Below are positions 1-64,000 of a stretch of DNA of 64,000 nucleotides, in pieces (position 1 is the stretch's first letter; each line of letters starts with the position of its first letter). Source of the stretch: a virus. The stretch is from IMG/VR virus record IMGVR_UViG_3300025168_000034, positions 62,001 through 126,000 of that record; one strand, given 5' to 3'. The notes beneath the pieces are model-generated. The model saw only the letters and a program-made list of their open reading frames with translations. It ran no database searches and had not been told where the DNA came from. A program made the translations under genes and the position numbers.

Positions 1-346
1 ATCTCTCAGCGCCTACTGGACCATCCATTTCTCTTAATTGGATGATACCCTCATCATCTGCTTCTTGAAAATGAGTTAAGTATGGATCATCTTTTGCAAT
101 TACAACTGTATGATCAAACATATAATCCATCCACTCTTTAGGAGACATTCCATCAATCTTAGTATTGGATCTTTTCATTCCTCCAAAGTCCCATACCCAA
201 TTACGATGATCAAGATCACCCTCGAAGGTTACTTTAAACTCTATTGCATATCCATGTAAGAATCTGCAGTGTGTTGTTGTTGCTTGGTATTGACGAAATA
301 CTGTACTGAATCCGTCAAAGATTTTTGTTGATTGAAATTTAGGCAT
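1..346 (-). CDS. queD: QueD/6-pyruvoyl-tetrahydropterin synthase-like protein (3' end beyond window)
   Basis: Reading from the ATG at 346, 115 codons stay open to the window edge, so the C-terminus is missing. The start MPKFQSTKIFDGFSTVFRQY, the segment THCRFLHGYAIEFKVTFEG and the following W-x-x-DFG-x-M-K fit the PTPS/QueD fold, in which a Cys-x-x-x-HGH segment supplies the catalytic Cys and zinc-binding His. Family members make 6-carboxytetrahydropterin for preQ0/queuosine or pterins. Here the usual HGH reads HGY and the upstream AAH-type histidine is not obvious, so zinc binding or activity may be altered. The start overlaps the stop of the upstream gene by 8 nt. It is the last visible gene of an operon with a promoter at 982-1012. 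Family is fairly sure, activity is not. Confidence 0.7.
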   Translation of the reverse strand, partial: MPKFQSTKIFDGFSTVFRQYQATTTHCRFLHGYAIEFKVTFEGDLDHRNWVWDFGGMKRSNTKIDGMSPKEWMDYMFDHTVVIAKDDPYLTHFQEADDEGIIQLREMDGPVGAER

Positions 347-794
347 ATTGTTCTTTTGTTTGTTTACTTATACTACTATACAAAGAATAAAACGATTTTG
401 CACCTTTTGTGTCCTGATCAAACGCTTCGGATAAACACTTATCCCAAACATCTATCTCAAAGTAATCTATTAATGCTAACTTGAAATCGAGCAAAATGTT
501 TCCTTCTTCCCAGTTATAATCCTCCATCAGCTTATTATATCGCTTTCGATACCTACGCTCGATGTCTAGGTATCTGTGATCTTGTTCTGGGTTTGTGCCT
601 TTGTAGGATTCTACAAATGCTTTGAGCTCTCTGTCTCTTGTTTTAAACTCTTCCTCAGCTTGACGTTTGTAGTCAGACTCATCAAAGTCACCATGCTCGA
701 TCTGTTGTAAGATGAACGGTTTGAGTTTGTGAGCGTGTTTAGGATTTAGCTTCTTCTTTTTTGGATAACGTCTCCACCAATAAAATCTACTCAT
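339..794 (-). CDS. hypothetical protein, 151 aa
   Basis: I do not recognise this protein. It is highly charged with many Lys, Arg and Glu. It opens with a basic aromatic stretch (MSRFYWWRRYPKKKK) and has a central helical, probably coiled region (EEEFKTRDRELKAF; YLDIERRYRKRYNKLMEDY). No signal peptide or membrane segment is visible. It overlaps the gene before it and queD after it by 8 nt each, so the three appear translationally coupled and share the early-type promoter at 982-1012. A role in early host takeover or in the queD pathway is possible, but nothing in the sequence decides it. Confidence 0.7.
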   Translation of the reverse strand: MSRFYWWRRYPKKKKLNPKHAHKLKPFILQQIEHGDFDESDYKRQAEEEFKTRDRELKAFVESYKGTNPEQDHRYLDIERRYRKRYNKLMEDYNWEEGNILLDFKLALIDYFEIDVWDKCLSEAFDQDTKGAKSFYSLYSSISKQTKEQYA

Positions 795-978
795 ATTCTT
801 CTATTATTTCAGCGTCTTGTATATGTTCACAGAAGTATAGTTTTCCCTCCTTGCGCAATACTAGATTGCACAGCAAATGTTCTTTCATTTCTACTGATGG
901 AAAGTCGGGGTGATCAGTGAACTTTCGCTTCACTATATATAGTTCCCCTTTATAGTTTATAACCTCTTTATTAAACAT
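787..978 (-). CDS. small hypothetical protein, 63 aa, first gene of early operon
   Basis: This small acidic protein looks mostly beta-stranded, with an alternating pattern (YKGELYIVKRKF, CNLVLRKEGKLYFCEH), as in small SH3- or ubiquitin-like folds. No family is recognised. It has two Cys but no CxxC. Its ATG lies only 3 nt after a TATATTTA box, so the mRNA may start at the initiation codon itself. The gene overlaps the following 151-aa gene by 8 nt. Its position at the head of an early-type operon suggests an early function. Confidence 0.7.
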   Translation of the reverse strand: MFNKEVINYKGELYIVKRKFTDHPDFPSVEMKEHLLCNLVLRKEGKLYFCEHIQDAEIIEEYE

Positions 979-981
979 ACC

Positions 982-1012
982 TAAATATACGGAATATTTA
1001 TTAGTAATCCAA
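982..1012 (-). promoter_or_regulatory. early-type promoter, TTG-N20-TATATTTA
   Basis: On the minus strand TTG (complement of 1010-1012) is followed by exactly 20 nt and TATATTTA (complement of 982-989). It also reads as TTGGAT-N17-TATATT preceded by CCG. The architecture matches four other boxes in this window and resembles the Bacteroidota -33 TTG / -7 TAnnTTTG promoter. The ATG of the first operon gene follows after 3 nt. Confidence 0.7.
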
Positions 1013-1016
1013 CTTA

Positions 1017-2381
1017 TTATTCTTCTTTAGATACCTCAGACTCCTTTTGTGGTGCCGCTTTGTATTCTATACGTGGTAACAAGTTACTCGAAAGATTAAA
1101 TACTTCAAAGCCACACTCCTGACTCCACAGATAATCAACTATATCGTTTATGCTTCCTTTTGCGTATATATAATCTCCATTGCTTGGTGCATCTTTTTTT
1201 CCAGCGTCACACGCTATAAAGCCTACAAATTTACTCTTTAAGCCATTGTAGTACTTGATTAAGTTTCCAAGACCCCAATACCTATTAACTTCTAACGGAT
1301 CTTTCCAGTTACATGTTATGTTTGATGGTGGTATCAAATTTGTAGCTTTCATCATGTCAACAACCAAAGCTTCAACCTCAGCTTCATTTCCATCTTCAGC
1401 AGCTTTAGCCAATGCAAAGGGAGCTGTTAATGATTTATCATTGTACATTATTCTAGTACCCTCCTCCAACGCATCTTCTTGCACTTTTCCACCGCTAACA
1501 GTAATGCCAATTTCGTTCAATCTTTTAATAAAATCCTGATTCGTAATGAGATTGACTCCTCCTGATGCTCCCAGCCTTGCACTCCATCCTTTAACTTCGA
1601 GTTCTCCAACTTTGTCAAGCTCTAAATCACCAGCTCCTTTTGGCTTTCTTATGTTTTGATACAATAAAGCCATCATAATCTCAGCCATTCCAACCCCTTT
1701 TACGCCCTCATCTTGTCCAGTATATTTAGACAATATATCGACCAACTCGTCAGTCATTCCAGTTTCCGCAAGGTCTTTTTTGAAGTTACCATAGTGGGAC
1801 TCTGGATTAAAATATTCTTGTTCACCCTTTCCTTTCTTATCTAAATAAGAAATAAATTTACTATACACGGAAGATGGTAGAGCTTTTAACATTTCTTGGA
1901 TTTCTAAGGATATCTTTTTTGGCATGTTGTAAACTACATTACCTTTCTTATCTATTTTCTCTTTAAATCCAGTTAGTTTAAATGTCTTTTTGAGTGGATC
2001 ATATAGAGTAAATGCTTGAAGGTCTTGATGTAATCTATACAACTTTCCTTTAATATCATCTTCTATTTCTGGATCAAGAGAACCATCGTCCAACTGAACA
2101 CTAAGTGCTTTAACTGCTTTTAATCTGTCCTTGAAAACTTTTTCAACATCAGCAGCGGTTATTGAGTCTTTGTCTACTTCATTAATCACACTATGCTTAA
2201 TCACATCCGATACTGGAGTCTTGCTTTTTACAAAGCTAGGCATCTCATTGATACCATTCTCTTTAAGTATCTCATGTAACACTTTTAATTCACTTGGTTC
2301 AGTAAACTTGCCATCCTCCATTGTAGGATAACCTTTCTTGAGTCTATATGACCACTCTAGTAGTATGTCATTTATTTCCAT
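1017..2381 (-). CDS. PD-(D/E)XK-like protein, 454 aa
   Basis: The N-terminal half is helical and charged with no recognised domain. Around residues 230-270 there is GVGMAEIMMALLYQN, then GAGDLEL, then GELEVKGWSARLG. That is a helix followed by Asp...(x)n...Glu-x-Lys, the core pattern of the PD-(D/E)XK nuclease superfamily. T4-like phages of marine bacteria often carry similar uncharacterised proteins; this comparison is from general knowledge and was not searched. A C-terminal segment (NRYWGLGNLIKYYNGLKSKFVGFIACDAGKKDAP) looks like a compact second domain. The first 13 codons are repeated almost exactly at 3544-3588, marking the edge of a tandem cassette. A nuclease or DNA-binding role is inference. 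Confidence 0.65.
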   Translation of the reverse strand: MEINDILLEWSYRLKKGYPTMEDGKFTEPSELKVLHEILKENGINEMPSFVKSKTPVSDVIKHSVINEVDKDSITAADVEKVFKDRLKAVKALSVQLDDGSLDPEIEDDIKGKLYRLHQDLQAFTLYDPLKKTFKLTGFKEKIDKKGNVVYNMPKKISLEIQEMLKALPSSVYSKFISYLDKKGKGEQEYFNPESHYGNFKKDLAETGMTDELVDILSKYTGQDEGVKGVGMAEIMMALLYQNIRKPKGAGDLELDKVGELEVKGWSARLGASGGVNLITNQDFIKRLNEIGITVSGGKVQEDALEEGTRIMYNDKSLTAPFALAKAAEDGNEAEVEALVVDMMKATNLIPPSNITCNWKDPLEVNRYWGLGNLIKYYNGLKSKFVGFIACDAGKKDAPSNGDYIYAKGSINDIVDYLWSQECGFEVFNLSSNLLPRIEYKAAPQKESEVSKEE

Positions 2382-2392
2382 AACTGTTTTTT
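2337..2392 (-). repeat. direct repeat copy A1 (cassette right edge)
   Basis: About 56 bases match 3544-3599 with roughly five mismatches. This copy spans the end of the 385-aa gene and the first 13 codons of the 454-aa gene (MEINDILLEWSYR). The match stops abruptly on both sides. Confidence 0.85.
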
Positions 2393-3529
2393 AACTTTCG
2401 TTAGTTGTTCAAAGATTGATTCGTTAAGACTATTTTTATACTCTGAGAAAAACTCTCCTAGATCGTCTGAATATTTTTTGTTGTTTATGATGTTAGAAAC
2501 TATGTCATCCATGTCTAGGTCCATCGGATCTAAATTCATACCATCACCATAGTCTGCAATAAGATCTTCTCGAGTAGCTCCTCCCATCTCTAAGGTGTCA
2601 ACTAACCATTTTTCAAACTCTCCTTTTAAGGTTGCATCCTTTTTAAGCTCCTTTGCTGCTTGTTTTCCATCTATGCTTACTGATTTTTGTTTACCTTTTG
2701 GTGGAGTTTTGGCTAGGTGTTTAGCAAAATCATCACTCATAGCTAACTCTACCCACGCATCAAAAACCGCTTCATACGCTTTTAATAGCTCTGCTGCTGC
2801 TTGGTCACCCTTTGCATCCATTAACTTTTTGAAGTCTGATACCCAACTCGTCTCATCGTCAAGCTTCCATGTTGAAGCCTCTGAACCTCCTTGTGAGTTT
2901 ATTACATAAAGACATAAGAGATTGTAGTCGTCAATTCCGTACTTGGCACTTTTCACATCTCCCTTGAGTGTTTCGACAGTCCATTCTAAGTCACGATTTA
3001 ACTTCCTGTGGGACGGAACTTTTTTATTATAAACTTCTGATGATGCATCGGCATAGTTGTACCAAGGTTGCTTAAAAGGATCCATCATGCCGGCACTTGT
3101 TCCTATCTCAGAGCGATTATCAAGACCCTTCAAACCTGGACTACTGAAAGCTTGTGCTAATTGTTCTGCTGTTTTCCGGCCATACTGCTGAGAATTATAT
3201 CGGCTCACCCAAGCATAAATAGCAGACCCTCCAGGAGGAGTGTACATAAAAAACGTATTATATGCTATGGCGTTTGCAAACTCATCCTTACTCACTGCCA
3301 ACTCTCCAGAGATTTTAGAATTAGAAAGCTGGGATGCGGCTGCTTGCTTGAATGTCGATTCGTTCTTCTCAGCGTACTTTTTTATTATCTTTCTCAGATT
3401 GTCATTATCATAGTCATAAGGTTCGCCCAACTCTTCCATCCTCTCTACATAAGCTGAGTAATCAGTTGCTTCATTAAGCGGACTACGAAGTCCTGCGACT
3501 TCCATTAATCGTTTTCTATTCAGTTTCAT
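2372..3529 (-). CDS. putative internal virion protein, 385 aa, with capsid-targeting-like leader
   Basis: It starts MKLNRKRLMEVAGL, nearly the same as the neighbouring 198-aa protein. The leader contains L-M-E and, after residue 15, P-L-N-E-A. Both fit the L/I-x-E cleavage rule of T4-type prohead proteases. The remainder has no family I recognise; it contains AIAYNTFFMYTPPGGSAIYAW and a helical C-terminus. The end overlaps the start of the 454-aa gene by 10 nt. The flanking DNA is duplicated on both sides, so this gene occupies one of two tandem cassettes. I infer packaging in the head from the leader only. Confidence 0.65.
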   Translation of the reverse strand: MKLNRKRLMEVAGLRSPLNEATDYSAYVERMEELGEPYDYDNDNLRKIIKKYAEKNESTFKQAAASQLSNSKISGELAVSKDEFANAIAYNTFFMYTPPGGSAIYAWVSRYNSQQYGRKTAEQLAQAFSSPGLKGLDNRSEIGTSAGMMDPFKQPWYNYADASSEVYNKKVPSHRKLNRDLEWTVETLKGDVKSAKYGIDDYNLLCLYVINSQGGSEASTWKLDDETSWVSDFKKLMDAKGDQAAAELLKAYEAVFDAWVELAMSDDFAKHLAKTPPKGKQKSVSIDGKQAAKELKKDATLKGEFEKWLVDTLEMGGATREDLIADYGDGMNLDPMDLDMDDIVSNIINNKKYSDDLGEFFSEYKNSLNESIFEQLTKVKKQLWK

Positions 3530-3546
3530 TTTTTTCTATTTGTCTT
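3492..3546 (-). repeat. direct repeat copy B1 (cassette left edge)
   Basis: About 52 bases closely match 4150-4204, with few mismatches. This copy covers the untranslated run before, and the first codons of, the 385-aa gene (MKLNRKRLME). The identical core on the minus strand is ACAAATAGAAAAAAATGAAA. Confidence 0.85.
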
Positions 3547-3588
3547 GATTCTATATGACCACTCTAGTAATATGTCATTTATCTCCAT
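3526..3588 (-). pseudogene. orphan 20-codon copy of the 454-aa gene start
   Basis: The reading frame is MEINDILLEWSYRIKTNRKK then TGA. The first 13 residues equal the start of the 454-aa protein; the rest comes from the next repeat. Its TGA overlaps the ATG of the 385-aa gene as ATGA. It starts 3 nt before the end of the 198-aa gene. It looks like a by-product of cassette duplication, though it could still be translated and couple the neighbouring genes. Confidence 0.75.
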
Positions 3589-3599
3589 AACTATCTTTT
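3544..3599 (-). repeat. direct repeat copy A2
   Basis: This is the second copy of the 2337-2392 sequence. It joins the stop of the 198-aa gene to the orphan ORF and runs directly into repeat B1. Confidence 0.85.
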
Positions 3600-4187
3600 A
3601 TAAATACCTTTTCTGTGTTGGAAGTTTTTACCTTTTTGTTTCCATGTAGAATACGTATGCGCATCCTTATCTCCCATATTAATTGCATACCTTCTCCACT
3701 CATTCTCCTCGGATGTCTCGCCCTCTTGGTCTTTTCGTCCTCGTGTGAGAGGTGCATCCCTTCGATACTGAGCATTGAAAGGCGCTTCTGGTGGTCGATC
3801 ATATGTTTTCATGTACTCTGGGTGATTAGGATCTACACTTATATAGGCTTTACCGGGTGGTAAACCTGCTTGCTTAACTTCTACTGCTTTAGTAGCTTTT
3901 TTTATATTCAACGATGGGTCTTTAATTTTTAGATAAGCAATCAATTGATTAAACCACTGGTTCTCCTCCTCATCATTAGATGCCCAATCTTTAGCTTCTA
4001 AGCTCGCTATAACGTCAGCTGGTTGAGCTGATCCGTCTTCCATTGCTTTATCTGCTGCTTTTTCGTTAAACGCATCTGGATCAATGTCTAGTAGGTTCTC
4101 AATCACACCGTACCCTGCGTCTTTGTTTGCTGCTTCAGTTACTGGCAATCCTGCCATCTCCATTAATCTTTTTCTAGTTAGTTTCAT
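3591..4187 (-). CDS. putative internal virion protein, 198 aa, with capsid-targeting-like leader
   Basis: It starts MKLTRKRLMEMAGLPVTEAA, a sister of the MKLNRKRLMEVAGL leader of the 385-aa gene. It contains L-M-E and V-T-E, possible prohead-protease sites. Downstream of the leader the two proteins are not obviously alike. This one is acidic in the middle and ends in a basic, aromatic tail (TYSTWKQKGKNFQHRKGIYKR, shown here in part). No catalytic motif is recognised. It overlaps the end of the peptidoglycan-binding gene by 14 nt. Function is unknown; packaging is an inference from the leader. Confidence 0.65.
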   Translation of the reverse strand: MKLTRKRLMEMAGLPVTEAANKDAGYGVIENLLDIDPDAFNEKAADKAMEDGSAQPADVIASLEAKDWASNDEEENQWFNQLIAYLKIKDPSLNIKKATKAVEVKQAGLPPGKAYISVDPNHPEYMKTYDRPPEAPFNAQYRRDAPLTRGRKDQEGETSEENEWRRYAINMGDKDAHTYSTWKQKGKNFQHRKGIYKR

Positions 4188-4204
4188 TTTTTTCTATTTG
4201 TGAT
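4150..4204 (-). repeat. direct repeat copy B2
   Basis: This is the second copy of the 3492-3546 sequence. It covers the end of the peptidoglycan-binding gene and the MKLTRKRLME leader. Confidence 0.85.
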
Positions 4205-4497
4205 GACTTAGGTGGCATCTTCTTTGGAGCTGGCTTTGATTTTGCAGCTTCTTTTTTATTTTTGATCGTTTCCCAATCTGGAGTGTCATGTACTTCTTTA
4301 AACATTACCTTTTTAGGTGGAAACAATGCATTGTATGTTTCGTCGTTTACTTCAGCAGTTTGGTGTAATCCATTCTGCTTTTGAAATTCCAACACCTTTC
4401 TTTGTGTTGCTGTATCCCATACTCCGGTGATCATTGCACCGACTCTTTCTTGTATTTGTCTTACGACAGCTCCTGATGATCCTCTTCTTATTAACAT
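4174..4497 (-). CDS. peptidoglycan-binding-domain protein
   Basis: Residues 1-50 from the chosen start fit the PG_binding_1 fold: MLIRRGSSGAVVRQIQERVG, then TGVWDTATQRKVLEFQKQNGL. This is the usual G-x-x-V-x-x-[LI]-Q ... TG-x-[FW]-x-x-x-T ... V-x-x-FQ pattern. The domain binds cell-wall peptidoglycan in lysins and tail proteins. The C-terminal half is Lys/Pro-rich and carries no visible catalytic domain. I chose 4497 over an in-frame ATG at 4527 because it follows the upstream stop by 1 nt and starts right at the domain. It may assist wall penetration or lysis together with a partner enzyme; no partner is next to it. Confidence 0.7.
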   Translation of the reverse strand: MLIRRGSSGAVVRQIQERVGAMITGVWDTATQRKVLEFQKQNGLHQTAEVNDETYNALFPPKKVMFKEVHDTPDWETIKNKKEAAKSKPAPKKMPPKSSQIEKNETN

Positions 4498-4498
4498 A

Positions 4499-5275
4499 TT
4501 AGTAACTATTAAGTTGTTTATAGCCAAGTATTCTAGTTGGCTTCATTATTATTTCATTCCATAATTGTGTTGCATCACCACTACAATCTTCTAGTGAGGT
4601 GCACAAATTGTCTTGCTCCCCTGGATACGCTAATCGTTCCATGCTTGCTGCTTTGTTGTTGTTGTCAGTTACGACACTCTTTACATCACTTCTAAATGCT
4701 GCAACTAGATCTCCTTCTAACTTCAATACCACATTGCTTGCTTTCTTGAAGAATGGCTTCCACTGCTTGGTAAAAGTACTCACATCATACGAATCACCTT
4801 CTTCAATACGTTGCTGAAGTCTTTGCATATTCTCTAATGTGGTAAATCTTTTTGTCACAACTTTATGTGTAGTAGATCCATATAGCGATTGTGTAAACTC
4901 TTCGTCTAACAGCACAAATGGCTCTATATCAAATCGCGAATAAAAGTACGCAATTTTAATCTGGTCAATGTTTGGAAAGTAAGGAGAAAACTCTTTTCGT
5001 AATCCCCACACCTTATGGTTTACAAAGTCTTCAATAAAGTCAAGAACATTTTTACGAGTCACTTGTGGTGCAAATCTCTTAACCTCTATGTTAAGCTGAA
5101 AGCTAAACCACTTCGATACGAGCATTGCAAGTCTTGGATCACTCTTAATCTGACCACCTCTTGTGTCTTGTCCTTTTTGTTGTAAGGCCAAAAACTCACG
5201 AGCAATATCTTCCCATTGCTGTATTGTTGCAAAGCAACTTTCGGGGTGCATATGTCCTTGTAATTGTAAAGCCAT
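4499..5275 (-). CDS. hypothetical protein, 258 aa
   Basis: No family is recognised. The protein is soluble and mostly helical, with aromatic clusters (KVWGLRKEFSPYFPNIDQIK) and a C-terminal stretch holding two Cys (NLCTSLEDCSGDATQLWNEI). It is the first gene after the CTATTTATA box at 5280-5288, which ends 4 nt before the ATG. It leads a run with the peptidoglycan-binding protein and the two leader-bearing proteins, so a structural or internal virion role is likely. That is context only. Confidence 0.65.
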   Translation of the reverse strand: MALQLQGHMHPESCFATIQQWEDIAREFLALQQKGQDTRGGQIKSDPRLAMLVSKWFSFQLNIEVKRFAPQVTRKNVLDFIEDFVNHKVWGLRKEFSPYFPNIDQIKIAYFYSRFDIEPFVLLDEEFTQSLYGSTTHKVVTKRFTTLENMQRLQQRIEEGDSYDVSTFTKQWKPFFKKASNVVLKLEGDLVAAFRSDVKSVVTDNNNKAASMERLAYPGEQDNLCTSLEDCSGDATQLWNEIIMKPTRILGYKQLNSY

Positions 5276-5279
5276 TTAA

Positions 5280-5288
5280 TATAAATAG
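5280..5288 (-). promoter_or_regulatory. late-type box CTATTTATA
   Basis: CTATTTATA on the minus strand ends 4 nt before the ATG at 5275. It belongs to the virion-gene class of boxes found throughout the window. Confidence 0.6.
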
Positions 5289-5304
5289 TTCTCAGATAAT
5301 AAAA

Positions 5305-5325
5305 AGCAGGCCTAAATGGCCTGCT
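5305..5325 (-). terminator. rho-independent terminator
   Basis: On the minus strand AGCAGGCC, loop ATTTA and GGCCTGCT form a perfect 8-bp stem followed by TTTTATT. It ends the nrdJ unit after the small membrane gene. Confidence 0.9.
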
Positions 5326-5346
5326 CTTGTTGTTTTGGAATTTTTG

Positions 5347-5502
5347 TTACGCTTTAAAGGCTAGCATGAATTCTCTTGCTCCAATACCAAATGCAATACC
5401 TGCATAAAGTATCTCTCCCTTAATCAACAACGCAGCACCAACAGCTCCTGCAAGAGCAGCCTTGAACCACGATGAATTAACGATCGCTTTTACTTTTTCC
5501 AT
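5347..5502 (-). CDS. small membrane protein, 51 aa
   Basis: From the ATG at 5502 the protein reads MEKVKAIVNSSWFKAALAGA and continues through hydrophobic, glycine-rich stretches (GAVGAALLI; LYAGIAFGIGA), enough for one long or two short membrane helices. An upstream ATG at 5538 would add 12 residues. I prefer 5502 because it reduces overlap with the preceding 43-aa ORF. A small holin-like or membrane-anchor role is possible, but there are no diagnostic residues. The gene is followed directly by a strong terminator. Confidence 0.6.
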   Translation of the reverse strand: MEKVKAIVNSSWFKAALAGAVGAALLIKGEILYAGIAFGIGAREFMLAFKA

Positions 5503-5608
5503 TTTTCTGGGTTTTAGGCAGATTTTTTTGATCTGCACGGTTTATATTCTTCTTTGCTTTTGGTGTATGTTCTTTGACATATAAGTCGTATATCCAGTCT
5601 TTCATCAT
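5477..5608 (-). CDS. small basic protein, 43 aa, coupled to nrdJ
   Basis: This short frame begins inside the nrdJ stop: the reductase ends AAA-TGA and the next ATG overlaps that TGA as ATGA. It reads MMKDWIYDLYVKEHTPKAKK and ends KSKSDR-TAA. It is aromatic at the N-terminus and basic at the C-terminus. The tight coupling, lysine-rich composition and absence of another gene in this gap support it as real. Function is unknown. Confidence 0.55.
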   Translation of the reverse strand: MMKDWIYDLYVKEHTPKAKKNINRADQKNLPKTQKNGKSKSDR

Positions 5609-7461
5609 TTTACTTCACATGCTCCGCCTGCGCAAGCAATCTCTCCTTTTAGATCTGTTTCATCATCCGACTCTACAACTTGAGTTAAGTCTATATCTGT
5701 CAATACAGCCATCATCTCATTATACTTTTCTTCAGTAATATCTTCAAAAGGTGCTTGAGTGTATGTTCCTCCATCATACGGAAGTACAGATAGGCCACTG
5801 TAGTGGTTTTTATTCTCCCACATCCATTCACCAGCTAATTCCCAATCCTCTTCTTTTAAAGAAACGGTAGCTGATACATTGTGTGCATTATTACCTCCTC
5901 TGTGTCCAGGCTTAATCCATTGCTGATGCACTTGTTTGATTCTTTCTAATAACTGGAACGGTGATTCTGTTCTTAGGATTGCTCCTTCTGGCGCCTTTTG
6001 CGGTACTGAAATTACAGCTGTATCATGAGGTCTGAAGTATTCATCTTCTACTAAAGCAGGACATGCTTTTACTAGATAGTTGTATATAGCTTCGTTCTTT
6101 CCAACTCTCATTCTTCTTACATAGAAGTCGTTGTGCCATGCGTGAATTCCTGAGGACGTTCCCAGTGTTAATGATGTTGTTCCTGCAGGCTTTACTGTTG
6201 TGCATCTTGCAGATTTTTTAATGTTGATCAACTCTGCTACTCTTTGATTTTCTTCTTTAACAAGTTTTGCTGCGGATTTCATATCATATCCCAATACAGT
6301 ACCAGATCCAATTCCTGTCATTGATACTCCTATCAAAGCATCTTTCTCAGTTGTTCTTTGCCATATTGGTCGTAGGTAATGAAATTCTGTATATCCAGCT
6401 TGTAGTGTGCCAATGAGTGCTGCAGCTTTTACTCTTGCTTCAAAATCCTCTTGATCTACAATATTGGATACATTCACTTCACATAGGTTGCAGAATTGAA
6501 ATGGTCTTAGTGCAATCTCACAACATGGATTAGTTCCCCAATCCTTATCGTTAGATAGATAGATTCCAGGCTCACCTGCTCCACTAAGCTTTGTACGCTC
6601 CCAAAGATCCATAAACACATCCTTAGTAATCTTATGTCTCATCAAGCATGCTGAGTTGTTTGCTCTACCTCTTTGAGGATTGGTTTCCCACCAGTTACCT
6701 GACTTACATCCCATCATAGCATTGTCGTCAGTGCTAAACAAGCTGATAAGAGCCGCTCTTCTAATACCACCTGCTAGTACCGCATCTGCAATATGACACA
6801 CAATATCATGTACTTCAATTGGTTGTAATTGATCTCCATTTTGTTTTGCATCTAAGATACCTCTAACCTTTATCAAACACTCTTTCAATGGTTGAGGTCC
6901 TGGAGCCTTTCCTCCTGACGTTACTAGTCTTGCTCCTTTTGGTCTAATATCAGAGAAGTCAAACTGTAATGTTGATCCGCTATTAAAATAGTTTTTCATA
7001 AGAACCTTTACTGCATCTGCCCATCCTTCAATTGAATCTGCAATTACAAACCTTCTTTTTCTGTCTGGATTTGGTTTGTGTATTTCTGGTAGCTTTTCTA
7101 TGTGGTGTTTTTGTACAGAGTATCCAACTCCGGTTCCTCCTAGTAATAGGAACATTGTTTCACCGAATGCCCTTACGTCATCGATTGGTAGATAGGCACA
7201 ATTGTAAACTCGGTTAGGAGATATCTCAATTGGCTTTCCTGCAAACTGCATAGAACGCATTGATGGTAGAATTTTTTTGTCATAAACAAACTTATACGCT
7301 GCATCAATGTCCTTTGTGAGGTCTGGATACTTTTTTAAATGCATTGCTTTGTTTCTGGTAACAAGCTCTTCCCACGTTTCACGTCTCTGCAACTCAGGAA
7401 GGTATTTGGCGTATTTTGTGAAGACAGTGATGTCACTCAAGATCTGATTAGATTTTGTCAT
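5605..7461 (-). CDS. nrdJ: adenosylcobalamin-dependent ribonucleotide reductase (class II)
   Basis: The 618-aa protein carries reductase signatures: LPSMRSMQFAGKP, VYNCAYLPID (substrate-proximal Cys), GGTGVGYSVQ, the active-site block NPCCEIALRPFQFCNLCEVN, and PAGTTS. The C-terminus CAGGACEVK supplies the redox-shuttle Cys pair. There is no ATP-cone at the N-terminus and no NrdB-like partner nearby, which fits monomeric class II RTPR enzymes that use vitamin B12. The role is dNTP production for phage replication, and it depends on host or environmental cobalamin. It is expressed from two upstream boxes at 7478-7526 and coupled to a 43-aa ORF. Confidence 0.9.
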   Translation of the reverse strand: MTKSNQILSDITVFTKYAKYLPELQRRETWEELVTRNKAMHLKKYPDLTKDIDAAYKFVYDKKILPSMRSMQFAGKPIEISPNRVYNCAYLPIDDVRAFGETMFLLLGGTGVGYSVQKHHIEKLPEIHKPNPDRKRRFVIADSIEGWADAVKVLMKNYFNSGSTLQFDFSDIRPKGARLVTSGGKAPGPQPLKECLIKVRGILDAKQNGDQLQPIEVHDIVCHIADAVLAGGIRRAALISLFSTDDNAMMGCKSGNWWETNPQRGRANNSACLMRHKITKDVFMDLWERTKLSGAGEPGIYLSNDKDWGTNPCCEIALRPFQFCNLCEVNVSNIVDQEDFEARVKAAALIGTLQAGYTEFHYLRPIWQRTTEKDALIGVSMTGIGSGTVLGYDMKSAAKLVKEENQRVAELINIKKSARCTTVKPAGTTSLTLGTSSGIHAWHNDFYVRRMRVGKNEAIYNYLVKACPALVEDEYFRPHDTAVISVPQKAPEGAILRTESPFQLLERIKQVHQQWIKPGHRGGNNAHNVSATVSLKEEDWELAGEWMWENKNHYSGLSVLPYDGGTYTQAPFEDITEEKYNEMMAVLTDIDLTQVVESDDETDLKGEIACAGGACEVK

Positions 7462-7477
7462 GGTGTAAATTGATTTT

Positions 7478-7526
7478 TATAAATAATTAATAGTAGTTTG
7501 TAATCGGCCGCTATGGCTATAAATAG
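7478..7526 (-). promoter_or_regulatory. two late-type boxes upstream of nrdJ
   Basis: TTATTTATA (7478-7486) and CTATTTATA (7518-7526) lie on the minus strand in the 91-nt gap before nrdJ. Their distances to the ATG are 16 and 56 nt. No TTG-N20-TAnnTTTA early box is seen here. Confidence 0.5.
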
Positions 7527-7552
7527 GCGTTTTGTCCATTGAAATCGTCGTT

Positions 7553-8923
7553 TTAGTCGATTAATTTGTTTAATTCTTCAAATTTATTTGCCAAAGCATT
7601 TCTGATTACTGTATCGTCATTGTTCATAACTTTTTTAGTAGCCTGTCCTAGTATTGTGTTCTCTTCATATATCTCAATACCACACACTGCCATGTTCATC
7701 TTACTTGGGAAAGTCAACCCATCGGGTCCAAACCGATTCTTTATTATATGCCATCTTCCAGTTCCACTAATCTTATCAGCAGTCTTTCTTGATAATGATA
7801 CAATAAAGTCAGCTACCATTACTTTAGTGTATGATTCAGCAATCTTATCTGCTTCTATCACTTCCATCTCAGCTGCACTTCTATTTGCTTGAGATGCTGT
7901 CCATAATGGTATCTTATGTAATCCAGCTAGCCCTCTCAACTCTTCATAGATACCTCCAAGTACCTGATCGTGTCTAGCGTTCTTATTCGATCCTGCGTCT
8001 CTTAGTAGATCGGCATAATCCAGGAACACTATATCTGGAACAGCTCCTTGTATTGCACACTTATCTAGGTGTGCTGCTATAGTATTTACAGTTGCAGTCT
8101 TAGTTGGATAGTATTTGATTATCAACTTACCCTTCAACTTTTCCATAGCAATCTCAACTTCTTCTTTATGATACTTCAAATCAGAAGTTGGGATGCCAGT
8201 GTAATAGCTGTCAAACCTTCCACCCACATAAGTGTCAGAAAGCTCTAATGTATAATACACAACATTCATTCCTTGCTTTGCACAATGCGCAGCTGCATTT
8301 ACTAAAGCCATTGATTTACCAATACCTGCAGGTGCTACAAATACTCCCATCTCACCTGGACCTAATCCACCATCGGTTATGTCATTAATGACTTCCCATG
8401 GAGTTGGTACAGTCTTTCTGCTATTCGCACTGAACCTTTCTTCTATGTGATCAATATACTCATGACCAATGTCTTTATCTGATCCAGCTTTCATAGCCTC
8501 ATCTACTGTGCTTTTAATTGCATCATACTTGCCTTGTTGAAGAAGTTGAACAGACTCTAGTATTGCAGCTTTTAGTTTCTGATTCTTACAAAAGTCGATT
8601 GTCTTGTCTTTTATGTAATCTGAATCTAAAGCATCTATATGTTTCATGACATCTTTTAGATTATCAATTACAGTAGTCTTTAGAACATCTTGTTCGATAC
8701 TATCAATCTCAACTTTCATCACCTCTAATGTCGGTGTTGTTTTGTATTCGTTAAAATACTTTGCAATAGTCTTTGCAATCCATTGTGATGATTCTGAAGA
8801 GAAGTATGTTGGATCAAGTATGTCGTGTATCTGTTGTAGGTATATTCGATCCTTAATTAGGACCGCTAACAGCTTACTTTGAAAACCAGCTCCGTATAAT
8901 TGAAAAGTATCTTGTGTTCCCAT
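7553..8923 (-). CDS. 41: replicative DNA helicase (gp41/DnaB family)
   Basis: The 456-aa protein has a DnaB-type N-terminal helical domain (residues 1-150). A RecA core follows: Walker A APAGIGKS at about 197-204, the YYTLELSD segment and Walker B DIVFLDYADLL. Then come WTASQANR, the sensor Gln block, and an arginine-finger region around HIIKNRFGPDG. This is the organisation of T4 gp41, the hexameric 5'-3' helicase that pairs with the primase. The start is fixed by an early-type promoter whose TATATTCA box ends 5 nt from the ATG. The primase gene at 59608-60531 carries the same promoter type, so the two primosome parts are probably co-timed. Confidence 0.92.
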   Translation of the reverse strand: MGTQDTFQLYGAGFQSKLLAVLIKDRIYLQQIHDILDPTYFSSESSQWIAKTIAKYFNEYKTTPTLEVMKVEIDSIEQDVLKTTVIDNLKDVMKHIDALDSDYIKDKTIDFCKNQKLKAAILESVQLLQQGKYDAIKSTVDEAMKAGSDKDIGHEYIDHIEERFSANSRKTVPTPWEVINDITDGGLGPGEMGVFVAPAGIGKSMALVNAAAHCAKQGMNVVYYTLELSDTYVGGRFDSYYTGIPTSDLKYHKEEVEIAMEKLKGKLIIKYYPTKTATVNTIAAHLDKCAIQGAVPDIVFLDYADLLRDAGSNKNARHDQVLGGIYEELRGLAGLHKIPLWTASQANRSAAEMEVIEADKIAESYTKVMVADFIVSLSRKTADKISGTGRWHIIKNRFGPDGLTFPSKMNMAVCGIEIYEENTILGQATKKVMNNDDTVIRNALANKFEELNKLID

Positions 8924-8928
8924 GTGGA

Positions 8929-8959
8929 TGAATATACGGTTTATTAATGTAACTTACAA
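8929..8959 (-). promoter_or_regulatory. early-type promoter, TTG-N20-TATATTCA
   Basis: On the minus strand TTG (complement of 8957-8959) is followed by 20 nt, including CCG, and TATATTCA. The helicase ATG follows 5 nt later. Also readable as TTGTAA-N17-TATATT. Confidence 0.7.
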
Positions 8960-9997
8960 CAAGTTTGTGTATTGATTTATTTTGGTGGTAACATCTCGTA
9001 ACCACATTTCTGGATTACGTATAGCGTTTGTCATTCCATCTTCGATTAGTAGTCTGTGAAATGTCATCTTTGCTAAGCTACGTCCTTCAGCATCCATAGT
9101 ATCATGTATGCGAAGTTGTGTAGTTGCGTTTAGTAGTGTTTCACCTAGCTGCATTATCTCATGATACAACTCTATATCTTTAACATTATTCTCCACAATG
9201 TTGTAGGCTTTAATTTTAGAGTCTTGCACCAGATCTTTATTGTAGCTGAAGAATTCTTTGAGATTGATTACTTCTTGTTCGGCCATCCGTGGCCATCTCT
9301 TCAATATTGTCTTTAGCTTTAGGCCGGGAGCTCCTGGAATATTATCCGAGGAGTCCCCTTCCAAAGCTCGATACACTGCGAAGTTTTGAGGAATGACTCC
9401 ATACTCACTATACACATCATCTTCATAATACAATTTCTTTTTCGTTGGGCTCCATACGTGTACGTTATTGGATACCAGTTGTAAGAAATCCTTATCGGAT
9501 GACATAATAAATGAGTGGGAGTCTTTCGGTGTAAGTATGTTATTTGCGATGTAAGCAATTACATCATCAGCTTCTGCTCCATCTAAAGTTATTACGGTGA
9601 TCGGTAAAGTCTCAAGATAGTCAATCAATCTAATTAATTGTTCTAGTTGATTATCTTCCTTGTCTACGGATTGTGCTCTGTTGAGCCTAATGCTGACTTT
9701 ACGTGTTGCTTTATATTCTGGATACAGCTTTCTTCTAGCAGCTGATCCATTTTTACCATCAAACACGACAATGACCCGAGTAGGGCTCATCGTCTTGATA
9801 GCGTGACCCATACTAGATAAGAATCCTGAGATCCCACCGCAATGCTCACCATTAGCGTTTAGGGTGGGTGTTGCTGAGTAAGCTCGTATAAATGTGTTTA
9901 ATCCGTCTATGATTAATACTCGGTCGTCTCTATGTTTAGATTCTTCTGTCTCACGCAACTTTAATTGATTGAGCAATTTAGCATACTTATTTTTCAT
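8954..9997 (-). CDS. rnh: 5'-3' exonuclease / RNase H (flap nuclease family)
   Basis: The 347-aa protein has the FEN/PIN-type acidic sites: VLIIDGLNTFIRAY (first Asp), VIVVFDGKNGSAARRKLYPE, GAEADDVIAYIA (Asp pair) and MSSDKDFLQLV. A helix-hairpin-helix-like region follows at GDSSDNIPGAPGLKLKT. T4 RNase H has this arrangement and removes Okazaki-fragment primers. The stop-start overlap with uvsX (4 nt, ATGA) indicates translational coupling within the recombination/replication operon. Confidence 0.88.
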   Translation of the reverse strand: MKNKYAKLLNQLKLRETEESKHRDDRVLIIDGLNTFIRAYSATPTLNANGEHCGGISGFLSSMGHAIKTMSPTRVIVVFDGKNGSAARRKLYPEYKATRKVSIRLNRAQSVDKEDNQLEQLIRLIDYLETLPITVITLDGAEADDVIAYIANNILTPKDSHSFIMSSDKDFLQLVSNNVHVWSPTKKKLYYEDDVYSEYGVIPQNFAVYRALEGDSSDNIPGAPGLKLKTILKRWPRMAEQEVINLKEFFSYNKDLVQDSKIKAYNIVENNVKDIELYHEIMQLGETLLNATTQLRIHDTMDAEGRSLAKMTFHRLLIEDGMTNAIRNPEMWLRDVTTKINQYTNLL

Positions 9998-11154
9998 TCC
10001 TCGTCTTGGTTTAGTGGTGTATCAATTCCTTCCATATTAGAGGTGTCAATTGTCAACTCATCCGGATCAATTTCCGTCTGTGTTTTGTAATGCGATATAC
10101 TATTCTGTTCAATAGCATTTTTGCAATACGCTCTAACCTCTGGTCTCTTGAGTATGTCTCTCCACTCTTTACTTTGGAATTTAACAACCTCTCCAGTATC
10201 CTCCATTATGAGGGTGTACCAAGATCCTCCCACTGTTATAACTTTATACTTCTTGAGTGTGTCTAACCAACTAGCGTCATCATCTATTCCAGAATCAAAG
10301 TATATACTAAACTTCGCTTTCTTAAAAGGAGGTCCATATCTATTCTTTACGACTGTGGCTTGTGTGTTTACGCCAATTATATCTCCATCACTATCCTTGA
10401 TCTTACCAACAGCTTGAAGTCTCACTCTACAGCTTGCATGGAATGGCAAAGCCTTTCCTCCACTTGTAGTGTATTTGTCTCCAAACATAGCGCCTAACTT
10501 TTCTCTCAACTGATTTGTAAACGCTAAGATTACTTTCTCTTTTCCAATAAGATTGGTTATCTTTCTTAACGCTTTCGACATAATAATAGCTTTGGATGTA
10601 GCCCATCCATCTTTATCATAGTCAGCATCTTGCTCTATCTTCGTGGTAGCTGCTGCTACTGAATCTACAACAATTGTAACAAGTCTGTCTTTACTAGTCT
10701 TACGAATATCAAGTATAAGATTCTCTATTGCTTCAAAGATGTCTTCAATTGTATCCATTGGTAGGTAAAGCATGTTCTTGACATCAACACCAATTGCAGT
10801 AAGAAACTCTTCACTTAGTGCATTCTCAGTATCAATGTAAACTGCTATACCACCTTTCTTCTGAGTATTAGCTAATAGGTGAGCTGCGATCAGAGATTTA
10901 CCGGACGCTTCAAGCCCGGTAAATTCTGCGATTCTTCCTACTGGTAATCCTCCGTTAGGTCGATTTGATATGGCAAGGTCTAGATCTGTTGATCCGGTTG
11001 ACACCCAATCCGAAAGATCGGTTTGTGTTTTCTCTTCTCCTAGGAAGTGAACAGCTTTGAAGTCTTTAAACTTCTTATTTAGACTTGATGCCAACTCTTG
11101 AGCTAGCTCGTCCCTTCCCGCTATTTCATCGGGTGTAACTTTTGCTTTTGCCAT
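9994..11154 (-). CDS. uvsX: UvsX/RecA-like recombinase
   Basis: The 386-aa protein has Walker A GLEASGKS near residue 80, AVYIDTENALSEEF, Walker B VTIVVDSVAAATT, FTNQLREKLGAMFGDKYTTSGGKALPF (DNA-binding loop region) and a Gly-rich RYGPPFKKAKF. The match to RecA-family recombinases is clear. The C-terminal acidic tail (LNQDEE) is typical of RecA/UvsX. It would drive recombination-dependent replication together with the gp32 gene just upstream and the gp46/47 fusion at 56-59 kb. The gap to the ssb gene is 5 nt. Confidence 0.93.
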   Translation of the reverse strand: MAKAKVTPDEIAGRDELAQELASSLNKKFKDFKAVHFLGEEKTQTDLSDWVSTGSTDLDLAISNRPNGGLPVGRIAEFTGLEASGKSLIAAHLLANTQKKGGIAVYIDTENALSEEFLTAIGVDVKNMLYLPMDTIEDIFEAIENLILDIRKTSKDRLVTIVVDSVAAATTKIEQDADYDKDGWATSKAIIMSKALRKITNLIGKEKVILAFTNQLREKLGAMFGDKYTTSGGKALPFHASCRVRLQAVGKIKDSDGDIIGVNTQATVVKNRYGPPFKKAKFSIYFDSGIDDDASWLDTLKKYKVITVGGSWYTLIMEDTGEVVKFQSKEWRDILKRPEVRAYCKNAIEQNSISHYKTQTEIDPDELTIDTSNMEGIDTPLNQDEE

Positions 11155-11159
11155 AACTG

Positions 11160-11924
11160 TTATGAATTAAATAAATCTCCGAATGCTGTTGAGATGTCTT
11201 CTGTTGTGTTTGCCGTCTTAGCTCCAGTAATTGGTGCCTTCGTAGTAGTAGCTTCGCCACCTTCACCAGGCTTCAACCAATCCTCTAATGCAACTTTCAT
11301 ATCGTCATACGATAGCTCAGTAAACATCTTTGTTAATTCTGGTTGCTTGTTAACAATCATTTCTGCAACATTCTTATCTTCTGTTGCTGGTGTTGTGTTA
11401 GGCTTAACTCTAACATTGTAAGATGGATAGCCACCCTCCTTGTCTGGAGCGATGTGTTCGATTGTTACGTCACGACCGTTTGTTAAGTCAGTGATATCTC
11501 CATAATCTGGATCTGTGATTACTCCTAATAACTCAGAGTATATCTTCTTACCAAAAGCATAGAACTTAACTCCTTCAGATTCTTGTCCTCTAACAATTAC
11601 GGGAGTGTAACATCTGAACTTTGGTTCCATCTTTCTTCCCATCTTCCAATCTTCTTTGTCTCCAGTGCTTTTAAGCTTCTCTGCAAATTCAAGTACAGGA
11701 TCAGGTCTTCCAAATGAGCTCGGAGAGATCATTGTTTTCTTTCCTATATCGTAATGAAAATAAAGTTCTTGAAAAGGGTTTGATTTGTCGAACGAATAAG
11801 GTACTATTCTTACTTGTGATTTTCCGACTGGTGGTTTCCAGAATACATCTGAGTTTCTGCTTCCACCGCTTGTTGTTTGAAGCTCTTGCAGCTTCGCTTT
11901 AATTGCATCTAAATCTAGTGCCAT
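11160..11924 (-). CDS. 32: single-stranded DNA-binding protein (gp32-like)
   Basis: The 254-aa protein opens with MALDLDAIKAKLQELQTTSG, then FWKPPVGKSQVRIVPYSFD and PFQELYFHYDIGKKTMISP, which match the N-terminal and OB-fold start of phage gp32. The middle carries EPKFRCYTPVIVRGQESEGVK in the place of the gp32 core. The C-terminus is acidic and ends DISTAFGDLFNS, a typical protein-interaction tail. I see no complete zinc-binding set. It binds ssDNA at the fork and during recombination. A 137-nt leader separates it from an early-type promoter at 12062-12092, unlike the leaderless pattern of other early genes. Confidence 0.88.
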   Translation of the reverse strand: MALDLDAIKAKLQELQTTSGGSRNSDVFWKPPVGKSQVRIVPYSFDKSNPFQELYFHYDIGKKTMISPSSFGRPDPVLEFAEKLKSTGDKEDWKMGRKMEPKFRCYTPVIVRGQESEGVKFYAFGKKIYSELLGVITDPDYGDITDLTNGRDVTIEHIAPDKEGGYPSYNVRVKPNTTPATEDKNVAEMIVNKQPELTKMFTELSYDDMKVALEDWLKPGEGGEATTTKAPITGAKTANTTEDISTAFGDLFNS

Positions 11925-12061
11925 TTTTTGTTTTGTTTTTATTGGTTTATATTTATATTTAACTGTCCTATTAAGTATCGGGTATCTTGTTGAGCTATTT
12001 CTTTTTATTTCTTTGTACTATATTTATGCTCTTATTGTACCGCTGACTTAATACATTAGAC

Positions 12062-12092
12062 TAACTATACTGCTTTTCTACCGTATTTGCAA
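12062..12092 (-). promoter_or_regulatory. early-type promoter of the ssb-uvsX-exonuclease operon
   Basis: On the minus strand TTG (complement of 12090-12092) is followed by 20 nt and TATAGTTA (complement of 12062-12069). It also reads TTGCAA-N17-TATAGT, a good sigma-70-like pair. The next ATG is 137 nt downstream, leaving a long leader. Confidence 0.65.
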
Positions 12093-12100
12093 CTTTTATT

Positions 12101-12475
12101 TCATTGTAAATGTTTTATTTCTACACTCCTAAAAGATCCATCTCGATTAGTAAGTAGTAGGCGATTAGTAAATTGGGTCCAATCAACACGATATGTTTTA
12201 TCTAACACACCATTGTTTTGCTCGCGTATTAATGCATTAAGGGCATTAATGCTATACAATGTTTCTGTATCTTTTTTGCGATTGATTGTAATTGTGTCTG
12301 ACATTCTGCTTTGCGTATTGAATGTATTGTATATGCAAACAACTGAAGAGTCTTCAGTATATTGATAGCATCTCATGTTTGAAACATTTTCAACTTGATA
12401 AGTTTTGTGAATGCGTGTAATGCAAGAGGGTAGCTCCGACACGGTCGTAAAGGTGCAAAGTAACTGAGATCTCAT
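12101..12475 (-). CDS. hypothetical protein, 124 aa
   Basis: No family is recognised. The protein has five Cys in its first half and a charged, helical second half (INALNALIREQNNGVLDKTY; RVDWTQFTNRLLLTNRDGSF). It starts 3 nt after the coiled-coil gene and ends 9 nt before the ssb promoter, so it fits the operon tiling. A plus-strand frame over the same DNA has no matching context. The first 35 residues are less convincing than the rest and translation may begin at an internal Met. Confidence 0.55.
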   Translation of the reverse strand: MRSQLLCTFTTVSELPSCITRIHKTYQVENVSNMRCYQYTEDSSVVCIYNTFNTQSRMSDTITINRKKDTETLYSINALNALIREQNNGVLDKTYRVDWTQFTNRLLLTNRDGSFRSVEIKHLQ

Positions 12476-12478
12476 TTA

Positions 12479-12740
12479 TTATCCTGAAGTTTCGTCGGGC
12501 TTCTCAGATGCTGCTTTACCTTGTGCTGTTTTTAAGACTGCTATTTGGTCCTGCAGAGCTTTGATTTGCTCCTCTTTTGTTTTAATTCTTTGGTCCATCT
12601 CCTTCTTCTCTGCGTCAATCTCTCCTTGAGTCTTTTCTGCTAAAATTTTTTTTGAATACTTAATATTGTTTTGCTGGAAATAGCTCTCCAATCTACGGCG
12701 AACTTTCTCCTTCAATACCTTTCTCTTATGATCCTTCATA
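12479..12740 (-). CDS. small coiled-coil protein, 86 aa
   Basis: From the ATG at 12740 the protein reads MKDHKRKVLKEKVRRRLESY, then a heptad-rich stretch (EIDAEKKEMDQRIKTKEEQI; KALQDQIAVLKTAQGKAAS), a long coiled coil. The frame extends upstream to 12766, but I choose 12740 because CTATTTATA sits 3 nt before that ATG, as in two other late genes. No enzymatic motif is visible. It could be a virion assembly or scaffold-type protein. Confidence 0.6.
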
Positions 12741-12743
12741 CTT

Positions 12744-12752
12744 ATAAATAGG
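12744..12752 (-). promoter_or_regulatory. late-type box CTATTTATA
   Basis: It ends 3 nt from the ATG at 12740 (CTATTTATA-AGT-ATG), and decides the start of the coiled-coil gene. Confidence 0.55.
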
Positions 12753-12753
12753 A

Positions 12754-14079
12754 CTAAGTTGTGCAAAAATCTAAATTTGCGTAATTATTTCCTTGCTTTA
12801 CTTTGATAGGAAATTTATACAAATCTATTGATGCTGGTATGATTTTATTCATTAATAAATTCTTATGACGGTTGTGTACATCAAATAATACACTATCATA
12901 TGTGTAGAGTATTGGTTTACCTTTGATTCCAGATTGTACAAAATGCTCAGCCATTGTACTTAACATCTCTACATTATATTCAGTCTCCATCATCTGAATG
13001 TAGTAGTTGAAAAAGGTGTAAGGAGTAACATCTTTGTAGTTTTCCCAATACATCACTCTGTGTGATATCGGACTCTCTACACGATAGTTTTCTCTCTTTT
13101 CCCACAGATCCTTTACAAAGGCATCTGTTTTTGCAAAGAATGGTATATGTAAATAATCCTTACGTATTCCTCCATACAGTTGTCTGAATGTATCTTCTTT
13201 AGCTTTAGATATTTGATCTTGTGTAGGATTGTCTGTGTTGTGATAGTGCTTAGCTAAATGCTCGTAAACATTGTCTTCACCAAAATCGTAATCAATTAGT
13301 GTTGCAATAATTCTAGGATGGTATGAGTTAAAATCTAATTCTACTAAACACCCATCATCACCATACCTACTAACAAAGCATTCACGTGTCTCATCTTTAG
13401 GCAATGCTGCATAGTTTACTCCTCCAAAGCGATTACTAGGTCTTCCGGTAGTTGTGTAGTAGTTGTATTGCGTGTAGCATTTGTCACCAACTCGGCTAAA
13501 GGTTTTTCCAAATCGTTCTTTATACCTTTCCTTATCTACACGTAATCCACTCGACTCAATCCAATTAAACACTCCTCGAAGTTTGTTTGCATAAAAATCA
13601 TAACCGCTAGGAACATTAATATCTATGAATTGATTACATATACGATCTACTCGCTCTTGTAGTTTGAGTAATGATATAAGTGAGTTTGTTTTCTTACATC
13701 CTGACATGCTACGATTATATCGTGTAACCATCACACCTGATTCTTTTTCTAGCTTTTGTCTAGTTCTAAGATAGTGTATCATATCAAGGTCCATGAATGT
13801 TGGTTCTGATCCTAATTGAAACTCATAATTTTTAAAAAGATGAATATCTGTACAGAATAGTAGGTTAGAAAACTTACTCAACAAGGATAGTGACATATTA
13901 TAAACAGCCTCTGGATGATCTACTCCTACAATATAGGATGGACCTAAGTGGCCTTCTTTAATTGCTAATGCAATAATCTTATTCTGTGTAGAATGTACTC
14001 GATCGTCTTCTGGGATTGGCACTATGAATAGTGCTTTGTCTTGCAATTCTAGTAACTGCTGTTCGCTATCTATAACCAT
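12754..14079 (-). CDS. short family-A DNA polymerase
   Basis: The 441-aa protein carries family-A (Pol I) landmarks in order. TTTGRPSNRFGGVNYAALP (about 209-227) is the T-x-GR-x-S motif. VELDFNSYHPRIIATL (about 246-261) is motif A, D-x-x-S/Q...R. KEDTFRQLYGG (294-304) is the end of motif B. LYTYDSVLFDV (391-401) is motif C with the catalytic Asp but without the usual His and Glu around it. Only about 200 residues precede the polymerase core and no intact 3'-5' exonuclease motifs are visible. It is roughly half the length of E. coli Pol I. It may be the replicative polymerase or an accessory one. An early-type promoter abuts its start. Confidence 0.8.
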   Translation of the reverse strand: MVIDSEQQLLELQDKALFIVPIPEDDRVHSTQNKIIALAIKEGHLGPSYIVGVDHPEAVYNMSLSLLSKFSNLLFCTDIHLFKNYEFQLGSEPTFMDLDMIHYLRTRQKLEKESGVMVTRYNRSMSGCKKTNSLISLLKLQERVDRICNQFIDINVPSGYDFYANKLRGVFNWIESSGLRVDKERYKERFGKTFSRVGDKCYTQYNYYTTTGRPSNRFGGVNYAALPKDETRECFVSRYGDDGCLVELDFNSYHPRIIATLIDYDFGEDNVYEHLAKHYHNTDNPTQDQISKAKEDTFRQLYGGIRKDYLHIPFFAKTDAFVKDLWEKRENYRVESPISHRVMYWENYKDVTPYTFFNYYIQMMETEYNVEMLSTMAEHFVQSGIKGKPILYTYDSVLFDVHNRHKNLLMNKIIPASIDLYKFPIKVKQGNNYANLDFCTT

Positions 14080-14083
14080 AATG

Positions 14084-14114
14084 TAACTATACGCTTTTTT
14101 TATCTAGGAGGCAA
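14084..14114 (-). promoter_or_regulatory. early-type promoter, TTG-N20-TATAGTTA
   Basis: On the minus strand TTG (complement of 14112-14114) is followed by 20 nt and TATAGTTA. It ends 4 nt before the polymerase ATG at 14079. The TTG lies inside the end of the preceding gene. Also TTGCCT-N17-TATAGT. Confidence 0.65.
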
Positions 14115-14858
14115 TGGTTCGGGTGGAATAATTTTACCAGATTGCAAATCAAAAGTTCTTTTTAGGGTTGGTTTATTCCCACTTGTTAGCTTGTTGTTAG
14201 TTAATAATGCTTCTGGATTACCGAATTCTGTTTGAGCGGTAGGCACTGCAAATTGTATATAATTGCTAATAAGAGATGGCAAGTCGGCAACTGTTTGAGA
14301 TGCTATGCTTACGCGTTCTTTGTTAGTTTTTTCTATAAACTCAATGGTTCCAGTCAACTGCCACAACACATCTACATAATCGTAAATATTAGAATCAATT
14401 CCAAAATCACTACCAAACTTATCCCTTTGTGCTGAATCAATCTCTACTGCAAAATTGCCTGACCCTCGTCGTTGTACAAAAAACCTTGTGTCAAACCCTA
14501 ACTCATACATTCCATCAGAAGGTCTGACAAGGTATGTATATGGTATAGGGTCTACGTGATCTTTAAGAGGTGTTACGAATTTGTGTAATCTATCATAAAC
14601 AAAATTATCCATGTCGTCATAATATGGTAACAGTTGAATACCGTTGTCTATACGTCCTTGTGGTTTAGTAGGACCAGTATATGTTTTTCCATCGTTACGT
14701 CTATGATACTCTCCTATATATTCTTCACCCATTCTTGTAGTAAACTCCCCACCTTTAGTGTACTTATAAGATTGCTCACTCCTTATAATCTGTCCAGGTG
14801 TAGGTCTATTAAATCCTTTTGATTTTTTTCTATTACGTTTACTTCCTCTCTGTCCCAT
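14100..14858 (-). CDS. putative baseplate/tail structural protein, 252 aa
   Basis: After a basic start (MGQRGSKRNRKKSKGF) the protein has a beta-rich middle (DGMYELGFDTRFFVQRRGSG) and a C-terminal Pro-rich tail ending EPLPPR. I do not recognise a domain. It is the last gene of the baseplate run, directly after the probable hub protein, and is preceded by a late-type box ending 3 nt from the ATG. A virion role is inferred from position; its exact part in the baseplate is unknown. Confidence 0.6.
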   Translation of the reverse strand: MGQRGSKRNRKKSKGFNRPTPGQIIRSEQSYKYTKGGEFTTRMGEEYIGEYHRRNDGKTYTGPTKPQGRIDNGIQLLPYYDDMDNFVYDRLHKFVTPLKDHVDPIPYTYLVRPSDGMYELGFDTRFFVQRRGSGNFAVEIDSAQRDKFGSDFGIDSNIYDYVDVLWQLTGTIEFIEKTNKERVSIASQTVADLPSLISNYIQFAVPTAQTEFGNPEALLTNNKLTSGNKPTLKRTFDLQSGKIIPPEPLPPR

Positions 14859-14861
14859 GCT

Positions 14862-14870
14862 TATAAATAT
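14862..14870 (-). promoter_or_regulatory. late-type box ATATTTATA
   Basis: The box ends 3 nt before the ATG at 14858 (ATATTTATA-AGC-ATG), inside the end of the preceding gene. Confidence 0.5.
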
Positions 14871-16879
14871 TACTGAGCTATACCGGGTTTTGGTGAAGTA
14901 CCAAATGGGTTAGTTCTACACACTGTTGATACTTTTGTTACCCAATCATTTACCGATACTTCATGTTCTACTTTGGTCACTTGCCATCTAAATGCATCAC
15001 GTACGCCTTTTGGTATTCTGTTAGCTGAAACCATTTGACCAAATTCAAATCCTCCAATACCATCTACTTCAAAACTAAAATCAAATGGTAGGGGAGTGCC
15101 GGCACACTTTTCTATATCAATGTCACCAACTACACCATCTACCCAAGTCTGCAACGCTCCTACTGTTTGTGCATTTACTTCATCTGACATATCATCAAAC
15201 AAGTCAGACTTGCTTGGTTCATCTGCTGCGTTGGAGCTGTCTTTACAACCTCCACAATCTGTTCCTAATGTACTCGGTTTTGGTTTAGCTTTGTTTACTG
15301 AGTCATTTGCTAAAAAAAGAGCATCGGCTGCAATGGGTTCACATCCACCGTCGCCAAATTTGCTAGTTCTTGTTTTTTGACTATTACCAGCATAAAGCGC
15401 TTGTGTTTTCATAGCACCAGTCATTTTCATGTTTAATGCAAAACTTCTCAAGGATGAGTCACCTATTGTGCTTGGAAGTAGGAATGGTTGTTGAGATTTC
15501 ATGGCTTGTCTTTCATCAAGTATTTGGATTACTGGTCCATCTTTATCATTGCAAGCTTCTTGTGATGCAATTGTTACAAATGTCCATGGACTTCCAGACA
15601 CTCTGTTTATTCCTCTCAACACATTATCTACTAAAGTTTTTAACTTTCCATCTCCTTCATATACAGATTTATATTCTTTCAAAAGGAATATTGTATTGCA
15701 CATAATTTTAGATAAACGTACTTTACTACCTTCAACACAATTTGGTATTCGATCTCCTCCCTCGTGATCAAAATCTAAATCACTTGTTACTGACAAATCT
15801 CCTCCTCCAAGAATACACACACGTGGATCAGCTGATAGTAACCATAAAGGTTTAGGAAGTAGTATGTCGTTACAATCTATTCGACCAAGCGGATACTTTG
15901 AACCTTTACTTGGTATGGACATTGCATTTAGCATATCTATAAACATTCCAAAACTCATCCAACTCTCTGTTGTTTCTTCTCCAAAAAATATACCATCCCA
16001 CCAACTTCCGTCTTTTTCGCCTCCATCTTCCGTTCGCTCAACACCCTCAAACTCATATGTAGAAACATAATGGTATTTCGTTGTCTTTGATTTGCTTCCA
16101 ACTTTTCTCTTAATCCTTCGACCATGCGATTGACCATTCTCATATATATCAGCAAGAGCTGCATATACTGGACCAAAATCTTTTACTGTTTCTCCTTGAT
16201 CTGTTTCTACTTCTCGAGGACATTGACAACTTGAATTGCTAACCTTACTGTCTGTGAATGGATCTGCTGCTGAAATGATCTCGATTTCACAATCCCAAAA
16301 GTTGTCTTTATTTAGGCTGTACTTGAAGTTACCTACAATTCCTTGAAACCCATCGTAGCTAGCGTATTGCTTTCGTCTTTGATTAATAGTGCAGGTGATT
16401 AGTTGAGCATCATCGCTTGGACTAATAAGTCGTGGAGGTGGTGGGTTGCCACCACAATCCTGACTCCATCCCCACTGCACTCTAACATCCATACCTGGAA
16501 TAAAAAAGCATTTTTGAAGTTCGAGTAAATCATCATCAGTATAGCATGCCATGTTAACGGTCGCCTTACGTGTTGTACCTAACGAACCTAAGGCTTTTAC
16601 TGATAATCCAGTTAGTGTTGGGTGTGGTAGTTTTGTAGATTTATTGTATGCTGAGAGTGATGGATTAGATCCAAATAGAGTTAATGCTTTTCCAGCTACA
16701 TCTGGATCGTTACCTAATTCATTGTACTTCTCACTACATCCTCCTCCAGCACAACTCAGTACATGGATCCATGGAAAGCGTTTTGCTGTCCACTTCATTA
16801 ATTTTGTACCGTCAGCCCGGTTTTGAAACTCCGTGTCAACAGAGCCTGGTACTTGTCTTGCTCTAAATGGATCTGCCAT
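14870..16879 (-). CDS. putative baseplate hub protein, Cys-rich, 669 aa
   Basis: Residues about 90-140 read LGSLGTTRKATVNMACYTDD, DLLELQKCFFIPGMDVRVQW, GWS. This fits the beta domain seen in phage hub proteins (gp27/gpD type), where a strand pair is followed by F-x-PG-x-x-V-x-[IV]-x-W-G. The rest is beta-rich. It is unusually rich in Cys for a tail protein, with CAGGGC, SSCQCPRE and TDCGGCKDSS pairs that could bind metal. The neighbouring LysM-type gp53-like gene and the tape measure upstream support a baseplate location. The hub assignment is moderate; specific subunit identity is not settled. Confidence 0.6.
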   Translation of the reverse strand: MADPFRARQVPGSVDTEFQNRADGTKLMKWTAKRFPWIHVLSCAGGGCSEKYNELGNDPDVAGKALTLFGSNPSLSAYNKSTKLPHPTLTGLSVKALGSLGTTRKATVNMACYTDDDLLELQKCFFIPGMDVRVQWGWSQDCGGNPPPPRLISPSDDAQLITCTINQRRKQYASYDGFQGIVGNFKYSLNKDNFWDCEIEIISAADPFTDSKVSNSSCQCPREVETDQGETVKDFGPVYAALADIYENGQSHGRRIKRKVGSKSKTTKYHYVSTYEFEGVERTEDGGEKDGSWWDGIFFGEETTESWMSFGMFIDMLNAMSIPSKGSKYPLGRIDCNDILLPKPLWLLSADPRVCILGGGDLSVTSDLDFDHEGGDRIPNCVEGSKVRLSKIMCNTIFLLKEYKSVYEGDGKLKTLVDNVLRGINRVSGSPWTFVTIASQEACNDKDGPVIQILDERQAMKSQQPFLLPSTIGDSSLRSFALNMKMTGAMKTQALYAGNSQKTRTSKFGDGGCEPIAADALFLANDSVNKAKPKPSTLGTDCGGCKDSSNAADEPSKSDLFDDMSDEVNAQTVGALQTWVDGVVGDIDIEKCAGTPLPFDFSFEVDGIGGFEFGQMVSANRIPKGVRDAFRWQVTKVEHEVSVNDWVTKVSTVCRTNPFGTSPKPGIAQ

Positions 16880-16882
16880 AAC

Positions 16883-17197
16883 TTATACTTCTTGTTTGTT
16901 TAAATCTTCATAATCTCTCAAAATTGGATCTAACTGACTTGGGATTCGTAGTTGTAATCCAATAGGTAGTTGTTGTGTTTTTTTAGACACTTTCTCATTA
17001 GCTTCTCCTATAATCCAGTAATAGTTTACATCGCCGTAGTATTTTTCAGCTAATGCATACAGAGTATCTCCAACCGTTGTAATGACATACAAATCACTGT
17101 CGTGTCGTGCTATGGGTGGATACACAACCGATCTTACAATTCTTGTATTGTATGAATCTTTTCTTTGCGGTATGTCTTGATATCTCTTATATGCCAT
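16883..17197 (-). CDS. 53: LysM-like baseplate wedge protein (gp53-type)
   Basis: The 104-aa protein contains SDLYVITTVGDTLYALAEKY, YGDVNYYWIIGEAN and LPIGLQLRIPSQLDPIL. This is the LysM-like fold used by T4 gp53 and short phage tail proteins (T-x-GDTL...A-x-x-YYG...YW-x-I...G-x-x-L-x-IP). In T4, gp53 joins wedges around the hub. The gene lies in a tight run with the hub candidate (gap 3 nt) and the 705-aa baseplate protein (gap 4 nt). Confidence 0.75.
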   Translation of the reverse strand: MAYKRYQDIPQRKDSYNTRIVRSVVYPPIARHDSDLYVITTVGDTLYALAEKYYGDVNYYWIIGEANEKVSKKTQQLPIGLQLRIPSQLDPILRDYEDLNKQEV

Positions 17198-17201
17198 CTG
17201 T

Positions 17202-19319
17202 CTAATATGCTTTACCGAAGTAGTTTCCTTTCGCTCCGTTTAATAACTTGTCATTACTATCTGCCAACACTGCAGCATCAAAACTAACCTTTAACATGTG
17301 AGGCATTTGCTCATCAACATCAAACGTAGATTCAGCTGGATCAAAATCCCACTTCATAGAAGAAAATGCACAATAAGCATCTATAAGATTTCCAATTTTT
17401 AATTTACATAAAGGTCCAGTAATATATCTGGAGCCACCACTAAATCCACCTACTACAGTCATTCCTGCAAGAAGGTTTAGTTTTTTCATATTTATATCAA
17501 TATCACCTTTACTAAACGAAGGTAGTAATACTGCAAATGAGACAGCCCTTGTAACTCCAGTAAATTGTTTTAATGTATCTTGTCTTCCAACATACTTAAC
17601 ATCATTCCAATTAGCAGTAATTCCATCCGAGAATGATGTTAGATAAGATTTTAATTTTAGAAACTTACCATCGTGTGTAAATTTAATGTCTACGAAATCT
17701 TTAAAGTTTCCTCTCTGAGCGCCTGGACTAACTCCTCCTACTGCTTTAAGGTTTGATTTATAAGTTTGTTTTTGGCCAAACTCAATATCACCTTCTATTT
17801 TTTTCTGAAAAGCTTCTCCTGCTAAACTTCCATAAAAAAGTGAATCATAATATCCTAAACTCCCTACATATCCAGTATTGTTGAGAGATGGCAAGTCGCC
17901 AGGATTAGTATTTCTTAATATACCATTACCGGTTGGATTACCATTGTTGTATTGATCTCCACCAACATCTCCAGTCTCTGAGGAAGATTCTAGATTTTTA
18001 TCACCCGGTGTTGAGGTTGGGGGTACTACAATGGTCGATGTTTGTGATTGTTTATCACCCGTATAATACTCTACAAACTCTATAGGTGATGTACCGTGAA
18101 ACTGAATTGGATCATTGACTGCCTTAGTACGATTTTCTAAAAATTGTTGTACGGCTAGTTCTGCAGTTCCGTGCTTTATTAGTGGGTTTTGTATAGCTTG
18201 TAAAGCGTCGGCATCAAATCGTGTTATTTCAATAGTTGCTGATCCATGTTTAATTTTTGGTGTTGCAAATGCAAGTAGTCTATCTGTTTGGTATGATAAA
18301 ATATTAAGCGTAGGTACTGGTACGTTTTCTAAGGTTATTGTTTTAAACTCATCTCTCTGTAATACACTACCCTGAATCAAACCGTTTTCTTCAAACATTC
18401 CTTGTAGTATAGCTATGTTAAGGTCATTTGAAGGTTGATTCTCTTCTGCCGTGATTCCTTGTTCGTTGACTGGACTCCATATAGGTAGCTCAATTGAACC
18501 TTGATTTACAACTACAATAGGTGTTGTTGTTTGTGTAAAGGAGAGGTATTGATTGTTTGTTAAGAAAGTTCCTTGCAACTGTAACATGCTAGTATCCTCA
18601 ATTCGATCTACTAGATTAGTTAGAGATTCAAATGAACCATTATTAAAAATTGTTCCTTGACTAAGAAGTGTACTTCCTTCGCCAATCATTGTTGTTAGTG
18701 ATGTATTAGGATCTTGTATTGCTAAAATAGCACCGGTACCAATTGGCTCTTGAGTTGTTGTTGTGTTTTGAGTAGCACCAATTGCTGCTGTTAATAATGG
18801 TGAAATTTGTAAGTATCCAGTATATAAATCTGATAAAAAATATTGAGCTAGATGTGTTGTTTTTGCTCCATTAGGTTGTGCTAATCTATCTGCAAGACTG
18901 ATGTTTGAAGCAAATTGTGTTCTTGATCTTGGCACATCAAAAGACTCTAATGACCTATATTTTATTGGTAACGGTATTGGTAGGTTTGCTTGCGGTGAGT
19001 CTAACAGTGTTTTTAATATTAGACTTTCTTTTTGTGGTAGCGGTGGTAATTTTTTTAATGAAGCTCCTTCCTTAGATGTATTTAGTTGTGACTTAGGTAA
19101 AACTATTTCATCACTATTCTTGTTTTGAGACGTTGGAATAGTATTAATTTCTGGAGATCCTTGTGGTTTGTTTTCTTTTGGAATAGTATTGACTTCAGGA
19201 GATCCTTGTGGATCTTTTTGTTTTGCAGTACTTTTAAAATCCTTATCATAGATAGACCCCTTCAACTTATCTACTAAGCTGATTGTTTTAAAAGGCTGAA
19301 TTGTTTTTCTTTCTTCCAT
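17202..19319 (-). CDS. baseplate/tail-tube junction protein, 705 aa, with repetitive N-terminus
   Basis: The C-terminal 180 residues look like a tail-tube or tube-initiator fold: FKDFVDIKFTHDGKFLKLKS, FTGVTRAVSFAVLLPSFSKG, ITGPLCKLKIGNLIDAYCAF, MPHMLKVSFDAAVL. The N-terminus is low-complexity, with a tandem PQGSPEVNTIPKEN/PQGSPEINTIP repeat (19140-19240). The middle is built from Gln/Thr-rich repeats of the form IQGS-, LQGTF- and HGTA-. T4 gp48 or gp54 would be the functional counterparts but are much shorter (about 360 and 320 aa), so the N-terminal 500 residues are an extension. It starts 2 nt after the tape measure stop. Confidence 0.6.
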   Translation of the reverse strand: MEERKTIQPFKTISLVDKLKGSIYDKDFKSTAKQKDPQGSPEVNTIPKENKPQGSPEINTIPTSQNKNSDEIVLPKSQLNTSKEGASLKKLPPLPQKESLILKTLLDSPQANLPIPLPIKYRSLESFDVPRSRTQFASNISLADRLAQPNGAKTTHLAQYFLSDLYTGYLQISPLLTAAIGATQNTTTTQEPIGTGAILAIQDPNTSLTTMIGEGSTLLSQGTIFNNGSFESLTNLVDRIEDTSMLQLQGTFLTNNQYLSFTQTTTPIVVVNQGSIELPIWSPVNEQGITAEENQPSNDLNIAILQGMFEENGLIQGSVLQRDEFKTITLENVPVPTLNILSYQTDRLLAFATPKIKHGSATIEITRFDADALQAIQNPLIKHGTAELAVQQFLENRTKAVNDPIQFHGTSPIEFVEYYTGDKQSQTSTIVVPPTSTPGDKNLESSSETGDVGGDQYNNGNPTGNGILRNTNPGDLPSLNNTGYVGSLGYYDSLFYGSLAGEAFQKKIEGDIEFGQKQTYKSNLKAVGGVSPGAQRGNFKDFVDIKFTHDGKFLKLKSYLTSFSDGITANWNDVKYVGRQDTLKQFTGVTRAVSFAVLLPSFSKGDIDINMKKLNLLAGMTVVGGFSGGSRYITGPLCKLKIGNLIDAYCAFSSMKWDFDPAESTFDVDEQMPHMLKVSFDAAVLADSNDKLLNGAKGNYFGKAY

Positions 19320-19320
19320 A

Positions 19321-22230
19321 CTACGCTATTCCTGATGTCGATACTGCTAACCCTATAACATCTCCCACCTTTTGACCATCCATATTTATTACACCTGGAG
19401 TTTGGAATGCTGCTTTTAAGCTTCTTATCTCTTCAATTAATGTATCCATCTTACTGTCTTCAGCTGAAGAATCCACACTCGATCCTCCACCCAAGTCAAA
19501 GTTGATTGAGTTTCCTAATGCTATCAATATTGGAGCAACTAATGACAATGCTATGAGACCCATAATCGTTGGTAATGTAAATACTCCTGCTACTGCAAAT
19601 GCTGCCAGTCCAGCAGCCATTCCGAATAAGGCTGTACCCATCATTAACATGGCTGGAAGTAAAGCTACAATAGATGTAATAGACGTTGCTACTCCTACGA
19701 ATGCTTGATCGATGGTTGGCATTATTCCAGCTATCAACTCTAATCCTACAGCTGCTAACATTACTCCTACTCCTAAAGCCATCATTCCTAAGCCCAATGC
19801 AACTAAGGCAGGTGCTCCAAATATTGCTGCTATTGCTAATATACCTAATGAAGCTGCAAACGCCAACATTCCAATTGCTGCTAATCCAAACGCTGGACCT
19901 AGTAGCATCAATCCTAATATAGCTTCTGGGGTTATGGCTGATAGCATAGTTACAAATCCATCAGCTATTGCTTGTATAATTGGTGGGACTGCTCCTAATA
20001 CTCCTATGATAATGTTTCCAAACGCCTCTACTAATGGTGTTAATAGTGATAGTGCAAATGTGAGTGGAATCAAAGCTACACCAAAAAGTGCGAGGACTGC
20101 TATTCCTTGTATCGCTCCTGCAGCTGATGCTCCCACTGCAGCTAATCCTTTTCCTAAACCACTTAAACCAATTCGTATTGCTGGTCCTGTCAATGCTATA
20201 AACGACAAGAATGGAATTGCTGCAATTGCTAATATGAAAGCAGGTCCTGCTAATGCAACTGCACCAATACCTTTAAATACTTTACTATTACCCATAGCTT
20301 TTAAACCTGCAGCTAATGATTTTAATCCTCCTCCACTTTTACTAGAACCCTCTGCTGCTTTAGGTCCCAGATCTTTTGTTTTATCTAATCCTGGCACATC
20401 TGACTTAGGTTCACCACCTTTAAGGGCACCTTTCAAACCTCCAGTTAATGCTTTTTTGGCACTAGCAAGCATCTCTTTTCGCTTGCTCTTATCAAACAAA
20501 AACTCTTTTGCTTTTTGTGCCATTCGTAGTAGGTGACCTTTGAGGTCCATTGCCATCTTACTTTTTCCAGTCATAAGATCCCACGCTGCCTTTGCTTTTG
20601 CTACAACAAAATCTTTAGCGGCTATTGCGCCTGATTTTATTTGAAGTAAGATTTTTTTAGCTATTGCTTTAACTTGTTTCAAGCTTTCGATACCAAACAT
20701 TTTCATGCTATCCTTAACACCTTCCATTGTACCTGATAATGTGCTAAATCCTTCTACTAGAGAAAATGCAGTTATACCAGTCTCTTTTAGCTTGTCAAAT
20801 AAGCCTCCTGCACCTGCTGCTAACTCATCCATAGTAACATCACCGGCTGCTAATGCTGCTTGTTGATCTTCTGTCAAGTCATTTAACTTGTCTTGGTTTT
20901 TAACCATCTTTTGCATCTCACCAACCGACACGCCATAAGAATCTGCTAACGCTTGTCTTTGAATAGCATTCATCTTATTGAATTCTACTTCTCCTCCTAC
21001 TTGATCCAACATTGCTTTCGTTGCTCCGGCTAAGTCACCCTCCAAAGCTAACTGTCTTGCTTTATCGAGATTAATTTCTCTACCCAACAACACACTTGCT
21101 TCCATTTGTTTTTCAATGGAGTTTTCAAAGTCAAGTAGATTTTCAGTCATCTGGACTAATGGCCCCATCTCCATTCCAATTTTCTTAGCAGCAACAGCCA
21201 TACTAGCCATATTCTTACCACCATCCTTACCATATTTAGCAATTGCTTCTTGGTTTTTGGACATGTCTTTTAACACCTCTCCTGGAGCTACGTGTGCAGC
21301 TTTTGCCATGTTAGCTGCAAATCGTGCTGTCTCATTAGCAGTCTCCATTGTAGCACCTGGCATCATACTTAGCTGAGCTGTTAGCTTTCCAGCCTCTTCG
21401 TTGCTAATACCAAATGATCTTGCTAACGATGCTGCTTCAAGTCTTGCATCTCGAGTGTGTCCTTCAAGAGTACCCATCTCTGCACGCATACCAGCCATCA
21501 CTTCCATTGAGTCTTTGGCACTTGTTCCAGTTAATGAGAACGAATCACTAATTGCTAATCCAGTTTCATGGAATGCTTGTGATACAGCCATTCCTTCATG
21601 ACGAGCATGATCGAATAGAGCTGTCATATTCTTCATGCCTTTTTGGACTTGGTTTAAGAATATACCAGCTGCTACTCTTCCGTCTGTAAATATGTCTTTG
21701 AATACTCCTTGGTATCCAGTAATCTCTTTAAGCTTATCTCTTAATGCTTCTGCATGCTTTTCGTTTTCTGCCGCTAACTCTTCAGCTGCTTCTTGTTTAG
21801 CAGCTTGAGCTTCCATCTCTCTCGTCTGATCTATCATCGTCATATATTGACCTTTGATAGTATCAAGCTGTTCTTTAGTGGCTCCTAGGGCTTTGGCTTG
21901 AGCTACGACTCTCATCTGTTCTTGTCGCAGAGTCATTACCATAATCGACTGTTGTGAGTTCATTGCCATCGACTGAGTCTTCATCTCTGCAGTTTGGGCT
22001 TTTTTTTCTCGTAAGATATCCTTTCCTAAATCGGCGGTATTTGTAAGTATCTCTTCTAAGGTCGAAGACTCCTTAGCTGTATTTTTAAACTCGTTAGTCA
22101 TAGATTTGGCAAAGTCAGCTCCCTTAGCGAAAACTTTCTCCATTTTTTCACTAACACTAGCAAGCGCTTGTGCAGCCTTTTGCAAATTTGCAGCTGCGTC
22201 TTTACCTATTTCTTTGTCTTCTTTAGCCAC
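19321..22230 (-). CDS. 29: tail tape measure protein
   Basis: This 969-aa protein is Ala/Lys/Glu-rich and helical for its first two thirds (EKMEKVFAKGADFAKSMTNE; MAVAAKKIGMEMGPLVQMTE). Its last third has long Ala/Gly/Leu/Ile hydrophobic stretches (GIGAVALAGPAFILAIAAI; IMGLIALSLVAPILIALGNS), as in tape measures that insert in the host membrane. It ends with a small soluble tail around MDTLIEEIRSLKAAFQTPGV. Position after tube, gp26-like and chaperone-like genes agrees. At about 1.5 angstrom per residue it predicts a tail near 145 nm, longer than T4. Confidence 0.85.
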   Translation of the reverse strand: MAKEDKEIGKDAAANLQKAAQALASVSEKMEKVFAKGADFAKSMTNEFKNTAKESSTLEEILTNTADLGKDILREKKAQTAEMKTQSMAMNSQQSIMVMTLRQEQMRVVAQAKALGATKEQLDTIKGQYMTMIDQTREMEAQAAKQEAAEELAAENEKHAEALRDKLKEITGYQGVFKDIFTDGRVAAGIFLNQVQKGMKNMTALFDHARHEGMAVSQAFHETGLAISDSFSLTGTSAKDSMEVMAGMRAEMGTLEGHTRDARLEAASLARSFGISNEEAGKLTAQLSMMPGATMETANETARFAANMAKAAHVAPGEVLKDMSKNQEAIAKYGKDGGKNMASMAVAAKKIGMEMGPLVQMTENLLDFENSIEKQMEASVLLGREINLDKARQLALEGDLAGATKAMLDQVGGEVEFNKMNAIQRQALADSYGVSVGEMQKMVKNQDKLNDLTEDQQAALAAGDVTMDELAAGAGGLFDKLKETGITAFSLVEGFSTLSGTMEGVKDSMKMFGIESLKQVKAIAKKILLQIKSGAIAAKDFVVAKAKAAWDLMTGKSKMAMDLKGHLLRMAQKAKEFLFDKSKRKEMLASAKKALTGGLKGALKGGEPKSDVPGLDKTKDLGPKAAEGSSKSGGGLKSLAAGLKAMGNSKVFKGIGAVALAGPAFILAIAAIPFLSFIALTGPAIRIGLSGLGKGLAAVGASAAGAIQGIAVLALFGVALIPLTFALSLLTPLVEAFGNIIIGVLGAVPPIIQAIADGFVTMLSAITPEAILGLMLLGPAFGLAAIGMLAFAASLGILAIAAIFGAPALVALGLGMMALGVGVMLAAVGLELIAGIMPTIDQAFVGVATSITSIVALLPAMLMMGTALFGMAAGLAAFAVAGVFTLPTIMGLIALSLVAPILIALGNSINFDLGGGSSVDSSAEDSKMDTLIEEIRSLKAAFQTPGVINMDGQKVGDVIGLAVSTSGIA

Positions 22231-22236
22231 AGACTA

Positions 22237-22581
22237 TTATCTTCTTAAACCGTGTTTCTTGAGTATGTTGTTGAGCCTTGAACTGCTTACTTGATTTCGC
22301 AATACTTTAGCAAAACCTTTTGGATCTTTTGCTAACCACCCTTTAGCTGTACGTTGCCAGTTTGCATCTGACATCTTAAACTTCTTAGCAAGACCTTTGA
22401 AGTCTTTGTGTTTGAGTAAGAAATCGTATTGGTAGTCGGCTTTTCTATTAGTAGCCCATTTCATACCACCTGCAATCTTATCAATCACCCATCCAGTTAA
22501 TCCACCTTCATCTAAGTGTTGTGGAGCTTGTTTTATGTATTCTCGAATTTTTTCGCGTAGTTCTTTCTCTCTTGGATCCAT
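22237..22581 (-). CDS. small basic protein before tape measure, 114 aa
   Basis: The start, MDPREKELREKIREYIKQA, is followed by PQHLDEGGLTGWVIDKIAGG and a Lys/Arg-rich helical remainder ending NNILKKHGLRR. It contains L-D-E-G, a possible prohead-protease site, but sits in the tail cluster. I do not recognise the family. A late-type box (22595-22603) lies 13 nt upstream, so the gene leads the tape measure transcript. A tail assembly role is plausible. Confidence 0.6.
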   Translation of the reverse strand: MDPREKELREKIREYIKQAPQHLDEGGLTGWVIDKIAGGMKWATNRKADYQYDFLLKHKDFKGLAKKFKMSDANWQRTAKGWLAKDPKGFAKVLRNQVSSSRLNNILKKHGLRR

Positions 22582-22594
22582 GTGTTTGCTTTCT

Positions 22595-22603
22595 TATAAA
22601 TAG
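22595..22603 (-). promoter_or_regulatory. late-type box CTATTTATA
   Basis: It lies 13 nt before the ATG at 22581 and directly after a terminator, so it starts the tape-measure unit. Confidence 0.65.
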
Positions 22604-22613
22604 TTTGGAATAA

Positions 22614-22642
22614 TAAAAAAAGCCACCCTAACTAGGATGGCT
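22614..22642 (-). terminator. rho-independent terminator
   Basis: On the minus strand AGCCATCC, loop TAGTTA and GGGTGGCT pair (one G-T), followed by TTTTTT. It closes the gp26-like/chaperone unit. Confidence 0.85.
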
Positions 22643-22647
22643 TCCCA

Positions 22648-22872
22648 CTATCTTCGTGATTGGCTTTTGATTTTATCAACCTCAGCTTGCTCTGCCTTAT
22701 TTTCTTTTTCCTTAATCTCAGCCAACTTACGGTAGTAGTAGCTTCGTATATGTACCGGCAATTGGTAGAGTTCTGTCCATGACCAGCCCATTTTTCCGTA
22801 GTACATAAGTTCGAAAAGCTGGTCGTATAGGCGGGCCTTATAGCTAGACCCCAGGCCAAAAAAACCCGACAT
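22648..22872 (-). CDS. small tail-assembly protein downstream of gp26-like gene, 74 aa
   Basis: From the ATG at 22872 the protein reads MSGFFGLGSSYKARLYDQLF, ELMYYGKMGWSWTELYQLPV, HIRSYYYRKLAEIKEKENKA. The pattern L-x-x-L-x-x-GxxW-x-x-L-x-x-LPV-x-x-R-x-x-Y is common in small proteins next to the T4-like baseplate gene and tape measure, and resembles short tail-assembly chaperones. The frame continues upstream to 22923, but the shorter form leaves a 29-nt overlap with the previous gene. A second overlapping frame (22632-22859) is not supported. Confidence 0.65.
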   Translation of the reverse strand: MSGFFGLGSSYKARLYDQLFELMYYGKMGWSWTELYQLPVHIRSYYYRKLAEIKEKENKAEQAEVDKIKSQSRR

Positions 22873-23728
22873 CAATCGGTAACTGCATGTTAGCCGATTC
22901 GTGACCACAATGCGGACACTCAAAGTATATTGTAGTGTCTATGTCTGGAGTCACTACCTTTAGATGTTTTCTTAATGCTAATGAATCCCTCGACAACATA
23001 TTATCTACAGACTGATTAATATAAGCTCTTTCTTCATTACCATCAATAGCAACGATTACTTGCTTGAGTCTTGTTGTTAAATCTCTATCAATTCCCGATA
23101 CTTTAGATCGTTTTTTGTTTGCCTTTGCTGCTGCTTCAATAGCTTTTTCATCGCCATGTGTAAGCATCTTTAAAGTCAATTCGCTTTTTGAAGCTGGCAA
23201 GCTAAATTTGTGAGTTACTTCTCCTTCTGCAAAGATGTTCCAATCAATTTCTTTTTCTTGAAATTGCTGAAGATCTATAACATGTGTAGACTTTTCACCA
23301 CAATCCGGACAAGTGATTTCAACTTCATAATCTTCTCCATAGGCTAATATTCTAGCTGCAATAAAGATTGCGTTTTTGTCAACCGTAAGCAGGTCGTTGT
23401 AGTTGATCTTTGTTACAATAAGAGATTGTAACAACTTATCTATTACTACTCCTTGCTTAATTAAGTTTTGTGATGCTAGGATATCCTCCTCTTTAGCAGT
23501 CATGTATTTCATCTCAATCTGTCCTGATTTTAATGGATGACCTTCTGGGTAGAATAAACCTCTACTTGGCAATGCAATTGTTTCTGTGGGTACGTTTACT
23601 GTTTCACCTTTTGTGAATTCAGACGGAGCGCCAGTATTAACATGGTTACTCATAACCATCTCTTTTAACTCTTTATCGCTTAATTCAGGTTGATTCTTTG
23701 GATAATCGTCGTTTACAACTTTACTCAT
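22844..23728 (-). CDS. 26: gp26-like baseplate hub assembly protein with two zinc pairs
   Basis: The 294-aa protein has ETIALPSRGLFYPEGHPLKS, GQIEMKYMTAKEEDILASQN and LIKQGVVIDKLLQSLI. This block is typical of T4-type baseplate proteins of the gp26 family. It also has ITCPDCGEKSTH near residue 140 and FECPHCGHES near the end, so two CxxC knuckles could form one zinc ribbon. T4 gp26 acts in hub assembly. The gene sits between tube and tape measure. The family call rests on the N-terminal block; zinc binding is inferred. Confidence 0.72.
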   Translation of the reverse strand: MSKVVNDDYPKNQPELSDKELKEMVMSNHVNTGAPSEFTKGETVNVPTETIALPSRGLFYPEGHPLKSGQIEMKYMTAKEEDILASQNLIKQGVVIDKLLQSLIVTKINYNDLLTVDKNAIFIAARILAYGEDYEVEITCPDCGEKSTHVIDLQQFQEKEIDWNIFAEGEVTHKFSLPASKSELTLKMLTHGDEKAIEAAAKANKKRSKVSGIDRDLTTRLKQVIVAIDGNEERAYINQSVDNMLSRDSLALRKHLKVVTPDIDTTIYFECPHCGHESANMQLPIDVGFFWPGV

Positions 23729-23760
23729 TTTATTTTAATTTAGTAACTAATGTCTTTACA

Positions 23761-23769
23761 TATAAATAG
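23761..23769 (-). promoter_or_regulatory. late-type box CTATTTATA
   Basis: It lies 32 nt upstream of the gp26-like ATG and directly after the terminator of the tube gene. Confidence 0.6.
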
Positions 23770-23776
23770 GCACAAA

Positions 23777-23805
23777 ATAAAAAAAGCCAACTTTTTATAG
23801 TTGGC
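23777..23805 (-). terminator. rho-independent terminator after tail tube gene
   Basis: On the minus strand GCCAAC, loop TATAAAAA and GTTGGC form a stem followed by TTTTTTATTTT. Confidence 0.88.
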
Positions 23806-23836
23806 CTCTTTTATGGTGTTGGGTAAGGGTATTATT

Positions 23837-24325
23837 TTAAAATTCTAATACTGCGTAGTCAATTCCTAGTGTAAGTGCAATCTCAACTGGAGTTTCAGTA
23901 GACCAATCCATGTCTCCAAATTGAGCTGTCTTAATATAAGCACCCCAAATTTTCCAATTCTCAATCTTATCACCTACTGGACCTAATACGAATATATCAA
24001 AGTTCTTTTTGTAAAAGTCAGCGTATCCATCTCTACCAGTTACTGATTCGTGTGATGTACGAACCCACTCCATCACTGCTTGTGCTCCTGAAGGAACAAT
24101 TGAATCATACATAGTGATTGTGATGTCACCCCACTTACATTTACCTTTCATCTTTCTGATGATGTTAATGTGATCTAGTACAACCTCCCCACATTCTAAT
24201 TGAGGACGAGAGACTTTTTTACATAAGAAGGATGGAATACCATCGATTTCTAAGATAAATCTATTCTGTACCTTGGGCTCATAATTGGTATAGAATATTT
24301 TGTCGTTTTCTATTAAGTTTGCCAT
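23837..24325 (-). CDS. 19: tail tube protein (gp19)
   Basis: The 162-aa length equals T4 gp19 (163 aa). Sequence features fit the tube fold: VQNRFILEIDGIPSFLCKKV, WGDITITMYDSIVPSGAQAV, MEWVRTSHESVTGRDGYADF and a final strand EIALTLGIDYAVLEF. The protein stacks as hexameric rings inside the sheath. It is a single-gene unit with its own late-type box (24339-24347) and a strong terminator (23777-23805), as expected for a highly expressed tail component. Confidence 0.92.
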   Translation of the reverse strand: MANLIENDKIFYTNYEPKVQNRFILEIDGIPSFLCKKVSRPQLECGEVVLDHINIIRKMKGKCKWGDITITMYDSIVPSGAQAVMEWVRTSHESVTGRDGYADFYKKNFDIFVLGPVGDKIENWKIWGAYIKTAQFGDMDWSTETPVEIALTLGIDYAVLEF

Positions 24326-24338
24326 AGTTGTTCTTTAT

Positions 24339-24347
24339 TATAAATAG
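24339..24347 (-). promoter_or_regulatory. late-type box CTATTTATA
   Basis: It lies 13 nt before the tail-tube ATG at 24325. Confidence 0.68.
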
Positions 24348-24361
24348 TCTGTGTACTAATT

Positions 24362-26836
24362 TTATGCGTTATCAAATGTTGCTCCAGTTGGTAAAACATT
24401 GAAGTCAAGTACGATGAATTCTGCAGCCTTTGCTGGTTGAATGAATATCTGACCTACCATTTGGTTTCTATCTATAACGTCTGGAGTATTGTTTGTTTCA
24501 TCCATTACTACTCTGTAAGCAAATAATCCTTGTCTCGATTTTACTGTCTCTAAGTATGGAGTTACAATGTTTAAGAATCTCTGACGAGTTTCAGTTGTAT
24601 TGTTCTCGAATACTAAGAATCTTGAAGAGCTTGCAATGAATTTTTTCAATGCGATTAACAATCTTCTAACATTTACTCTATCAAGTGCACTTGGCTTAGC
24701 TTGTAGTGTTTTCTGACCCCATACACATACTCCTTGGTTAGGGAATGTTGCTATTGGATTAATTCTGTTATCATAAAGATCGTCTCTATCTGATTGTTGA
24801 AGTTTCTTTTCAATGTCTATTGCTTCACTAATTCCACCTCTATTCAATCCAGCTGGTGCAAACCACTCATATGCTACATTGTCAGAGTTAGCGTACACTC
24901 TTGGAAGTACTACTGATGGTGGAACCCACACTGGTTTGTTCTTGTCAGTGTCTAGGATCTTAACCCATGGCCAATAAACTCCAGCAAAGCTTGTGTCTAT
25001 TGATCCGTTAGCTACTGCAGAGACTGCAGCTCCTATTGTGTTTCCTTGTACTACACAATCAAGTAGTGTAAAACAATCTCCTCTATCTTCTGCTACTTCA
25101 ATCATCTTGTTAGTGATTGCTGAATGATCAGCTATAGTAGCTCCAGGTGCAACAATTAAGTTAACATCTAATTCGTCCGGATTGTTTACTGTGTTTAATG
25201 CTTTGATGTATGCTTTTGCTCCTTTTGCACTTGCAGATGAACAATCCATTCCAAATAGGTTAGTGTTTAGTATGTCTGCTCCAGTCTTCTTTTCTAATGC
25301 TGGATCGTCTCCATCAAATCCACCTTGTAATCCTACTGTGAATTTTAAGAAGTTTGAGATGTCAACTCCAGCAAATGTTGATCCTGTGATGCTTGTGTTT
25401 GCGCTAATAGATGAGTTAGCATCTACTGCTGACGCACTTGCGTGAATCAAACAATCATCAAGGTTAAAGTCGTTATTTGGTAATTGAATTGCACCATTTG
25501 TTAACGGTTTAAGTAATTGGTTTGCATCATTTGTTGAAGCAAAATTGTGACCGTAGAATGCTTTTTTGTTGTATGCTGCGTTAATCTCTGTGTCTTGAGT
25601 GATAAATGATGCAGTTGGTACTGTTACAGCGACGGTGTTGAGTTTTGCGGTTATTGGTGATACGTAAGCATCATATCCAAATGGCTTAACATTTGCTGTA
25701 ATAGCTTTGTTTTTAACATCATCAACTGGGTTTATGTAAACATATTGTGATATGTTATCGTAATCTCCATTTATGGTTACAAGTCCAGCATCCGATACTG
25801 ATTTATACTTATCTCCAATTCTTCGAGAAATAAAGTTTGGAGAATCTGGATCCAAGTTTAGATTAGCAAACGATTCCAATACTGATGGTCGTTTATCTGT
25901 ATCACCGAACTCTCTTACTAATAGTGTAAATGAACCGTAATCACTTGCTGGATTACCTCCAGGTAGTAGTGTGTTTATAATACTAACTTTTATAGAAGTG
26001 TTAGTGTCAGTTCCGTCTGCTATAGTTTTTACTTTGAAAAGATCCAACTTAGCTCCACCAATTGTTTGTGATGTAATGTATGGTGTACATGCTGGTTGTG
26101 GATCTCCTGCATCGGAGCTCGAATAATCTACTAAAGTGTCTATTGATGCAGTTGCAAAATATATTGCAGAACCAGTTGCGCCAGTTGAGGTTGCAGAAGC
26201 TGCATTAGCAACAGTTGTTGTGAATTGACTAACATCAGCTTTTAAGAAGTTATCAAAGTATTGAAATGTGTATGCTTTTTTAGCTCCTTGAGGAGACTCT
26301 CCAAGTACATTTTTAAGGCTACTTACATTGCTTGGGTTAGCAGATGCTGTGTATCCACCACTGATAAAGTCGATTCCAGATCCAGACAACATGAAGTTGA
26401 AAGAAGATGTAAGACTAACTGCTTGATCAGCTGTTGTTGGGAAGCTAGAAAGTGTGTAATCGTGGCCGGTTGATGCTCCGTCTGTTGTGTTTTTTGTTGG
26501 TAATAAAGTTCCTACTACTCTCAAACCCCAAGATCCGGATGCAAGAATATGCAGACCATTTGCACCATATCCACCTTCCTGCATTACTCTAACGACAGTG
26601 ACAGTCGAAGCTGCATTTAAGTAGCTCTTAACTGCATAAGGTACATAAGTGCTCTCACTTAATCCTCCAAACTTAGCAATAAATTCATCAAAATTTTCTA
26701 CAATTGTAGGTACAAAGGCTGGGCCTTTTCTCGTAGGTCCTACAATAGCTGCTCCAATGGCAGCGATACCTGCGGGTAAAAAGGAAAGATCCTTTTCGTT
26801 TGTAAATACTCCTGGGCTAACAATTTTCTCGGCCAT
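24362..26836 (-). CDS. 18: tail sheath protein (gp18)
   Basis: The 824-aa protein begins MAEKIVSPGVFTNEKDLSFL, the usual sheath start, followed by GPTRKGPAFVPTIVENFDEF. The conserved C-terminal domain contains RVNVRRLLIALKKFIASSSR, FLVFENNTTETRQRFLNIVT, PYLETVKSRQGLFAYRVVMD and a final FIVLDFNVLPTGATF. It is longer than T4 gp18 (659 aa), with extra Ser/Thr/Ala-rich insertions around residues 150-500 that are probably surface-exposed. It forms the contractile sheath around the tube. An imperfect late box (AATAAATAT) sits 30 nt upstream. Confidence 0.93.
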   Translation of the reverse strand: MAEKIVSPGVFTNEKDLSFLPAGIAAIGAAIVGPTRKGPAFVPTIVENFDEFIAKFGGLSESTYVPYAVKSYLNAASTVTVVRVMQEGGYGANGLHILASGSWGLRVVGTLLPTKNTTDGASTGHDYTLSSFPTTADQAVSLTSSFNFMLSGSGIDFISGGYTASANPSNVSSLKNVLGESPQGAKKAYTFQYFDNFLKADVSQFTTTVANAASATSTGATGSAIYFATASIDTLVDYSSSDAGDPQPACTPYITSQTIGGAKLDLFKVKTIADGTDTNTSIKVSIINTLLPGGNPASDYGSFTLLVREFGDTDKRPSVLESFANLNLDPDSPNFISRRIGDKYKSVSDAGLVTINGDYDNISQYVYINPVDDVKNKAITANVKPFGYDAYVSPITAKLNTVAVTVPTASFITQDTEINAAYNKKAFYGHNFASTNDANQLLKPLTNGAIQLPNNDFNLDDCLIHASASAVDANSSISANTSITGSTFAGVDISNFLKFTVGLQGGFDGDDPALEKKTGADILNTNLFGMDCSSASAKGAKAYIKALNTVNNPDELDVNLIVAPGATIADHSAITNKMIEVAEDRGDCFTLLDCVVQGNTIGAAVSAVANGSIDTSFAGVYWPWVKILDTDKNKPVWVPPSVVLPRVYANSDNVAYEWFAPAGLNRGGISEAIDIEKKLQQSDRDDLYDNRINPIATFPNQGVCVWGQKTLQAKPSALDRVNVRRLLIALKKFIASSSRFLVFENNTTETRQRFLNIVTPYLETVKSRQGLFAYRVVMDETNNTPDVIDRNQMVGQIFIQPAKAAEFIVLDFNVLPTGATFDNA

Positions 26837-26866
26837 AGTGATATTATATTATAATTTTCTTGTTAT

Positions 26867-26875
26867 TAATAAATA
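26867..26875 (-). promoter_or_regulatory. weak late-type box TATTTATTA
   Basis: This is a one-base variant of the consensus box, 30 nt before the sheath ATG. Kept because an intact unit would be expected here. Confidence 0.4.
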
Positions 26876-26909
26876 TGTCAACTATAACCCAGAACCTAGT
26901 TTTTAGATG

Positions 26910-27170
26910 TTAATTTGGTGTAAATTCACCAGTAGTCATATCTAAAGAACCTACTCCATATTTTTCATTCAAATCATCAGCCAATTTCTTTTCTCTCTTA
27001 TTAATCTCTTGAATACCATTGGTGAGTGTTTCTTCTTGTTCGTTTAGCTTTTTTAAATACTCTTCGCTAGAGTTTTTTGCTAGCTTTAATTGAACAAACT
27101 GAACGCCTACTTGTGTGTATTCTTCTTGAATGGTCTTGATGCTTTGCATCTCTTCATCTGTAATCTTCAT
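26910..27170 (-). CDS. small coiled-coil protein, 86 aa
   Basis: The start, MKITDEEMQSIKTIQEEYTQ, is followed by a strongly heptad-patterned helix (VGVQFVQLKLAKNSSEEYLK; KLNEQEETLTNGIQEINKRE) and a short tail ending GEFTPN. No domain beyond the coiled coil is visible. It lies between fibre and sheath genes with its own late-type box 15 nt upstream, so it is likely a virion or assembly protein. Short coiled-coil proteins are common next to T4-like sheath genes. Confidence 0.65.
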   Translation of the reverse strand: MKITDEEMQSIKTIQEEYTQVGVQFVQLKLAKNSSEEYLKKLNEQEETLTNGIQEINKREKKLADDLNEKYGVGSLDMTTGEFTPN

Positions 27171-27185
27171 AACATTTTCCTTTAT

Positions 27186-27194
27186 TATAAATAT
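27186..27194 (-). promoter_or_regulatory. late-type box ATATTTATA
   Basis: It lies 15 nt before the ATG at 27170. Confidence 0.55.
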
Positions 27195-27211
27195 GTTGAT
27201 TTTTTTGAAAG

Positions 27212-28663
27212 TTACAATTCTATAAGAGTTGTGTCATTAGGATTGATAAGAATATTACCTTTGTTGGTGGTGTATATTTTTTTAGATGTTCCACCGCCAC
27301 TTGTAGCAGGCACTGTTACAGAAGTAGAAGTAACAAAACTACTAGTTGTTAGGTGGTGTTGATTTTTAGACTGAATTTTGTAATTATAAGTACCATCTGG
27401 TAATTCTAGATCTGCAAATACCGTTGGAACGAAACTACCAAAAGAAGCAGTATTTGCAGCAGATGGTGAAGAGCCAGATAGAGTTGCTATGTGAGTATAA
27501 CCACTTCCATCATCACGTTGTATATTATACATGATATCTTCGAGCCTATTATCTGATCCTGAGTTTTGAGCCCATGATAGAAATACGTTATTGGTTACAG
27601 CTGAAGCAGTAACGGCAGTAGGTAAGGGAGGTGTATCAACTGAAACTAATTCATACATCCAGGCATGATAACTTAACAAGTTTACAGTGTTCCCATCTCC
27701 CTCTTCATTTAATACTATTCTTAAATATTGTGTTTTTATTGGAGTACAAAAATCTAAAGTATAATAAGTATGAGACACATGTTGCTGTGTATTCTCATGA
27801 TCTACTGAAGCAACTAATGTCCAGTCATTGTAATTTCCGGTATCAGATTTCCATACTTGAAATGATCCTGGGTAGTAGGTAGCGTTACTGTATCCGGACA
27901 TTAGCATAGATCTGAATAATTTTGGTCCATCACCAAAACTTAAATCTAAACTACCAATATCAGCATTTGCATACCAACCATAATTTTCTCTTTGAGGAGA
28001 AGTTAATTTAGTTAAACTGGTGTTACTTCCTCCCTCAAAACTTCCGGTGACATTTGTTGTGCTTGGATCTAATAGATTAACATTCTTTATGTATTGGGAA
28101 GAATCCCATGCTGCGAACCCTGCTAATCCTCTATATCCACTCCCTGCAGATCCAGTTACAATTAAAAGTCTATAGTATCTGTAATAATCGTTATTTACAC
28201 ATGTCGCATCAGTGTCGTGTTGAATATTACTACCTTTATCTAGTGCAACTAATCCTGTCCAATTAGTAGCATCGTTTGAGGCACTAATTTGATATCCTGT
28301 ACCACAGAAATTATTATTTGATGCATCGGTAAATATAAAACTATCTAAACTAGCTGTATAACCTATCCCATTGTCAAGATCAAAATTAAGACCAATTGGA
28401 TCACCTACAGGGTTTGTATCTCCTAAATAAGCTTGTCCGGTGGTGGCATTCCATCTATAATGATTATCAAAAAACCCTAAGTCTTTAGCGTATTGTTTGC
28501 CGTTTAAAGTGCTTGAACCTTTTCTGACCCATTCAGGTCCATAATTAGCAGTACTACTGAATTGAGGACCGGTTGCTGTAACCGAAGATGAATATATTGC
28601 ATTTACCTGTTCATGTAAAGGCCAATGTGGAGTAGATTCATGTTTGAATAATGCTATAGACAT
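27212..28663 (-). CDS. receptor-binding-type virion protein with discoidin-like and FN3-like domains
   Basis: The 483-aa protein has two segments resembling F5/8-type C (discoidin) strands: around residues 100-190 (GYQISASNDATNWTGLVALD; YYRYYRLLIVTGSAGSGYRG) and 250-340 (YPGSFQVWKSDTGNYNDWTL; KTQYLRIVLNEEGDGNTVNL). A fibronectin-III-like segment follows near 355-460 (VFLSWAQNSGSDNRLEDIMY; YNYKIQSKNQHH). Such domains bind carbohydrates and decorate fibres. It follows the Ser/Thr/Gly-repeat fibre gene by 3 nt. A tail fibre or decoration role is likely; domain calls are by eye. Confidence 0.65.
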   Translation of the reverse strand: MSIALFKHESTPHWPLHEQVNAIYSSSVTATGPQFSSTANYGPEWVRKGSSTLNGKQYAKDLGFFDNHYRWNATTGQAYLGDTNPVGDPIGLNFDLDNGIGYTASLDSFIFTDASNNNFCGTGYQISASNDATNWTGLVALDKGSNIQHDTDATCVNNDYYRYYRLLIVTGSAGSGYRGLAGFAAWDSSQYIKNVNLLDPSTTNVTGSFEGGSNTSLTKLTSPQRENYGWYANADIGSLDLSFGDGPKLFRSMLMSGYSNATYYPGSFQVWKSDTGNYNDWTLVASVDHENTQQHVSHTYYTLDFCTPIKTQYLRIVLNEEGDGNTVNLLSYHAWMYELVSVDTPPLPTAVTASAVTNNVFLSWAQNSGSDNRLEDIMYNIQRDDGSGYTHIATLSGSSPSAANTASFGSFVPTVFADLELPDGTYNYKIQSKNQHHLTTSSFVTSTSVTVPATSGGGTSKKIYTTNKGNILINPNDTTLIEL

Positions 28664-28666
28664 ATG

Positions 28667-29926
28667 TTAACTTTGTGTTATTTGCGATATTACGCTTGCA
28701 CTATAAGTGAGCGTGTATAGTTTGTTTATTCCATCTGATCCAGTAACTGACACACTTATTGGATTGCCGTCTTCAAAATTAGATGCTGAGTATATTATAT
28801 TGGTTATTTGTTGTGTTGCACCAAAGCTTTGAGTTACTTGTGTAACACTACTACCGCTATAAACCATACTTGCTGTTGTGTAAAGAATACGCGTTGTTCC
28901 AGCAGTTTCTAATCCTGATGATTGTACTACTCCGCTTGTGCTTATGTTACCCGATGCTGATATATGGTAATCTGTTACTATCGATCCTGATTCGTGTTGT
29001 ATTGTAAAATGGTCTTCCGCACTAGAATTATAGAATGTAACAAACTTATCTGCAGATACTTTTACGAAGTTATCTCCATCAATAGCAATTTGGTTATCAA
29101 CTCCTGAGATAAATTGATCTGACCCGTCCTGCGAACTATCAAAAGATATTTTGCCGGCGCCTGCTAGGAACACATTTTCAGCTAATATATTACCACTTGC
29201 ACTTATATTACCTGAGGCTGTTATATGTCCTACAAAATTTGAGTCACCAGTTTGATTAAATGGTCCTATATTTGTTAATGTGTTACTACCAGATATTGTT
29301 AAAGATCCAGTTATTGTAGTGCTGCCTGATACCGTTAGTGATCCAGTTATAGATTGATTGCCGCTAAAATTATTAGATCCAGATGTTGCAAATGATCCAG
29401 TTTGAGAATTTGTTGCAAATGATCCAGTTTGAGAATTATTTACAAATGATCCGGTTTGATTACTTGTAGTTACACCACTTCCATTAACCACAATACTACC
29501 TGATATAAATAAACTACCAGTATTGGTAAACGATCCAGTATTGTTAAAAGGACCGGTATTGCTAAAAGAACCGGTATTGTTAAATGATCCTGAATATTGT
29601 ATTGAAGATGTAGGGTTTGAAAAAGTAAAGGTTTCACCAAACTTTACAACTGTAGGTGCAGGCCCACTAACAGTTAATGCTGATGCTGATATGCTTGGAT
29701 TGCCAAATAAATTTGCAGCAATAGATGCTGTTTGTGCATATGATGAAGAAATCTCGTGTGTAATTTCGTGAGATGCTGATACTGCAAACGAAGCTGTTTG
29801 GGCATAGGATGCAGATGTTGCTGTACCAGTTATTGTTCCGGTAATGTTACCAGCAAACGATCCACTAAACGATCCGCTTAGACTATATGATCCTGTTGCT
29901 AATTGTCCTGGATTAATTATTGGCAT
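28667..29926 (-). CDS. repetitive tail fibre / neck fibre protein, 419 aa
   Basis: The protein is Ser, Thr, Gly and Asn rich and built of short repeats: TATSASYAQTASFAVSASHE, repeated S-Y-A-Q-T-A-S; FNNTGSFSNTGPFNNTGSF; and SQTGSFATNSQTGSFA. A run with SGNISASGNILAENVFLAGA and SFDSSQDGSDQFISGVDNQI follows, as in fibres with beta-helical shafts. It resembles fibres of marine and Bacteroidota phages that carry SASYAxTASxA repeats. Encoded by imperfect DNA repeats (29380-29600) that could allow length change. It lies between tail completion protein gp15 and the discoidin-like protein. Confidence 0.75.
   Translation of the reverse strand: MPIINPGQLATGSYSLSGSFSGSFAGNITGTITGTATSASYAQTASFAVSASHEITHEISSSYAQTASIAANLFGNPSISASALTVSGPAPTVVKFGETFTFSNPTSSIQYSGSFNNTGSFSNTGPFNNTGSFTNTGSLFISGSIVVNGSGVTTSNQTGSFVNNSQTGSFATNSQTGSFATSGSNNFSGNQSITGSLTVSGSTTITGSLTISGSNTLTNIGPFNQTGDSNFVGHITASGNISASGNILAENVFLAGAGKISFDSSQDGSDQFISGVDNQIAIDGDNFVKVSADKFVTFYNSSAEDHFTIQHESGSIVTDYHISASGNISTSGVVQSSGLETAGTTRILYTTASMVYSGSSVTQVTQSFGATQQITNIIYSASNFEDGNPISVSVTGSDGINKLYTLTYSASVISQITQS
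29380..29610 (-). repeat. short tandem coding repeats in fibre gene
   Basis: About a dozen 15-24 nt units are variants of the sense sequence AATACTGGTTCTTTT or AATTCTCAAACTGGATCATT, encoding NTGSF/NNTGPF and SQTGSF motifs. Confidence 0.75.
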
Positions 29927-29928
29927 AT

Positions 29929-31131
29929 CTACGTGTTAAACTTTCCGGTTCCTACTACTTCATCAGTTGCAGCTATTGTGAATCCTAATTCAGAAGTGTT
30001 GAAGGTAACAGTACATGTGTTGTTTCCATTATCAACAAAGTTTGATATTGCTGCTGGTTCACAGTTTACGCCATTAACAAAGAATATAAAGTCGTTTTTG
30101 CTAGTTGCAGGTAATCCGCTTGGAGCTGTCAAGAAGCTACCTGGGAATGTTGCTGTATCTGAAGTTTGGCTTGTAGCAAGTACACTTACGTTGGTTCCTA
30201 AGAATGCTAATGTTGCTGCTGGGATTTCGGTACTTATTGGTACTGGAGAAGACTCTGTCTGTACGCTGTCTGTTGTATCAATACTTGCTCCAACTCCTTC
30301 AGATTGTATTTCTGTAAATATAGAGCTATCTGCATCTACAGTAAGTTCTGTGTTGAGTTGTTGTACTGATCTAGTTTTGTCAGAAAGTTTTTTGCTTAGG
30401 TGTTTTACTAAAACATCCGGTACAATATATCCAAACAACGTTAATGAAAATGACGTTCTAATAACCCTATCTGCATCAGCCATCTGATCAGTAGTGTTTT
30501 GAAAATCGTCTATCTTTGTTCTAAACTTAAATCGTTCTGGTTCTCCCCAGTATGCACCTTCTGAATAGATTACAGATTCAACGATGCTGTTCATATGTTC
30601 TATAAAATCTGACCAAATTACTATTTCGTATGTTAAATCTACGTATTCGGGAATTACAGTGTTGACAAAACTTCGTGCTGGTTTAAGGTTTGTGAGTGTG
30701 CTAAATTGATCGTATCTGTTTCTAGAATTATACTTTACTTCTTGAGCTTTGTATAGCTGTGGAAAGTTAGCATCTATCTTGTTTCCAAGATTTCTATTTT
30801 TTACAATGTTTGTTCTTCTGTATGAAATAATAGGTTTTAGTATCTTTCCTCCAACATCTCTGAGATATCCATCTTCTTGTATTTGCTTCCACTTTTCTCC
30901 GCCACCGTAGACGACTGGTACTTCTGCCACTCGTCCAAAATCATCTACACGAGGCTTAATGGTGTTATCAAAGTACCACTTTATACAATAATCTAAATCA
31001 TACAAGCCTATCTGAAGATCCTTAATCTTATCATCATCTCTACGTGTATCGTTAGAGCGTCCAAATGCTTTATTCTCAACGCCTTTAGATAATTCGTATT
31101 GTGATGTAGGTAGGTTTTTTTTTGTATACAT
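29929..31131 (-). CDS. 15: tail completion/sheath stabiliser (gp15-like) with extra C-terminal domain
   Basis: The N-terminal about 260 residues follow T4 gp15. RVAEVPVVYGGGEKWKQIQE, LRDVGGKILKPIISYRRTNI and YVDLTYEIVIWSDFIEHMNS, IVESVIYSEGAYWGE align in order with the gp15 blocks for VPITY..., ILPRINL... and IMYELSIFTRY.... A last gp15-type strand, RTSFSLTLFGYIVPDVL, follows. A further 130 residues have no T4 counterpart and look beta-rich (ATFPGSFLTAPSGLPATSKN; DFIFFVNGVNCEPAAISNFV). This may be an added decoration domain. gp15 caps the tail at the neck. The order gp13-gp14-gp15 supports the call. Confidence 0.72.
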   Translation of the reverse strand: MYTKKNLPTSQYELSKGVENKAFGRSNDTRRDDDKIKDLQIGLYDLDYCIKWYFDNTIKPRVDDFGRVAEVPVVYGGGEKWKQIQEDGYLRDVGGKILKPIISYRRTNIVKNRNLGNKIDANFPQLYKAQEVKYNSRNRYDQFSTLTNLKPARSFVNTVIPEYVDLTYEIVIWSDFIEHMNSIVESVIYSEGAYWGEPERFKFRTKIDDFQNTTDQMADADRVIRTSFSLTLFGYIVPDVLVKHLSKKLSDKTRSVQQLNTELTVDADSSIFTEIQSEGVGASIDTTDSVQTESSPVPISTEIPAATLAFLGTNVSVLATSQTSDTATFPGSFLTAPSGLPATSKNDFIFFVNGVNCEPAAISNFVDNGNNTCTVTFNTSELGFTIAATDEVVGTGKFNT

Positions 31132-31634
31132 TATAATCTTGCTTTAGCGATTTGTAATCTTTGTTGGTTTGTTTGGTGTGTAACAGCTAAGATTGAAATA
31201 CTTCTACCAAAATCGGTGCCAACACTCTTTGGATGGTTTTTATCTTTACCTAAAATAAACTGACCTTCGTTGATATCATCCACTTCAAAGTATTTGTTTC
31301 TGTATTCTATAATATCACCTAACTCCATTACTAGGTTCATAGGCGTTAAATCATCTCGCAAGAATGCAAAAGTTACTGGTCTGTTAAAATCCAAAAACTG
31401 GTCATCTTGTATTGGGCTATCTGGTTCATATGTTACTAAGCTGTTTAGTCTAACTGGACGATGCCATGTTTTTTGAGCTGAAGCTTCTCCATACAAGTTA
31501 GCAGTGTCTTTGGACTTTGTGTCAGGTAGGTATGGTTTATAGAAATCTACTTGCTGCTCAATTACGTCGTTGAGTAGTTCTCGGTTAATTCCGACTAACA
31601 TATCGATATCTCTCTGTCTTCCAAATAAAGCCAT
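31131..31634 (-). CDS. 14: neck protein (gp14-like)
   Basis: The 167-aa protein starts MALFGRQRDIDMLVGINREL, LNDVIEQQVDFYKPYLPDTK, SKDTANLYGEASAQKTWHRP. The pattern (GxQRDxD... INRELxNDVIxQxVxYYK) is that of gp14 neck proteins in T4-like phages. It is shorter than T4 gp14 (256 aa). It shares one base with gp15 at 31131 and follows the gp13-like protein by one base, matching the T4 13-14-15 order. Role: head-tail connector layer. Confidence 0.72.
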   Translation of the reverse strand: MALFGRQRDIDMLVGINRELLNDVIEQQVDFYKPYLPDTKSKDTANLYGEASAQKTWHRPVRLNSLVTYEPDSPIQDDQFLDFNRPVTFAFLRDDLTPMNLVMELGDIIEYRNKYFEVDDINEGQFILGKDKNHPKSVGTDFGRSISILAVTHQTNQQRLQIAKARL

Positions 31635-31635
31635 A

Positions 31636-32817
31636 TTATTTTATGTAAATGTGATTTGGAACCTTTGCCAATGTAGTTGACATTGCTGTAGCAATTGTTG
31701 CTTCTGCTTGCATCGAAGTCTCACGACCCATTGCTAATAGTATTTCTTTTAAATCTGTTATAAGTTGTGTTTTTCTTTCCGTTCCTTGTGATATTAAATC
31801 AGCTCCATTAAGTGTTGTTTCAGATCCTGGAATTGGTACAGTTGTATATTTTCCTCTAACCAATCCCAAAGTAGTCAAAGAAGAGCCTAAAGTATACTCA
31901 TATATCCATTGAACCCCTACATCTCTTATATCGCCAAATCGTATTCGATTGTAAGGTACATTTGCTAGATCACTAACCGACCCTGTAGGCTCTTTTAGCG
32001 GATTGTTTCTATCTTCAACTAAGACATAATCAAAAAACAATGTATATGTTGATTCTGGAATTGGGAATATTTTAAGTTTGTTGTTTTGTATTTCAAATGA
32101 ATATCCGGATTTTCTAATTTGATCATTCATCTCAATTGCTTGCATTCGCAATAAATCGGCATATATAGGCATCACTAAAAAAGATACAGCTGGTGAGTAT
32201 GACCCCCAACCAAAGCCATCTAACATAGTTTGCGATCCAGCTCCGGTATCAGTTTGTGGATCAAAGTATCTTGTGATTGCTGGAGGTGGATTATGAAAGA
32301 CTCTCTTGATTTCTATTTTTTTTCCAGACTCACTCACATCTGCATACAGTGCATTTAGATCATAACTCTGTGATGCTGCTGTAACCTCTATATGTCCACG
32401 CTTCCAATCTACATCACCACCTGATCCAATCTCTGAACCATAAGTTTTAGCCATTGCAATTGTACGTCCGAGGTTAGGTGTTACAGTTCTGCTGCTAGCA
32501 TTAGATGCTGTTGATGTGCCTTGTAGAGTTAGTATGTAATCTTTAGCATTATACATATTAACCATTGAGCTAAACTTTGTTATAGATTCTTCAAAGGCTG
32601 CAAAGAAGTTAAGGTCTTGAAGTTCAACATCCATAATAGGATATCCAAGACTCTTAGCACAGTAATCTGCTACACCATCTGCTTGTGTTTTAAATGTTGG
32701 ATCGTTATCGTAGAAACCAAAGGGAGTTGGTTTTGGTCCTACTGATGGACTGTCATAATAAGATGCTGAGACTGTTGTAAACGAGCTCGATCCGGGCCAT
32801 ATTGGTACACTACTCAT
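31636..32817 (-). CDS. 13: neck protein (gp13-like)
   Basis: The 393-aa protein contains DYCAKSLGYPIMDVELQDLN, FFAAFEESITKFSSMVNMYN, FFDYVLVEDRNNPLKEPTG and NRIRFGDIRDVGVQWIYEYT, a pattern shared by large neck/connector proteins in marine T4-like phages. T4 gp13 is 309 aa. Position as first gene of a 13-14-15 run and a late box 18 nt upstream support a head-completion role. The specific assignment rests on order and general resemblance. Confidence 0.62.
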   Translation of the reverse strand: MSSVPIWPGSSSFTTVSASYYDSPSVGPKPTPFGFYDNDPTFKTQADGVADYCAKSLGYPIMDVELQDLNFFAAFEESITKFSSMVNMYNAKDYILTLQGTSTASNASSRTVTPNLGRTIAMAKTYGSEIGSGGDVDWKRGHIEVTAASQSYDLNALYADVSESGKKIEIKRVFHNPPPAITRYFDPQTDTGAGSQTMLDGFGWGSYSPAVSFLVMPIYADLLRMQAIEMNDQIRKSGYSFEIQNNKLKIFPIPESTYTLFFDYVLVEDRNNPLKEPTGSVSDLANVPYNRIRFGDIRDVGVQWIYEYTLGSSLTTLGLVRGKYTTVPIPGSETTLNGADLISQGTERKTQLITDLKEILLAMGRETSMQAEATIATAMSTTLAKVPNHIYIK

Positions 32818-32835
32818 AAGTTACTAGCTTTTACC

Positions 32836-32844
32836 TATAAATAG
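32836..32844 (-). promoter_or_regulatory. late-type box CTATTTATA
   Basis: It lies 18 nt before the ATG at 32817. Confidence 0.65.
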
Positions 32845-32867
32845 TTACGAATTTGGTTTGAGGTATG

Positions 32868-33566
32868 TTAACTGCGGAAGTTTTTATAGACGTCAATAAT
32901 CGAGTCTACAATTCCATGTCTATGGCTTTTTAGTAGTTGTATCACATTAAAGCTTTTAATATTAACAAGGTGTTTACACATAAAGTCAAATCCTGAGGTT
33001 TTCTTTTCTCGAAGATCAATTTGAGCATTATCTCCACAAAAGATCACTTTACTTCCTGAGCATATTCTCGTTAGTATTAACTCAGTTTGTGTGTCTGTAA
33101 GGTTTTGTGATTCATCTGCAACTACTAAGCAATTAGTAAAATTACGACCTCGCATAAAGTTTACTGGAAGTATTTCAATCTTTCCATCTTCTACACACTT
33201 TTCGATTGCTTCTTTTTTATACAGTCTATACATGTTTTCGTAAACTGGTGCTGTAAAGGGTGCTAATTTTTGATTGATGTCTCCTGGAAGAAATCCTATA
33301 TCAGGACCTGCGCCTACGGGTGGTCTTGTTATAATGACCTTCTCTACTTCTTTTCTAAACAAAAGATCTAAAGCTACGTTGGCAGCTAATAACGACTTTC
33401 CAGATCCTGCTCTACCTTTAAGTACAGTCACGGTGTTGTTAAAAATGCTATCCTTAGCTAGTTTTTGCTCTTCGTTTAGTTGGATGTTGAACTTGATTGG
33501 GTTCTTTGGTTTACGCTTTGCTTTAAAAGTCTCTTGTGCTTCGTTTGTGCGATTATAATCTGTCAT
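32868..33566 (-). CDS. phoH: PhoH-like P-loop ATPase
   Basis: The 232-aa protein contains Walker A LKGRAGSGKSLLAANVALDL (about residues 48-67), IITRPPVGAGPDIGFLPGD, Walker B CLVVADESQNLTDTQTELIL, KVIFCGDNAQIDLREKKTSG and LLKSHRHGIVDSI. This is the complete PhoH domain; it lacks an extra N-terminal PIN or KH domain. PhoH proteins are common in marine phages and are thought to act as RNA helicase/ATPase enzymes in phosphate stress or RNA handling; their phage role is unsettled. It is a single-gene unit between neck genes and the small-gene island, with its own late box (33587-33595). Confidence 0.9.
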   Translation of the reverse strand: MTDYNRTNEAQETFKAKRKPKNPIKFNIQLNEEQKLAKDSIFNNTVTVLKGRAGSGKSLLAANVALDLLFRKEVEKVIITRPPVGAGPDIGFLPGDINQKLAPFTAPVYENMYRLYKKEAIEKCVEDGKIEILPVNFMRGRNFTNCLVVADESQNLTDTQTELILTRICSGSKVIFCGDNAQIDLREKKTSGFDFMCKHLVNIKSFNVIQLLKSHRHGIVDSIIDVYKNFRS

Positions 33567-33586
33567 GGTGTAACATTGTTGTTTTA

Positions 33587-33595
33587 TATAAATAG
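33587..33595 (-). promoter_or_regulatory. late-type box CTATTTATA
   Basis: It lies 20 nt before the phoH ATG at 33566, directly after a terminator. Confidence 0.65.
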
Positions 33596-33603
33596 TTGTG
33601 GGA

Positions 33604-33629
33604 TATAAAAAAACCCTCCGAAGAGGGTT
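33604..33629 (-). terminator. rho-independent terminator with TTCG loop
   Basis: On the minus strand AACCCTC, loop TTCG and GAGGGTT are followed by TTTTTATA. It is the downstream boundary of the small-gene island. Confidence 0.9.
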
Positions 33630-33649
33630 ATCTTATAAAGAATGGGTGT

Positions 33650-33976
33650 TTACTTCATTTCGATCATTTGTAATGGAACATTCCAACCTTGATCAAATCG
33701 ACCAGCTCCTTCTGCTTTTACAACTCCACGAGTCTTGTTGATCTTGGTTAAGATAAGATCGTGTCTGTAGCTTAGTTTTGGATGGTTAACATTACACGGA
33801 GAGCCTTCTACTAACTCTTGTTTAACTTCTGCAATTTTAGATGCTTTTCGAGTTTTTAAGATTCCAACAACATACTTGTTGATTCTCCTCAATTCTTCTG
33901 ACGACATTGCTTGTAATGCCTTTCTTGTTTCGTAGTCGTTAATGTCGACTGTTTTGTTACTGATATTCTTGTTCAT
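33650..33976 (-). CDS. hypothetical protein, 108 aa (island gene 5)
   Basis: The basic helical N-terminal half (YETRKALQAMSSEELRRINK; YVVGILKTRKASKIAEVKQE) is followed by a beta-rich second half (NHPKLSYRHDLILTKINKTR; GVVKAEGAGRFDQGWNVPLQ). That second half resembles a small SH3- or KOW-like barrel. No family is assigned. It is the last unit of the island, with its own palindromic promoter upstream (34008-34048) and a terminator after it. Its basic composition is compatible with nucleic-acid binding. Confidence 0.65.
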   Translation of the reverse strand: MNKNISNKTVDINDYETRKALQAMSSEELRRINKYVVGILKTRKASKIAEVKQELVEGSPCNVNHPKLSYRHDLILTKINKTRGVVKAEGAGRFDQGWNVPLQMIEMK

Positions 33977-34007
33977 ATTGTGATTATTTGTTATTAATTA
34001 TCTTTCT

Positions 34008-34048
34008 CTTTACATAGTAAAGATCAGGACTTTATTCCAGGATTGCAA
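34008..34048 (-). promoter_or_regulatory. island promoter 1 with palindromic operator
   Basis: On the minus strand TTG (complement of 34046-34048) is followed by N20 and GATCTTTA (34018-34025), overlapped by the perfect palindrome CTTTACTATGTAAAG (34008-34022). The same arrangement recurs at 34586-34626 and 35060-35100. Confidence 0.75.
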
Positions 34049-34052
34049 CTTT

Positions 34053-34286
34053 TTATGGAAAAACATTCTGATTTTTCAATGTATGAAAATACTCACGAAG
34101 CTTAGCAAGTCTTCTAGTAGCTGAGATATACTCCCATTCGTACTTATCCATGTTATACTCCATACATTCATCTCTCATGAAACCTTGGATGTTCTCTGCT
34201 GCACCTCTGGTAGTAGTACCCCACTCTTTTTCTATGTAATCTCTAACTCTATTAAATAGATGGTATATTCTATCTTCTTGTGTCAT
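34053..34286 (-). CDS. hypothetical protein, 77 aa (island gene 4)
   Basis: This acidic, helical and aromatic-rich protein reads HLFNRVRDYIEKEWGTTTRG, AAENIQGFMRDECMEYNMDK, YEWEYISATRRLAKLREYFH. No known fold is recognised. It lies 5 nt downstream of the 89-aa gene and shares its promoter. Small acidic early proteins of phages often bind host enzymes, but there is no direct evidence here. Confidence 0.65.
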   Translation of the reverse strand: MTQEDRIYHLFNRVRDYIEKEWGTTTRGAAENIQGFMRDECMEYNMDKYEWEYISATRRLAKLREYFHTLKNQNVFP

Positions 34287-34291
34287 ATCTC

Positions 34292-34561
34292 TTATCTTAA
34301 AGTTTGATTCTTTCTTGCGTATCTCTTAGCTCTCATATAAGCCTCTCTAGTCTCATAAGTAAAGTAATTACGACCTATGTCTGTAAACTCTCTACAATCA
34401 TGCTTGGCCCAATATCTTTGATAGAATTCTGGACCGTTACCATAATCACGATATTCCACCATCTCATCAAAGTGGATCTTCCCACCCGATAAGCCTTTGT
34501 ATTCGATAGTCTCTCGACCTTTCATCTCTTTTGTGATTGTGTATTTTGGTTTGTTTTGCAT
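34292..34561 (-). CDS. hypothetical protein, 89 aa (island gene 3)
   Basis: The protein is charged and aromatic: YTITKEMKGRETIEYKGLSG, GKIHFDEMVEYRDYGNGPEF, YQRYWAKHDCREFTDIGRNY, then a basic tail YMRAKRYARKNQTLR. A mixed alpha-beta fold is likely. No family is assigned. It is the first gene after the palindromic promoter at 34586-34626. Confidence 0.68.
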   Translation of the reverse strand: MQNKPKYTITKEMKGRETIEYKGLSGGKIHFDEMVEYRDYGNGPEFYQRYWAKHDCREFTDIGRNYFTYETREAYMRAKRYARKNQTLR

Positions 34562-34585
34562 ATCTTTTGTTTTAATTATCTTTCC

Positions 34586-34626
34586 CTTTACATAGTAAAG
34601 GTCAGGACTTTATTTCGTAATTGCAA
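34586..34626 (-). promoter_or_regulatory. island promoter 2 with palindromic operator
   Basis: On the minus strand TTG (complement of 34624-34626) is followed by N20 and GACCTTTA (34596-34603), with CTTTACTATGTAAAG at 34586-34600. The flanks, GTTGCAATT and AAAGTCCTGA, are shared with copies 1 and 3. Confidence 0.75.
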
Positions 34627-34632
34627 CCTTTT

Positions 34633-34824
34633 TTACGAAAATTTCCATAATTTTTTTTCTAATTGGTTAACTAATCCGATTGCGTCTTGAAATGCAAATC
34701 GAGCTGAGTCACTGTTTCGATTAGCTTTTGAGTGTTTACGTTTTTTTTCCATAAACTGTTTTGCAAGCTCTAACTGTTTGAGCAATGCTCGATGTTGGTT
34801 TCCTAATTCTGCGTGGTGGTTCAT
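34633..34824 (-). CDS. small helical protein, 63 aa (island gene 2)
   Basis: The protein is Lys/Asn/Gln-rich and fully helical: MNHHAELGNQHRALLKQLEL, AKQFMEKKRKHSKANRNSDS, ARFAFQDAIGLVNQLEKKLW. Its start overlaps the stop of the 74-aa gene by 4 nt (ATGA), so the two are coupled. Function is unknown. Confidence 0.65.
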   Translation of the reverse strand: MNHHAELGNQHRALLKQLELAKQFMEKKRKHSKANRNSDSARFAFQDAIGLVNQLEKKLWKFS

Positions 34825-35045
34825 CTTTCTAATATTACAAAGGTTCCAAAATGTTTATCAAATACTTGAATAAGATTTTCATAATCTCCTTCCATCATTT
34901 CTAATGCAATCTCATCTACCTGAAACTCATCTAATCCTATTTTTCTAGCCAATCTTTTTGCAGTTGCTATTAAGGAGAATGCATTACCATCCGGTCCGGT
35001 TAGATCAATTATAATTTCTTTTTGTTCTTGTTTCTTTCTAATCAT
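34821..35045 (-). CDS. conserved small phage protein, 74 aa (island gene 1)
   Basis: The core reads IIIDLTGPDGNAFSLIATAK, RLARKIGLDEFQVDEIALEM, MEGDYENLIQVFDKHFGTFV. I recognise this pattern (DLTGPDGNAF...A-K-x-LA...GDYENL-x-VF-x-x-x-FG) from small uncharacterised proteins of T4-like phages. No biochemical function is known to me. It is the first gene of the island behind promoter copy 3. Confidence 0.72.
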   Translation of the reverse strand: MIRKKQEQKEIIIDLTGPDGNAFSLIATAKRLARKIGLDEFQVDEIALEMMEGDYENLIQVFDKHFGTFVILER

Positions 35046-35059
35046 ATCTTTTTCTCTTT

Positions 35060-35100
35060 CTTTACATTGTAAAGATCAGGACAAAGATCCGAATATGCAA
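35060..35100 (-). promoter_or_regulatory. island promoter 3 with palindromic operator
   Basis: On the minus strand TTG (complement of 35098-35100) is followed by N20 and GATCTTTA (35070-35077), overlapped by CTTTACAATGTAAAG at 35060-35074. The spacer differs by one base from copies 1 and 2 but the arms are unchanged. Confidence 0.75.
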
Positions 35101-35120
35101 CAGTTTACCTAATTATTTTC

Positions 35121-35148
35121 CAAAAAAAAGCCCCTCCGAAGAGGGGCT
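35121..35148 (-). terminator. rho-independent terminator of major capsid gene
   Basis: On the minus strand AGCCCCTC, loop TTCG and GAGGGGCT form an 8-bp perfect stem followed by TTTTTTT. It separates capsid transcription from the small-gene island. Confidence 0.93.
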
Positions 35149-35171
35149 AATTAATTATGCGGTTATGCTTC

Positions 35172-36803
35172 TTACAGCACGTTTAGATCTGCAACGTTAA
35201 TCTTACCGTAGAATTCTGGTCTAGTAACAAGTTTTGCATATCTTGTCATTACACCTCTTCTTGGAGTAAAATTCTTTGGATCGTAAACAAGAGGAGTAAG
35301 CATTAATGGCACGTATGGTGCGTATACTGCTCCAGTCTCTAAGAACTGGCTTCCTCTGAATCCCATCAAGATGGTATTCTCTTGCATGTAAGGGTTTTTG
35401 TAAACATCATAAGCGTTATTAATAGCACCTACTTGTCTTACACCCATTGCATATTTCATCTTGCCTGTTCCGTCAGTCGCAGCATATCCAGGAATTGACT
35501 CAAGGATAGTTGAGATTTTTGGAGAACAAACTAAGAAGTTAGCTCCACCTCTCAGAGTCTTAGCATGGATCTCGTTAGATACTTTCTGTACTTTAGTACC
35601 TAAAGTAGCAAACCAAGTACCTTGGATATATGCTTGACCACTAAATTGTGATGCCTCGAATAGATTAGTAGCAGAGTTAAACTCTTGACCTACTTTAGCA
35701 GACCAGAAGTCTGTAGAAGCAGCTGATGAAATCAACATGTCTAAGATCTCTAAGTCAATCTCCATAGAGACATACTCAGATAACATAGAAGTCAACTCAC
35801 CTTCAGCATCTACTGAATGGTATGCGTTAAGGTCTTGAGCGAACTCAGGAGTCCAGCTTGCTTTCAACTTACGAGTCTTAGCAGTTACCGGAATACTTCT
35901 CATTTGCAATTCAATGCTTGGGATATTCAAGTCTGTATCCAAGTCTCTGTTTGTAGCAGATACTGGTTTAGCCTCGAAGTCACCTCTATCATCATTCGTA
36001 GGTTGTACTGAGAATGAAATTGCTGCACGGAAAGGACTAAGTGTCACATGTGTAGCTGGTGCTAATGATTCAGATGCTACAACGAATTGTACGTTTCCAC
36101 CAACGATTTGAGTAAACTTTTCAATGACGTCTAACTCAACTGAACCAGATAGTAGTTGGAATGATCTAACTGCTTCTTTGTCTAATCCAGTTCCGTTAGA
36201 AGAGGAAAGAGATGCAGTAGGAACAATTACTGTATGGTAATTAGCAATTGATGCTGTAAAATCACCATCGTAAAGTACAGTGTCAACACCTACAGATCCA
36301 GTGTGGATTGTATGTCCAGTTGTTGCAATTTGGTTGTTAATTGAATATCCAAATCGACCTGCTCCGTAAAGTCCATCAGATGGATCAGCAGTAGTGTCAG
36401 TGACACCTTGTAGTGTACCAGTTTGGTTTTTCTCCGTTGGAGCGAATCCAAATGGATTTTTATCGTTAGCGTATTTGAAATCTAGGTAGAATACTAGTCC
36501 TGATGGTAAGTTCATTGGTTGAACGCTGACAAATTCCTTTGCTGCGATCTCCGCATAAACTCTCCTGATCAAAGGAAGAGCTACTCCTGTCCACTGCTCA
36601 TATCCGGCACCTGCAGTACCAGCTGTTGTAGCAGACCCCTCTTTCAAAAGCTGTTTTGCTTGGTTCTCTAAAAGAACAGACACTGTTGCCTCTTCTTGTT
36701 TGTCACCAAGTCCTTCTAATAGGCCCGTTCTGGACCATTTGGAGATTAAAGCCTTATTTTCGTGGCTTCTGTTTGTTTCTCCCATTCCTTCAAATAAATT
36801 CAT
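35172..36803 (-). CDS. 23: major capsid protein (gp23)
   Basis: The 543-aa protein is close to T4 gp23 (521 aa). The delta-region ends QAKQLLKEGSATTAGTAGAG, with an L-K-E site at residues 53-55, a good match to the prohead-protease rule that matures gp23. The shell core includes LPLIRRVYAEIAAKEFVSVQ, PMNLPSGLVFYLDFKYANDK and a C-terminal LTPLVYDPKNFTPRRGVMTR, YAKLVTRPEFYGKI. It forms the capsid hexamers. It follows the scaffold gene and ends with the strongest terminator in the window. No perfect late box precedes it, so it may rely on read-through from upstream or a divergent promoter. Confidence 0.93.
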   Translation of the reverse strand: MNLFEGMGETNRSHENKALISKWSRTGLLEGLGDKQEEATVSVLLENQAKQLLKEGSATTAGTAGAGYEQWTGVALPLIRRVYAEIAAKEFVSVQPMNLPSGLVFYLDFKYANDKNPFGFAPTEKNQTGTLQGVTDTTADPSDGLYGAGRFGYSINNQIATTGHTIHTGSVGVDTVLYDGDFTASIANYHTVIVPTASLSSSNGTGLDKEAVRSFQLLSGSVELDVIEKFTQIVGGNVQFVVASESLAPATHVTLSPFRAAISFSVQPTNDDRGDFEAKPVSATNRDLDTDLNIPSIELQMRSIPVTAKTRKLKASWTPEFAQDLNAYHSVDAEGELTSMLSEYVSMEIDLEILDMLISSAASTDFWSAKVGQEFNSATNLFEASQFSGQAYIQGTWFATLGTKVQKVSNEIHAKTLRGGANFLVCSPKISTILESIPGYAATDGTGKMKYAMGVRQVGAINNAYDVYKNPYMQENTILMGFRGSQFLETGAVYAPYVPLMLTPLVYDPKNFTPRRGVMTRYAKLVTRPEFYGKINVADLNVL

Positions 36804-36831
36804 AGTTTGAATAATTTTTGCTTTTTTTAGG

Positions 36832-37881
36832 TTACTTGTTGTAGTTAATTAATTCTGTAAAACGGTTATAAACTCCGTTACTGTCAGCAATCACTTTTTT
36901 CGTTCCTTTTGAACGAGATGATGCGATACCTTCAGTTAGGTTTTTTGCTTTTCTTTTAGGAGCAGCTTTTCTGACAGGTCTTGCAGTCATTGATTCGGCT
37001 AATGTAGCATACACTAATTTAGCTTCTCTAACTGTTTTAACTCTGTCAAAAGTTTCGATGATTTTTATTTTCTTAGTCTCAGTCAATTCACCTTTCTTGA
37101 ATAGCTTGTTTACATAAAGTAATTTAGCGTTAAGTAGATTCACTTCGTTTAACTTAGAACGTAAGAATTTGATAACATTGTAAGCTTCTTCCAACTCATC
37201 TTCATCCTTTTCTTCATCCATGGATTCTTTATCATCTTCTTCCTCTTCTCTAAGAGCTTTAATGATTTCTTCTAGGTCGATATCTTCATCGTCACCTTCT
37301 TCCATGTCCTCTTTTTCAGAATGATCTTCTTCTTTGTAAAGACCTTTCTTCATTTTTTCTTTAGACGACATTTTTTCATCCATTTCTTCTTTGTCAGAAT
37401 GATCGCCTTCTTCCATTTCATCGGTTTCAGCGTGAGCTTCTTCTTCCATATCTTCTTCAGAATAATCTCCTTCAGCCATTTCATCTTCTTCTCCTTCTAA
37501 CTCTCTTAGAATCTCTTCTAACTCGTCATCAGTCATTTCAGCTTCTTCGGCTTCAGCAGATGCTTCTTCTTCAGATCCTTCATCAGAAACTTCTGGTTCT
37601 GCCTCAACTTCAACTTCTACTTCATCCTCTACTTCAGGTTCTCCACCTTCGCCTTCGGATTGCATTTCGTCTTCGTCGTGAGACATCTCCATTGTCATTT
37701 CTTCTTCATCTTCCATCTCCTCCATTGGCTCTTCCTCTTCCATCTCTTCTTTAATTTTATGAGACAGCATAGATTGCAGCTTAGGAGCAAAGGCTTCTTC
37801 TAAAGCAAGTTTTGCGTTTGCTAATGCAGTTTCGCGAACAGCTTTTGCGTCTGCGATTGCATCTTTTAATAATTTGTTCAT
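36832..37881 (-). CDS. 22: prohead core scaffold (gp22-like), highly acidic
   Basis: A conserved gp22-like C-terminal half contains AYNVIKFLRSKLNEVNLLNA, KLLYVNKLFKKGELTETKKI, KIIETFDRVKTVREAKLVYA. The middle 170 residues are almost entirely Glu, Asp, Met and Ser (runs such as EEEPMEEMEDEEE), much longer than in T4 gp22 (269 aa). The N-terminus is MNKLLKDAIADAKAVRETAL. Scaffold proteins guide capsid assembly and are then digested by gp21; several L/I-x-E sites are present. The acidic stretch may bind cargo proteins with basic leaders. It is directly upstream of the capsid gene. Confidence 0.85.
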   Translation of the reverse strand: MNKLLKDAIADAKAVRETALANAKLALEEAFAPKLQSMLSHKIKEEMEEEEPMEEMEDEEEMTMEMSHDEDEMQSEGEGGEPEVEDEVEVEVEAEPEVSDEGSEEEASAEAEEAEMTDDELEEILRELEGEEDEMAEGDYSEEDMEEEAHAETDEMEEGDHSDKEEMDEKMSSKEKMKKGLYKEEDHSEKEDMEEGDDEDIDLEEIIKALREEEEDDKESMDEEKDEDELEEAYNVIKFLRSKLNEVNLLNAKLLYVNKLFKKGELTETKKIKIIETFDRVKTVREAKLVYATLAESMTARPVRKAAPKRKAKNLTEGIASSRSKGTKKVIADSNGVYNRFTELINYNK

Positions 37882-38017
37882 GATATATGTTTTATGAACG
37901 TCCTACAACTATTGGAGTTGCAATTTGAATAATTTATTTAGGACGCCATATCAGGATAGCGTATTTAACCATATATAGTATGGTCAAAACTCAAAACGTG
38001 TTTTAGTGTTGTATTAT
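37882..38017 (-). other. intergenic region upstream of scaffold gene
   Basis: This is a 136-nt gap, one of the longest in the window. It holds two short inverted repeats (CGCTATCCTGATATGGCG and CAACTATTGGAGTTG on the minus strand) but neither has a T-run, and no perfect late box is present. It may carry the promoter of the scaffold-capsid unit in a diverged form. I see no ORF or tRNA. Confidence 0.4.
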
Positions 38018-38851
38018 TTACGCCATTGCTGGGGCTGGTGCATCTCCACCAGCTTGCAGTTTTGCCTTGAGCTCTTTATTGTCTGCTATTGCTTTTTTTA
38101 TGTACTTAAATAATTCCTTTCCAAGCACTACAAGCTCAAACCCTTTACCAATCATTGAAGTTATTGATATTATAATACCAAACACACTTGCTCCTGCAAG
38201 AGGAAAGTGCGAAACTCCAAGTGCAAATAAAGCTACTACACCGATAAACTTTACGCTATAAGCTCCTATCTTTTGAGCATTAGGTCCACCACCCATTTGC
38301 CCTATGATCCACTCAATAGCTTGTCCAATTTTTTTCATTACCCAGCCGGCAAGGCCTTTAATGCTGGCATCGAATTTTCCTAGTTTTGTTTTGACTATCT
38401 TTGGATCCATCTTTTTCCCCGTTATCTTTTCAATAGCCGCACAGATAGCTTCGATAAATGCCATGTTTCCTAGAACAAGTGATACGACTGTAAGGATGGA
38501 ATCCAAAAGTCCTCCACCGCTTTCATTTACTGACTGACGTCTTTCATCAACTGTAGGTAATTCTTTTTCAACATCGGATGCTTTAACTTTTGAGATATCA
38601 CCACCCTTTTCAAGGGCAGCCATCATCATTGCTGCTTGCACCTCTTCGTCATCCATATCCTCCCCATCCTTTTCTACCTCTTTAGACACTTTTAAGATGC
38701 CTTGATCGATACCTGATGGTATTCCAGCCTCCTTAAGCATTTTAGATGACGATTTCATAGCTACTGTAATTTCAGCTATCATCTTATTGAATTTACGCTC
38801 TCGCAAAATTCTGTATGTTATTTCAGATAAACTTAATGTTGGCTTATTCAT
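38018..38851 (-). CDS. putative internal membrane-active head protein, 277 aa
   Basis: The helical N-terminus (MNKPTLSLSEITYRILRERK) has possible protease sites L-K-E-A at residues 39-42 and V-N-E-S near 110. Two hydrophobic blocks follow: LLDSILTVVSLVLGNMAFIE, and YSVKFIGVVALFALGVSHFP, LAGASVFGIIISITSMIGKG, enough for three or four membrane helices. The C-terminus is Ala/Pro-rich (APAPAMA). A membrane-spanning protein coded between scaffold and protease is unusual. I infer packaging in the prohead and ejection into the host envelope. It overlaps the next gene by 4 nt. Confidence 0.6.
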   Translation of the reverse strand: MNKPTLSLSEITYRILRERKFNKMIAEITVAMKSSSKMLKEAGIPSGIDQGILKVSKEVEKDGEDMDDEEVQAAMMMAALEKGGDISKVKASDVEKELPTVDERRQSVNESGGGLLDSILTVVSLVLGNMAFIEAICAAIEKITGKKMDPKIVKTKLGKFDASIKGLAGWVMKKIGQAIEWIIGQMGGGPNAQKIGAYSVKFIGVVALFALGVSHFPLAGASVFGIIISITSMIGKGFELVVLGKELFKYIKKAIADNKELKAKLQAGGDAPAPAMA

Positions 38852-39219
38852 TTCTTTTTGTTTTCAGTAAGGTCACTAAAATTTACTTGAATTGTGTATC
38901 CATCAACATCTACTTCTAAACCTTTTTTTGTTATTGCTTTTACTTCACCCTCTCCAGCTCTCCAATCAGTATTGGTGTTATATTTTTTGACTGCAGATGG
39001 ATCGAAGAACACTTTTAATGCTTTTTCACCACTACCCTTTTTGTCGTCTTTTTTTTCTTCTTCACCTTTGTCACCGCCTTCTTCACCTTTGTCACCACCA
39101 GCATCTCCACCACCCTCTTTTTCAGCAGCAGCAGCGAATGGATTCTCAAGCAACCTATACTCAAGCATTAACTCACCTAATATATCAACAAGTGTGTTTT
39201 TGTTAGTGACCAACTTCAT
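38848..39219 (-). CDS. acidic/Gly-rich head-region protein, 123 aa
   Basis: The N-terminus MKLVTNKNTLVDILGELMLE, YRLLENPFAAAAEKEGG contains L-L-E and M-L-E-Y, possible prohead-protease sites. A tandem GGDKGEEGGDKGEE stretch follows. The C-terminal 60 residues look like a small beta barrel (WRAGEGEVKAITKKGLEVDV; DGYTIQVNFSDL), as in KOW-like domains. No family is assigned. It overlaps the preceding 127-aa gene by 17 nt and the following gene by 4 nt, in the cluster between protease and scaffold. Internal head protein or assembly core component is likely. Confidence 0.62.
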   Translation of the reverse strand: MKLVTNKNTLVDILGELMLEYRLLENPFAAAAEKEGGGDAGGDKGEEGGDKGEEEKKDDKKGSGEKALKVFFDPSAVKKYNTNTDWRAGEGEVKAITKKGLEVDVDGYTIQVNFSDLTENKKK

Positions 39220-39586
39220 AGTAGCGAGATAGATTGTTACCCATTTCTTCGTACAAAGACTCTAAGCGTTGCTGTAGTTTAGATACTTCAGCTACTGTTT
39301 TAGTGAATTCTTTATTGTTGTTGTTAAGCTCTTTCATGTTTCTCTTCACGGTCACTTCATCAAACCACTCTTCGGTTTCTTGTAAAGCAACGCGTTCTGC
39401 TTTTTCTACAATTTCAGAGATTCTGTTAGCAGCTTCTTTTAATCCTTTGCTACGATAGATTGCTTCTTCAAAGTTTCCGTACTCTTTAATTTCTTCAAGC
39501 ACTTGAGCTTTTTCATTAAGCTTCATTTTTGAGGCGCCGGCATTATCCATTGCTTCGCTAAGTTGTTTTAGTATATTTGTCTTCAT
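39203..39586 (-). CDS. coiled-coil prohead core protein (gp67/gp68-like position), 127 aa
   Basis: The protein starts MKTNILKQLSEAMDNAGASK, MKLNEKAQVLEEIKEYGNFE. It has L-S-E-A and L-N-E-K sites at residues 9-12 and 23-26. The rest is a long coiled coil (KEFTKTVAEVSKLQQRLESL, YEEMGNNLSRYYEV). In T4 the genes around protease gp21 and scaffold gp22 include small core proteins 67 and 68; this is the same position and character, but I cannot show homology. The 1-nt overlap with the protease stop indicates coupling. Confidence 0.62.
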   Translation of the reverse strand: MKTNILKQLSEAMDNAGASKMKLNEKAQVLEEIKEYGNFEEAIYRSKGLKEAANRISEIVEKAERVALQETEEWFDEVTVKRNMKELNNNNKEFTKTVAEVSKLQQRLESLYEEMGNNLSRYYEVGH

Positions 39587-40200
39587 TACATTACTGATAT
39601 TATCTCACTTATTAGTGAATGGATTCTAGTGTGTTTGTTGTTGTTATTTGAATTGGTGTTTTCGTTTAAAGATGAATTCATAAAAGCACCTTGTGTAGAT
39701 GGATTACTGACCAAATCCCAACATACGATTTCAAAGTCGTCTTGTACTTCTACCTTTCCCTCTCCTAACTCCTTAACAGATCCCATTCCTCTTGAGCTGA
39801 TGCCTAATCTGATTCCAGATTTCATTAACTCCTTTGCAATGTTTCCTGAGGGTGTAGATAATATCTCAATCTTTCCCATTAAGTCAGTCCCTTGCCACCA
39901 CAAATCAAGTACATTGTGAGACACGTTTGATAGGTTTACCACTTGAGAATCTGGATGATCTAATTCGCCTAACGCTCTACGCTCCTTTACAAAAGTGTTT
40001 TTGTAAGTTTCACATTCTTTTTTCAAAATAGGTAAAGGATAGCTCCTTCCATTTTGGTTAAAGTTTTCATCATCGCCAGTACTGGCTCTCTGCATAATTC
40101 CTGACACGATTAGCTTTCCATTGTTTTTGTTCATGGATTCGTTGATCTGTGTAGGTGTTACTTGGATTGATCCTATATAATCTACTAATACTCTTTTCAT
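39586..40200 (-). CDS. 21: prohead core protease (gp21)
   Basis: The 204-aa protein has the herpes/T4 protease-type layout: LIVSGIMQRASTGDDENFNQ, NGRSYPLPILKKECETYK, then ERRALGELDHPDSQVVNLSN (catalytic His) and GIRLGISSRGMGSVKE (catalytic Ser), then CWDLVSNPSTQGAF. T4 gp21 is 212 aa. It cleaves scaffold, capsid and internal proteins after (L/I)-x-E. Its own C-terminus is Asn/Ser-rich. It overlaps neighbouring genes by 4 nt and 1 nt and lies between the gp20-side proteins and scaffold, as in T4. Confidence 0.9.
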   Translation of the reverse strand: MKRVLVDYIGSIQVTPTQINESMNKNNGKLIVSGIMQRASTGDDENFNQNGRSYPLPILKKECETYKNTFVKERRALGELDHPDSQVVNLSNVSHNVLDLWWQGTDLMGKIEILSTPSGNIAKELMKSGIRLGISSRGMGSVKELGEGKVEVQDDFEIVCWDLVSNPSTQGAFMNSSLNENTNSNNNNKHTRIHSLISEIISVM

Positions 40201-40952
40201 GATATCATGTGTTTTTGTATGTTAGCAATGACTTCTTCAGGATTATCGATGTTTCCTAATGGTATTTCTTCACTGTAATCTTGGTACGTTAAGTTTCCTT
40301 TATCCCAATCAATAGCGACTGGTTCTCCGTTAAGCATAACGTCAAATTCGAAATGATCAGCACCTATAGGGTTGTGGTCTATGTCGGTAGATCGTATAGC
40401 GTCAAACTGCGGATCACCAACACTATTAAGTAGTGATAGTAGATCTCCTTGAGCTTGCTGTGCAGTCGCTTCTGTTAAGTTATATAGTTGGTTAGCTTTT
40501 TCAGATAATACCGATATGCGTTGATGCATTTTAGCTAAAGCTTCGTTTGTACGTTTCCAATGGATATTGTTATCCATCTTAGATTCATTTTTTAACTTAA
40601 TGCTGTGTTGAAGCATTCTTGCTAACTCTCTAATATTCTTGTTTACTTCTAAGATGTTTGCGTTTACCTTTTGTACTGTCGATCGTGATTCGTCTCGTTT
40701 AAAAGCTTTATATGATACTTCGTTTAATTTTACCGAATATTTAGGATTCCGTTTTTTTGGTCCTTTGATTGAGTATGCATATTCTGGATCAGTTAAATCA
40801 ACCGATTGTGTTCCGTCATCATCCTCATCGCCAGTAAACGCGTTTGGTGTATCGTAGGAGCCAACATTTGCTGTTGTGTTTTCTTTCATCTGAGCAGCCT
40901 GCTCTTTGATGTACTTCTTTAACTCTTCCTTTTCTTCTAAGCTCAATCCCAT
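40197..40952 (-). CDS. hypothetical head protein, 251 aa, between portal and protease
   Basis: The helical N-terminus (MGLSLEEKEELKKYIKEQAA) is followed by an acidic linker (FTGDEDDDGTQSVDLTDPEY) and a coiled-coil middle (NILEVNKNIRELARMLQHSI; KMHQRISVLSEKANQLYNLT). The C-terminus is beta-rich (DHFEFDVMLNGEPVAIDWDK). T4-like phages of marine bacteria have an unassigned gene in this place. It may be a prohead core component. It starts 1 nt after the previous gene's stop and overlaps the protease by 4 nt. Confidence 0.62.
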   Translation of the reverse strand: MGLSLEEKEELKKYIKEQAAQMKENTTANVGSYDTPNAFTGDEDDDGTQSVDLTDPEYAYSIKGPKKRNPKYSVKLNEVSYKAFKRDESRSTVQKVNANILEVNKNIRELARMLQHSIKLKNESKMDNNIHWKRTNEALAKMHQRISVLSEKANQLYNLTEATAQQAQGDLLSLLNSVGDPQFDAIRSTDIDHNPIGADHFEFDVMLNGEPVAIDWDKGNLTYQDYSEEIPLGNIDNPEEVIANIQKHMIS

Positions 40953-40953
40953 G

Positions 40954-41784
40954 TTATAGTTCTTTAAGAAGTTCGTGATACAACAATAATGAATGAACGT
41001 GATCTTCTTTAACGCGTTTTATTCTTTTGTTGTTGTCGAGTAGCGACATTACCTCTGTCAGTTTAATAGATATAACTTGGTCTTTAACTTTTGAAAGTTT
41101 TTTTGATAATTGAGATTGCAGGTTAATGCTTTCTTTTATTACAAAGTCGCGAAGATTAGTTGTGTTGCTGATATTGTTTATATACTCTCGTAAAACTATC
41201 TGCTGGCTTTCGGATAATTTAGCATACTTAGTGTTAAACTTTTCTAACATTAATTTGTATGCTAACACTCTGACTTCTTCATCTTCCTTAAGAAATTCAA
41301 CTTTCTTTGCTACCGGTCTTTCAGTTGTTTTGGTTATGTGTTCTGTAATAGCAACTCTACTTCTAACTACGTCAGCAGCTTGTGCTATTGATGCACCTTC
41401 AAATACTCTGTAAACAGAAGCGTATATTTTGTAGTTGCTTATTGTTGACTTAAAAAAATCTTTTAGATCGTACTTGTTTTTGATCTCTTTGATTAAGTTG
41501 TATTTTGAATCATTAAGAGATTTTTCGTTTAGCTTTCTGCGCATCTTAATTGTCGTGTTCAGAAGCATAGTAGCTTTTTGAGGCTCTTTAAACTGTTCGT
41601 TTAGCAGTGTTTGATATAATACCAATTCCTTCGCTAAAGCTGTTTTTGCTGCGAAATATTCCTTTATTATCTTGAGTGCGGGAGAGTTTTTTACGCCAGT
41701 CATTGTGTCTGCTGTAATTTGTCTCGTTAGCAACTCAAAAAGAATTCCGGTGTTCTTTATCTTCGAGTGTGTCGACTTCTTCAT
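40954..41784 (-). CDS. hypothetical head protein, 276 aa, downstream of portal
   Basis: This basic, almost fully helical protein reads STHSKIKNTGILFELLTRQI, KATMLLNTTIKMRRKLNEKS, KYNLIKEIKNKYDLKDFFKS and LSKKLSKVKDQVISIKLTEV. No family is recognised by name, though a basic helical protein right after portal is common in marine T4-like phages. It could be a core or portal-binding assembly factor. A weak late box (41803-41811) lies upstream. No obvious leader is visible. Confidence 0.62.
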   Translation of the reverse strand: MKKSTHSKIKNTGILFELLTRQITADTMTGVKNSPALKIIKEYFAAKTALAKELVLYQTLLNEQFKEPQKATMLLNTTIKMRRKLNEKSLNDSKYNLIKEIKNKYDLKDFFKSTISNYKIYASVYRVFEGASIAQAADVVRSRVAITEHITKTTERPVAKKVEFLKEDEEVRVLAYKLMLEKFNTKYAKLSESQQIVLREYINNISNTTNLRDFVIKESINLQSQLSKKLSKVKDQVISIKLTEVMSLLDNNKRIKRVKEDHVHSLLLYHELLKEL

Positions 41785-41802
41785 ATAATGTAATTACCTA
41801 AT

Positions 41803-41811
41803 AATAAATAT
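41803..41811 (-). promoter_or_regulatory. weak late-type box ATATTTATT
   Basis: This is a variant of the consensus 18 nt before the ATG at 41784. Confidence 0.4.
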
Positions 41812-41828
41812 GGCGGTTTTTTTTATTA

Positions 41829-43670
41829 CTACTCATCTAACAGGTTTTCTTCGTTGAGAAGACCAGGTTTTTTCTTATCTTTACTGTATGTGCTTTGTAA
41901 TGCAGCAGCTTTGTTAAGATTGTCTTTTAATCCTTTGTAATTGCCAAGGTTTTGTGCTTCATACATTACACGACCTGCAGATTTGTTTTGTTTGTGACCT
42001 GCTGGATCCCACCCTAATGGATGTGTGTGTTTGCCAAATGTGCCAGGTTCTTTAGGTCTTCCTGCTCCAGGCCATCCACCCTCAGGTACTTCTTTTTCAT
42101 CATATCCTTTTGGCACTCCCTCATCTCCTTTATACAAGCTGGCTATGTCGTGTGGTGTACCAAATGACTGACCACTCTCTTTTGGATCATTACCTTCAGT
42201 CTTGATCTGTTCTAATCGGAAGAATTCTTTTGAATCAGCTGCAATACGATCTTGCTCTTCCATCCACTGTTCTGGTTGCATGTTGAATAAGTGTTCGTAA
42301 CACCAAAATCTACTGAATAGTTTCTTTTCAACTAGATCTCCTGCTAACGTAGATTTAGATGTCCACAACTCTAACTTTTCTCTTTCGTAATACGTAGACG
42401 GTGGTGTTAGTTTTAATGAAAAATCGACAATCTCTTCATCAGTAAATCCTTGAGAATATAAGTGTACAATTGCAATCTTAGTAAGCTCGCTTACAATAAT
42501 TTTTTGTACTCTTTCAATTGTTCTTGCAAATCTGAAATCTTGTGATGCTAATGAGGCTTTTCCAGTAGTATCTTCTAAATATCCTAAATATGCTTTTGGA
42601 ATTTTTAACGCACCTAACATTCTATTCTGCAAATACTCAATGTCAGGAATTGAATCCATTTGTAGTCCAGGAGTGGTTTCAATCATTGTTCCGCTTTCTG
42701 CACCACGAACTGGTAAGTAGAAGTCTTCAAGAATATTTTGCATGTTGTACTTGAGGTTGTAATCTCCCGTACTCTCATCTATAAATGGAACCTTTTTCAT
42801 TTTGTTAATCATACCTTCCATAAAAGCGTCAACTTCGTTTGGTGGTATGTTACCAATATCTATTTTAAAAATTCGTTTGTCTGGAGCTCTCATGATACGA
42901 TGAATTAACATTGCATCTTCCATTAGTGTGAGTTGTTTCCATACCTTTCTTGCTGGCTCTAATAAAGATCTACCGTATGGTAAAAAGTTAGTATCATTTA
43001 ATAATCTAAAGTGAGCAATCTCATAATTATCATATTCTTCGGTTGAGTTACGATGTATTGTAGTTGTAGCAATCCCTGACATCATGTCTCTTTTAAAAGT
43101 GACTTTGTTTGGATTTTGTGGATCCATACCCTCTTCTCGTACCATCTCATAAGCTGAGATTGGTTCCACGTTTGTGATTCCATACTTCTCGGTGATGTTT
43201 AGGTGTAGGTAAAAATCACCATATTTCAACGTACTACGTACCCATGGCCATAAATTAAATTCAACATTAAGAATGTCGTAAAATAGATTGTGAAGTACTT
43301 TGTGAATCTTATCATTGTTTGTCATGATAGTAAGTGTATCTTCAAATTCATCTTTAGCGGTACACTCGTCTGAATAAATATCTAATGCTGAAGATATGAT
43401 ACTATCAGAGTCCATTGCTTCATAATCTTTGAATAACTCAATTCTAGTAGCTTGTAATATTTCACCTTGATTGTATGCGGTAGTAATACCAGTTCCATAC
43501 ATTCGATTGAATCGATCAATACGACTATTATTCTGTAAGTTTCCTACAGATTGAAGATTGTCGGTGTCAACCACTTTAAGTTGTTTTCCACCAACATTAC
43601 GAATAATTACATCAGTACTAAATAATTTTCGTAGTCTGCCAAATAAGTTAGGTTTTTTCTCTTCTGCCAT
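41829..43670 (-). CDS. 20: portal protein (gp20)
   Basis: The 613-aa protein carries gp20-type blocks: RIDRFNRMYGTGITTAYNQG, YEAMDSDSIISSALDIYSDE, KAYLGYLEDTTGKASLASQD, FRFARTIERVQKIIVSELTK, IAIVHLYSQGFTDEEIVDFS. T4 gp20 is 524 aa; the extra length is a C-terminal Gly/Pro/Lys-rich tail after residue 500. It makes the 12-mer DNA channel and initiates prohead assembly. A late box ends 14 nt upstream. The terminase gene precedes it by 24 nt, giving the order 17-20-21-22-23. Confidence 0.93.
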   Translation of the reverse strand: MAEEKKPNLFGRLRKLFSTDVIIRNVGGKQLKVVDTDNLQSVGNLQNNSRIDRFNRMYGTGITTAYNQGEILQATRIELFKDYEAMDSDSIISSALDIYSDECTAKDEFEDTLTIMTNNDKIHKVLHNLFYDILNVEFNLWPWVRSTLKYGDFYLHLNITEKYGITNVEPISAYEMVREEGMDPQNPNKVTFKRDMMSGIATTTIHRNSTEEYDNYEIAHFRLLNDTNFLPYGRSLLEPARKVWKQLTLMEDAMLIHRIMRAPDKRIFKIDIGNIPPNEVDAFMEGMINKMKKVPFIDESTGDYNLKYNMQNILEDFYLPVRGAESGTMIETTPGLQMDSIPDIEYLQNRMLGALKIPKAYLGYLEDTTGKASLASQDFRFARTIERVQKIIVSELTKIAIVHLYSQGFTDEEIVDFSLKLTPPSTYYEREKLELWTSKSTLAGDLVEKKLFSRFWCYEHLFNMQPEQWMEEQDRIAADSKEFFRLEQIKTEGNDPKESGQSFGTPHDIASLYKGDEGVPKGYDEKEVPEGGWPGAGRPKEPGTFGKHTHPLGWDPAGHKQNKSAGRVMYEAQNLGNYKGLKDNLNKAAALQSTYSKDKKKPGLLNEENLLDE

Positions 43671-43684
43671 TCTTGTTTATTTTA

Positions 43685-43693
43685 TATAAATAG
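43685..43693 (-). promoter_or_regulatory. late-type box CTATTTATA
   Basis: It lies 14 nt before the portal ATG at 43670. Confidence 0.68.
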
Positions 43694-43694
43694 G

Positions 43695-45257
43695 CTACAA
43701 TAACCAATTTAAGTCTTCGTCTTTGCCTTTTACATCCATTTTCCATGAATCAGTTTTGTGAGATGTTCTATACACTGCGGTTGATTTTGCATGATCTAAA
43801 GCTCTCTTTGTTAGCTCGATTCCTGCTTGACGTAGCTTTAATGCTGTGTCTCTTACCCACAATGCCATACACCAACTCATTACCAAATCATCATTGTATC
43901 CTAATTGTGCTTCAGGTCTTGCGTTTCTCCATATGAAAACGCCAAGTTCATCAAGAAGCCTTCTACTCCTTATTATACAACTTTTTTCCCTCATATACAA
44001 CTCCATCTTGGAAATAATTAATGGTCGTACTTTTGAAGACATTGTAAAGCCAGCTACCTGATCTTTGGTACGTTGTACATCTGTTGCTCGAGCTAGATAT
44101 CTATCTGAATCTAATCCTATATCTTTTGGTGTGTAATATAGGTTTTTATATGAACGATCAATTACTTGTTGTATAGTTGCCCATCCTATATTTGCATTTT
44201 CAATAACAAGCAGTGCATCATTATACTCTGTAGCAATAGACACCAGCATGTTGCCATAATCCTTTGTTGTTACTTGCCCTTTATATTCAGCTACTTGTGT
44301 TGCCTCTTCTAAATCAAACACGTGGAATGCTGAGTAATCTGTTCCATCTCCACGAGCAACATCAGCTACTACCACATAATCCTTTGTATAATTTGGGATC
44401 TCCCACACATGTAAATTACTATCAAATCCTCGTTTTTCAATTGGATCTTGCATGTAGGTTTGTCTGTAGAAGTTTAACATGTCTGGATGTACAACAGTAT
44501 TACCTGATGTACTGAAATCGCAATCACACTCTTGTGCAGCTAGCCTAGCTCCTAACTCATCATCTTGCCTATCTCTCCACTCCTGATCTCTTTCTGGATG
44601 TACTTGCCATGGAAGTCTTTTGGTAAAAAATTGATTCTCTCCTTCTTCTGATTTCATCCATATCTTATGAAAGAAGTTACCGGTACCGTTTGGTGTACTT
44701 AATATAACGCCTCTACCTCCAGTTGCTAAGGTTTGTTGTAGGGATGCCCACAACTCTTCTGCATTATCAACGAATGCTGCCTCATCAATTATTACTAATG
44801 ATAATGCTTCTGAACGTCCTGATGTTCCTGAGCTGGCAACAGCTTTGATTTGTGATCCGTTTGTTAATCGTAGTGACAGTTTATTTTTTTCTGTTGTCTT
44901 TAATCGCAGCCAACTTGGTAAGTTTTCAAACATTACACTAACCTTTGTTACAAGGTTTTTAGATGTGTTTTGGTCAATTGCAACAACAAGAATGTTTTTA
45001 TCGCTATGAAATAACATTGTCCACAAAGAGTATCCTGCAGATAATGTTGATATTCCTAGCTGACGTGACTTGAGTATGATAACCCTGTCATTGTCTTGCA
45101 TGTCATTGGTAAGCTCTTCTTGGTAGGGATACAACTTAAATGGTATCTTTCCTTTTGATGGATGCTGGATTAGACAGTATTTTTTCATAAAGTATACTGG
45201 ATCCTTAGCACATTTTACGTACTCAGTCCTTATTAGCTTTTTTAAATCTACACTCAT
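43695..45257 (-). CDS. 17: terminase large subunit (gp17)
   Basis: The 520-aa protein has an ATPase domain with Walker A SRQLGIST (64-71), Walker B LVIIDEA (154-160) and coupling motif ILSTPNGTG (185-193). The nuclease domain has acidic residues in VVVADVARGDGTDYSAFHV (Asp299), VIENANIG (Glu353) and YNDDLVMSW (Asp456/457). T4 gp17 is 610 aa. It packages DNA into the prohead through the portal and cuts concatemers. The late box ends 6 nt from the ATG. No small terminase (gp16) was recognised upstream, where the spanin-like pair sits. Confidence 0.93.
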   Translation of the reverse strand: MSVDLKKLIRTEYVKCAKDPVYFMKKYCLIQHPSKGKIPFKLYPYQEELTNDMQDNDRVIILKSRQLGISTLSAGYSLWTMLFHSDKNILVVAIDQNTSKNLVTKVSVMFENLPSWLRLKTTEKNKLSLRLTNGSQIKAVASSGTSGRSEALSLVIIDEAAFVDNAEELWASLQQTLATGGRGVILSTPNGTGNFFHKIWMKSEEGENQFFTKRLPWQVHPERDQEWRDRQDDELGARLAAQECDCDFSTSGNTVVHPDMLNFYRQTYMQDPIEKRGFDSNLHVWEIPNYTKDYVVVADVARGDGTDYSAFHVFDLEEATQVAEYKGQVTTKDYGNMLVSIATEYNDALLVIENANIGWATIQQVIDRSYKNLYYTPKDIGLDSDRYLARATDVQRTKDQVAGFTMSSKVRPLIISKMELYMREKSCIIRSRRLLDELGVFIWRNARPEAQLGYNDDLVMSWCMALWVRDTALKLRQAGIELTKRALDHAKSTAVYRTSHKTDSWKMDVKGKDEDLNWLL

Positions 45258-45680
45258 CTATTTTATAAATAGTACTAGAATAGTTGTTAAAATTGCTGCT
45301 CCACAACCTGCTCCTAACCAACGCTGATTGCGTTTAAGTTTTTCATTTTGTCTTTGCAAATCTTCTAGTCCAGTAACATATATGTTGATTTGTTGAGATT
45401 GAGCATTAACCTGCTTTCTGCATAATATTGATTTTTCTGTGCTATGTTGTATTAGACTATCCTGCTTTGCTATTTTTTCATTAGCTAGCTCTAAAAGCAA
45501 GTAAGTGTAGTCAAACATTTCAACACACTGATCATACTTAATTAGATCTTCTGCTATTTGTTGTGCTGTACTGTATGGTAAAACTACGACAGAATCTTCG
45601 TTATTTTGGGTATCGGTCTGCGAAAAACTGGTCAAGGTCAGTGACAGTAAAACGCTCAATATCATTAAGCTCTTCTTCAT
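45258..45680 (-). CDS. spanin-like exported coiled-coil membrane protein
   Basis: From the ATG at 45680 the protein begins MKKSLMILSVLLSLTLTSFS, a clear signal peptide, followed by a coiled coil (QDSLIQHSTEKSILCRKQVN; DLQRQNEKLKRNQRW) and a C-terminal membrane helix (LGAGCGAAILTTILVLFIK). No lipobox Cys is visible at the cleavage site. The frame opens at 45719 but the signal peptide argues for 45680. Its start lies within the 3' part of the previous gene in another frame. The pair matches the overlapping i-spanin/o-spanin style of lysis genes in topology, but a classical Rz1 would be a lipoprotein. Confidence 0.6.
   Translation of the reverse strand: MKKSLMILSVLLSLTLTSFSQTDTQNNEDSVVVLPYSTAQQIAEDLIKYDQCVEMFDYTYLLLELANEKIAKQDSLIQHSTEKSILCRKQVNAQSQQINIYVTGLEDLQRQNEKLKRNQRWLGAGCGAAILTTILVLFIK
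45264..45272 (-). promoter_or_regulatory. late-type box CTATTTATA
   Basis: It ends 6 nt before the terminase ATG at 45257, inside the end of the spanin-like gene. Confidence 0.6.
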
Positions 45681-45957
45681 GTTGTTTTTGTATTTGTATG
45701 ATTTGAGTTTCAGTAGCATTTATCTCCACGTCAAGTAAAGATATGTCTTGCTGGAAGCTTGTTATTAGGCTATCTTTTTCAAATTGTTGATATTCTAAAA
45801 CAGAAATTGCATTTGAAAGACTGTCTACAAGTTGCTGATTTTCTTTTGTTAATCCGGTGTTGCTTGTAGGTTGCGGTTTGACAAAATACCATACGGCAAA
45901 TACCACAACGACTGTGTATAGTGCCAGGAAGATAAGGTGGAATCTATTTAGAGTCAT
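45601..45957 (-). CDS. Rz-like inner-membrane coiled-coil protein
   Basis: The 118-aa protein starts MTLNRFHLIFLALYTVVVVF, AVWYFVKPQPTSNTG, one N-terminal membrane helix. A long coiled coil follows (ENQQLVDSLSNAISVLEYQQ; LDVEINATETQIIQIQKQHE). The topology is that of i-spanin Rz: membrane anchor plus periplasmic coil. The last 80 nt overlap the downstream signal-peptide protein in a different frame. No endolysin or holin was recognised beside it. The lysis role is inference from topology and overlap. Confidence 0.62.
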   Translation of the reverse strand: MTLNRFHLIFLALYTVVVVFAVWYFVKPQPTSNTGLTKENQQLVDSLSNAISVLEYQQFEKDSLITSFQQDISLLDVEINATETQIIQIQKQHEEELNDIERFTVTDLDQFFADRYPK

Positions 45958-45971
45958 AACTTGTTTTATTT

Positions 45972-47000
45972 CTACTCGCCTTTGGCTTTGTAGTTTTTGT
46001 CAACGTAGTTGAAGAATTCTTTCTTCTTCTTATCACTCAAACCTTTTGGTGATTTTACGCCAAACTTGTCCATTGCCGATTTGAAAAACTTTTGGTATTC
46101 GGTATCTTCTTTTAATCGGTTTACGATTGATTCTGTTTTTGTGTTCATGTCGTTTTCTTTAAGATTTTTCAAAAGTCTGTCGTCTAAAAAGTCAATTTTA
46201 TCCGCCATCTGTCCTACTAATCCATATACTTTACTCCAGATTTCTTCTGGTACTTTTGGTGGTTTGTTTGCTCCTAAAATTCTATCAAGCTCATTAACAT
46301 GTTTATATACTTGATCGTAAAATGTTTTGTATTTTGGATCTATTGCTTCGTTCATAGTGCCTCCTAGATGATTCATTATTTCTTTTTTAAATTCTTCTAA
46401 TTCTTGATCGTTAAGATTTCTATATACTTTTTCTCGTAAATTTTTAATGAGTTTAGATGCTTCGGTTAAACCTTTACCCTCGTTGAGAGACTCACTAATT
46501 CTCTTTCCCAACATTCCTAATCTGTCTAAGTCTTTTAAATCTTTTATATACTCATCCGTTGCTGCAAGAATCACTCCCATCTTATCCTTTTGATTTTCGC
46601 CACTATAAAAGTTAAGCTCAGTCACTCTTGGATTGAATTTTTCTCCTCCTGGCTTATCCTTGAAGTTAGAGTTGTAATATTGAGTTTGATGTACTGCGAA
46701 TGTTTGTCCAGAAGTTTCCGTAAATGTGTGATATTGAACATGTACAAACATTGGAGCATATTGTCCCATTCTTTTTTTGATAGGACTTGCATCAGAAGCT
46801 TTCAAATTCGCTTCAGCTTTTGACATGCTCTTTACAGCGTTTGGAAAATATTTTGTAATAAACTCCATATCTTCGCTGTCAGGCTTCTTCTGCATAGCAT
46901 CTGCTATGACCTTTGCTCCGGAGAAGTCATCGTCTGTATATTCTTTTAGAGGTGTCATTGCTTTGACTGTGCTTTCTATTAGTTTGTCCAGTTTTTTCAT
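45972..47000 (-). CDS. putative internal virion protein, 342 aa
   Basis: The leader-like N-terminus MKKLDKLIESTVKAMTPLKE has L-I-E and L-K-E sites. A mixed domain follows with MFVHVQYHTFTETSGQTFAV and YYNSNFKDKPGGEKFNPRVT. Further possible protease sites are SLNEGKGLTEAS and TMNEAIDP in the middle. The C-terminal part is helical and basic (KKKKEFFNYVDKNYKAKGE). No family is recognised. Its last bases overlap the Pro/Glu-rich gene upstream. I infer a packaged protein processed into several pieces by gp21. Confidence 0.6.
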   Translation of the reverse strand: MKKLDKLIESTVKAMTPLKEYTDDDFSGAKVIADAMQKKPDSEDMEFITKYFPNAVKSMSKAEANLKASDASPIKKRMGQYAPMFVHVQYHTFTETSGQTFAVHQTQYYNSNFKDKPGGEKFNPRVTELNFYSGENQKDKMGVILAATDEYIKDLKDLDRLGMLGKRISESLNEGKGLTEASKLIKNLREKVYRNLNDQELEEFKKEIMNHLGGTMNEAIDPKYKTFYDQVYKHVNELDRILGANKPPKVPEEIWSKVYGLVGQMADKIDFLDDRLLKNLKENDMNTKTESIVNRLKEDTEYQKFFKSAMDKFGVKSPKGLSDKKKKEFFNYVDKNYKAKGE

Positions 47001-47401
47001 CGTAAGCTGTCTTCTTTTATTCTTTGTAGGATTGTTAGCTTGTCCTGGTTTCCGTAACCAAAACTCTCTAACATGTCAACCACTATTGCAATTATGTCAG
47101 TTTGATCCACTTCAGCAGTGGCGTCTTTGAGTTTCTTAATATAAAGATCAGTAAGATTTTGTAGTTCCTCATCAAGACCTGGCTCTTCCTCTTCTTCCGG
47201 CTCTTCGGTCGGTTCCTCAGTCGGTTCCTCAGTCGGTTCTTCAGGTTTAGCATCCGGCTCATCAGAAACGTCAGCTGCTGCTTCTTCCTCTTCCTCTTCG
47301 GGTGGTGCACCGCCTGCTCCTTCCATAAGAGCTTTGTGCAATTCTCGTTTTACGAGCTCTCTAATTAAGGCTTGTTGTAGTTGTTTTTTTGTACGCTTCA
47401 T
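46997..47401 (-). CDS. putative internal protein with PTEE repeats, 134 aa
   Basis: The N-terminus MKRTKKQLQQALIRELVKRE, LHKALMEGAGGAPPEEEEEE has a basic leader with L-M-E-G at residues 25-28, a good prohead-protease site. A low-complexity PEEPTEEPTEEPTEEPEEEE segment (repeat EPTE) follows, then a helical C-terminus. The EPTEE repeat is encoded by tandem 12-nt units near 47205-47240. The basic leader resembles those of other proteins in this cluster. Role unknown. Confidence 0.6.
   Translation of the reverse strand: MKRTKKQLQQALIRELVKRELHKALMEGAGGAPPEEEEEEAAADVSDEPDAKPEEPTEEPTEEPTEEPEEEEEPGLDEELQNLTDLYIKKLKDATAEVDQTDIIAIVVDMLESFGYGNQDKLTILQRIKEDSLR
47200..47242 (-). repeat. tandem 12-nt coding repeats (EPTE)
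   Basis: Four near-identical units of the plus-strand form TCGGTTCCTCAG encode E-P-T-E. The perfect units could change copy number by slippage. Confidence 0.75.
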
Positions 47402-47805
47402 TTAATTACGTTTTTAAATTTAACATCATCTCCTGAGAAGTTCTTTTTGTCTTCTGAGTCGAACATTATGCCTTCAAGAGTGGCGTGTCCATCTTTTTCT
47501 TTTCGCTTAATCTTACAGATTGTTGCATCTAGCTTTTCTAATCCATTAAGAACATACACTAATCCAAACATGCACTGCTTCTTAGAACATTTAGCAACAA
47601 TATATGCTTTAGATACTACCAAGCTCATATCTCCAAAATTGGTAAGATCGGCTGTGTATATTTTTACATCATCCTTTACACCAACATAATCAAATAGTAC
47701 GTCGTATCCGTCACTAAGTTCGCCAAACTTACGAACATAATCTAACCACTCTGTTCCGTCGTTTTCATTAATTTGTTGTAAGGGCATTAAATCTCTAAGC
47801 TTCAT
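47398..47805 (-). CDS. putative internal virion protein, 135 aa
   Basis: The N-terminus MKLRDLMPLQQINENDGTEW contains Q-I-N-E-N, an I-x-E site, after a short basic leader. The body is alpha-beta (YDVLFDYVGVKDDVKIYTAD; CMFGLVYVLNGLEKLDATIC) and includes four Cys or so without a clear zinc pattern. Its end overlaps the next gene by 4 nt. No family is assigned. The leader suggests capsid targeting. Confidence 0.6.
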   Translation of the reverse strand: MKLRDLMPLQQINENDGTEWLDYVRKFGELSDGYDVLFDYVGVKDDVKIYTADLTNFGDMSLVVSKAYIVAKCSKKQCMFGLVYVLNGLEKLDATICKIKRKEKDGHATLEGIMFDSEDKKNFSGDDVKFKNVIK

Positions 47806-47808
47806 ATT

Positions 47809-48699
47809 TTATTTTTTAATTCCAGCTCTATGTTGGAATGTTTCTTTTAAGTGTGATTCTACATCTTTACTGTAGGGTGGAAGAACATCTGCTGTTCCTT
47901 TTTCTAAATATTTTACAACCGCATTCACCTTTTCTGCATCAATAACCGGCATATCCTTTCTTTCTGGAGCACCTTGCATTTTTTGTTTTACAAGTTTTCC
48001 GGCATTGTCTGCCATAATAGCCATTCCTTTTTCCGAATCTCCATCAGCTCCTGGAACCTTTCCTAATGCTACTTTTACTTCTTCCGATGACAGATGAGGC
48101 CATTGTTTTAAACCTTGTTCTGTACCATCTTTCAAAGCATACTTAATTGCATTTTGTACTTTATCTCCAGTAAAGTTTGCTACGTCACCTTTTCCTTTGT
48201 TTCCTACATCAATACCCAACTTACCCTTCGTCATTGCGTTGAGTGCTGTTATAAGTTGTTGGCCTGGTAAGTCTAACTTTGTTATAGCTACTTTAGCTCC
48301 TGGATAAAGAAGAGTTGCTGCTGCCCATCTATGGTGTCCATCCATAATAAAATCGTCATTAGAAACTATAGCTTCCATATTTGCTAAGTCAGGAGCGCCG
48401 TTTTTTGCCTTTGCTTCTTTAAAGTCATTAAACGCATATCCTAAAGCAAATGCTACTGCTTTTGAAACAATTACTTCCTTTTGTGCAGGCTTGAGCTGGC
48501 TTACTGGGACTGCATCTGGACCACCATTAATAATATCATCCTCTTTGTCGCCATCCTCTAATCCACCTCCAACTGCATCTCCTGCTAGATCTTTATCCAT
48601 CTTACTTAGCCCAACTGCTTTTGGATTGTTGAATACATCCGCTTCAGATAAAATATCTTTACGCATGTTATTGATAGTATTGCCTAACGACTTCTTCAT
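47809..48699 (-). CDS. ParB/sulfiredoxin-fold protein with capsid-targeting-like leader
   Basis: From the ATG at 48699 the protein starts MKKSLGNTINNMRKDILSEA, with I-L-S-E-A as a possible cleavage site. The domain follows: VPVSQLKPAQKEVIVSKAVA, DDFIMDGHHRWAAATLLYPG, AKVAITKLDLPG. D-G-H-H-R-W is the hallmark of the ParB/Srx fold (the His and Arg act on nucleotides or DNA). A Lys-rich C-terminal region follows. The frame extends to 48732, but a late box 3 nt before 48699 decides the start. It may be a packaged DNA- or nucleotide-acting enzyme. Confidence 0.7.
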   Translation of the reverse strand: MKKSLGNTINNMRKDILSEADVFNNPKAVGLSKMDKDLAGDAVGGGLEDGDKEDDIINGGPDAVPVSQLKPAQKEVIVSKAVAFALGYAFNDFKEAKAKNGAPDLANMEAIVSNDDFIMDGHHRWAAATLLYPGAKVAITKLDLPGQQLITALNAMTKGKLGIDVGNKGKGDVANFTGDKVQNAIKYALKDGTEQGLKQWPHLSSEEVKVALGKVPGADGDSEKGMAIMADNAGKLVKQKMQGAPERKDMPVIDAEKVNAVVKYLEKGTADVLPPYSKDVESHLKETFQHRAGIKK

Positions 48700-48702
48700 A
48701 CT

Positions 48703-48711
48703 TATAAATAT
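48703..48711 (-). promoter_or_regulatory. late-type box ATATTTATA
   Basis: It ends 3 nt before the ATG at 48699 and overlaps the stop region of the preceding gene. Confidence 0.55.
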
Positions 48712-49184
48712 TACCATTTTCTGCAAGACCAATATCTTGCTTTAGTTTTTGGTCCTGGATTATCACAATTATGTCTTGCTCTGAACGATTTACGTCTTGC
48801 GGGATTACTCTTTTTTATCTTCATTCCTTTTTGACCAAAATTTACTTTTTTTGCTTTTATAGTACCGTCTGCATTCTTTTTTCCAGAATTTACATGTACT
48901 TTAAATTTCTTAACATCGCCACGCATTATTTTGTTAAGCTTAACAGTACGTCCATTATACTTAGCTTCTTGAAATAATACTGGTTCTGAGTGTTCTATTA
49001 TTTCAAGTCTCAAACCTTCATTTCGGTAAACAACGGATTCTTTGGCATTAATCTTCTTGCCAGCTTTGACTGCAGCCTTATACGCTTTAGAGCCTTTAGG
49101 AGATGATTTTCCTCCTCTAGCTTTTTTAGCTCTAATGTTAGCCCACAATCCTTTATTCTCCTTTAGGTTGTTCTTTTTGTTCAT
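48711..49184 (-). CDS. very basic virion-associated protein, 157 aa
   Basis: The protein is Lys/Arg-rich throughout. It starts MNKKNNLKENKGLWANIRAK, with L-K-E-N as a possible prohead-protease site, then KARGGKSSPKGSKAYKAAVK. It ends RKSFRARHNCDNPGPKTKAR, YWSCRKW. The compact end with two Cys is shared by small basic proteins of marine T4-like phages that I have seen described only as hypothetical. High charge fits DNA binding or condensation in the head. It overlaps the zinc-finger gene by 32 nt. Confidence 0.65.
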   Translation of the reverse strand: MNKKNNLKENKGLWANIRAKKARGGKSSPKGSKAYKAAVKAGKKINAKESVVYRNEGLRLEIIEHSEPVLFQEAKYNGRTVKLNKIMRGDVKKFKVHVNSGKKNADGTIKAKKVNFGQKGMKIKKSNPARRKSFRARHNCDNPGPKTKARYWSCRKW

Positions 49185-49686
49185 TAATTTTATCCTTTAA
49201 CTCACCGACAACACCTTCTAACTTTTCGATTTCTTTATCTATCATGTCGCTAATTAGTGCGTTGTCTGGGTTAGCCCATTTTTCAATTTTTCCTTTTTCT
49301 GAAACATGTGTGTTCTCAGCTGAGCTTTCTTTAAACTCTTGCAAGCCGGCTTTAACATCTCTCAAATACGATTTAGCATTTTCATACTTTTTCATCGCAT
49401 TAAATTCTTTTTTTAACCCTTTTGCTCTCAACTTATGTTGTTCATCAACAACACAATTAAAACACTTTCGATCAGTTTTCCAAAATTTGGCATCTAATCG
49501 ATTGTTCATCTTCTTACCACAACATGGACATGCTAACGGGACTAAAAAGTCTTTTCTAGCTTTATCCATTCTTGTAACTGTTTTTTTTATGCCGTTTTTG
49601 ATTGTCCACGTTTTACCGCTTTCCTCCCAAACATCACCCTCATGACGCTCGACATATTTGTTTCTCGTAACCTTAATTTTTTTCAT
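49153..49686 (-). CDS. zinc-finger protein, 177 aa
   Basis: Residues about 52-80 carry LACPCCGKKMNNRLDAKFWK, TDRKCFNCVV, that is CxCC...CxxC, a four-Cys zinc ribbon. The N-terminus is strongly basic (MKKIKVTRNKYVERHEGDVW). The C-terminus is a coiled coil (MIDKEIEKLEGVVGELKDKI) ending INEQKEQPKGE. It sits among packaged-type proteins. Nucleic-acid binding is likely; the specific role is unknown. Confidence 0.65.
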   Translation of the reverse strand: MKKIKVTRNKYVERHEGDVWEESGKTWTIKNGIKKTVTRMDKARKDFLVPLACPCCGKKMNNRLDAKFWKTDRKCFNCVVDEQHKLRAKGLKKEFNAMKKYENAKSYLRDVKAGLQEFKESSAENTHVSEKGKIEKWANPDNALISDMIDKEIEKLEGVVGELKDKINEQKEQPKGE

Positions 49687-49985
49687 TATCGTGCTTTTAC
49701 ATTAAATTTTTCTAACACCGCCTCTACTCTCTTGTCAAACTTTCTCAAAGCTCTACGTAGTTCTAATTTCATAGCTTCTGCAAGTTTCTTTTCTTCGTCC
49801 TTATTAGCTACTGTTCTGTAAAACTCTTTACCACCGACTGACGACATTGTTACGTCAAATGAGAATTCTGGTTTTCCATCCTCTCCTACTTCAGTGAACT
49901 GTGGGTCGTAGTGTAACGTCATATTTGTGTTTGGTGACGTTGCGATTGCTTCTTTCTTTTCGCTTAAAAGTTTTTTTAATTCCAT
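49686..49985 (-). CDS. small helical/basic protein, 99 aa
   Basis: The start, MELKKLLSEKKEAIATSPNT, has L-L-S-E-K as a possible protease site. A middle of beta strands (FSFDVTMSSVGGKEFYRTVA) and a Lys/Glu-rich amphipathic C-terminal helix (KKLAEAMKLELRRALRKFDK) follow. No family is recognised. It overlaps its neighbours by one base on each side (TAATG-type junctions), within the packaged-protein cluster. Confidence 0.6.
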   Translation of the reverse strand: MELKKLLSEKKEAIATSPNTNMTLHYDPQFTEVGEDGKPEFSFDVTMSSVGGKEFYRTVANKDEEKKLAEAMKLELRRALRKFDKRVEAVLEKFNVKAR

Positions 49986-52258
49986 TATCTTCCGAATTTT
50001 ATGTATCCTATAATTTGATTGACTGGTGCAAAGGCTCCAGTTAATTTGTATAATTTTCCTTTGTGTTTAAACACTATACCTTCTGATGGTACTATTGCAT
50101 CGAATCCTCCAATCTTATCCAAGCGTTTAAGTTGTGCTTTGAGAAATCTCAAAGGTGCATCATCGTCTTGAAGTTTATCATTGTTTGCTTTTGCCTTTAA
50201 TTGTTCGATAGAGCTTGCCAACTCTCTTTTCATTTTTGAAATAGAATCGTTAGGGTTGATTGCTACTAATCCTTCTAAACTTTTCAATACAAAAACTCCT
50301 AATTTTAGAAAGATGTCTTCTACCGGTTCGACAGCTATCTTTTTTTGATCTCTAACACCACTTCCCTTATCCATAGTAGTAAACCACTCTAAGAATTCTG
50401 GATTGTCTATTGATTTTTTTAACTCTCGTAGATTTGGTTGTTTTTGACCAAAAGCCCATCTGTTAATGATATTCTGCAATACGTCGTCAGGCACTGCGTA
50501 TTTGTAGGTTTTAGCATTATTTTTTATAAAAGCAGACCAAAAATTTTGAAAGTATAATCCTAACTTACTTTCCTTAGTTAGCTGGTACTTGCCTCTAACA
50601 TTACCAAGATCTTTAAGTAGTTCTTGCTTTTGTTTTTCGTAATCTTTAGTTTGTTTAAGATCCACTAAGTCAGTGGCTCTTATTTCATACGTATCTTGTT
50701 TAGAAGCTTCTACTCGATCTAAGGCTTGTTGTATTTTAGTAGGTGCTTCACTATCACTTCCTATGACGTTTCCATTCTCATCATACTCCTGCACGTTGTG
50801 CATTCTTAGTTGAGTTACTCCGTAAGCAGCTACATTTTCACTGGAAGGATGTAAGAGTTCCATGTTTATAAACTTGGTACCGTTTCCAAAAAACTCTTCT
50901 TTTTCGGTTGGATTAAGTTTGGATATCGCATCCGTCATATCTTGCATTGCATCAAGAAATGCATTACGAACATTATCTGGTAAGTGCTGCATTGACTTTT
51001 CCATATCATTCTTAGTCATTGCTTTTTCAGCTGCATTCTTCAGTTGTCCTTTGTTTCTTGCTGAAAGCACTTTGCCGTCTTTATATGTTACCATAAGATT
51101 CTGTCCATCTAACTTCTCTTGAGCATACTCCACTTTTCCGGTTAAAGCTGCATCAATCATATCTTCGATATCATCAAAAGTCATATCCATATCTTCATAC
51201 GGATGAGCCATGTGTCCAGCTGCTCCTCCCTCTTTTAAAAGATTGCGACCCTCACTGACAGCCATAAATTCTGCTGGAGTCTCTATATCTAGAAATGCTG
51301 AGGGTGTTAGTGTTTTTTTTAGTATTGGCAGACGAGCTAAGAGTAGGTAGATTACTCCTCCAGGTAACACAGATGCTGCTGTAAATCCAGCTAATTTCAA
51401 AACATCTTTCATTTGATCGCCAATCTCTTTTCTTTCGTGATTTGGTAACTTTTGACCTTTCTTTACCGCGGAATACAGCTTTATAAATGCGTCTTTAGTT
51501 TCTTGCTTTTCAACCTTTAGTTTGTCAATAAAAGCTCCAAACTTACTTTTTAATTGTTCAAATTGTTTACGTAAGACAGCAGGAATTTCTATCTCATCCA
51601 AAGTAGATTGGGAGAGGTCCTCCTTGATCTTTTTTTTTGATAATAGATCGAATATGTCTCTAAGCTGTTGATCAGATTTTATGCTTGGATAATTTGTTTT
51701 AAAATTTTCAAAATCCTGAGCTGCTAAGTCAGATCGTAGCTGCGACGCTGAGGTTGGCTTACCGTTTTGATCATCAGTTCTATTTTTGTAGAATAATGGT
51801 TTTGATTTATCAAGTGGCAACTCAACAACACTCACACCATCTTTATAATATTTTCCATCATTTTGGTGTTGATCTACAAAGCCACGAATACGATCGTAAT
51901 CACTACCTTTGCTGCTTGACCCTAAAGCATACGATTCTCCTGATTGAGCTTTCTCTTCAATATATTTGTATGCAGTGAGTAGTGGACTTGGGTATCTTGA
52001 TCTCTCTACTCTAATCTTTTTGGTTCCAGCTAGTAGTTTTTCCCATATTTTTTCGCTATCTTCAAGAGTAATACCATCACGTTCTTTTGGTCCTATTAGA
52101 ATAACAACTTCTTTTACTTGTGGCATATCTTCATAACCCTTTGCAAGCATTAAGTGTCCTTCGTGTGGAGGTTTAAATCCACCAGGCAACATTACTGTAA
52201 TTCCCTCTTCAACTTCGTTGAGAATACTATCAACTAGAAATTTTGATAAATCGTTCAT
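49985..52258 (-). CDS. nucleotidyltransferase/LETM1-like/polynucleotide-ligase fusion, 757 aa
   Basis: Three parts are visible. (1) Residues 20-190: VMLPGGFKPPHEGHLMLAKG (GGF...H-x-GH of the cytidylyltransferase/NMNAT superfamily) and TSASQLRSDLAAQDFENFKT, an ISxxxxR-like block. (2) About 255-322: FIKLYSAVKKGQKLPNHERK, EIGDQMKDVLKLAGFTAASV, LPGGVIYLLLARLP, resembling the LETM1-like membrane segment. (3) 345-757: YAQEKLDGQNLMVTYKDGKV (K382-L-D-G, ligase motif I), TKFINMELLHP (motif III), VPSEGIVFKHKGKLYKLTGA (motifs IV-V). The leader has I-L-N-E at 12-15, a prohead-protease site. I infer a packaged enzyme for RNA/DNA repair or NAD-type chemistry. Confidence 0.75.
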   Translation of the reverse strand: MNDLSKFLVDSILNEVEEGITVMLPGGFKPPHEGHLMLAKGYEDMPQVKEVVILIGPKERDGITLEDSEKIWEKLLAGTKKIRVERSRYPSPLLTAYKYIEEKAQSGESYALGSSSKGSDYDRIRGFVDQHQNDGKYYKDGVSVVELPLDKSKPLFYKNRTDDQNGKPTSASQLRSDLAAQDFENFKTNYPSIKSDQQLRDIFDLLSKKKIKEDLSQSTLDEIEIPAVLRKQFEQLKSKFGAFIDKLKVEKQETKDAFIKLYSAVKKGQKLPNHERKEIGDQMKDVLKLAGFTAASVLPGGVIYLLLARLPILKKTLTPSAFLDIETPAEFMAVSEGRNLLKEGGAAGHMAHPYEDMDMTFDDIEDMIDAALTGKVEYAQEKLDGQNLMVTYKDGKVLSARNKGQLKNAAEKAMTKNDMEKSMQHLPDNVRNAFLDAMQDMTDAISKLNPTEKEEFFGNGTKFINMELLHPSSENVAAYGVTQLRMHNVQEYDENGNVIGSDSEAPTKIQQALDRVEASKQDTYEIRATDLVDLKQTKDYEKQKQELLKDLGNVRGKYQLTKESKLGLYFQNFWSAFIKNNAKTYKYAVPDDVLQNIINRWAFGQKQPNLRELKKSIDNPEFLEWFTTMDKGSGVRDQKKIAVEPVEDIFLKLGVFVLKSLEGLVAINPNDSISKMKRELASSIEQLKAKANNDKLQDDDAPLRFLKAQLKRLDKIGGFDAIVPSEGIVFKHKGKLYKLTGAFAPVNQIIGYIKFGR

Positions 52259-52798
52259 TTATAAAGAGTCTTTTGTATAAATAGGCTGCGTTTTCACTTT
52301 AGCCTTTAATTGTGCAACTTCTTTTGTGAGCTGATCAACTCTATCTAGCAGTTTTGTAATCACACTAGATAATGACTTGTGTTTTAAATTTTCATTCTTA
52401 TATAAGTAAAGGTCTTCTAGGACTGCACTTCCGTTTACAATTAACTTACACTGATCATACTCACCCTCTATTGTAGATTGTCCGACATAGAATTTTTCCA
52501 TAACTCGTCTGGATATTATATCTCTGTTTTCAAGATCTTGTGTGATTGGATTGTAAGCGAGGTAGTGTGAAATAAAGTATATGTTGTCGGATTGAAGTTT
52601 AGCATCTGTGTTAGGTGTGCCTATTCTTACTAGATAGGGATTAGTGTTATGCTTTGCTTTTATGTCAGACACACTCTCTCCATTCCAACTTGTATAAATA
52701 TTCTTTAAGCGAATCTTACCCAAAGTTTCTCCAGTTGCTAATCCTTCAATTGGTTTGAAAGGTGTTGTTGTGTTTCTTACTTTATTATTATTTATCAT
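52259..52798 (-). CDS. hypothetical virion protein with C-terminal coiled coil, 179 aa
   Basis: The middle is beta-strand rich (NPYLVRIGTPNTDAKLQSDN, IYFISHYLAYNPITQDLENR). A C-terminal heptad stretch follows (SLSSVITKLLDRVDQLTKEV, AQLKAKVK), suitable for trimerisation. It sits after two fibre-type genes and overlaps the preceding one by 4 nt. A fibre-tip, fibre-chaperone or trimeric virion protein is likely. Confidence 0.58.
   Translation of the reverse strand: MINNNKVRNTTTPFKPIEGLATGETLGKIRLKNIYTSWNGESVSDIKAKHNTNPYLVRIGTPNTDAKLQSDNIYFISHYLAYNPITQDLENRDIISRRVMEKFYVGQSTIEGEYDQCKLIVNGSAVLEDLYLYKNENLKHKSLSSVITKLLDRVDQLTKEVAQLKAKVKTQPIYTKDSL
52276..52284 (-). promoter_or_regulatory. late-type box CTATTTATA
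   Basis: It lies 17 nt before the ATG of the ligase fusion (52258), in the end of the upstream gene. Confidence 0.62.
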
Positions 52799-54261
52799 GA
52801 TCTGTCTGCTGGAAATGCCACTTCATTTGTAATATTACCTCCAATCGTTGTCGGTGCTAGTAAGGATGGATCAGTTGCTACACCTACTTGGCAAAATTCA
52901 ATATCATCAATAATACATCCAAAGTAAGAATCAGAATCTAAACTACCACTAGCTTCAAACACTATTTGAGCATCTAATCCATACTGCACAACGTTGATAT
53001 TGAAAGATTCTAATTGGAATCCTGTCGCAGGGTTTATAAAAGACATTGCTGGATTAACGTTTTTTATTCTCACAATATTATTATCAGGTGGATAAAATCC
53101 CGCTGTTCCTGCTACTCGCTCATTTATAAGACCAACATTTGGTTGAATATTAAAAATGTAAATTAACAATTCACTACCTGCGCCTGTGTCAGGATACATA
53201 TCTATATTAAGGTTTCTTTTTAGATTGAACTTAACATTAAAAATTCCTCCATTTGTATTAAAAATACCTCCAGTACTTTGAATTGGATTTGGAAGTGGAT
53301 ACATGTCGCTACAAAACCAATTCACTCCTGAGGACGGATCAGCAGTAATCGAATCATCTCTCGTTGCTGTTACAGTGGGGAAAAATAATCGTCGTCGTTT
53401 TAATTCGTTTGACAGGTTTATTTGAACAGCAGACGTTTGTAGATGGGATTGTGAAGCATATCCAGCTAAGGATGCACTCACATCTTGTCTTGAAATTCCA
53501 ATACCTCCTGCAAGATCGTAGAACCTTCCATCAAACGATCCAGTTGAAGCATCTCCAAATGTTATCATGCCTGGATTAGTTCCGTTTGCTAATGGAACAC
53601 CTCCTCCTAGAGTTACACCTCCTACTTCAGTGTATTTAGGAATACCTGCACTAAACGCTGATGGTTGAGCGTAAACGTCCGAGGGTGTTGGTTTGTTAAT
53701 AGTAGCTGGATATTCTACGGTTCCACCTCCAACACTACTAGCAAATGTTTTATATATCATATTTGAAGCTGTCATTAAAGGCTCTACAGCTTTCCAGCTT
53801 GAAGTTATTGGATATTTTACAAAGCCATAATCACCTCGTAAGTCACCTCTAAAAAAACTAGCACTGTTATAGGTAAAAGTAAAAATCATAGTATTGTTAA
53901 AACTACCACCACCTCTGGCTGTTGAGTCAATACTAAATCCAGATTGAGTTGGTACAAGACAATTCCATAAATAATCTGCTGCAGGAGATCCCCACGGCAA
54001 TGCTCCTGCACTACCAGATATAATTGCAGGTTCTCGTGTAAGAGCTGTGAGAGTGTCAAAGTCGAGCGAGGTGGCAATGGCGTTGTTGTAATAAGCATTT
54101 GATATACTTCGATTTTGTCCATCCCAATCTTCGTTTACATTTGCCATGTTATTAGGCCATCCTCCAACTATTTTGTTGCTGCCAGTAGGACACCACTTAT
54201 AATAAAAATCAAATGCATGACTATATGTCACTCTTTTATTTTTTAAATCTGTAAAACTCAT
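52795..54261 (-). CDS. virion structural protein, probable fibre/adhesin, 488 aa
   Basis: It is rich in Gly, Ser, Asn, Thr and aromatics: HAFDFYYKWCPTGSNKIVGG, GGGSFNNTMIFTFTYNSASF, YSGTV-type short strands. The C-terminal half holds LNIDMYPDTGAGSELLIYIF and QYGLDAQIVFEASGSLDSDS, beta-sandwich style. No enzymatic motif is visible. Composition and context (between the 708-aa structural gene and the coiled-coil gene) point to a surface fibre or receptor-binding protein. Confidence 0.58.
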   Translation of the reverse strand: MSFTDLKNKRVTYSHAFDFYYKWCPTGSNKIVGGWPNNMANVNEDWDGQNRSISNAYYNNAIATSLDFDTLTALTREPAIISGSAGALPWGSPAADYLWNCLVPTQSGFSIDSTARGGGSFNNTMIFTFTYNSASFFRGDLRGDYGFVKYPITSSWKAVEPLMTASNMIYKTFASSVGGGTVEYPATINKPTPSDVYAQPSAFSAGIPKYTEVGGVTLGGGVPLANGTNPGMITFGDASTGSFDGRFYDLAGGIGISRQDVSASLAGYASQSHLQTSAVQINLSNELKRRRLFFPTVTATRDDSITADPSSGVNWFCSDMYPLPNPIQSTGGIFNTNGGIFNVKFNLKRNLNIDMYPDTGAGSELLIYIFNIQPNVGLINERVAGTAGFYPPDNNIVRIKNVNPAMSFINPATGFQLESFNINVVQYGLDAQIVFEASGSLDSDSYFGCIIDDIEFCQVGVATDPSLLAPTTIGGNITNEVAFPADRS

Positions 54262-54273
54262 ATTTTATATTTA

Positions 54274-56400
54274 TTAAAACGATCCACTCTCTATGGACTT
54301 AAAAGATTGGAATATAAAGTGGTTAGTTTGACAAGTGTTTGATGGTATTTCAGCTTTCACATTAACCGATAGATCATTTAAAAACGTTGTATATTCTGAT
54401 TGCTCTCCTGTAAAGTTAAAGTACTCTATTTTAAAATCAAGGGACTGTGATATAGAAAGTATGTCGCCAATCTCTGTATTCATTGGAATTTGAAATTGTA
54501 CTAAGTTTGGTGAAAATCCATTTATAGCTAAGGGTTTTATGCTAATCTCACTGCAATAAGCACTTCCAGTCACATTAACAAAATCTATAGGTTTAACTCT
54601 AAAGACTGGTCCTCCTAATCCAGACGAGTCTGTTTTAAAATCAAACTCAACTCTACCATAACCTTTCTTAACATCTCTATTGTTTTGCACCCTTCCAACA
54701 AACTTTCCAAAACGATTAACTCCTCCTCCGTATCTATCCTTCTCAAGATTGATATCTTTTAGAAATGCTTTAGGAGATGCGTTTGGAATTGCTGTGTTTG
54801 TGTTTAAAGGATCACTATTCATATACACTTCAAGTTCTGTATTAGGTTCTAAGGTTAGGTTAAAACCTAATGTATATAATTGTTCTAAATTATAGTTTTG
54901 ATCAAATTGTGTTGTAAACAAACCAGAGTGTGTAAAATCAGCTTCTATCTGTACACTCTCGTGCAACGATGAGCTGTTAATTGATGGAATTGTTCCTTGA
55001 TATATAGCGTTTGGTGTTTCTACAAGATAGGACCAATAACTATCTGCAATTTGCTGAGATGTGAAGTGACCTATTAGTCTAAAGTCTGAATCCCTTTTTG
55101 CATATGTAGTTTGGTTTGGGAATGCTGCATCTGTCAAGTATTCGACAGGCTTAATTATAGAGTCATATATCACCTTAAAATCTCCAGTAGAAGTTCCTTT
55201 TCGATAGGATGTTTTAATTCTATAAACATCTCCACCTATAGGCTTCATATCAGAAAACGTAGTCTCTAAATAATTCATGTTTACAGTTGAGCTAGTTACA
55301 AACTCTTGATCAGACGGTAAATACGCAATGCTTGCAGTAAATTTGCTTGTTTCACGAATTCGTTGAATTGTTGTTGATCCACCACTTAAAGCATTAGCGT
55401 TAAGTACAACCAACTCAATTGGTTTGCTAATTCTCATTTCTGTGTCAGTCATTATTTCTACAATGTTGGCTGTGAACAGTGTTAATTGATCTGATGTGCT
55501 GCCTGATATAGCAAAGTGGGATGGTAGTGTTGGTTTAAATTCTGCAGGTGTACTGGCGGCATCAAAAAATTGAAATGTGCCTCCTAGAAAATCTTTTTGT
55601 ATAGACTTATTTGCAGACTTAACCGTCGTACTAAATCTAGTTGTCAAATCTCTACGATATCCGTTTTGGATTTCAGAAATTTCTGATCGTAGTGAAGAGT
55701 TCACACTATTAACTGTTCGTGGTTTTTGTAGTGGGTTGAGTAATATTCTTTGAAGATTAACATCTAAAATCTCTTCGCTTGATTGGAAATCTAAGTCGTA
55801 TCCTTTAAAATTAGGTGTCAGTATTGTAAAATCATCTGCACTAGACGTGTATTGTAAAAACTGACTACCACTCAAAGCCGCAGCGTTTGTAAACTCTCTT
55901 TCTGGTGTTTGTACTTGTACAATGTCAATTAATGGTGGGTCGTTAAACACCAACTTAGAAGTGTTTCTTTCCATCGGAACAATATTAACAGCTCTTGACC
56001 ATCTAACATTGTAATCTCTGTTGACTGTTTTTGGGATTGGATTACCTTCCAAATCAACCACAGCTTCACCTACCAAATACACAACTGCTAGACCTTTTGC
56101 AGTAATATCGTACACTTCGATAGTTATGTAATAATCGTTAAAACGATCTACATAATTTGTAACTTCTGCAAACATATTATCACCATTTGCATCAATCACC
56201 TCTATATCGATATCACTATCTGCTCGAAGGTTTAGACCGTTTCCTTTTAATCTCATTATGTAGCGACCACCACCTAAAGTGTCAGAAAACTCTGTGATCT
56301 GAAAGTAGTTAGGTGAGTCAGGACTCGTATCTTCTATAAGATAATCTCTCGTTGAGTATCCTCTCGGTTGTGGTTTTTTATAAAAAGAAACAAAGCTCAT
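54274..56400 (-). CDS. baseplate- or fibre-associated structural protein, 708 aa
   Basis: The protein starts MSFVSFYKKPQPRGYSTRDY, LIEDTSPDSPNYFQITEFSD, followed by an Ig-like strand pattern (RADSDIDIEVIDANGDNMFA; DYYITIEVYDITAKGLAVVY). The remainder is beta-rich with no catalytic motif. Similar large proteins occur in the tail of marine T4-like phages; I cannot name the subunit. An imperfect late box (CTATTTATT) ends 5 nt before the ATG. It is likely part of the long tail fibre or baseplate periphery. Confidence 0.58.
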   Translation of the reverse strand: MSFVSFYKKPQPRGYSTRDYLIEDTSPDSPNYFQITEFSDTLGGGRYIMRLKGNGLNLRADSDIDIEVIDANGDNMFAEVTNYVDRFNDYYITIEVYDITAKGLAVVYLVGEAVVDLEGNPIPKTVNRDYNVRWSRAVNIVPMERNTSKLVFNDPPLIDIVQVQTPEREFTNAAALSGSQFLQYTSSADDFTILTPNFKGYDLDFQSSEEILDVNLQRILLNPLQKPRTVNSVNSSLRSEISEIQNGYRRDLTTRFSTTVKSANKSIQKDFLGGTFQFFDAASTPAEFKPTLPSHFAISGSTSDQLTLFTANIVEIMTDTEMRISKPIELVVLNANALSGGSTTIQRIRETSKFTASIAYLPSDQEFVTSSTVNMNYLETTFSDMKPIGGDVYRIKTSYRKGTSTGDFKVIYDSIIKPVEYLTDAAFPNQTTYAKRDSDFRLIGHFTSQQIADSYWSYLVETPNAIYQGTIPSINSSSLHESVQIEADFTHSGLFTTQFDQNYNLEQLYTLGFNLTLEPNTELEVYMNSDPLNTNTAIPNASPKAFLKDINLEKDRYGGGVNRFGKFVGRVQNNRDVKKGYGRVEFDFKTDSSGLGGPVFRVKPIDFVNVTGSAYCSEISIKPLAINGFSPNLVQFQIPMNTEIGDILSISQSLDFKIEYFNFTGEQSEYTTFLNDLSVNVKAEIPSNTCQTNHFIFQSFKSIESGSF

Positions 56401-56405
56401 ATACT

Positions 56406-56414
56406 AATAAATAG
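56406..56414 (-). promoter_or_regulatory. weak late-type box CTATTTATT
   Basis: CTATTTATT on the minus strand ends 5 nt from the ATG at 56400, one base different from the consensus. Confidence 0.45.
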
Positions 56415-56419
56415 TATTG

Positions 56420-59400
56420 TTAACAGTTTATATACGACAATTCGTTTTTTCTGTCTATTGTTATAATATTGTCAACCATATCTCTTACTACATCAATGTG
56501 TGAGATAACTAAACTAAACCTGAAAGTGTCCTTCATATTAGTAAATAGTGTGTGCATTGAGTTTAGATTGGTGCTATCTAAAACACCTAATCCCTCATCA
56601 ATAGCAATAAAATCAGGCTTCGGTAGGTTTGTGATCTTAATTAATGCTATACGCAAAGCTATAGAAGATAAGAATTTTTCCATCCCAGAACTCAACTCTA
56701 ACGGCCACTTTTCGTCTTCATAACATATGAATCCATTTATATTCTTGCCATCTGTTTCTAATGCAATCTCAAAATCAATTATCTGATTTAGTATAGTGTT
56801 GGCGTGTTGCTCTATGAATGGAACAGCCTTTGATATAAGCTGAAATGGTATGCCATCCTTATACATAGCTTTGCAGTAGATATCATATATTGCTTGATCT
56901 TCTACTAACTGAGTCATGTGTTGGATTGTTTTTGTACTCTCTTCAATTGTCTCCTCAGCTACACACTTTTTACCATAGAAATCACGTACAGACTTGTTAG
57001 TTTTCTGTACGACTATAGTTTGTTTATTTTTTTCTATGTTCAACTTACTTAACTTGTCATTCGTTTTATTGTTACGTTCTATGACTTTTACAGCCTTGTT
57101 GTATTGTTTGATTTGCGATTCGGTTTCTGCAATATTGACTTCGCATGCTGCTATGTCTTTATTAAGACGTTCATACTCAGACTCAGCATCACCTTTATCA
57201 GCTCGTGCGCTATTATAGTCAGTTGCAATGTCTCTTATGTAGTCCGCTTGTGCTTGTATTTCTTTATTGTTTTCGATAAAATCAACGATTCGCATACGCT
57301 TTTGTAAAAAGTCAGCTACTGTTGTTTTATCTTCCTCAAGCTCTAGTTTCGTCTTCATTGCATCTTGTACAAACACATTTGACACGCAGTGCTTGCAGTT
57401 CGGATCATACTCATGTTTATTAAGTTTTTCAAGTTTTGACAACTTGTTTTTGATTGTAATCTTTAACTCTCCCAACTCCGTATCTAGCTCAATCTTTTCT
57501 AGTACCTTTGCTTTGTGGGTAGTGTATAGATCCTGATCAAAGCTGTTCAATGCACGCTCCTTATCATACTCTAATCCAGTTAATCTCTTCTTAGACTCCT
57601 CCCACTTCTTTGTCGATACTTTTTTGTCTTCTTGCAAAGATGTCAATTCTTGTTCGTATTCTTCAAGTGATTCTGATACATCAGAAATATCTATACTATC
57701 TTCTTCACACGGCTCCAATTGCTCAGATAACACTAACATTTTATCGATCTGATCATCAAGTATAGCTTTCTCTTTTTTATGCACCGCTATAGCATCGTCA
57801 TGCTTTATAGTGTATTCATCTAAAGACTTTTCTGCATCACCTAGTTTAGTTTCAAAGTCTTGCTTTTGGTACTCTTCTAGTATAATTGATGCATTTCTAT
57901 TGCTTCTATTGGCAAGGTCATGGAGTTGATCAAATATAGTAACATCTAAGAAGTTGGCTAGCAGATCCTTTCTTTCGCTCTGAGTCTTGTCAATAAAGTT
58001 GGAGTTGTTCTGTTGCAGTGATAATGCAGTTAGGATAAAGTCATCAAACGTACCTACATAGGATTGTATGATCTTACCAGTGTCACGTCTCATCTCACCA
58101 TTCAGTGACACCTTGTTTCCATCCTCGTTGATGTACCAAAAGTCAATCTCCACACGCAATCTACCCTTTAACGCACCACTACGGTACTTGAAGGCTTTTT
58201 TGTGAATGAAATAGTCCAATCCTTCGAGCTCAAAGTTGAAGGTACACTCGAATGATTCTTTCTTGCGATTAAGTACTTGGTCAGCTTTACTAGCTCTGAA
58301 CGAGTGATCGAAGAGGCAGAAGCATAGAGCGTCTAATATGGCAGACTTGCCGGCATGGTTAGGTGCAAATATACCACAAGTACCCATCTTAGTGCTGAAG
58401 TCAATGGTGTTGTCCTCTCCATAGCTGAACATGTTGCTAAACTCGAACTTCTTAGGTTTCCAGATTACACTGCGAGCTACCTCAGGCTGCTGCAACTCAC
58501 CATTAAGCTTCTTATTGATTTCTAAAACTTTGGCAATCGAGTCTTCATCTACACCTTCATCGGTTAGGTATTCTGTTAGTAGTTGGTTCTGGTATTGTAT
58601 GTTACGTACGTCTCCTTGGTCTAGTTGTGTACCTAGATGTTCATCACCGTTCCGGCCACCTTTGTCGAGTTTGATAACTATTGCATCTCGGTTTTTGTAC
58701 TTCTTACGTATCGTTGCAAGAACACGCTTCATCTGAGCCGCATCTGTTTTCATTGTCTTGATGCGTAGTCTTGTGTGCTTTGTGATAGGTAGATTGTCTG
58801 GCAATACACCATCAGTAATCTCTAACGTATAATACCCGTATTCGTTAGGTAAATCGTGAAACTCACATTTGATATCTTTTCGGTCTCGTACATCAATGAT
58901 ACCATATCCATGTCCTTCATACGCTTCTCCAAAGTTTTGTTGTACAGTTGAGCCTGGATAGAACATCAACGGATTTGCTGTAGATAATGTTTGACGTTTA
59001 TGTATATCTCCTAGTGGTGCTACATCAAAACCAGCAAACGTATCCCAGCTCAATCCATGTTCAATATTCATACCACTATCCACTTTACTATTGGCAACTG
59101 TGCCATGATACAAAGCCATTAGTAAATCGTATTGGTCTGGATTATCTATCTTATCGTATGTGATATATTTGTCAGTTTCACCTAATAAAGAAAATACACT
59201 GAGTCCTATTTTCTGATCTGGTGTGTATATATCATACAATCCTGAGTCTCTTAGGTACCAAAGGTTTCGATGTTTCAGTCCTTGAACGATTGGAGTTAAT
59301 GCATCTAATCTGTGTGGATTATTTAGGTTTGCATCGTGGTTTCCTGTGATCACAAATGTGGGTCTTCTATCTGCCAATCTTTTGAATAGGTAGGATACCA

Positions 59401-59611
59401 TGCTGATAAGCTCTGGACTCATCTCTGTTTTAGCATGCACAATATCACCTCCAACTGTTACGATGGTGTTAGGAGAACACTTGTCTAATTCCTCAAACAT
59501 TCTGTCAAACACCTGCTTAAACTCTTTGTGCCGTTTCCAGTTCCTAATGTGTACATCAGCGATGTGAAAGATGTAATCAACATTGTTGGGTAGTGTAATT
59601 CCTTGGCTCAT
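56420..59611 (-). CDS. 47-46: fused gp47-gp46 recombination nuclease (Mre11-Rad50/SbcDC)
   Basis: One 1063-aa frame holds both partners. Residues 14-380 are the Mre11/gp47 phosphoesterase: IFHIADVHIRN (14-24), VGGDIVHAK (53-61), ITGNHDANL (88-96), ALYHGTV and PLGDIHKRQ (199-207). From about 390 it continues as Rad50/gp46: FSNMFSYGEDNTIDF, Walker A FAPNHAGKSAILDAL (414-428), a coiled coil with the zinc hook CKHC (739-742), signature LSSGMEKFL (973-981), Walker B DFIAIDEGLG (1000-1009) and SLVISHID. T4 has two separate genes. It resects DNA ends for recombination-dependent replication with UvsX. Confidence 0.93.
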   Translation of the reverse strand: MSQGITLPNNVDYIFHIADVHIRNWKRHKEFKQVFDRMFEELDKCSPNTIVTVGGDIVHAKTEMSPELISMVSYLFKRLADRRPTFVITGNHDANLNNPHRLDALTPIVQGLKHRNLWYLRDSGLYDIYTPDQKIGLSVFSLLGETDKYITYDKIDNPDQYDLLMALYHGTVANSKVDSGMNIEHGLSWDTFAGFDVAPLGDIHKRQTLSTANPLMFYPGSTVQQNFGEAYEGHGYGIIDVRDRKDIKCEFHDLPNEYGYYTLEITDGVLPDNLPITKHTRLRIKTMKTDAAQMKRVLATIRKKYKNRDAIVIKLDKGGRNGDEHLGTQLDQGDVRNIQYQNQLLTEYLTDEGVDEDSIAKVLEINKKLNGELQQPEVARSVIWKPKKFEFSNMFSYGEDNTIDFSTKMGTCGIFAPNHAGKSAILDALCFCLFDHSFRASKADQVLNRKKESFECTFNFELEGLDYFIHKKAFKYRSGALKGRLRVEIDFWYINEDGNKVSLNGEMRRDTGKIIQSYVGTFDDFILTALSLQQNNSNFIDKTQSERKDLLANFLDVTIFDQLHDLANRSNRNASIILEEYQKQDFETKLGDAEKSLDEYTIKHDDAIAVHKKEKAILDDQIDKMLVLSEQLEPCEEDSIDISDVSESLEEYEQELTSLQEDKKVSTKKWEESKKRLTGLEYDKERALNSFDQDLYTTHKAKVLEKIELDTELGELKITIKNKLSKLEKLNKHEYDPNCKHCVSNVFVQDAMKTKLELEEDKTTVADFLQKRMRIVDFIENNKEIQAQADYIRDIATDYNSARADKGDAESEYERLNKDIAACEVNIAETESQIKQYNKAVKVIERNNKTNDKLSKLNIEKNKQTIVVQKTNKSVRDFYGKKCVAEETIEESTKTIQHMTQLVEDQAIYDIYCKAMYKDGIPFQLISKAVPFIEQHANTILNQIIDFEIALETDGKNINGFICYEDEKWPLELSSGMEKFLSSIALRIALIKITNLPKPDFIAIDEGLGVLDSTNLNSMHTLFTNMKDTFRFSLVISHIDVVRDMVDNIITIDRKNELSYINC

Positions 59612-60531
59612 ATGTTCATTTTATATTTTATCAAATCAAAAAAGCTAAGCTGTTGAGCTTGCTCTAACATGCTTAGCATGCCTTTGTGTCCAGTTTCATT
59701 TGGATCTTTATCTTTCAAGTCTGTGTAGTACACCTCTATGCCATTGTTGATGAAGTACTCTATCTCTTCCAGACTATCCTTATATGCGTCTGGATCCAAG
59801 GCTAGGTAAAGCTTAGGAGGTCGCTCACTTAAAATACGTGATCTTAGTGTTGGAAGTATCTTTTTACCAAACAATGGAATCACGTTACGCTTTGTTGATA
59901 TTGCATCGAATGCACCCTCCACTATTACAATAGGCTCTTTCCAGTTTATATGGCTACCAAATCCAATAACATCCTTTGATACTGGAGGATTCTTGTGTTT
60001 ATGGTCTGTATCATAGAAGCTTCTACCAGCATAGTAGTTTAGGAATCCATCTTCATCAAAGCTAGGCACTACTAACATGCCTCCATAAGGGCCATCTTCA
60101 CAATATCCTATCTCATACTTGACTATATCAATAGGAGAAAGCCCTCTCTTATGTACTGCATAATGTATAGCGTTTCTATAGTGTGGAGTGTTCCTTTGGT
60201 TGTGTAGTGGTTTGTATTGCTCTGGCAAAGAGTATAGTTTGTTGGATTTCTTCTTTTGTGTTGTAACCTTTACATCACCATAGACTTCTCGTATTTTAGG
60301 GAAAACATACTCAGGAGCTTTGCTTTTCTTTAGAAGTGAGTTCACAGTCTGACCACGCGCATTGCATACCCAACAATGCCATTTTTGCGTCAAGACATTA
60401 ACTTGCAGCTTCTTTTTGTGATGATTACAGAATGGACAGTGAAAGCTCTTTTCTCCATTTTTATGTGGCGTAGATCTTCCTAAATGTCCATGTAGTACCT
60501 TCATCACAACCTCAGTTTGTGATACATTCAT
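59608..60531 (-). CDS. 61: DNA primase (gp61/DnaG type)
   Basis: The 307-aa protein has a zinc ribbon KSFHCPFCNHHKKKLQVNVL, TQKWHCWVCNARG (C-x-x-C...C-x-x-C) at residues 29-65. A TOPRIM core follows: IVIVEGAFDAISTKRNVIPL, FGKKILPTLRSRI and PKLYLALDPDAYKDSLEEIE, with the acid pairs for metal. It makes RNA primers in partnership with the gp41 helicase. The early-type promoter ends 4 nt from its ATG. The 4-nt overlap with the gp47-46 gene couples the two. Confidence 0.9.
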   Translation of the reverse strand: MNVSQTEVVMKVLHGHLGRSTPHKNGEKSFHCPFCNHHKKKLQVNVLTQKWHCWVCNARGQTVNSLLKKSKAPEYVFPKIREVYGDVKVTTQKKKSNKLYSLPEQYKPLHNQRNTPHYRNAIHYAVHKRGLSPIDIVKYEIGYCEDGPYGGMLVVPSFDEDGFLNYYAGRSFYDTDHKHKNPPVSKDVIGFGSHINWKEPIVIVEGAFDAISTKRNVIPLFGKKILPTLRSRILSERPPKLYLALDPDAYKDSLEEIEYFINNGIEVYYTDLKDKDPNETGHKGMLSMLEQAQQLSFFDLIKYKMNI

Positions 60532-60535
60532 AGAC

Positions 60536-60566
60536 TAAATATACGGAAAACTATTCGTTTAACCAA
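60536..60566 (-). promoter_or_regulatory. early-type promoter, TTG-N20-TATATTTA
   Basis: On the minus strand TTG (complement of 60564-60566) is followed by 20 nt, ending CCG, and TATATTTA. The primase ATG follows 4 nt later. The TTG lies within the end of the endonuclease gene. Confidence 0.7.
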
Positions 60567-60958
60567 CTATTTGGTATCTCTTTGTTACTGTAAATAAAGT
60601 TGTTTTTTACACACCAATCTGCGTATGTGGTTTTTGACCCTTTTCTAATCTTGTTGTTTGCATTTTGAAACACAAACCTTATATCTAACTCAGGATGCTG
60701 ACTTTTTATTAAGACATGCTTCTGCCTATCTGCTAATACAAATCTACCCTTTGTCTCAATAAAAATTCCATTTGGAAGTTTGAAGTCGGGAGTGTATGTG
60801 TGGTTGGTAGCTGGTTTTGAGTATGATATTTTGTGTTGTTCATACTCACCACTGACACCACGACTCTTGAGTGATTTATCTATATCCTCCTCTAAGCCAC
60901 TCCTAAACCCATGCTTCTTAGCTATTGCTCTTTTGCTTGATTTTTTTCTTCTGGCCAT
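60551..60958 (-). CDS. T7-type endonuclease I (Holliday junction resolvase)
   Basis: The 135-aa protein follows T7 gp3 closely: FRSGLEEDIDKSLKSRGV, ATNHTYTPDFKLPNGIFIET, KGRF, QHPELDIRFVFQNANNKIRK, GSKTTYADWC. Catalytic residues of T7 (Glu20, Asp55, Glu65, Lys67) correspond to Glu23, Asp58, Glu68 and Lys70 with the same spacing. The N-terminus adds a basic arm (MARRKKSSKRAIAKKHG). It resolves branched replication intermediates before packaging, a job done by gp49 endonuclease VII in T4. It overlaps the SpeD-like gene by 37 nt. Confidence 0.93.
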   Translation of the reverse strand: MARRKKSSKRAIAKKHGFRSGLEEDIDKSLKSRGVSGEYEQHKISYSKPATNHTYTPDFKLPNGIFIETKGRFVLADRQKHVLIKSQHPELDIRFVFQNANNKIRKGSKTTYADWCVKNNFIYSNKEIPNSWLNE

Positions 60959-61317
60959 AACTGTTTTATTTTGTAGTTTCGATCGAATAACTTAGCTGAT
61001 GTTTCTTTCATTCCGTACAGACTGATTACCAAATCTATACTATCCTTCTCGAAGGTCTTGCATGAATAAATATCTAGTTGATAGTCCAAACTATCGTCCC
61101 ACGTATGTATAGCAATGTGTGATGTTGTAATGATACCAACTCCAGATACTCCTGGATATTCGTTGGGTTCGTATCCTACAACTGGATTCATAGGCATTCC
61201 TTCTACATAACGCATATCAAGAGCTATTACCAATTTATCAATCAAATCCTTCACTTGATCTGTTGTAAGCTTTTCGCTAAGCGTTCCCTTGGATATGAGG
61301 TGTTTGTGGTCTAACAT
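60922..61317 (-). CDS. speD: pyruvoyl-dependent decarboxylase of the SpeD family
   Basis: The 131-aa protein contains YPGVSGVGIITTSHIAIHTW, DDSLDYQLDIYSCKTFEKDS. The pyruvoyl-forming Ser66, the catalytic His71 and Cys86 have the spacing (+5, +20) of AdoMet decarboxylase from Thermotoga. The residue before the Ser is Thr instead of the usual Glu, which could change self-processing. SpeD makes decarboxylated AdoMet for spermidine; some homologues are instead arginine or ornithine decarboxylases. Cyanophages also carry speD. Substrate here is open. It lies between a hypothetical gene and endonuclease I. Confidence 0.85.
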   Translation of the reverse strand: MLDHKHLISKGTLSEKLTTDQVKDLIDKLVIALDMRYVEGMPMNPVVGYEPNEYPGVSGVGIITTSHIAIHTWDDSLDYQLDIYSCKTFEKDSIDLVISLYGMKETSAKLFDRNYKIKQLWPEEKNQAKEQ

Positions 61318-61318
61318 G

Positions 61319-61981
61319 TTAGTAAACTTTTAAAAATGATAGCATTTTAGGTTCGTGCAAATATTCTAAGTGATCAATTCCAAAGTACTTTGCTTTAGTC
61401 TTGGACTGCTCATACTCGTCAAAACTGTCTTCCGCAATGAGTGGTTTGAGATCTGCATATACCTGCTCCCAATCTTGGTTAAGAATTAGATCTTCTAAAA
61501 AGACAACATGTTGCTTGTATAACTCAAAATCGTGAAAGTCGTGTTCGATGTGCATTAATTCAAAAACCTTGCCATCTTCTATCCAATCGATACAAAAGTC
61601 AGCCATATACTTAGGTTTAATGTTAACTAACTTTTGGAGACGTTTGTTGTGTTTTGCAAACTCTTTAAGTTGTTCTAAAGCTTCGCCAGCGTATCCGTAT
61701 CTGGTGTTTAGGTGGCAGTGGTCTAAGAAGATGTGTGCGTGTGGCACGTCTTGAGACATCCAGTCTTGAAAACATGCTGAGGCGTCTGTTGGACGTCCAG
61801 GTACGAGTATGTGTCCAGGAATGTTTGACTGTTTGTGATACTCTCCCTCTACGTAAGTTAGCTCATAGCCAATACGATCGAAAAAGTCTGGAATAATCAT
61901 TTTATCAAAGACGGTTTCATCTTCTAAAGGTTTTGTAATATATGGATAATCGACTAGTTTGTAATTAAGTTTATTTATCAT
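61319..61981 (-). CDS. hypothetical protein, 220 aa
   Basis: No family is recognised. Possible metal-binding His/Asp clusters stand out: QDVPHAHIFLDHCHLNTRYG, MHIEHDFHDFELYKQHVVFL. The N-terminal part has DKMIIPDFFDRIGYELTYVE. It looks like a compact alpha-beta enzyme fold with acidic pI. It is 1 nt upstream of the SpeD-like gene and overlaps the fibre gene by 11 nt. A role beside SpeD in small-molecule metabolism is possible but unproven. Confidence 0.62.
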   Translation of the reverse strand: MINKLNYKLVDYPYITKPLEDETVFDKMIIPDFFDRIGYELTYVEGEYHKQSNIPGHILVPGRPTDASACFQDWMSQDVPHAHIFLDHCHLNTRYGYAGEALEQLKEFAKHNKRLQKLVNIKPKYMADFCIDWIEDGKVFELMHIEHDFHDFELYKQHVVFLEDLILNQDWEQVYADLKPLIAEDSFDEYEQSKTKAKYFGIDHLEYLHEPKMLSFLKVY

Positions 61982-64000
61982 ATCTGACTATAAAGGTTGT
62001 ATCTACGTTACTTGGTAATTTTAATGGGAATCCTAGTTTTGCAACTGCTAACATTTCTCCATACTCATTATATAATCCAATTGCTGTTACGTATGGTTTG
62101 AAGTCTGATCCAGTTGTGAATGGTCTAAACTCGTATTGGTTTGATGCAGGATTGTATTCTTGTACTGTTGGATTATTACTTCGATTAAACTCTCCTGCCC
62201 CAACTGTGCATGCTATTTCTTTTTCATAAATTGTATGAGTTCCTCTTGCTACGACTTCTTTTATGTCCATGTATCTTGATATAATTGATCCAAGTACCAT
62301 TTGTCCGTGATTATAAAACACATTGCCTACAATTGTTGTAGCTCGTCCTAGTGTATGGTAAGATAAAAATCTATCGTTACTACTCATTAATCCAGCATAC
62401 ATTTTAATATTGTCAATTAACCCATCAAATCCTTGGTCCGCTGACACACTGTTACCTATGTGTATATCAGACTTATTAGAGCATGCAGCTCCATCTATAA
62501 CATCAGGTGAGGTTGTTTGTAGTACGTTATCAATATACATCATCAACGTAGAAGAGCTTAGTTGGCATGTTACGTGATGCAGTTGATTCAATGTTAAGCT
62601 ACCAGAAACTTGGGCTTGTTCAAATAAATTATCGCGCTTAAAACGTAACATCGTACTTCCAGAATCCATAGTAATAGCATATGGTGTTCGATTGTCGCTT
62701 TTGTATGTGAAGACATTACCATTTATATCTACTCCATGATTTTCAGAGGTGCCTTGTTTGTTTAAGATAGCAGACCCTGAAGGATGTATTGAGTGAGCGG
62801 TAGGTCTTATCATGAAAGTGATTGTAAAATCGTTATTCTCAAAATTGTAAGACTGTCTATAGTTTTGTACAGTTGAAGGTTGTATGTGTATGCTTGATGA
62901 TAAGCTGCTACTAAACGTAGGAACAACTCCTAGTAAGTCAATAGGTTGAGGTATTGGTATAGTGGCTCCAGCAATATCTGTGAATTTTATATTTTTGTAA
63001 TGAGTTTCCATTACCCAATTACCGCGATTAAAGCTGCTAGTTAAGTTAATTGCACCTTTACCGTTGTATTTGTACAAATCTCGAGTAGGCCACTCTCCTA
63101 CACTATTAATCGATAACGACTCGCTCACCCTTGTAGATGGAGATATTGGTGAAATTAATCCTCCAGACACAAAAAGATTACCACTTAGGTCGTCTTTTAT
63201 TTCTATGGATTCATTATTACTACCACTTATATTGTAATTTGCTTTAATTGACAAAGAGGATTGCTGAATACCCTCTCCAAACTTTGTTTGTGCAAGATTA
63301 ACAATATATGCTTGATCTTCTAAATCTCTAATTTGAGTGTTTATATTCCCATTACCAAATGCTGCTTTTGTGTTGCTATAAAAATCTTCATAAAATAAAT
63401 GGTTTACAGATTTGTGTACAACACGTTGAAATTTTTTATTAACTGTAACGGGTTCGTAGTATTGGAAGTGTGGATTGCCTTGGTCGAATAGTGTGTTAAG
63501 GGGGTTGTAGCTTGGATGTGATGGTGTTGGATTGTAATCTGCTTTATACACAGAAAAGGTTGGTTCTGAGTTTACATCAAATTGAATAAACCTTTCGCTA
63601 TATGATGAGCTAAATCCTATAAAAATATCTGAACTTGATGCATTAGTTTTTAATGTGGTTCCAATTTGCAAATCTCCTTTTGTAGCTCCAAAATGATCTG
63701 GGTCAGATATTGCATATGTGTCGGGGTTAATTGTGAAAAACACAGACTCTTTCAAGCTGTTAGTAGATCCAGCAAATATTCCTATTGTTGCTGGTGTTTG
63801 ATTGGTTTGGATTGTGGCTTTGACTTTGGGCTTTAATGCTACCCACTGTCTTGCATCAATTACTTTATCAAATGACGCTACATTGTACGGTGTATCTACA
63901 GCATATAAATCAATACCAACTTGTCCATCATTATATACAACATGCACTTTACTCTCTTGTAAAGTTGACGATCCAGAAATAAAGTTAGTTTTATCTATTA
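61971..64000 (-). CDS. fibre/adhesin protein with LamG-like domain (5' end beyond window)
   Basis: The frame stays open from 64000, so the N-terminus is missing; an internal GTG at 63947 is not needed as a start. The C-terminal third has a LamG/concanavalin-like jelly roll: NFENNDFTITFMIRPTAHSI, TLNQLHHVTCQLSSSTLMMY, IDNVLQTTSPDVIDG, GFDGLIDNIKMYAGLMSSND. These domains bind carbohydrate. The upstream part is Ser/Asn-rich and beta-stranded. It ends FPLKLPSNVDTTFIVRYDK. A large tail fibre or receptor-binding protein is likely. Confidence 0.72.
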   Translation of the reverse strand, partial: IDKTNFISGSSTLQESKVHVVYNDGQVGIDLYAVDTPYNVASFDKVIDARQWVALKPKVKATIQTNQTPATIGIFAGSTNSLKESVFFTINPDTYAISDPDHFGATKGDLQIGTTLKTNASSSDIFIGFSSSYSERFIQFDVNSEPTFSVYKADYNPTPSHPSYNPLNTLFDQGNPHFQYYEPVTVNKKFQRVVHKSVNHLFYEDFYSNTKAAFGNGNINTQIRDLEDQAYIVNLAQTKFGEGIQQSSLSIKANYNISGSNNESIEIKDDLSGNLFVSGGLISPISPSTRVSESLSINSVGEWPTRDLYKYNGKGAINLTSSFNRGNWVMETHYKNIKFTDIAGATIPIPQPIDLLGVVPTFSSSLSSSIHIQPSTVQNYRQSYNFENNDFTITFMIRPTAHSIHPSGSAILNKQGTSENHGVDINGNVFTYKSDNRTPYAITMDSGSTMLRFKRDNLFEQAQVSGSLTLNQLHHVTCQLSSSTLMMYIDNVLQTTSPDVIDGAACSNKSDIHIGNSVSADQGFDGLIDNIKMYAGLMSSNDRFLSYHTLGRATTIVGNVFYNHGQMVLGSIISRYMDIKEVVARGTHTIYEKEIACTVGAGEFNRSNNPTVQEYNPASNQYEFRPFTTGSDFKPYVTAIGLYNEYGEMLAVAKLGFPLKLPSNVDTTFIVRYDK

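Follow-up and report, generated by a model that had tools for sequence, protein, structure and literature searches.

A 17-bp dyad, YCTTTACNNNGTAAAGR, lies over the −7 element and presumed start of seven promoters in the genome of an evidently T4-like phage. It is probably an operator, at which a dimeric repressor would control one subclass of early-type promoters with Bacteroidetes-like −33 and −7 elements. Three of the seven promoters fall in the window analysed here, a stretch of 64,000 nucleotides (positions 62001–126000 of the 165,609-bp virus record, hereafter G000), within an island of small genes between the genes for the major capsid protein gp23 and PhoH. The set of palindromic units is real, well conserved and wider than the original prediction had seen, and from it we infer the mechanism.

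Palindromic promoters in an insulated island

The island occupies the minus strand, with open reading frames (ORFs) of 74, 63, 89, 77 and 108 aa. The five short genes, two TTCG-loop terminators and three palindromic units of the form TTG-N20-GAYCTTTA listed in the original prediction are all present (window coordinates):

35129..35148, minus strand: TTCG-loop terminator 3′ of gp23, bounding the island upstream; stem of 8 bp, T run
35070..35100, minus strand: promoter 1, TTGCA (−33 type), N18, GATCTTTA (−7 type); PWM score 33.8
35059..35075, minus strand: 17-bp dyad 1, T CTTTAC AAT GTAAAG A; exact, outer pair T-A
34821..35045, minus strand: 74-aa ORF; PHROG 1933, function unassigned in PHROGs
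34633..34824, minus strand: 63-aa ORF; without informative family match
34596..34626, minus strand: promoter 2, TTGCA, N18, GACCTTTA; PWM score 39.0
34585..34601, minus strand: 17-bp dyad 2, C CTTTAC TAT GTAAAG G; exact, outer pair C-G
34292..34561, minus strand: 89-aa ORF; without informative family match; counterpart in relative G001 behind the same promoter type
34053..34286, minus strand: 77-aa ORF; without informative family match
34018..34048, minus strand: promoter 3, TTGCA, N18, GATCTTTA; PWM score 37.1
34007..34023, minus strand: 17-bp dyad 3, T CTTTAC TAT GTAAAG A; exact, outer pair T-A
33650..33976, minus strand: 108-aa ORF; without informative family match; 89% identical in G001
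33612..33629, minus strand: TTCG-loop terminator bounding the island downstream; stem of 7 bp, T run
33587..33595, minus strand: late-type promoter CTATTTATA of PhoH, directly past the second terminator and outside the island

The GTTGCA...GAYCTTTAC-NNN-GTAAAG units stand 5′ of the 74-, 89- and 108-aa ORFs, with TTGCA-N4-YG as the fuller promoter consensus. The exact palindrome CTTTACNNNGTAAAG occurs in the window only at 34008, 34586 and 35060, each time with TTG-N20 before it. The outer C-G pair of dyad 2 is compensatory relative to the T-A of dyads 1 and 3.

Searches of Pfam and PHROGs gave no informative family match for four of the five island proteins and, for the 74-aa protein, only a PHROG of unknown function; this protein shares 59.5% identity with one of Methylophilales phage Melnitz. 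Structure models of the 108-aa protein (pLDDT 41) and of a conserved 96-aa protein of the proposed regulon (pLDDT 44), both predicted from two-row alignments, were unusable.

The upstream terminator (35148–35129) folds at −16.3 kcal/mol, a value reached by 0 of 200 shuffles, and the downstream one (33629–33612) at −15.8 kcal/mol (z −4.5 versus shuffles). Rfam returned sub-threshold matches only for the island, two of them over the terminators. The motif CTATTTATA occurs 11 times in the window against 1.34 expected (other sites include 32836–32844 and 45264–45272), always on the minus strand and never within the island, and its count over the whole genome is 25 on the minus strand versus 1 on the plus strand. 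Strand-biased and upstream of structural genes, it is probably the late promoter of this phage. Because terminators flank the island, and CTATTTATA is absent inside it but present ahead of PhoH, insulation and separate control of the island are well-supported predictions, in line with the earlier description of a module embedded in late genes but shielded from them.

Seven sites in one register across the genome

A search of the 165.6-kb genome for CTTTAC-N3-GTAAAG, which had been proposed with the original prediction, returned seven exact copies, all at promoters (G000 positions 4790, 14913, 54663, 55097, 96008, 96586 and 97060; three in the window and four outside). The reversed control pattern gave none, and a first-order Markov model predicts 0.016 by chance. 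Among the 46 inverted repeats of 6-3-6 geometry in G000, CTTTAC is the sole recurring arm. All seven palindromes have TTG exactly 20 nt ahead of GAYCTTTA or GTTCTTTA, share one orientation on the coding strand and are followed by an ATG 10–34 nt past the dyad. That an operator-like dyad covers the −7 element and presumed start, first proposed for the three island copies, therefore holds in the same TTG-N20 register at 7/7 sites.

Beyond the island, the palindromes precede genes for a 712-aa protein, a UPF0227-type alpha/beta hydrolase (E 6e-8), and proteins of 269 and 123 aa. The palindrome marks a set of seven promoters and is not specific to the island. The idea of a regulator dedicated to the island loses its support, because the unit sits at all seven of these promoters.

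Two promoter classes in one genome

A weight matrix built only from positions ahead of the right arm of the palindromic promoters matched 22 sites on the minus strand of G000 against 2 on its plus strand; a shuffled sequence gave 1. Beside the seven palindromic promoters stand plain ones without a dyad, of the form TTGCA-N4-CGA-...-TATATTTA/TATAGTTA, and ordinary TTG-N20-TAnnTTTA promoters lacking the dyad occur in the same genomes as the palindromic units. Across G000, its relatives G001 and G010, and the isolated Flavobacterium phage immuto, the 68 sites with a TAnn −7 box in this register never exceed 4 of 6 dyad pairs, and 17 of the 19 G[AT]YCTTTA sites have 5–6. Against the operator reading, G010 has two GACCTTTA promoters that lack the dyad and two in which its outer pair is mismatched. 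Two plain promoters of G000 (8607 and 74092) have plain counterparts at the orthologous genes of G001 (117343 and 5316), and a 139-aa gene has a dyad in G001 versus a degenerate site in G000. Class membership thus mostly follows the gene. That two classes coexist in one genome speaks for an extra layer of regulation rather than a chance feature, and the split predicts different expression of the two in this uncultured clade.

In immuto (MW353175.1, L031–L034), TTG-N20-[TG]AnnTTTA occurs 37 times on the coding strand versus 9 times on the other, the same plan as promoter 1; clear sites read TTGC...TTTCN-TATATTTAGGTATCAATAATTAAAAC-ATG. The sites provide immuto, an isolated phage, and its uncultured relatives with a concrete promoter consensus, apparently of early type and previously undescribed. 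A search of immuto for the palindrome found none. Immuto is a relative that keeps the promoters without the palindrome, a pattern that the original prediction had counted against itself. Many of the 37 sites are followed by RGTATCAATAATTAAAA, and most lie 5′ of small genes. Two marine contigs, L185 (~6862) and L186 (~1098), have the same promoter plan with another dyad, ATTTAA-GTA-TTAAAT, in exactly the same register; this dyad may serve as an operator with a different specificity, or may be an AT-rich chance match.

The housekeeping (sigma-ABfr) promoter of Bacteroidetes and Flavobacterium has TTTG at −33 and TAnnTTTG at −7 (PMC6847099). The phage units resemble it in their TTG at about −33, spacer of about 20 nt and AnnTTT core at −7. 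They differ in that their boxes end in A, not G, and in a strong TTGCA at −33 with a conserved YG 4 nt on; the plain class reads TAnnTTTA, and the palindromic class has G at −12, leaving both T-12 and G-5 of the consensus unmatched.

Because of this weak −7 box, the main rival to a repressor is a positive factor. The palindrome would then belong to the promoter, as a −7/initiator variant that a phage-modified RNA polymerase, or else a dimeric phage activator or sigma-like factor, recognises, and its promoters would form a 'middle' class that is switched on. The G in place of T at −12, a poor match to TAnnTTTG, speaks against repression and could mean such a positively controlled class, and the extra conserved promoter bases (TTGCA-N4-YG, with an invariant G at −25) are as expected of a second factor. 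We nevertheless judge this reading unlikely. Both the genomes with palindromic units and immuto have conserved promoters of the same plan that lack the dyad; an activator bound from −9 to +6 would be in the way of the polymerase; and G000 has no MotA homologue. The likeness to T4 MotA middle promoters lies in a second class of promoters within a T4-like phage, but the MotA family is absent from G000 and the dyad covers the start, where MotA has an activator box near −30.

Conservation of the dyad

By pattern and protein searches, the exact unit was recovered 19 times, in six related contigs including G000 (G000 7, G001 6, G002 1, G010 2, L028 2, L029 1); a further contig, L027, is a near-identical fragment of G000. 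The 122-kb G001 has no one-mismatch site beside its six exact units, and G010 has two units with one outer mismatch beside its two exact ones. In an alignment of 17 units, to which the two exact G010 units were added, the 12 arm bases are invariant, and the spacer and the 3-nt centre vary (TAT, AAT, TAC, AAC, CAT, ATA, CAA, AAA). The pair just outside the arms covaries (T-A in 7, C-G in 7, mixed in 2; Fisher p = 0.010, or 0.015 with G010 added), although these p-values are optimistic because the units share ancestry. Owing to this covariation, we take the dyad to span 17 bp and its half-sites to be separated by one helical turn. Scans with a free arm are the fairer test, because exact-arm search patterns favour intact arms; with the right arm free, the same relatives were recovered, and the arm was intact in all but the divergent L072/G010, which has both kinds.

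Orthologous promoters retain the dyad although the surrounding bases have diverged. It precedes the 712-aa gene in G000, G001, L029 and G010, a MoxR-type AAA_5 gene in G001 and G010, and the 74-aa island gene in both G000 and L028. The hydrolase gene has it in G000 and also, as far as the sequence reaches before the contig end (TTACTACGTAAAG), in G001. The upstream region of a distant homologue of the 712-aa protein (34%, L210) has no dyad, so the dyad appears confined to the clade. It is also absent from Mel-JY01, and LR756508 has two one-mismatch matches only.

Pattern matches at L017, L019, L021–L023 and L026 were discarded because they seem to be chance matches, inside genes or without promoter context, as were most further loci from wider pattern scans, likewise apparent chance matches. 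Separately, a MoxR-type AAA+ ATPase and a conserved 706–712-aa protein are found with palindromic promoters in two divergent phages (G001 106964–108103 and 111395–113515; L194, L195). The latter protein is likely, on weak evidence, a VWA/CobT-like partner of the ATPase.

A candidate operator regulon

The −7 element of F. johnsoniae runs from −12 to −5, and transcription starts 4–5 nt further on (PMC6847099). If this borrowed spacing holds in the phage, the 15-bp dyad would extend from about −9 to +6 with the start in its centre. A start-centred dyad is the classical position for a steric repressor. A homodimeric DNA-binding protein, probably phage-encoded, would bind the two half-sites, occupy roughly −10 to +7 and obstruct RNA polymerase at every palindromic promoter at once; these promoters would themselves be early. 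The regulon in G000 would comprise the five-gene island and four other units, and relatives would place the MoxR-type ATPase and its likely VWA-like partner in it.

Profiles for MotA (PF09114), HTH_3 and RHH_1 found no match in G000, a contig that is possibly incomplete and in which a regulator may have another fold; the helix-turn-helix protein anticipated by the original prediction is absent at the level of HTH_3. Further scanned proteins included no repressor or DNA-binding regulator. A 99-aa protein at L005:2189–2488 gave a weak Arc-like match (E 0.038). Since no regulator was found, the repressor is something we infer. The Phage_integrase profile likewise had no match in G000 and matched 14/14 control genomes. 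The original prediction of a jointly regulated early or lysogeny-like module thus divides: a co-regulated, non-late set stands, and the lysogeny-like part is unsupported because integrase, HTH_3 and RHH_1 matches are all missing from G000. We raise, tentatively, the possibility that a dimeric regulator of an unrecognised family, without detectable HTH_3 or RHH_1 homology, gates one of two early promoter classes genome-wide in a T4-like, apparently non-integrating lineage, and that accessory islands join its regulon by carrying the operator-promoter.

The regulator might also be a host protein whose site the phage exploits. Host factors often control phage early promoters, and the searches for a phage regulator (MotA, HTH_3, RHH_1, scanned proteins) gave none. 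We hold this to be improbable: in 148 genomes from the order of one flavobacterial MAG, which may differ from the true host, the 17-bp motif occurs 12 times versus 9 for the reversed control. This lack of enrichment weakly favours a phage protein.

Slightly less probable still is an RNA hairpin at the mRNA 5′ end that acts on stability or translation. The transcribed strand could fold a 7-bp hairpin with a 3-nt loop, and the outer pair covaries. Yet folding barely beats shuffles (z about −1.1 to −1.7), and the arms are fixed in sequence, not merely in pairing. Moreover, with the start in the dyad centre, the left arm overlaps the −7 element and would be untranscribed at the 4–5-nt spacing (PMC6847099), so a DNA operator is the more likely of the two.

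The repressor reading has known counterparts. Mycobacteriophages of cluster A have one repressor regulator with many sites across the phage genome (PMC9283540), and the G000 palindromes are similarly many sites for presumably one regulator. Cluster A operators and stoperators are asymmetric, bound by a monomer and in many cases stop elongation, whereas the G000 sites are symmetric and lie only on promoters. The element shares with temperate repressor systems its multiple conserved, symmetric operator-like sites on promoters (7 in G000, 19 in the clade). The temperate phage phiC31, which has a known repressor, carries many near-identical inverted repeats of about 17 bp at early promoters genome-wide. 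G000 resembles it in having such repeats at early-type promoters scattered over one phage genome, but differs in that neither repressor nor integrase was detected. In kind the system would be familiar, a regulon of many phage operators at early promoters that are borne on portable cassettes. A literature search on temporal gene control or transcription data in Bacteroidetes T4-like phages found no paper. Should the dyad prove to be an operator, the idea of one common global repressor in a phage that seems lytic could be tested, accessory genes preceded by the motif could be placed in the regulon from their sequence alone, and the operator would offer a handle for fishing out its regulator.

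The island as variable cargo

The gp23–phoH interval (window 33566–35172; L034–L044) is a variable cargo site across relatives. When relatives are anchored on PhoH, L037 and L039 show an empty gap. L041 has a hydrolase homologue plus one further gene there, L043 has different small genes with a plain promoter ahead of them, and L036/G001 has a palindromic island partly shared with G000. By this comparison, the island is accessory cargo at a variable site.

PMC4503421, which cites Arbiol 2010 and Comeau 2014, describes early-type cassettes termed PeSLs that are inserted among late genes in T4-like phages, and reports gene shuffling by terminator-promoter cassettes in these phages. The island matches this account in its small genes at a variable site within late genes, and in part in having an early-type promoter near a stem-loop terminator: the terminators flank the island as a whole, and only promoter 1 lies directly after one. 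The PeSL description in the available part of PMC4503421 includes no operator dyad, unlike the island. Because the cargo variability fits the PeSL picture, lysogeny is not needed to explain it. Such shuffling (PMC4503421), together with the similarity of the leaders past the dyad (GAAAGATAATTAA), might suggest that the copies are recent duplications of one promoter cassette whose dyad has no regulatory role, but this is very improbable given that spacer and centre have diverged within and between genomes while the 12 arm bases stayed fixed and the outer pair changed in a compensatory way.

The phage and its host

The window protein at 35172–36803 is the gp23 major capsid protein (Pfam, E 3e-75), and its best annotated relatives are from Flavobacterium phages (immuto, 52%). 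Of 205 called genes, 195 lie on the minus strand. Judged by the gp23 match, immuto as closest relative and this strand bias, the phage is T4-like and related to Immutovirus. Its hosts are probably marine flavobacteria.

Several other features of the genome were noted. Homologues of FolE, QueD and QueE with a DpdA-like protein (G000 57362–62346) suggest 7-deazaguanine modification of the phage DNA, and genes for GroEL, GroES and an Hsp20-like chaperone are consecutive at 46873–49310. Many proteins encoded at 1–15 kb of G000 (L005) and 0.8–13 kb of G002 (L052) have a common N-terminal peptide, for example MIKLKDILNE, MKLKNILLE or MIKLAEILNE, ending in (I/L)-x-E. These peptides resemble the T4 gp21 prohead-protease site on capsid-targeting sequences, and the proteins are possibly a battery of packaged internal proteins.
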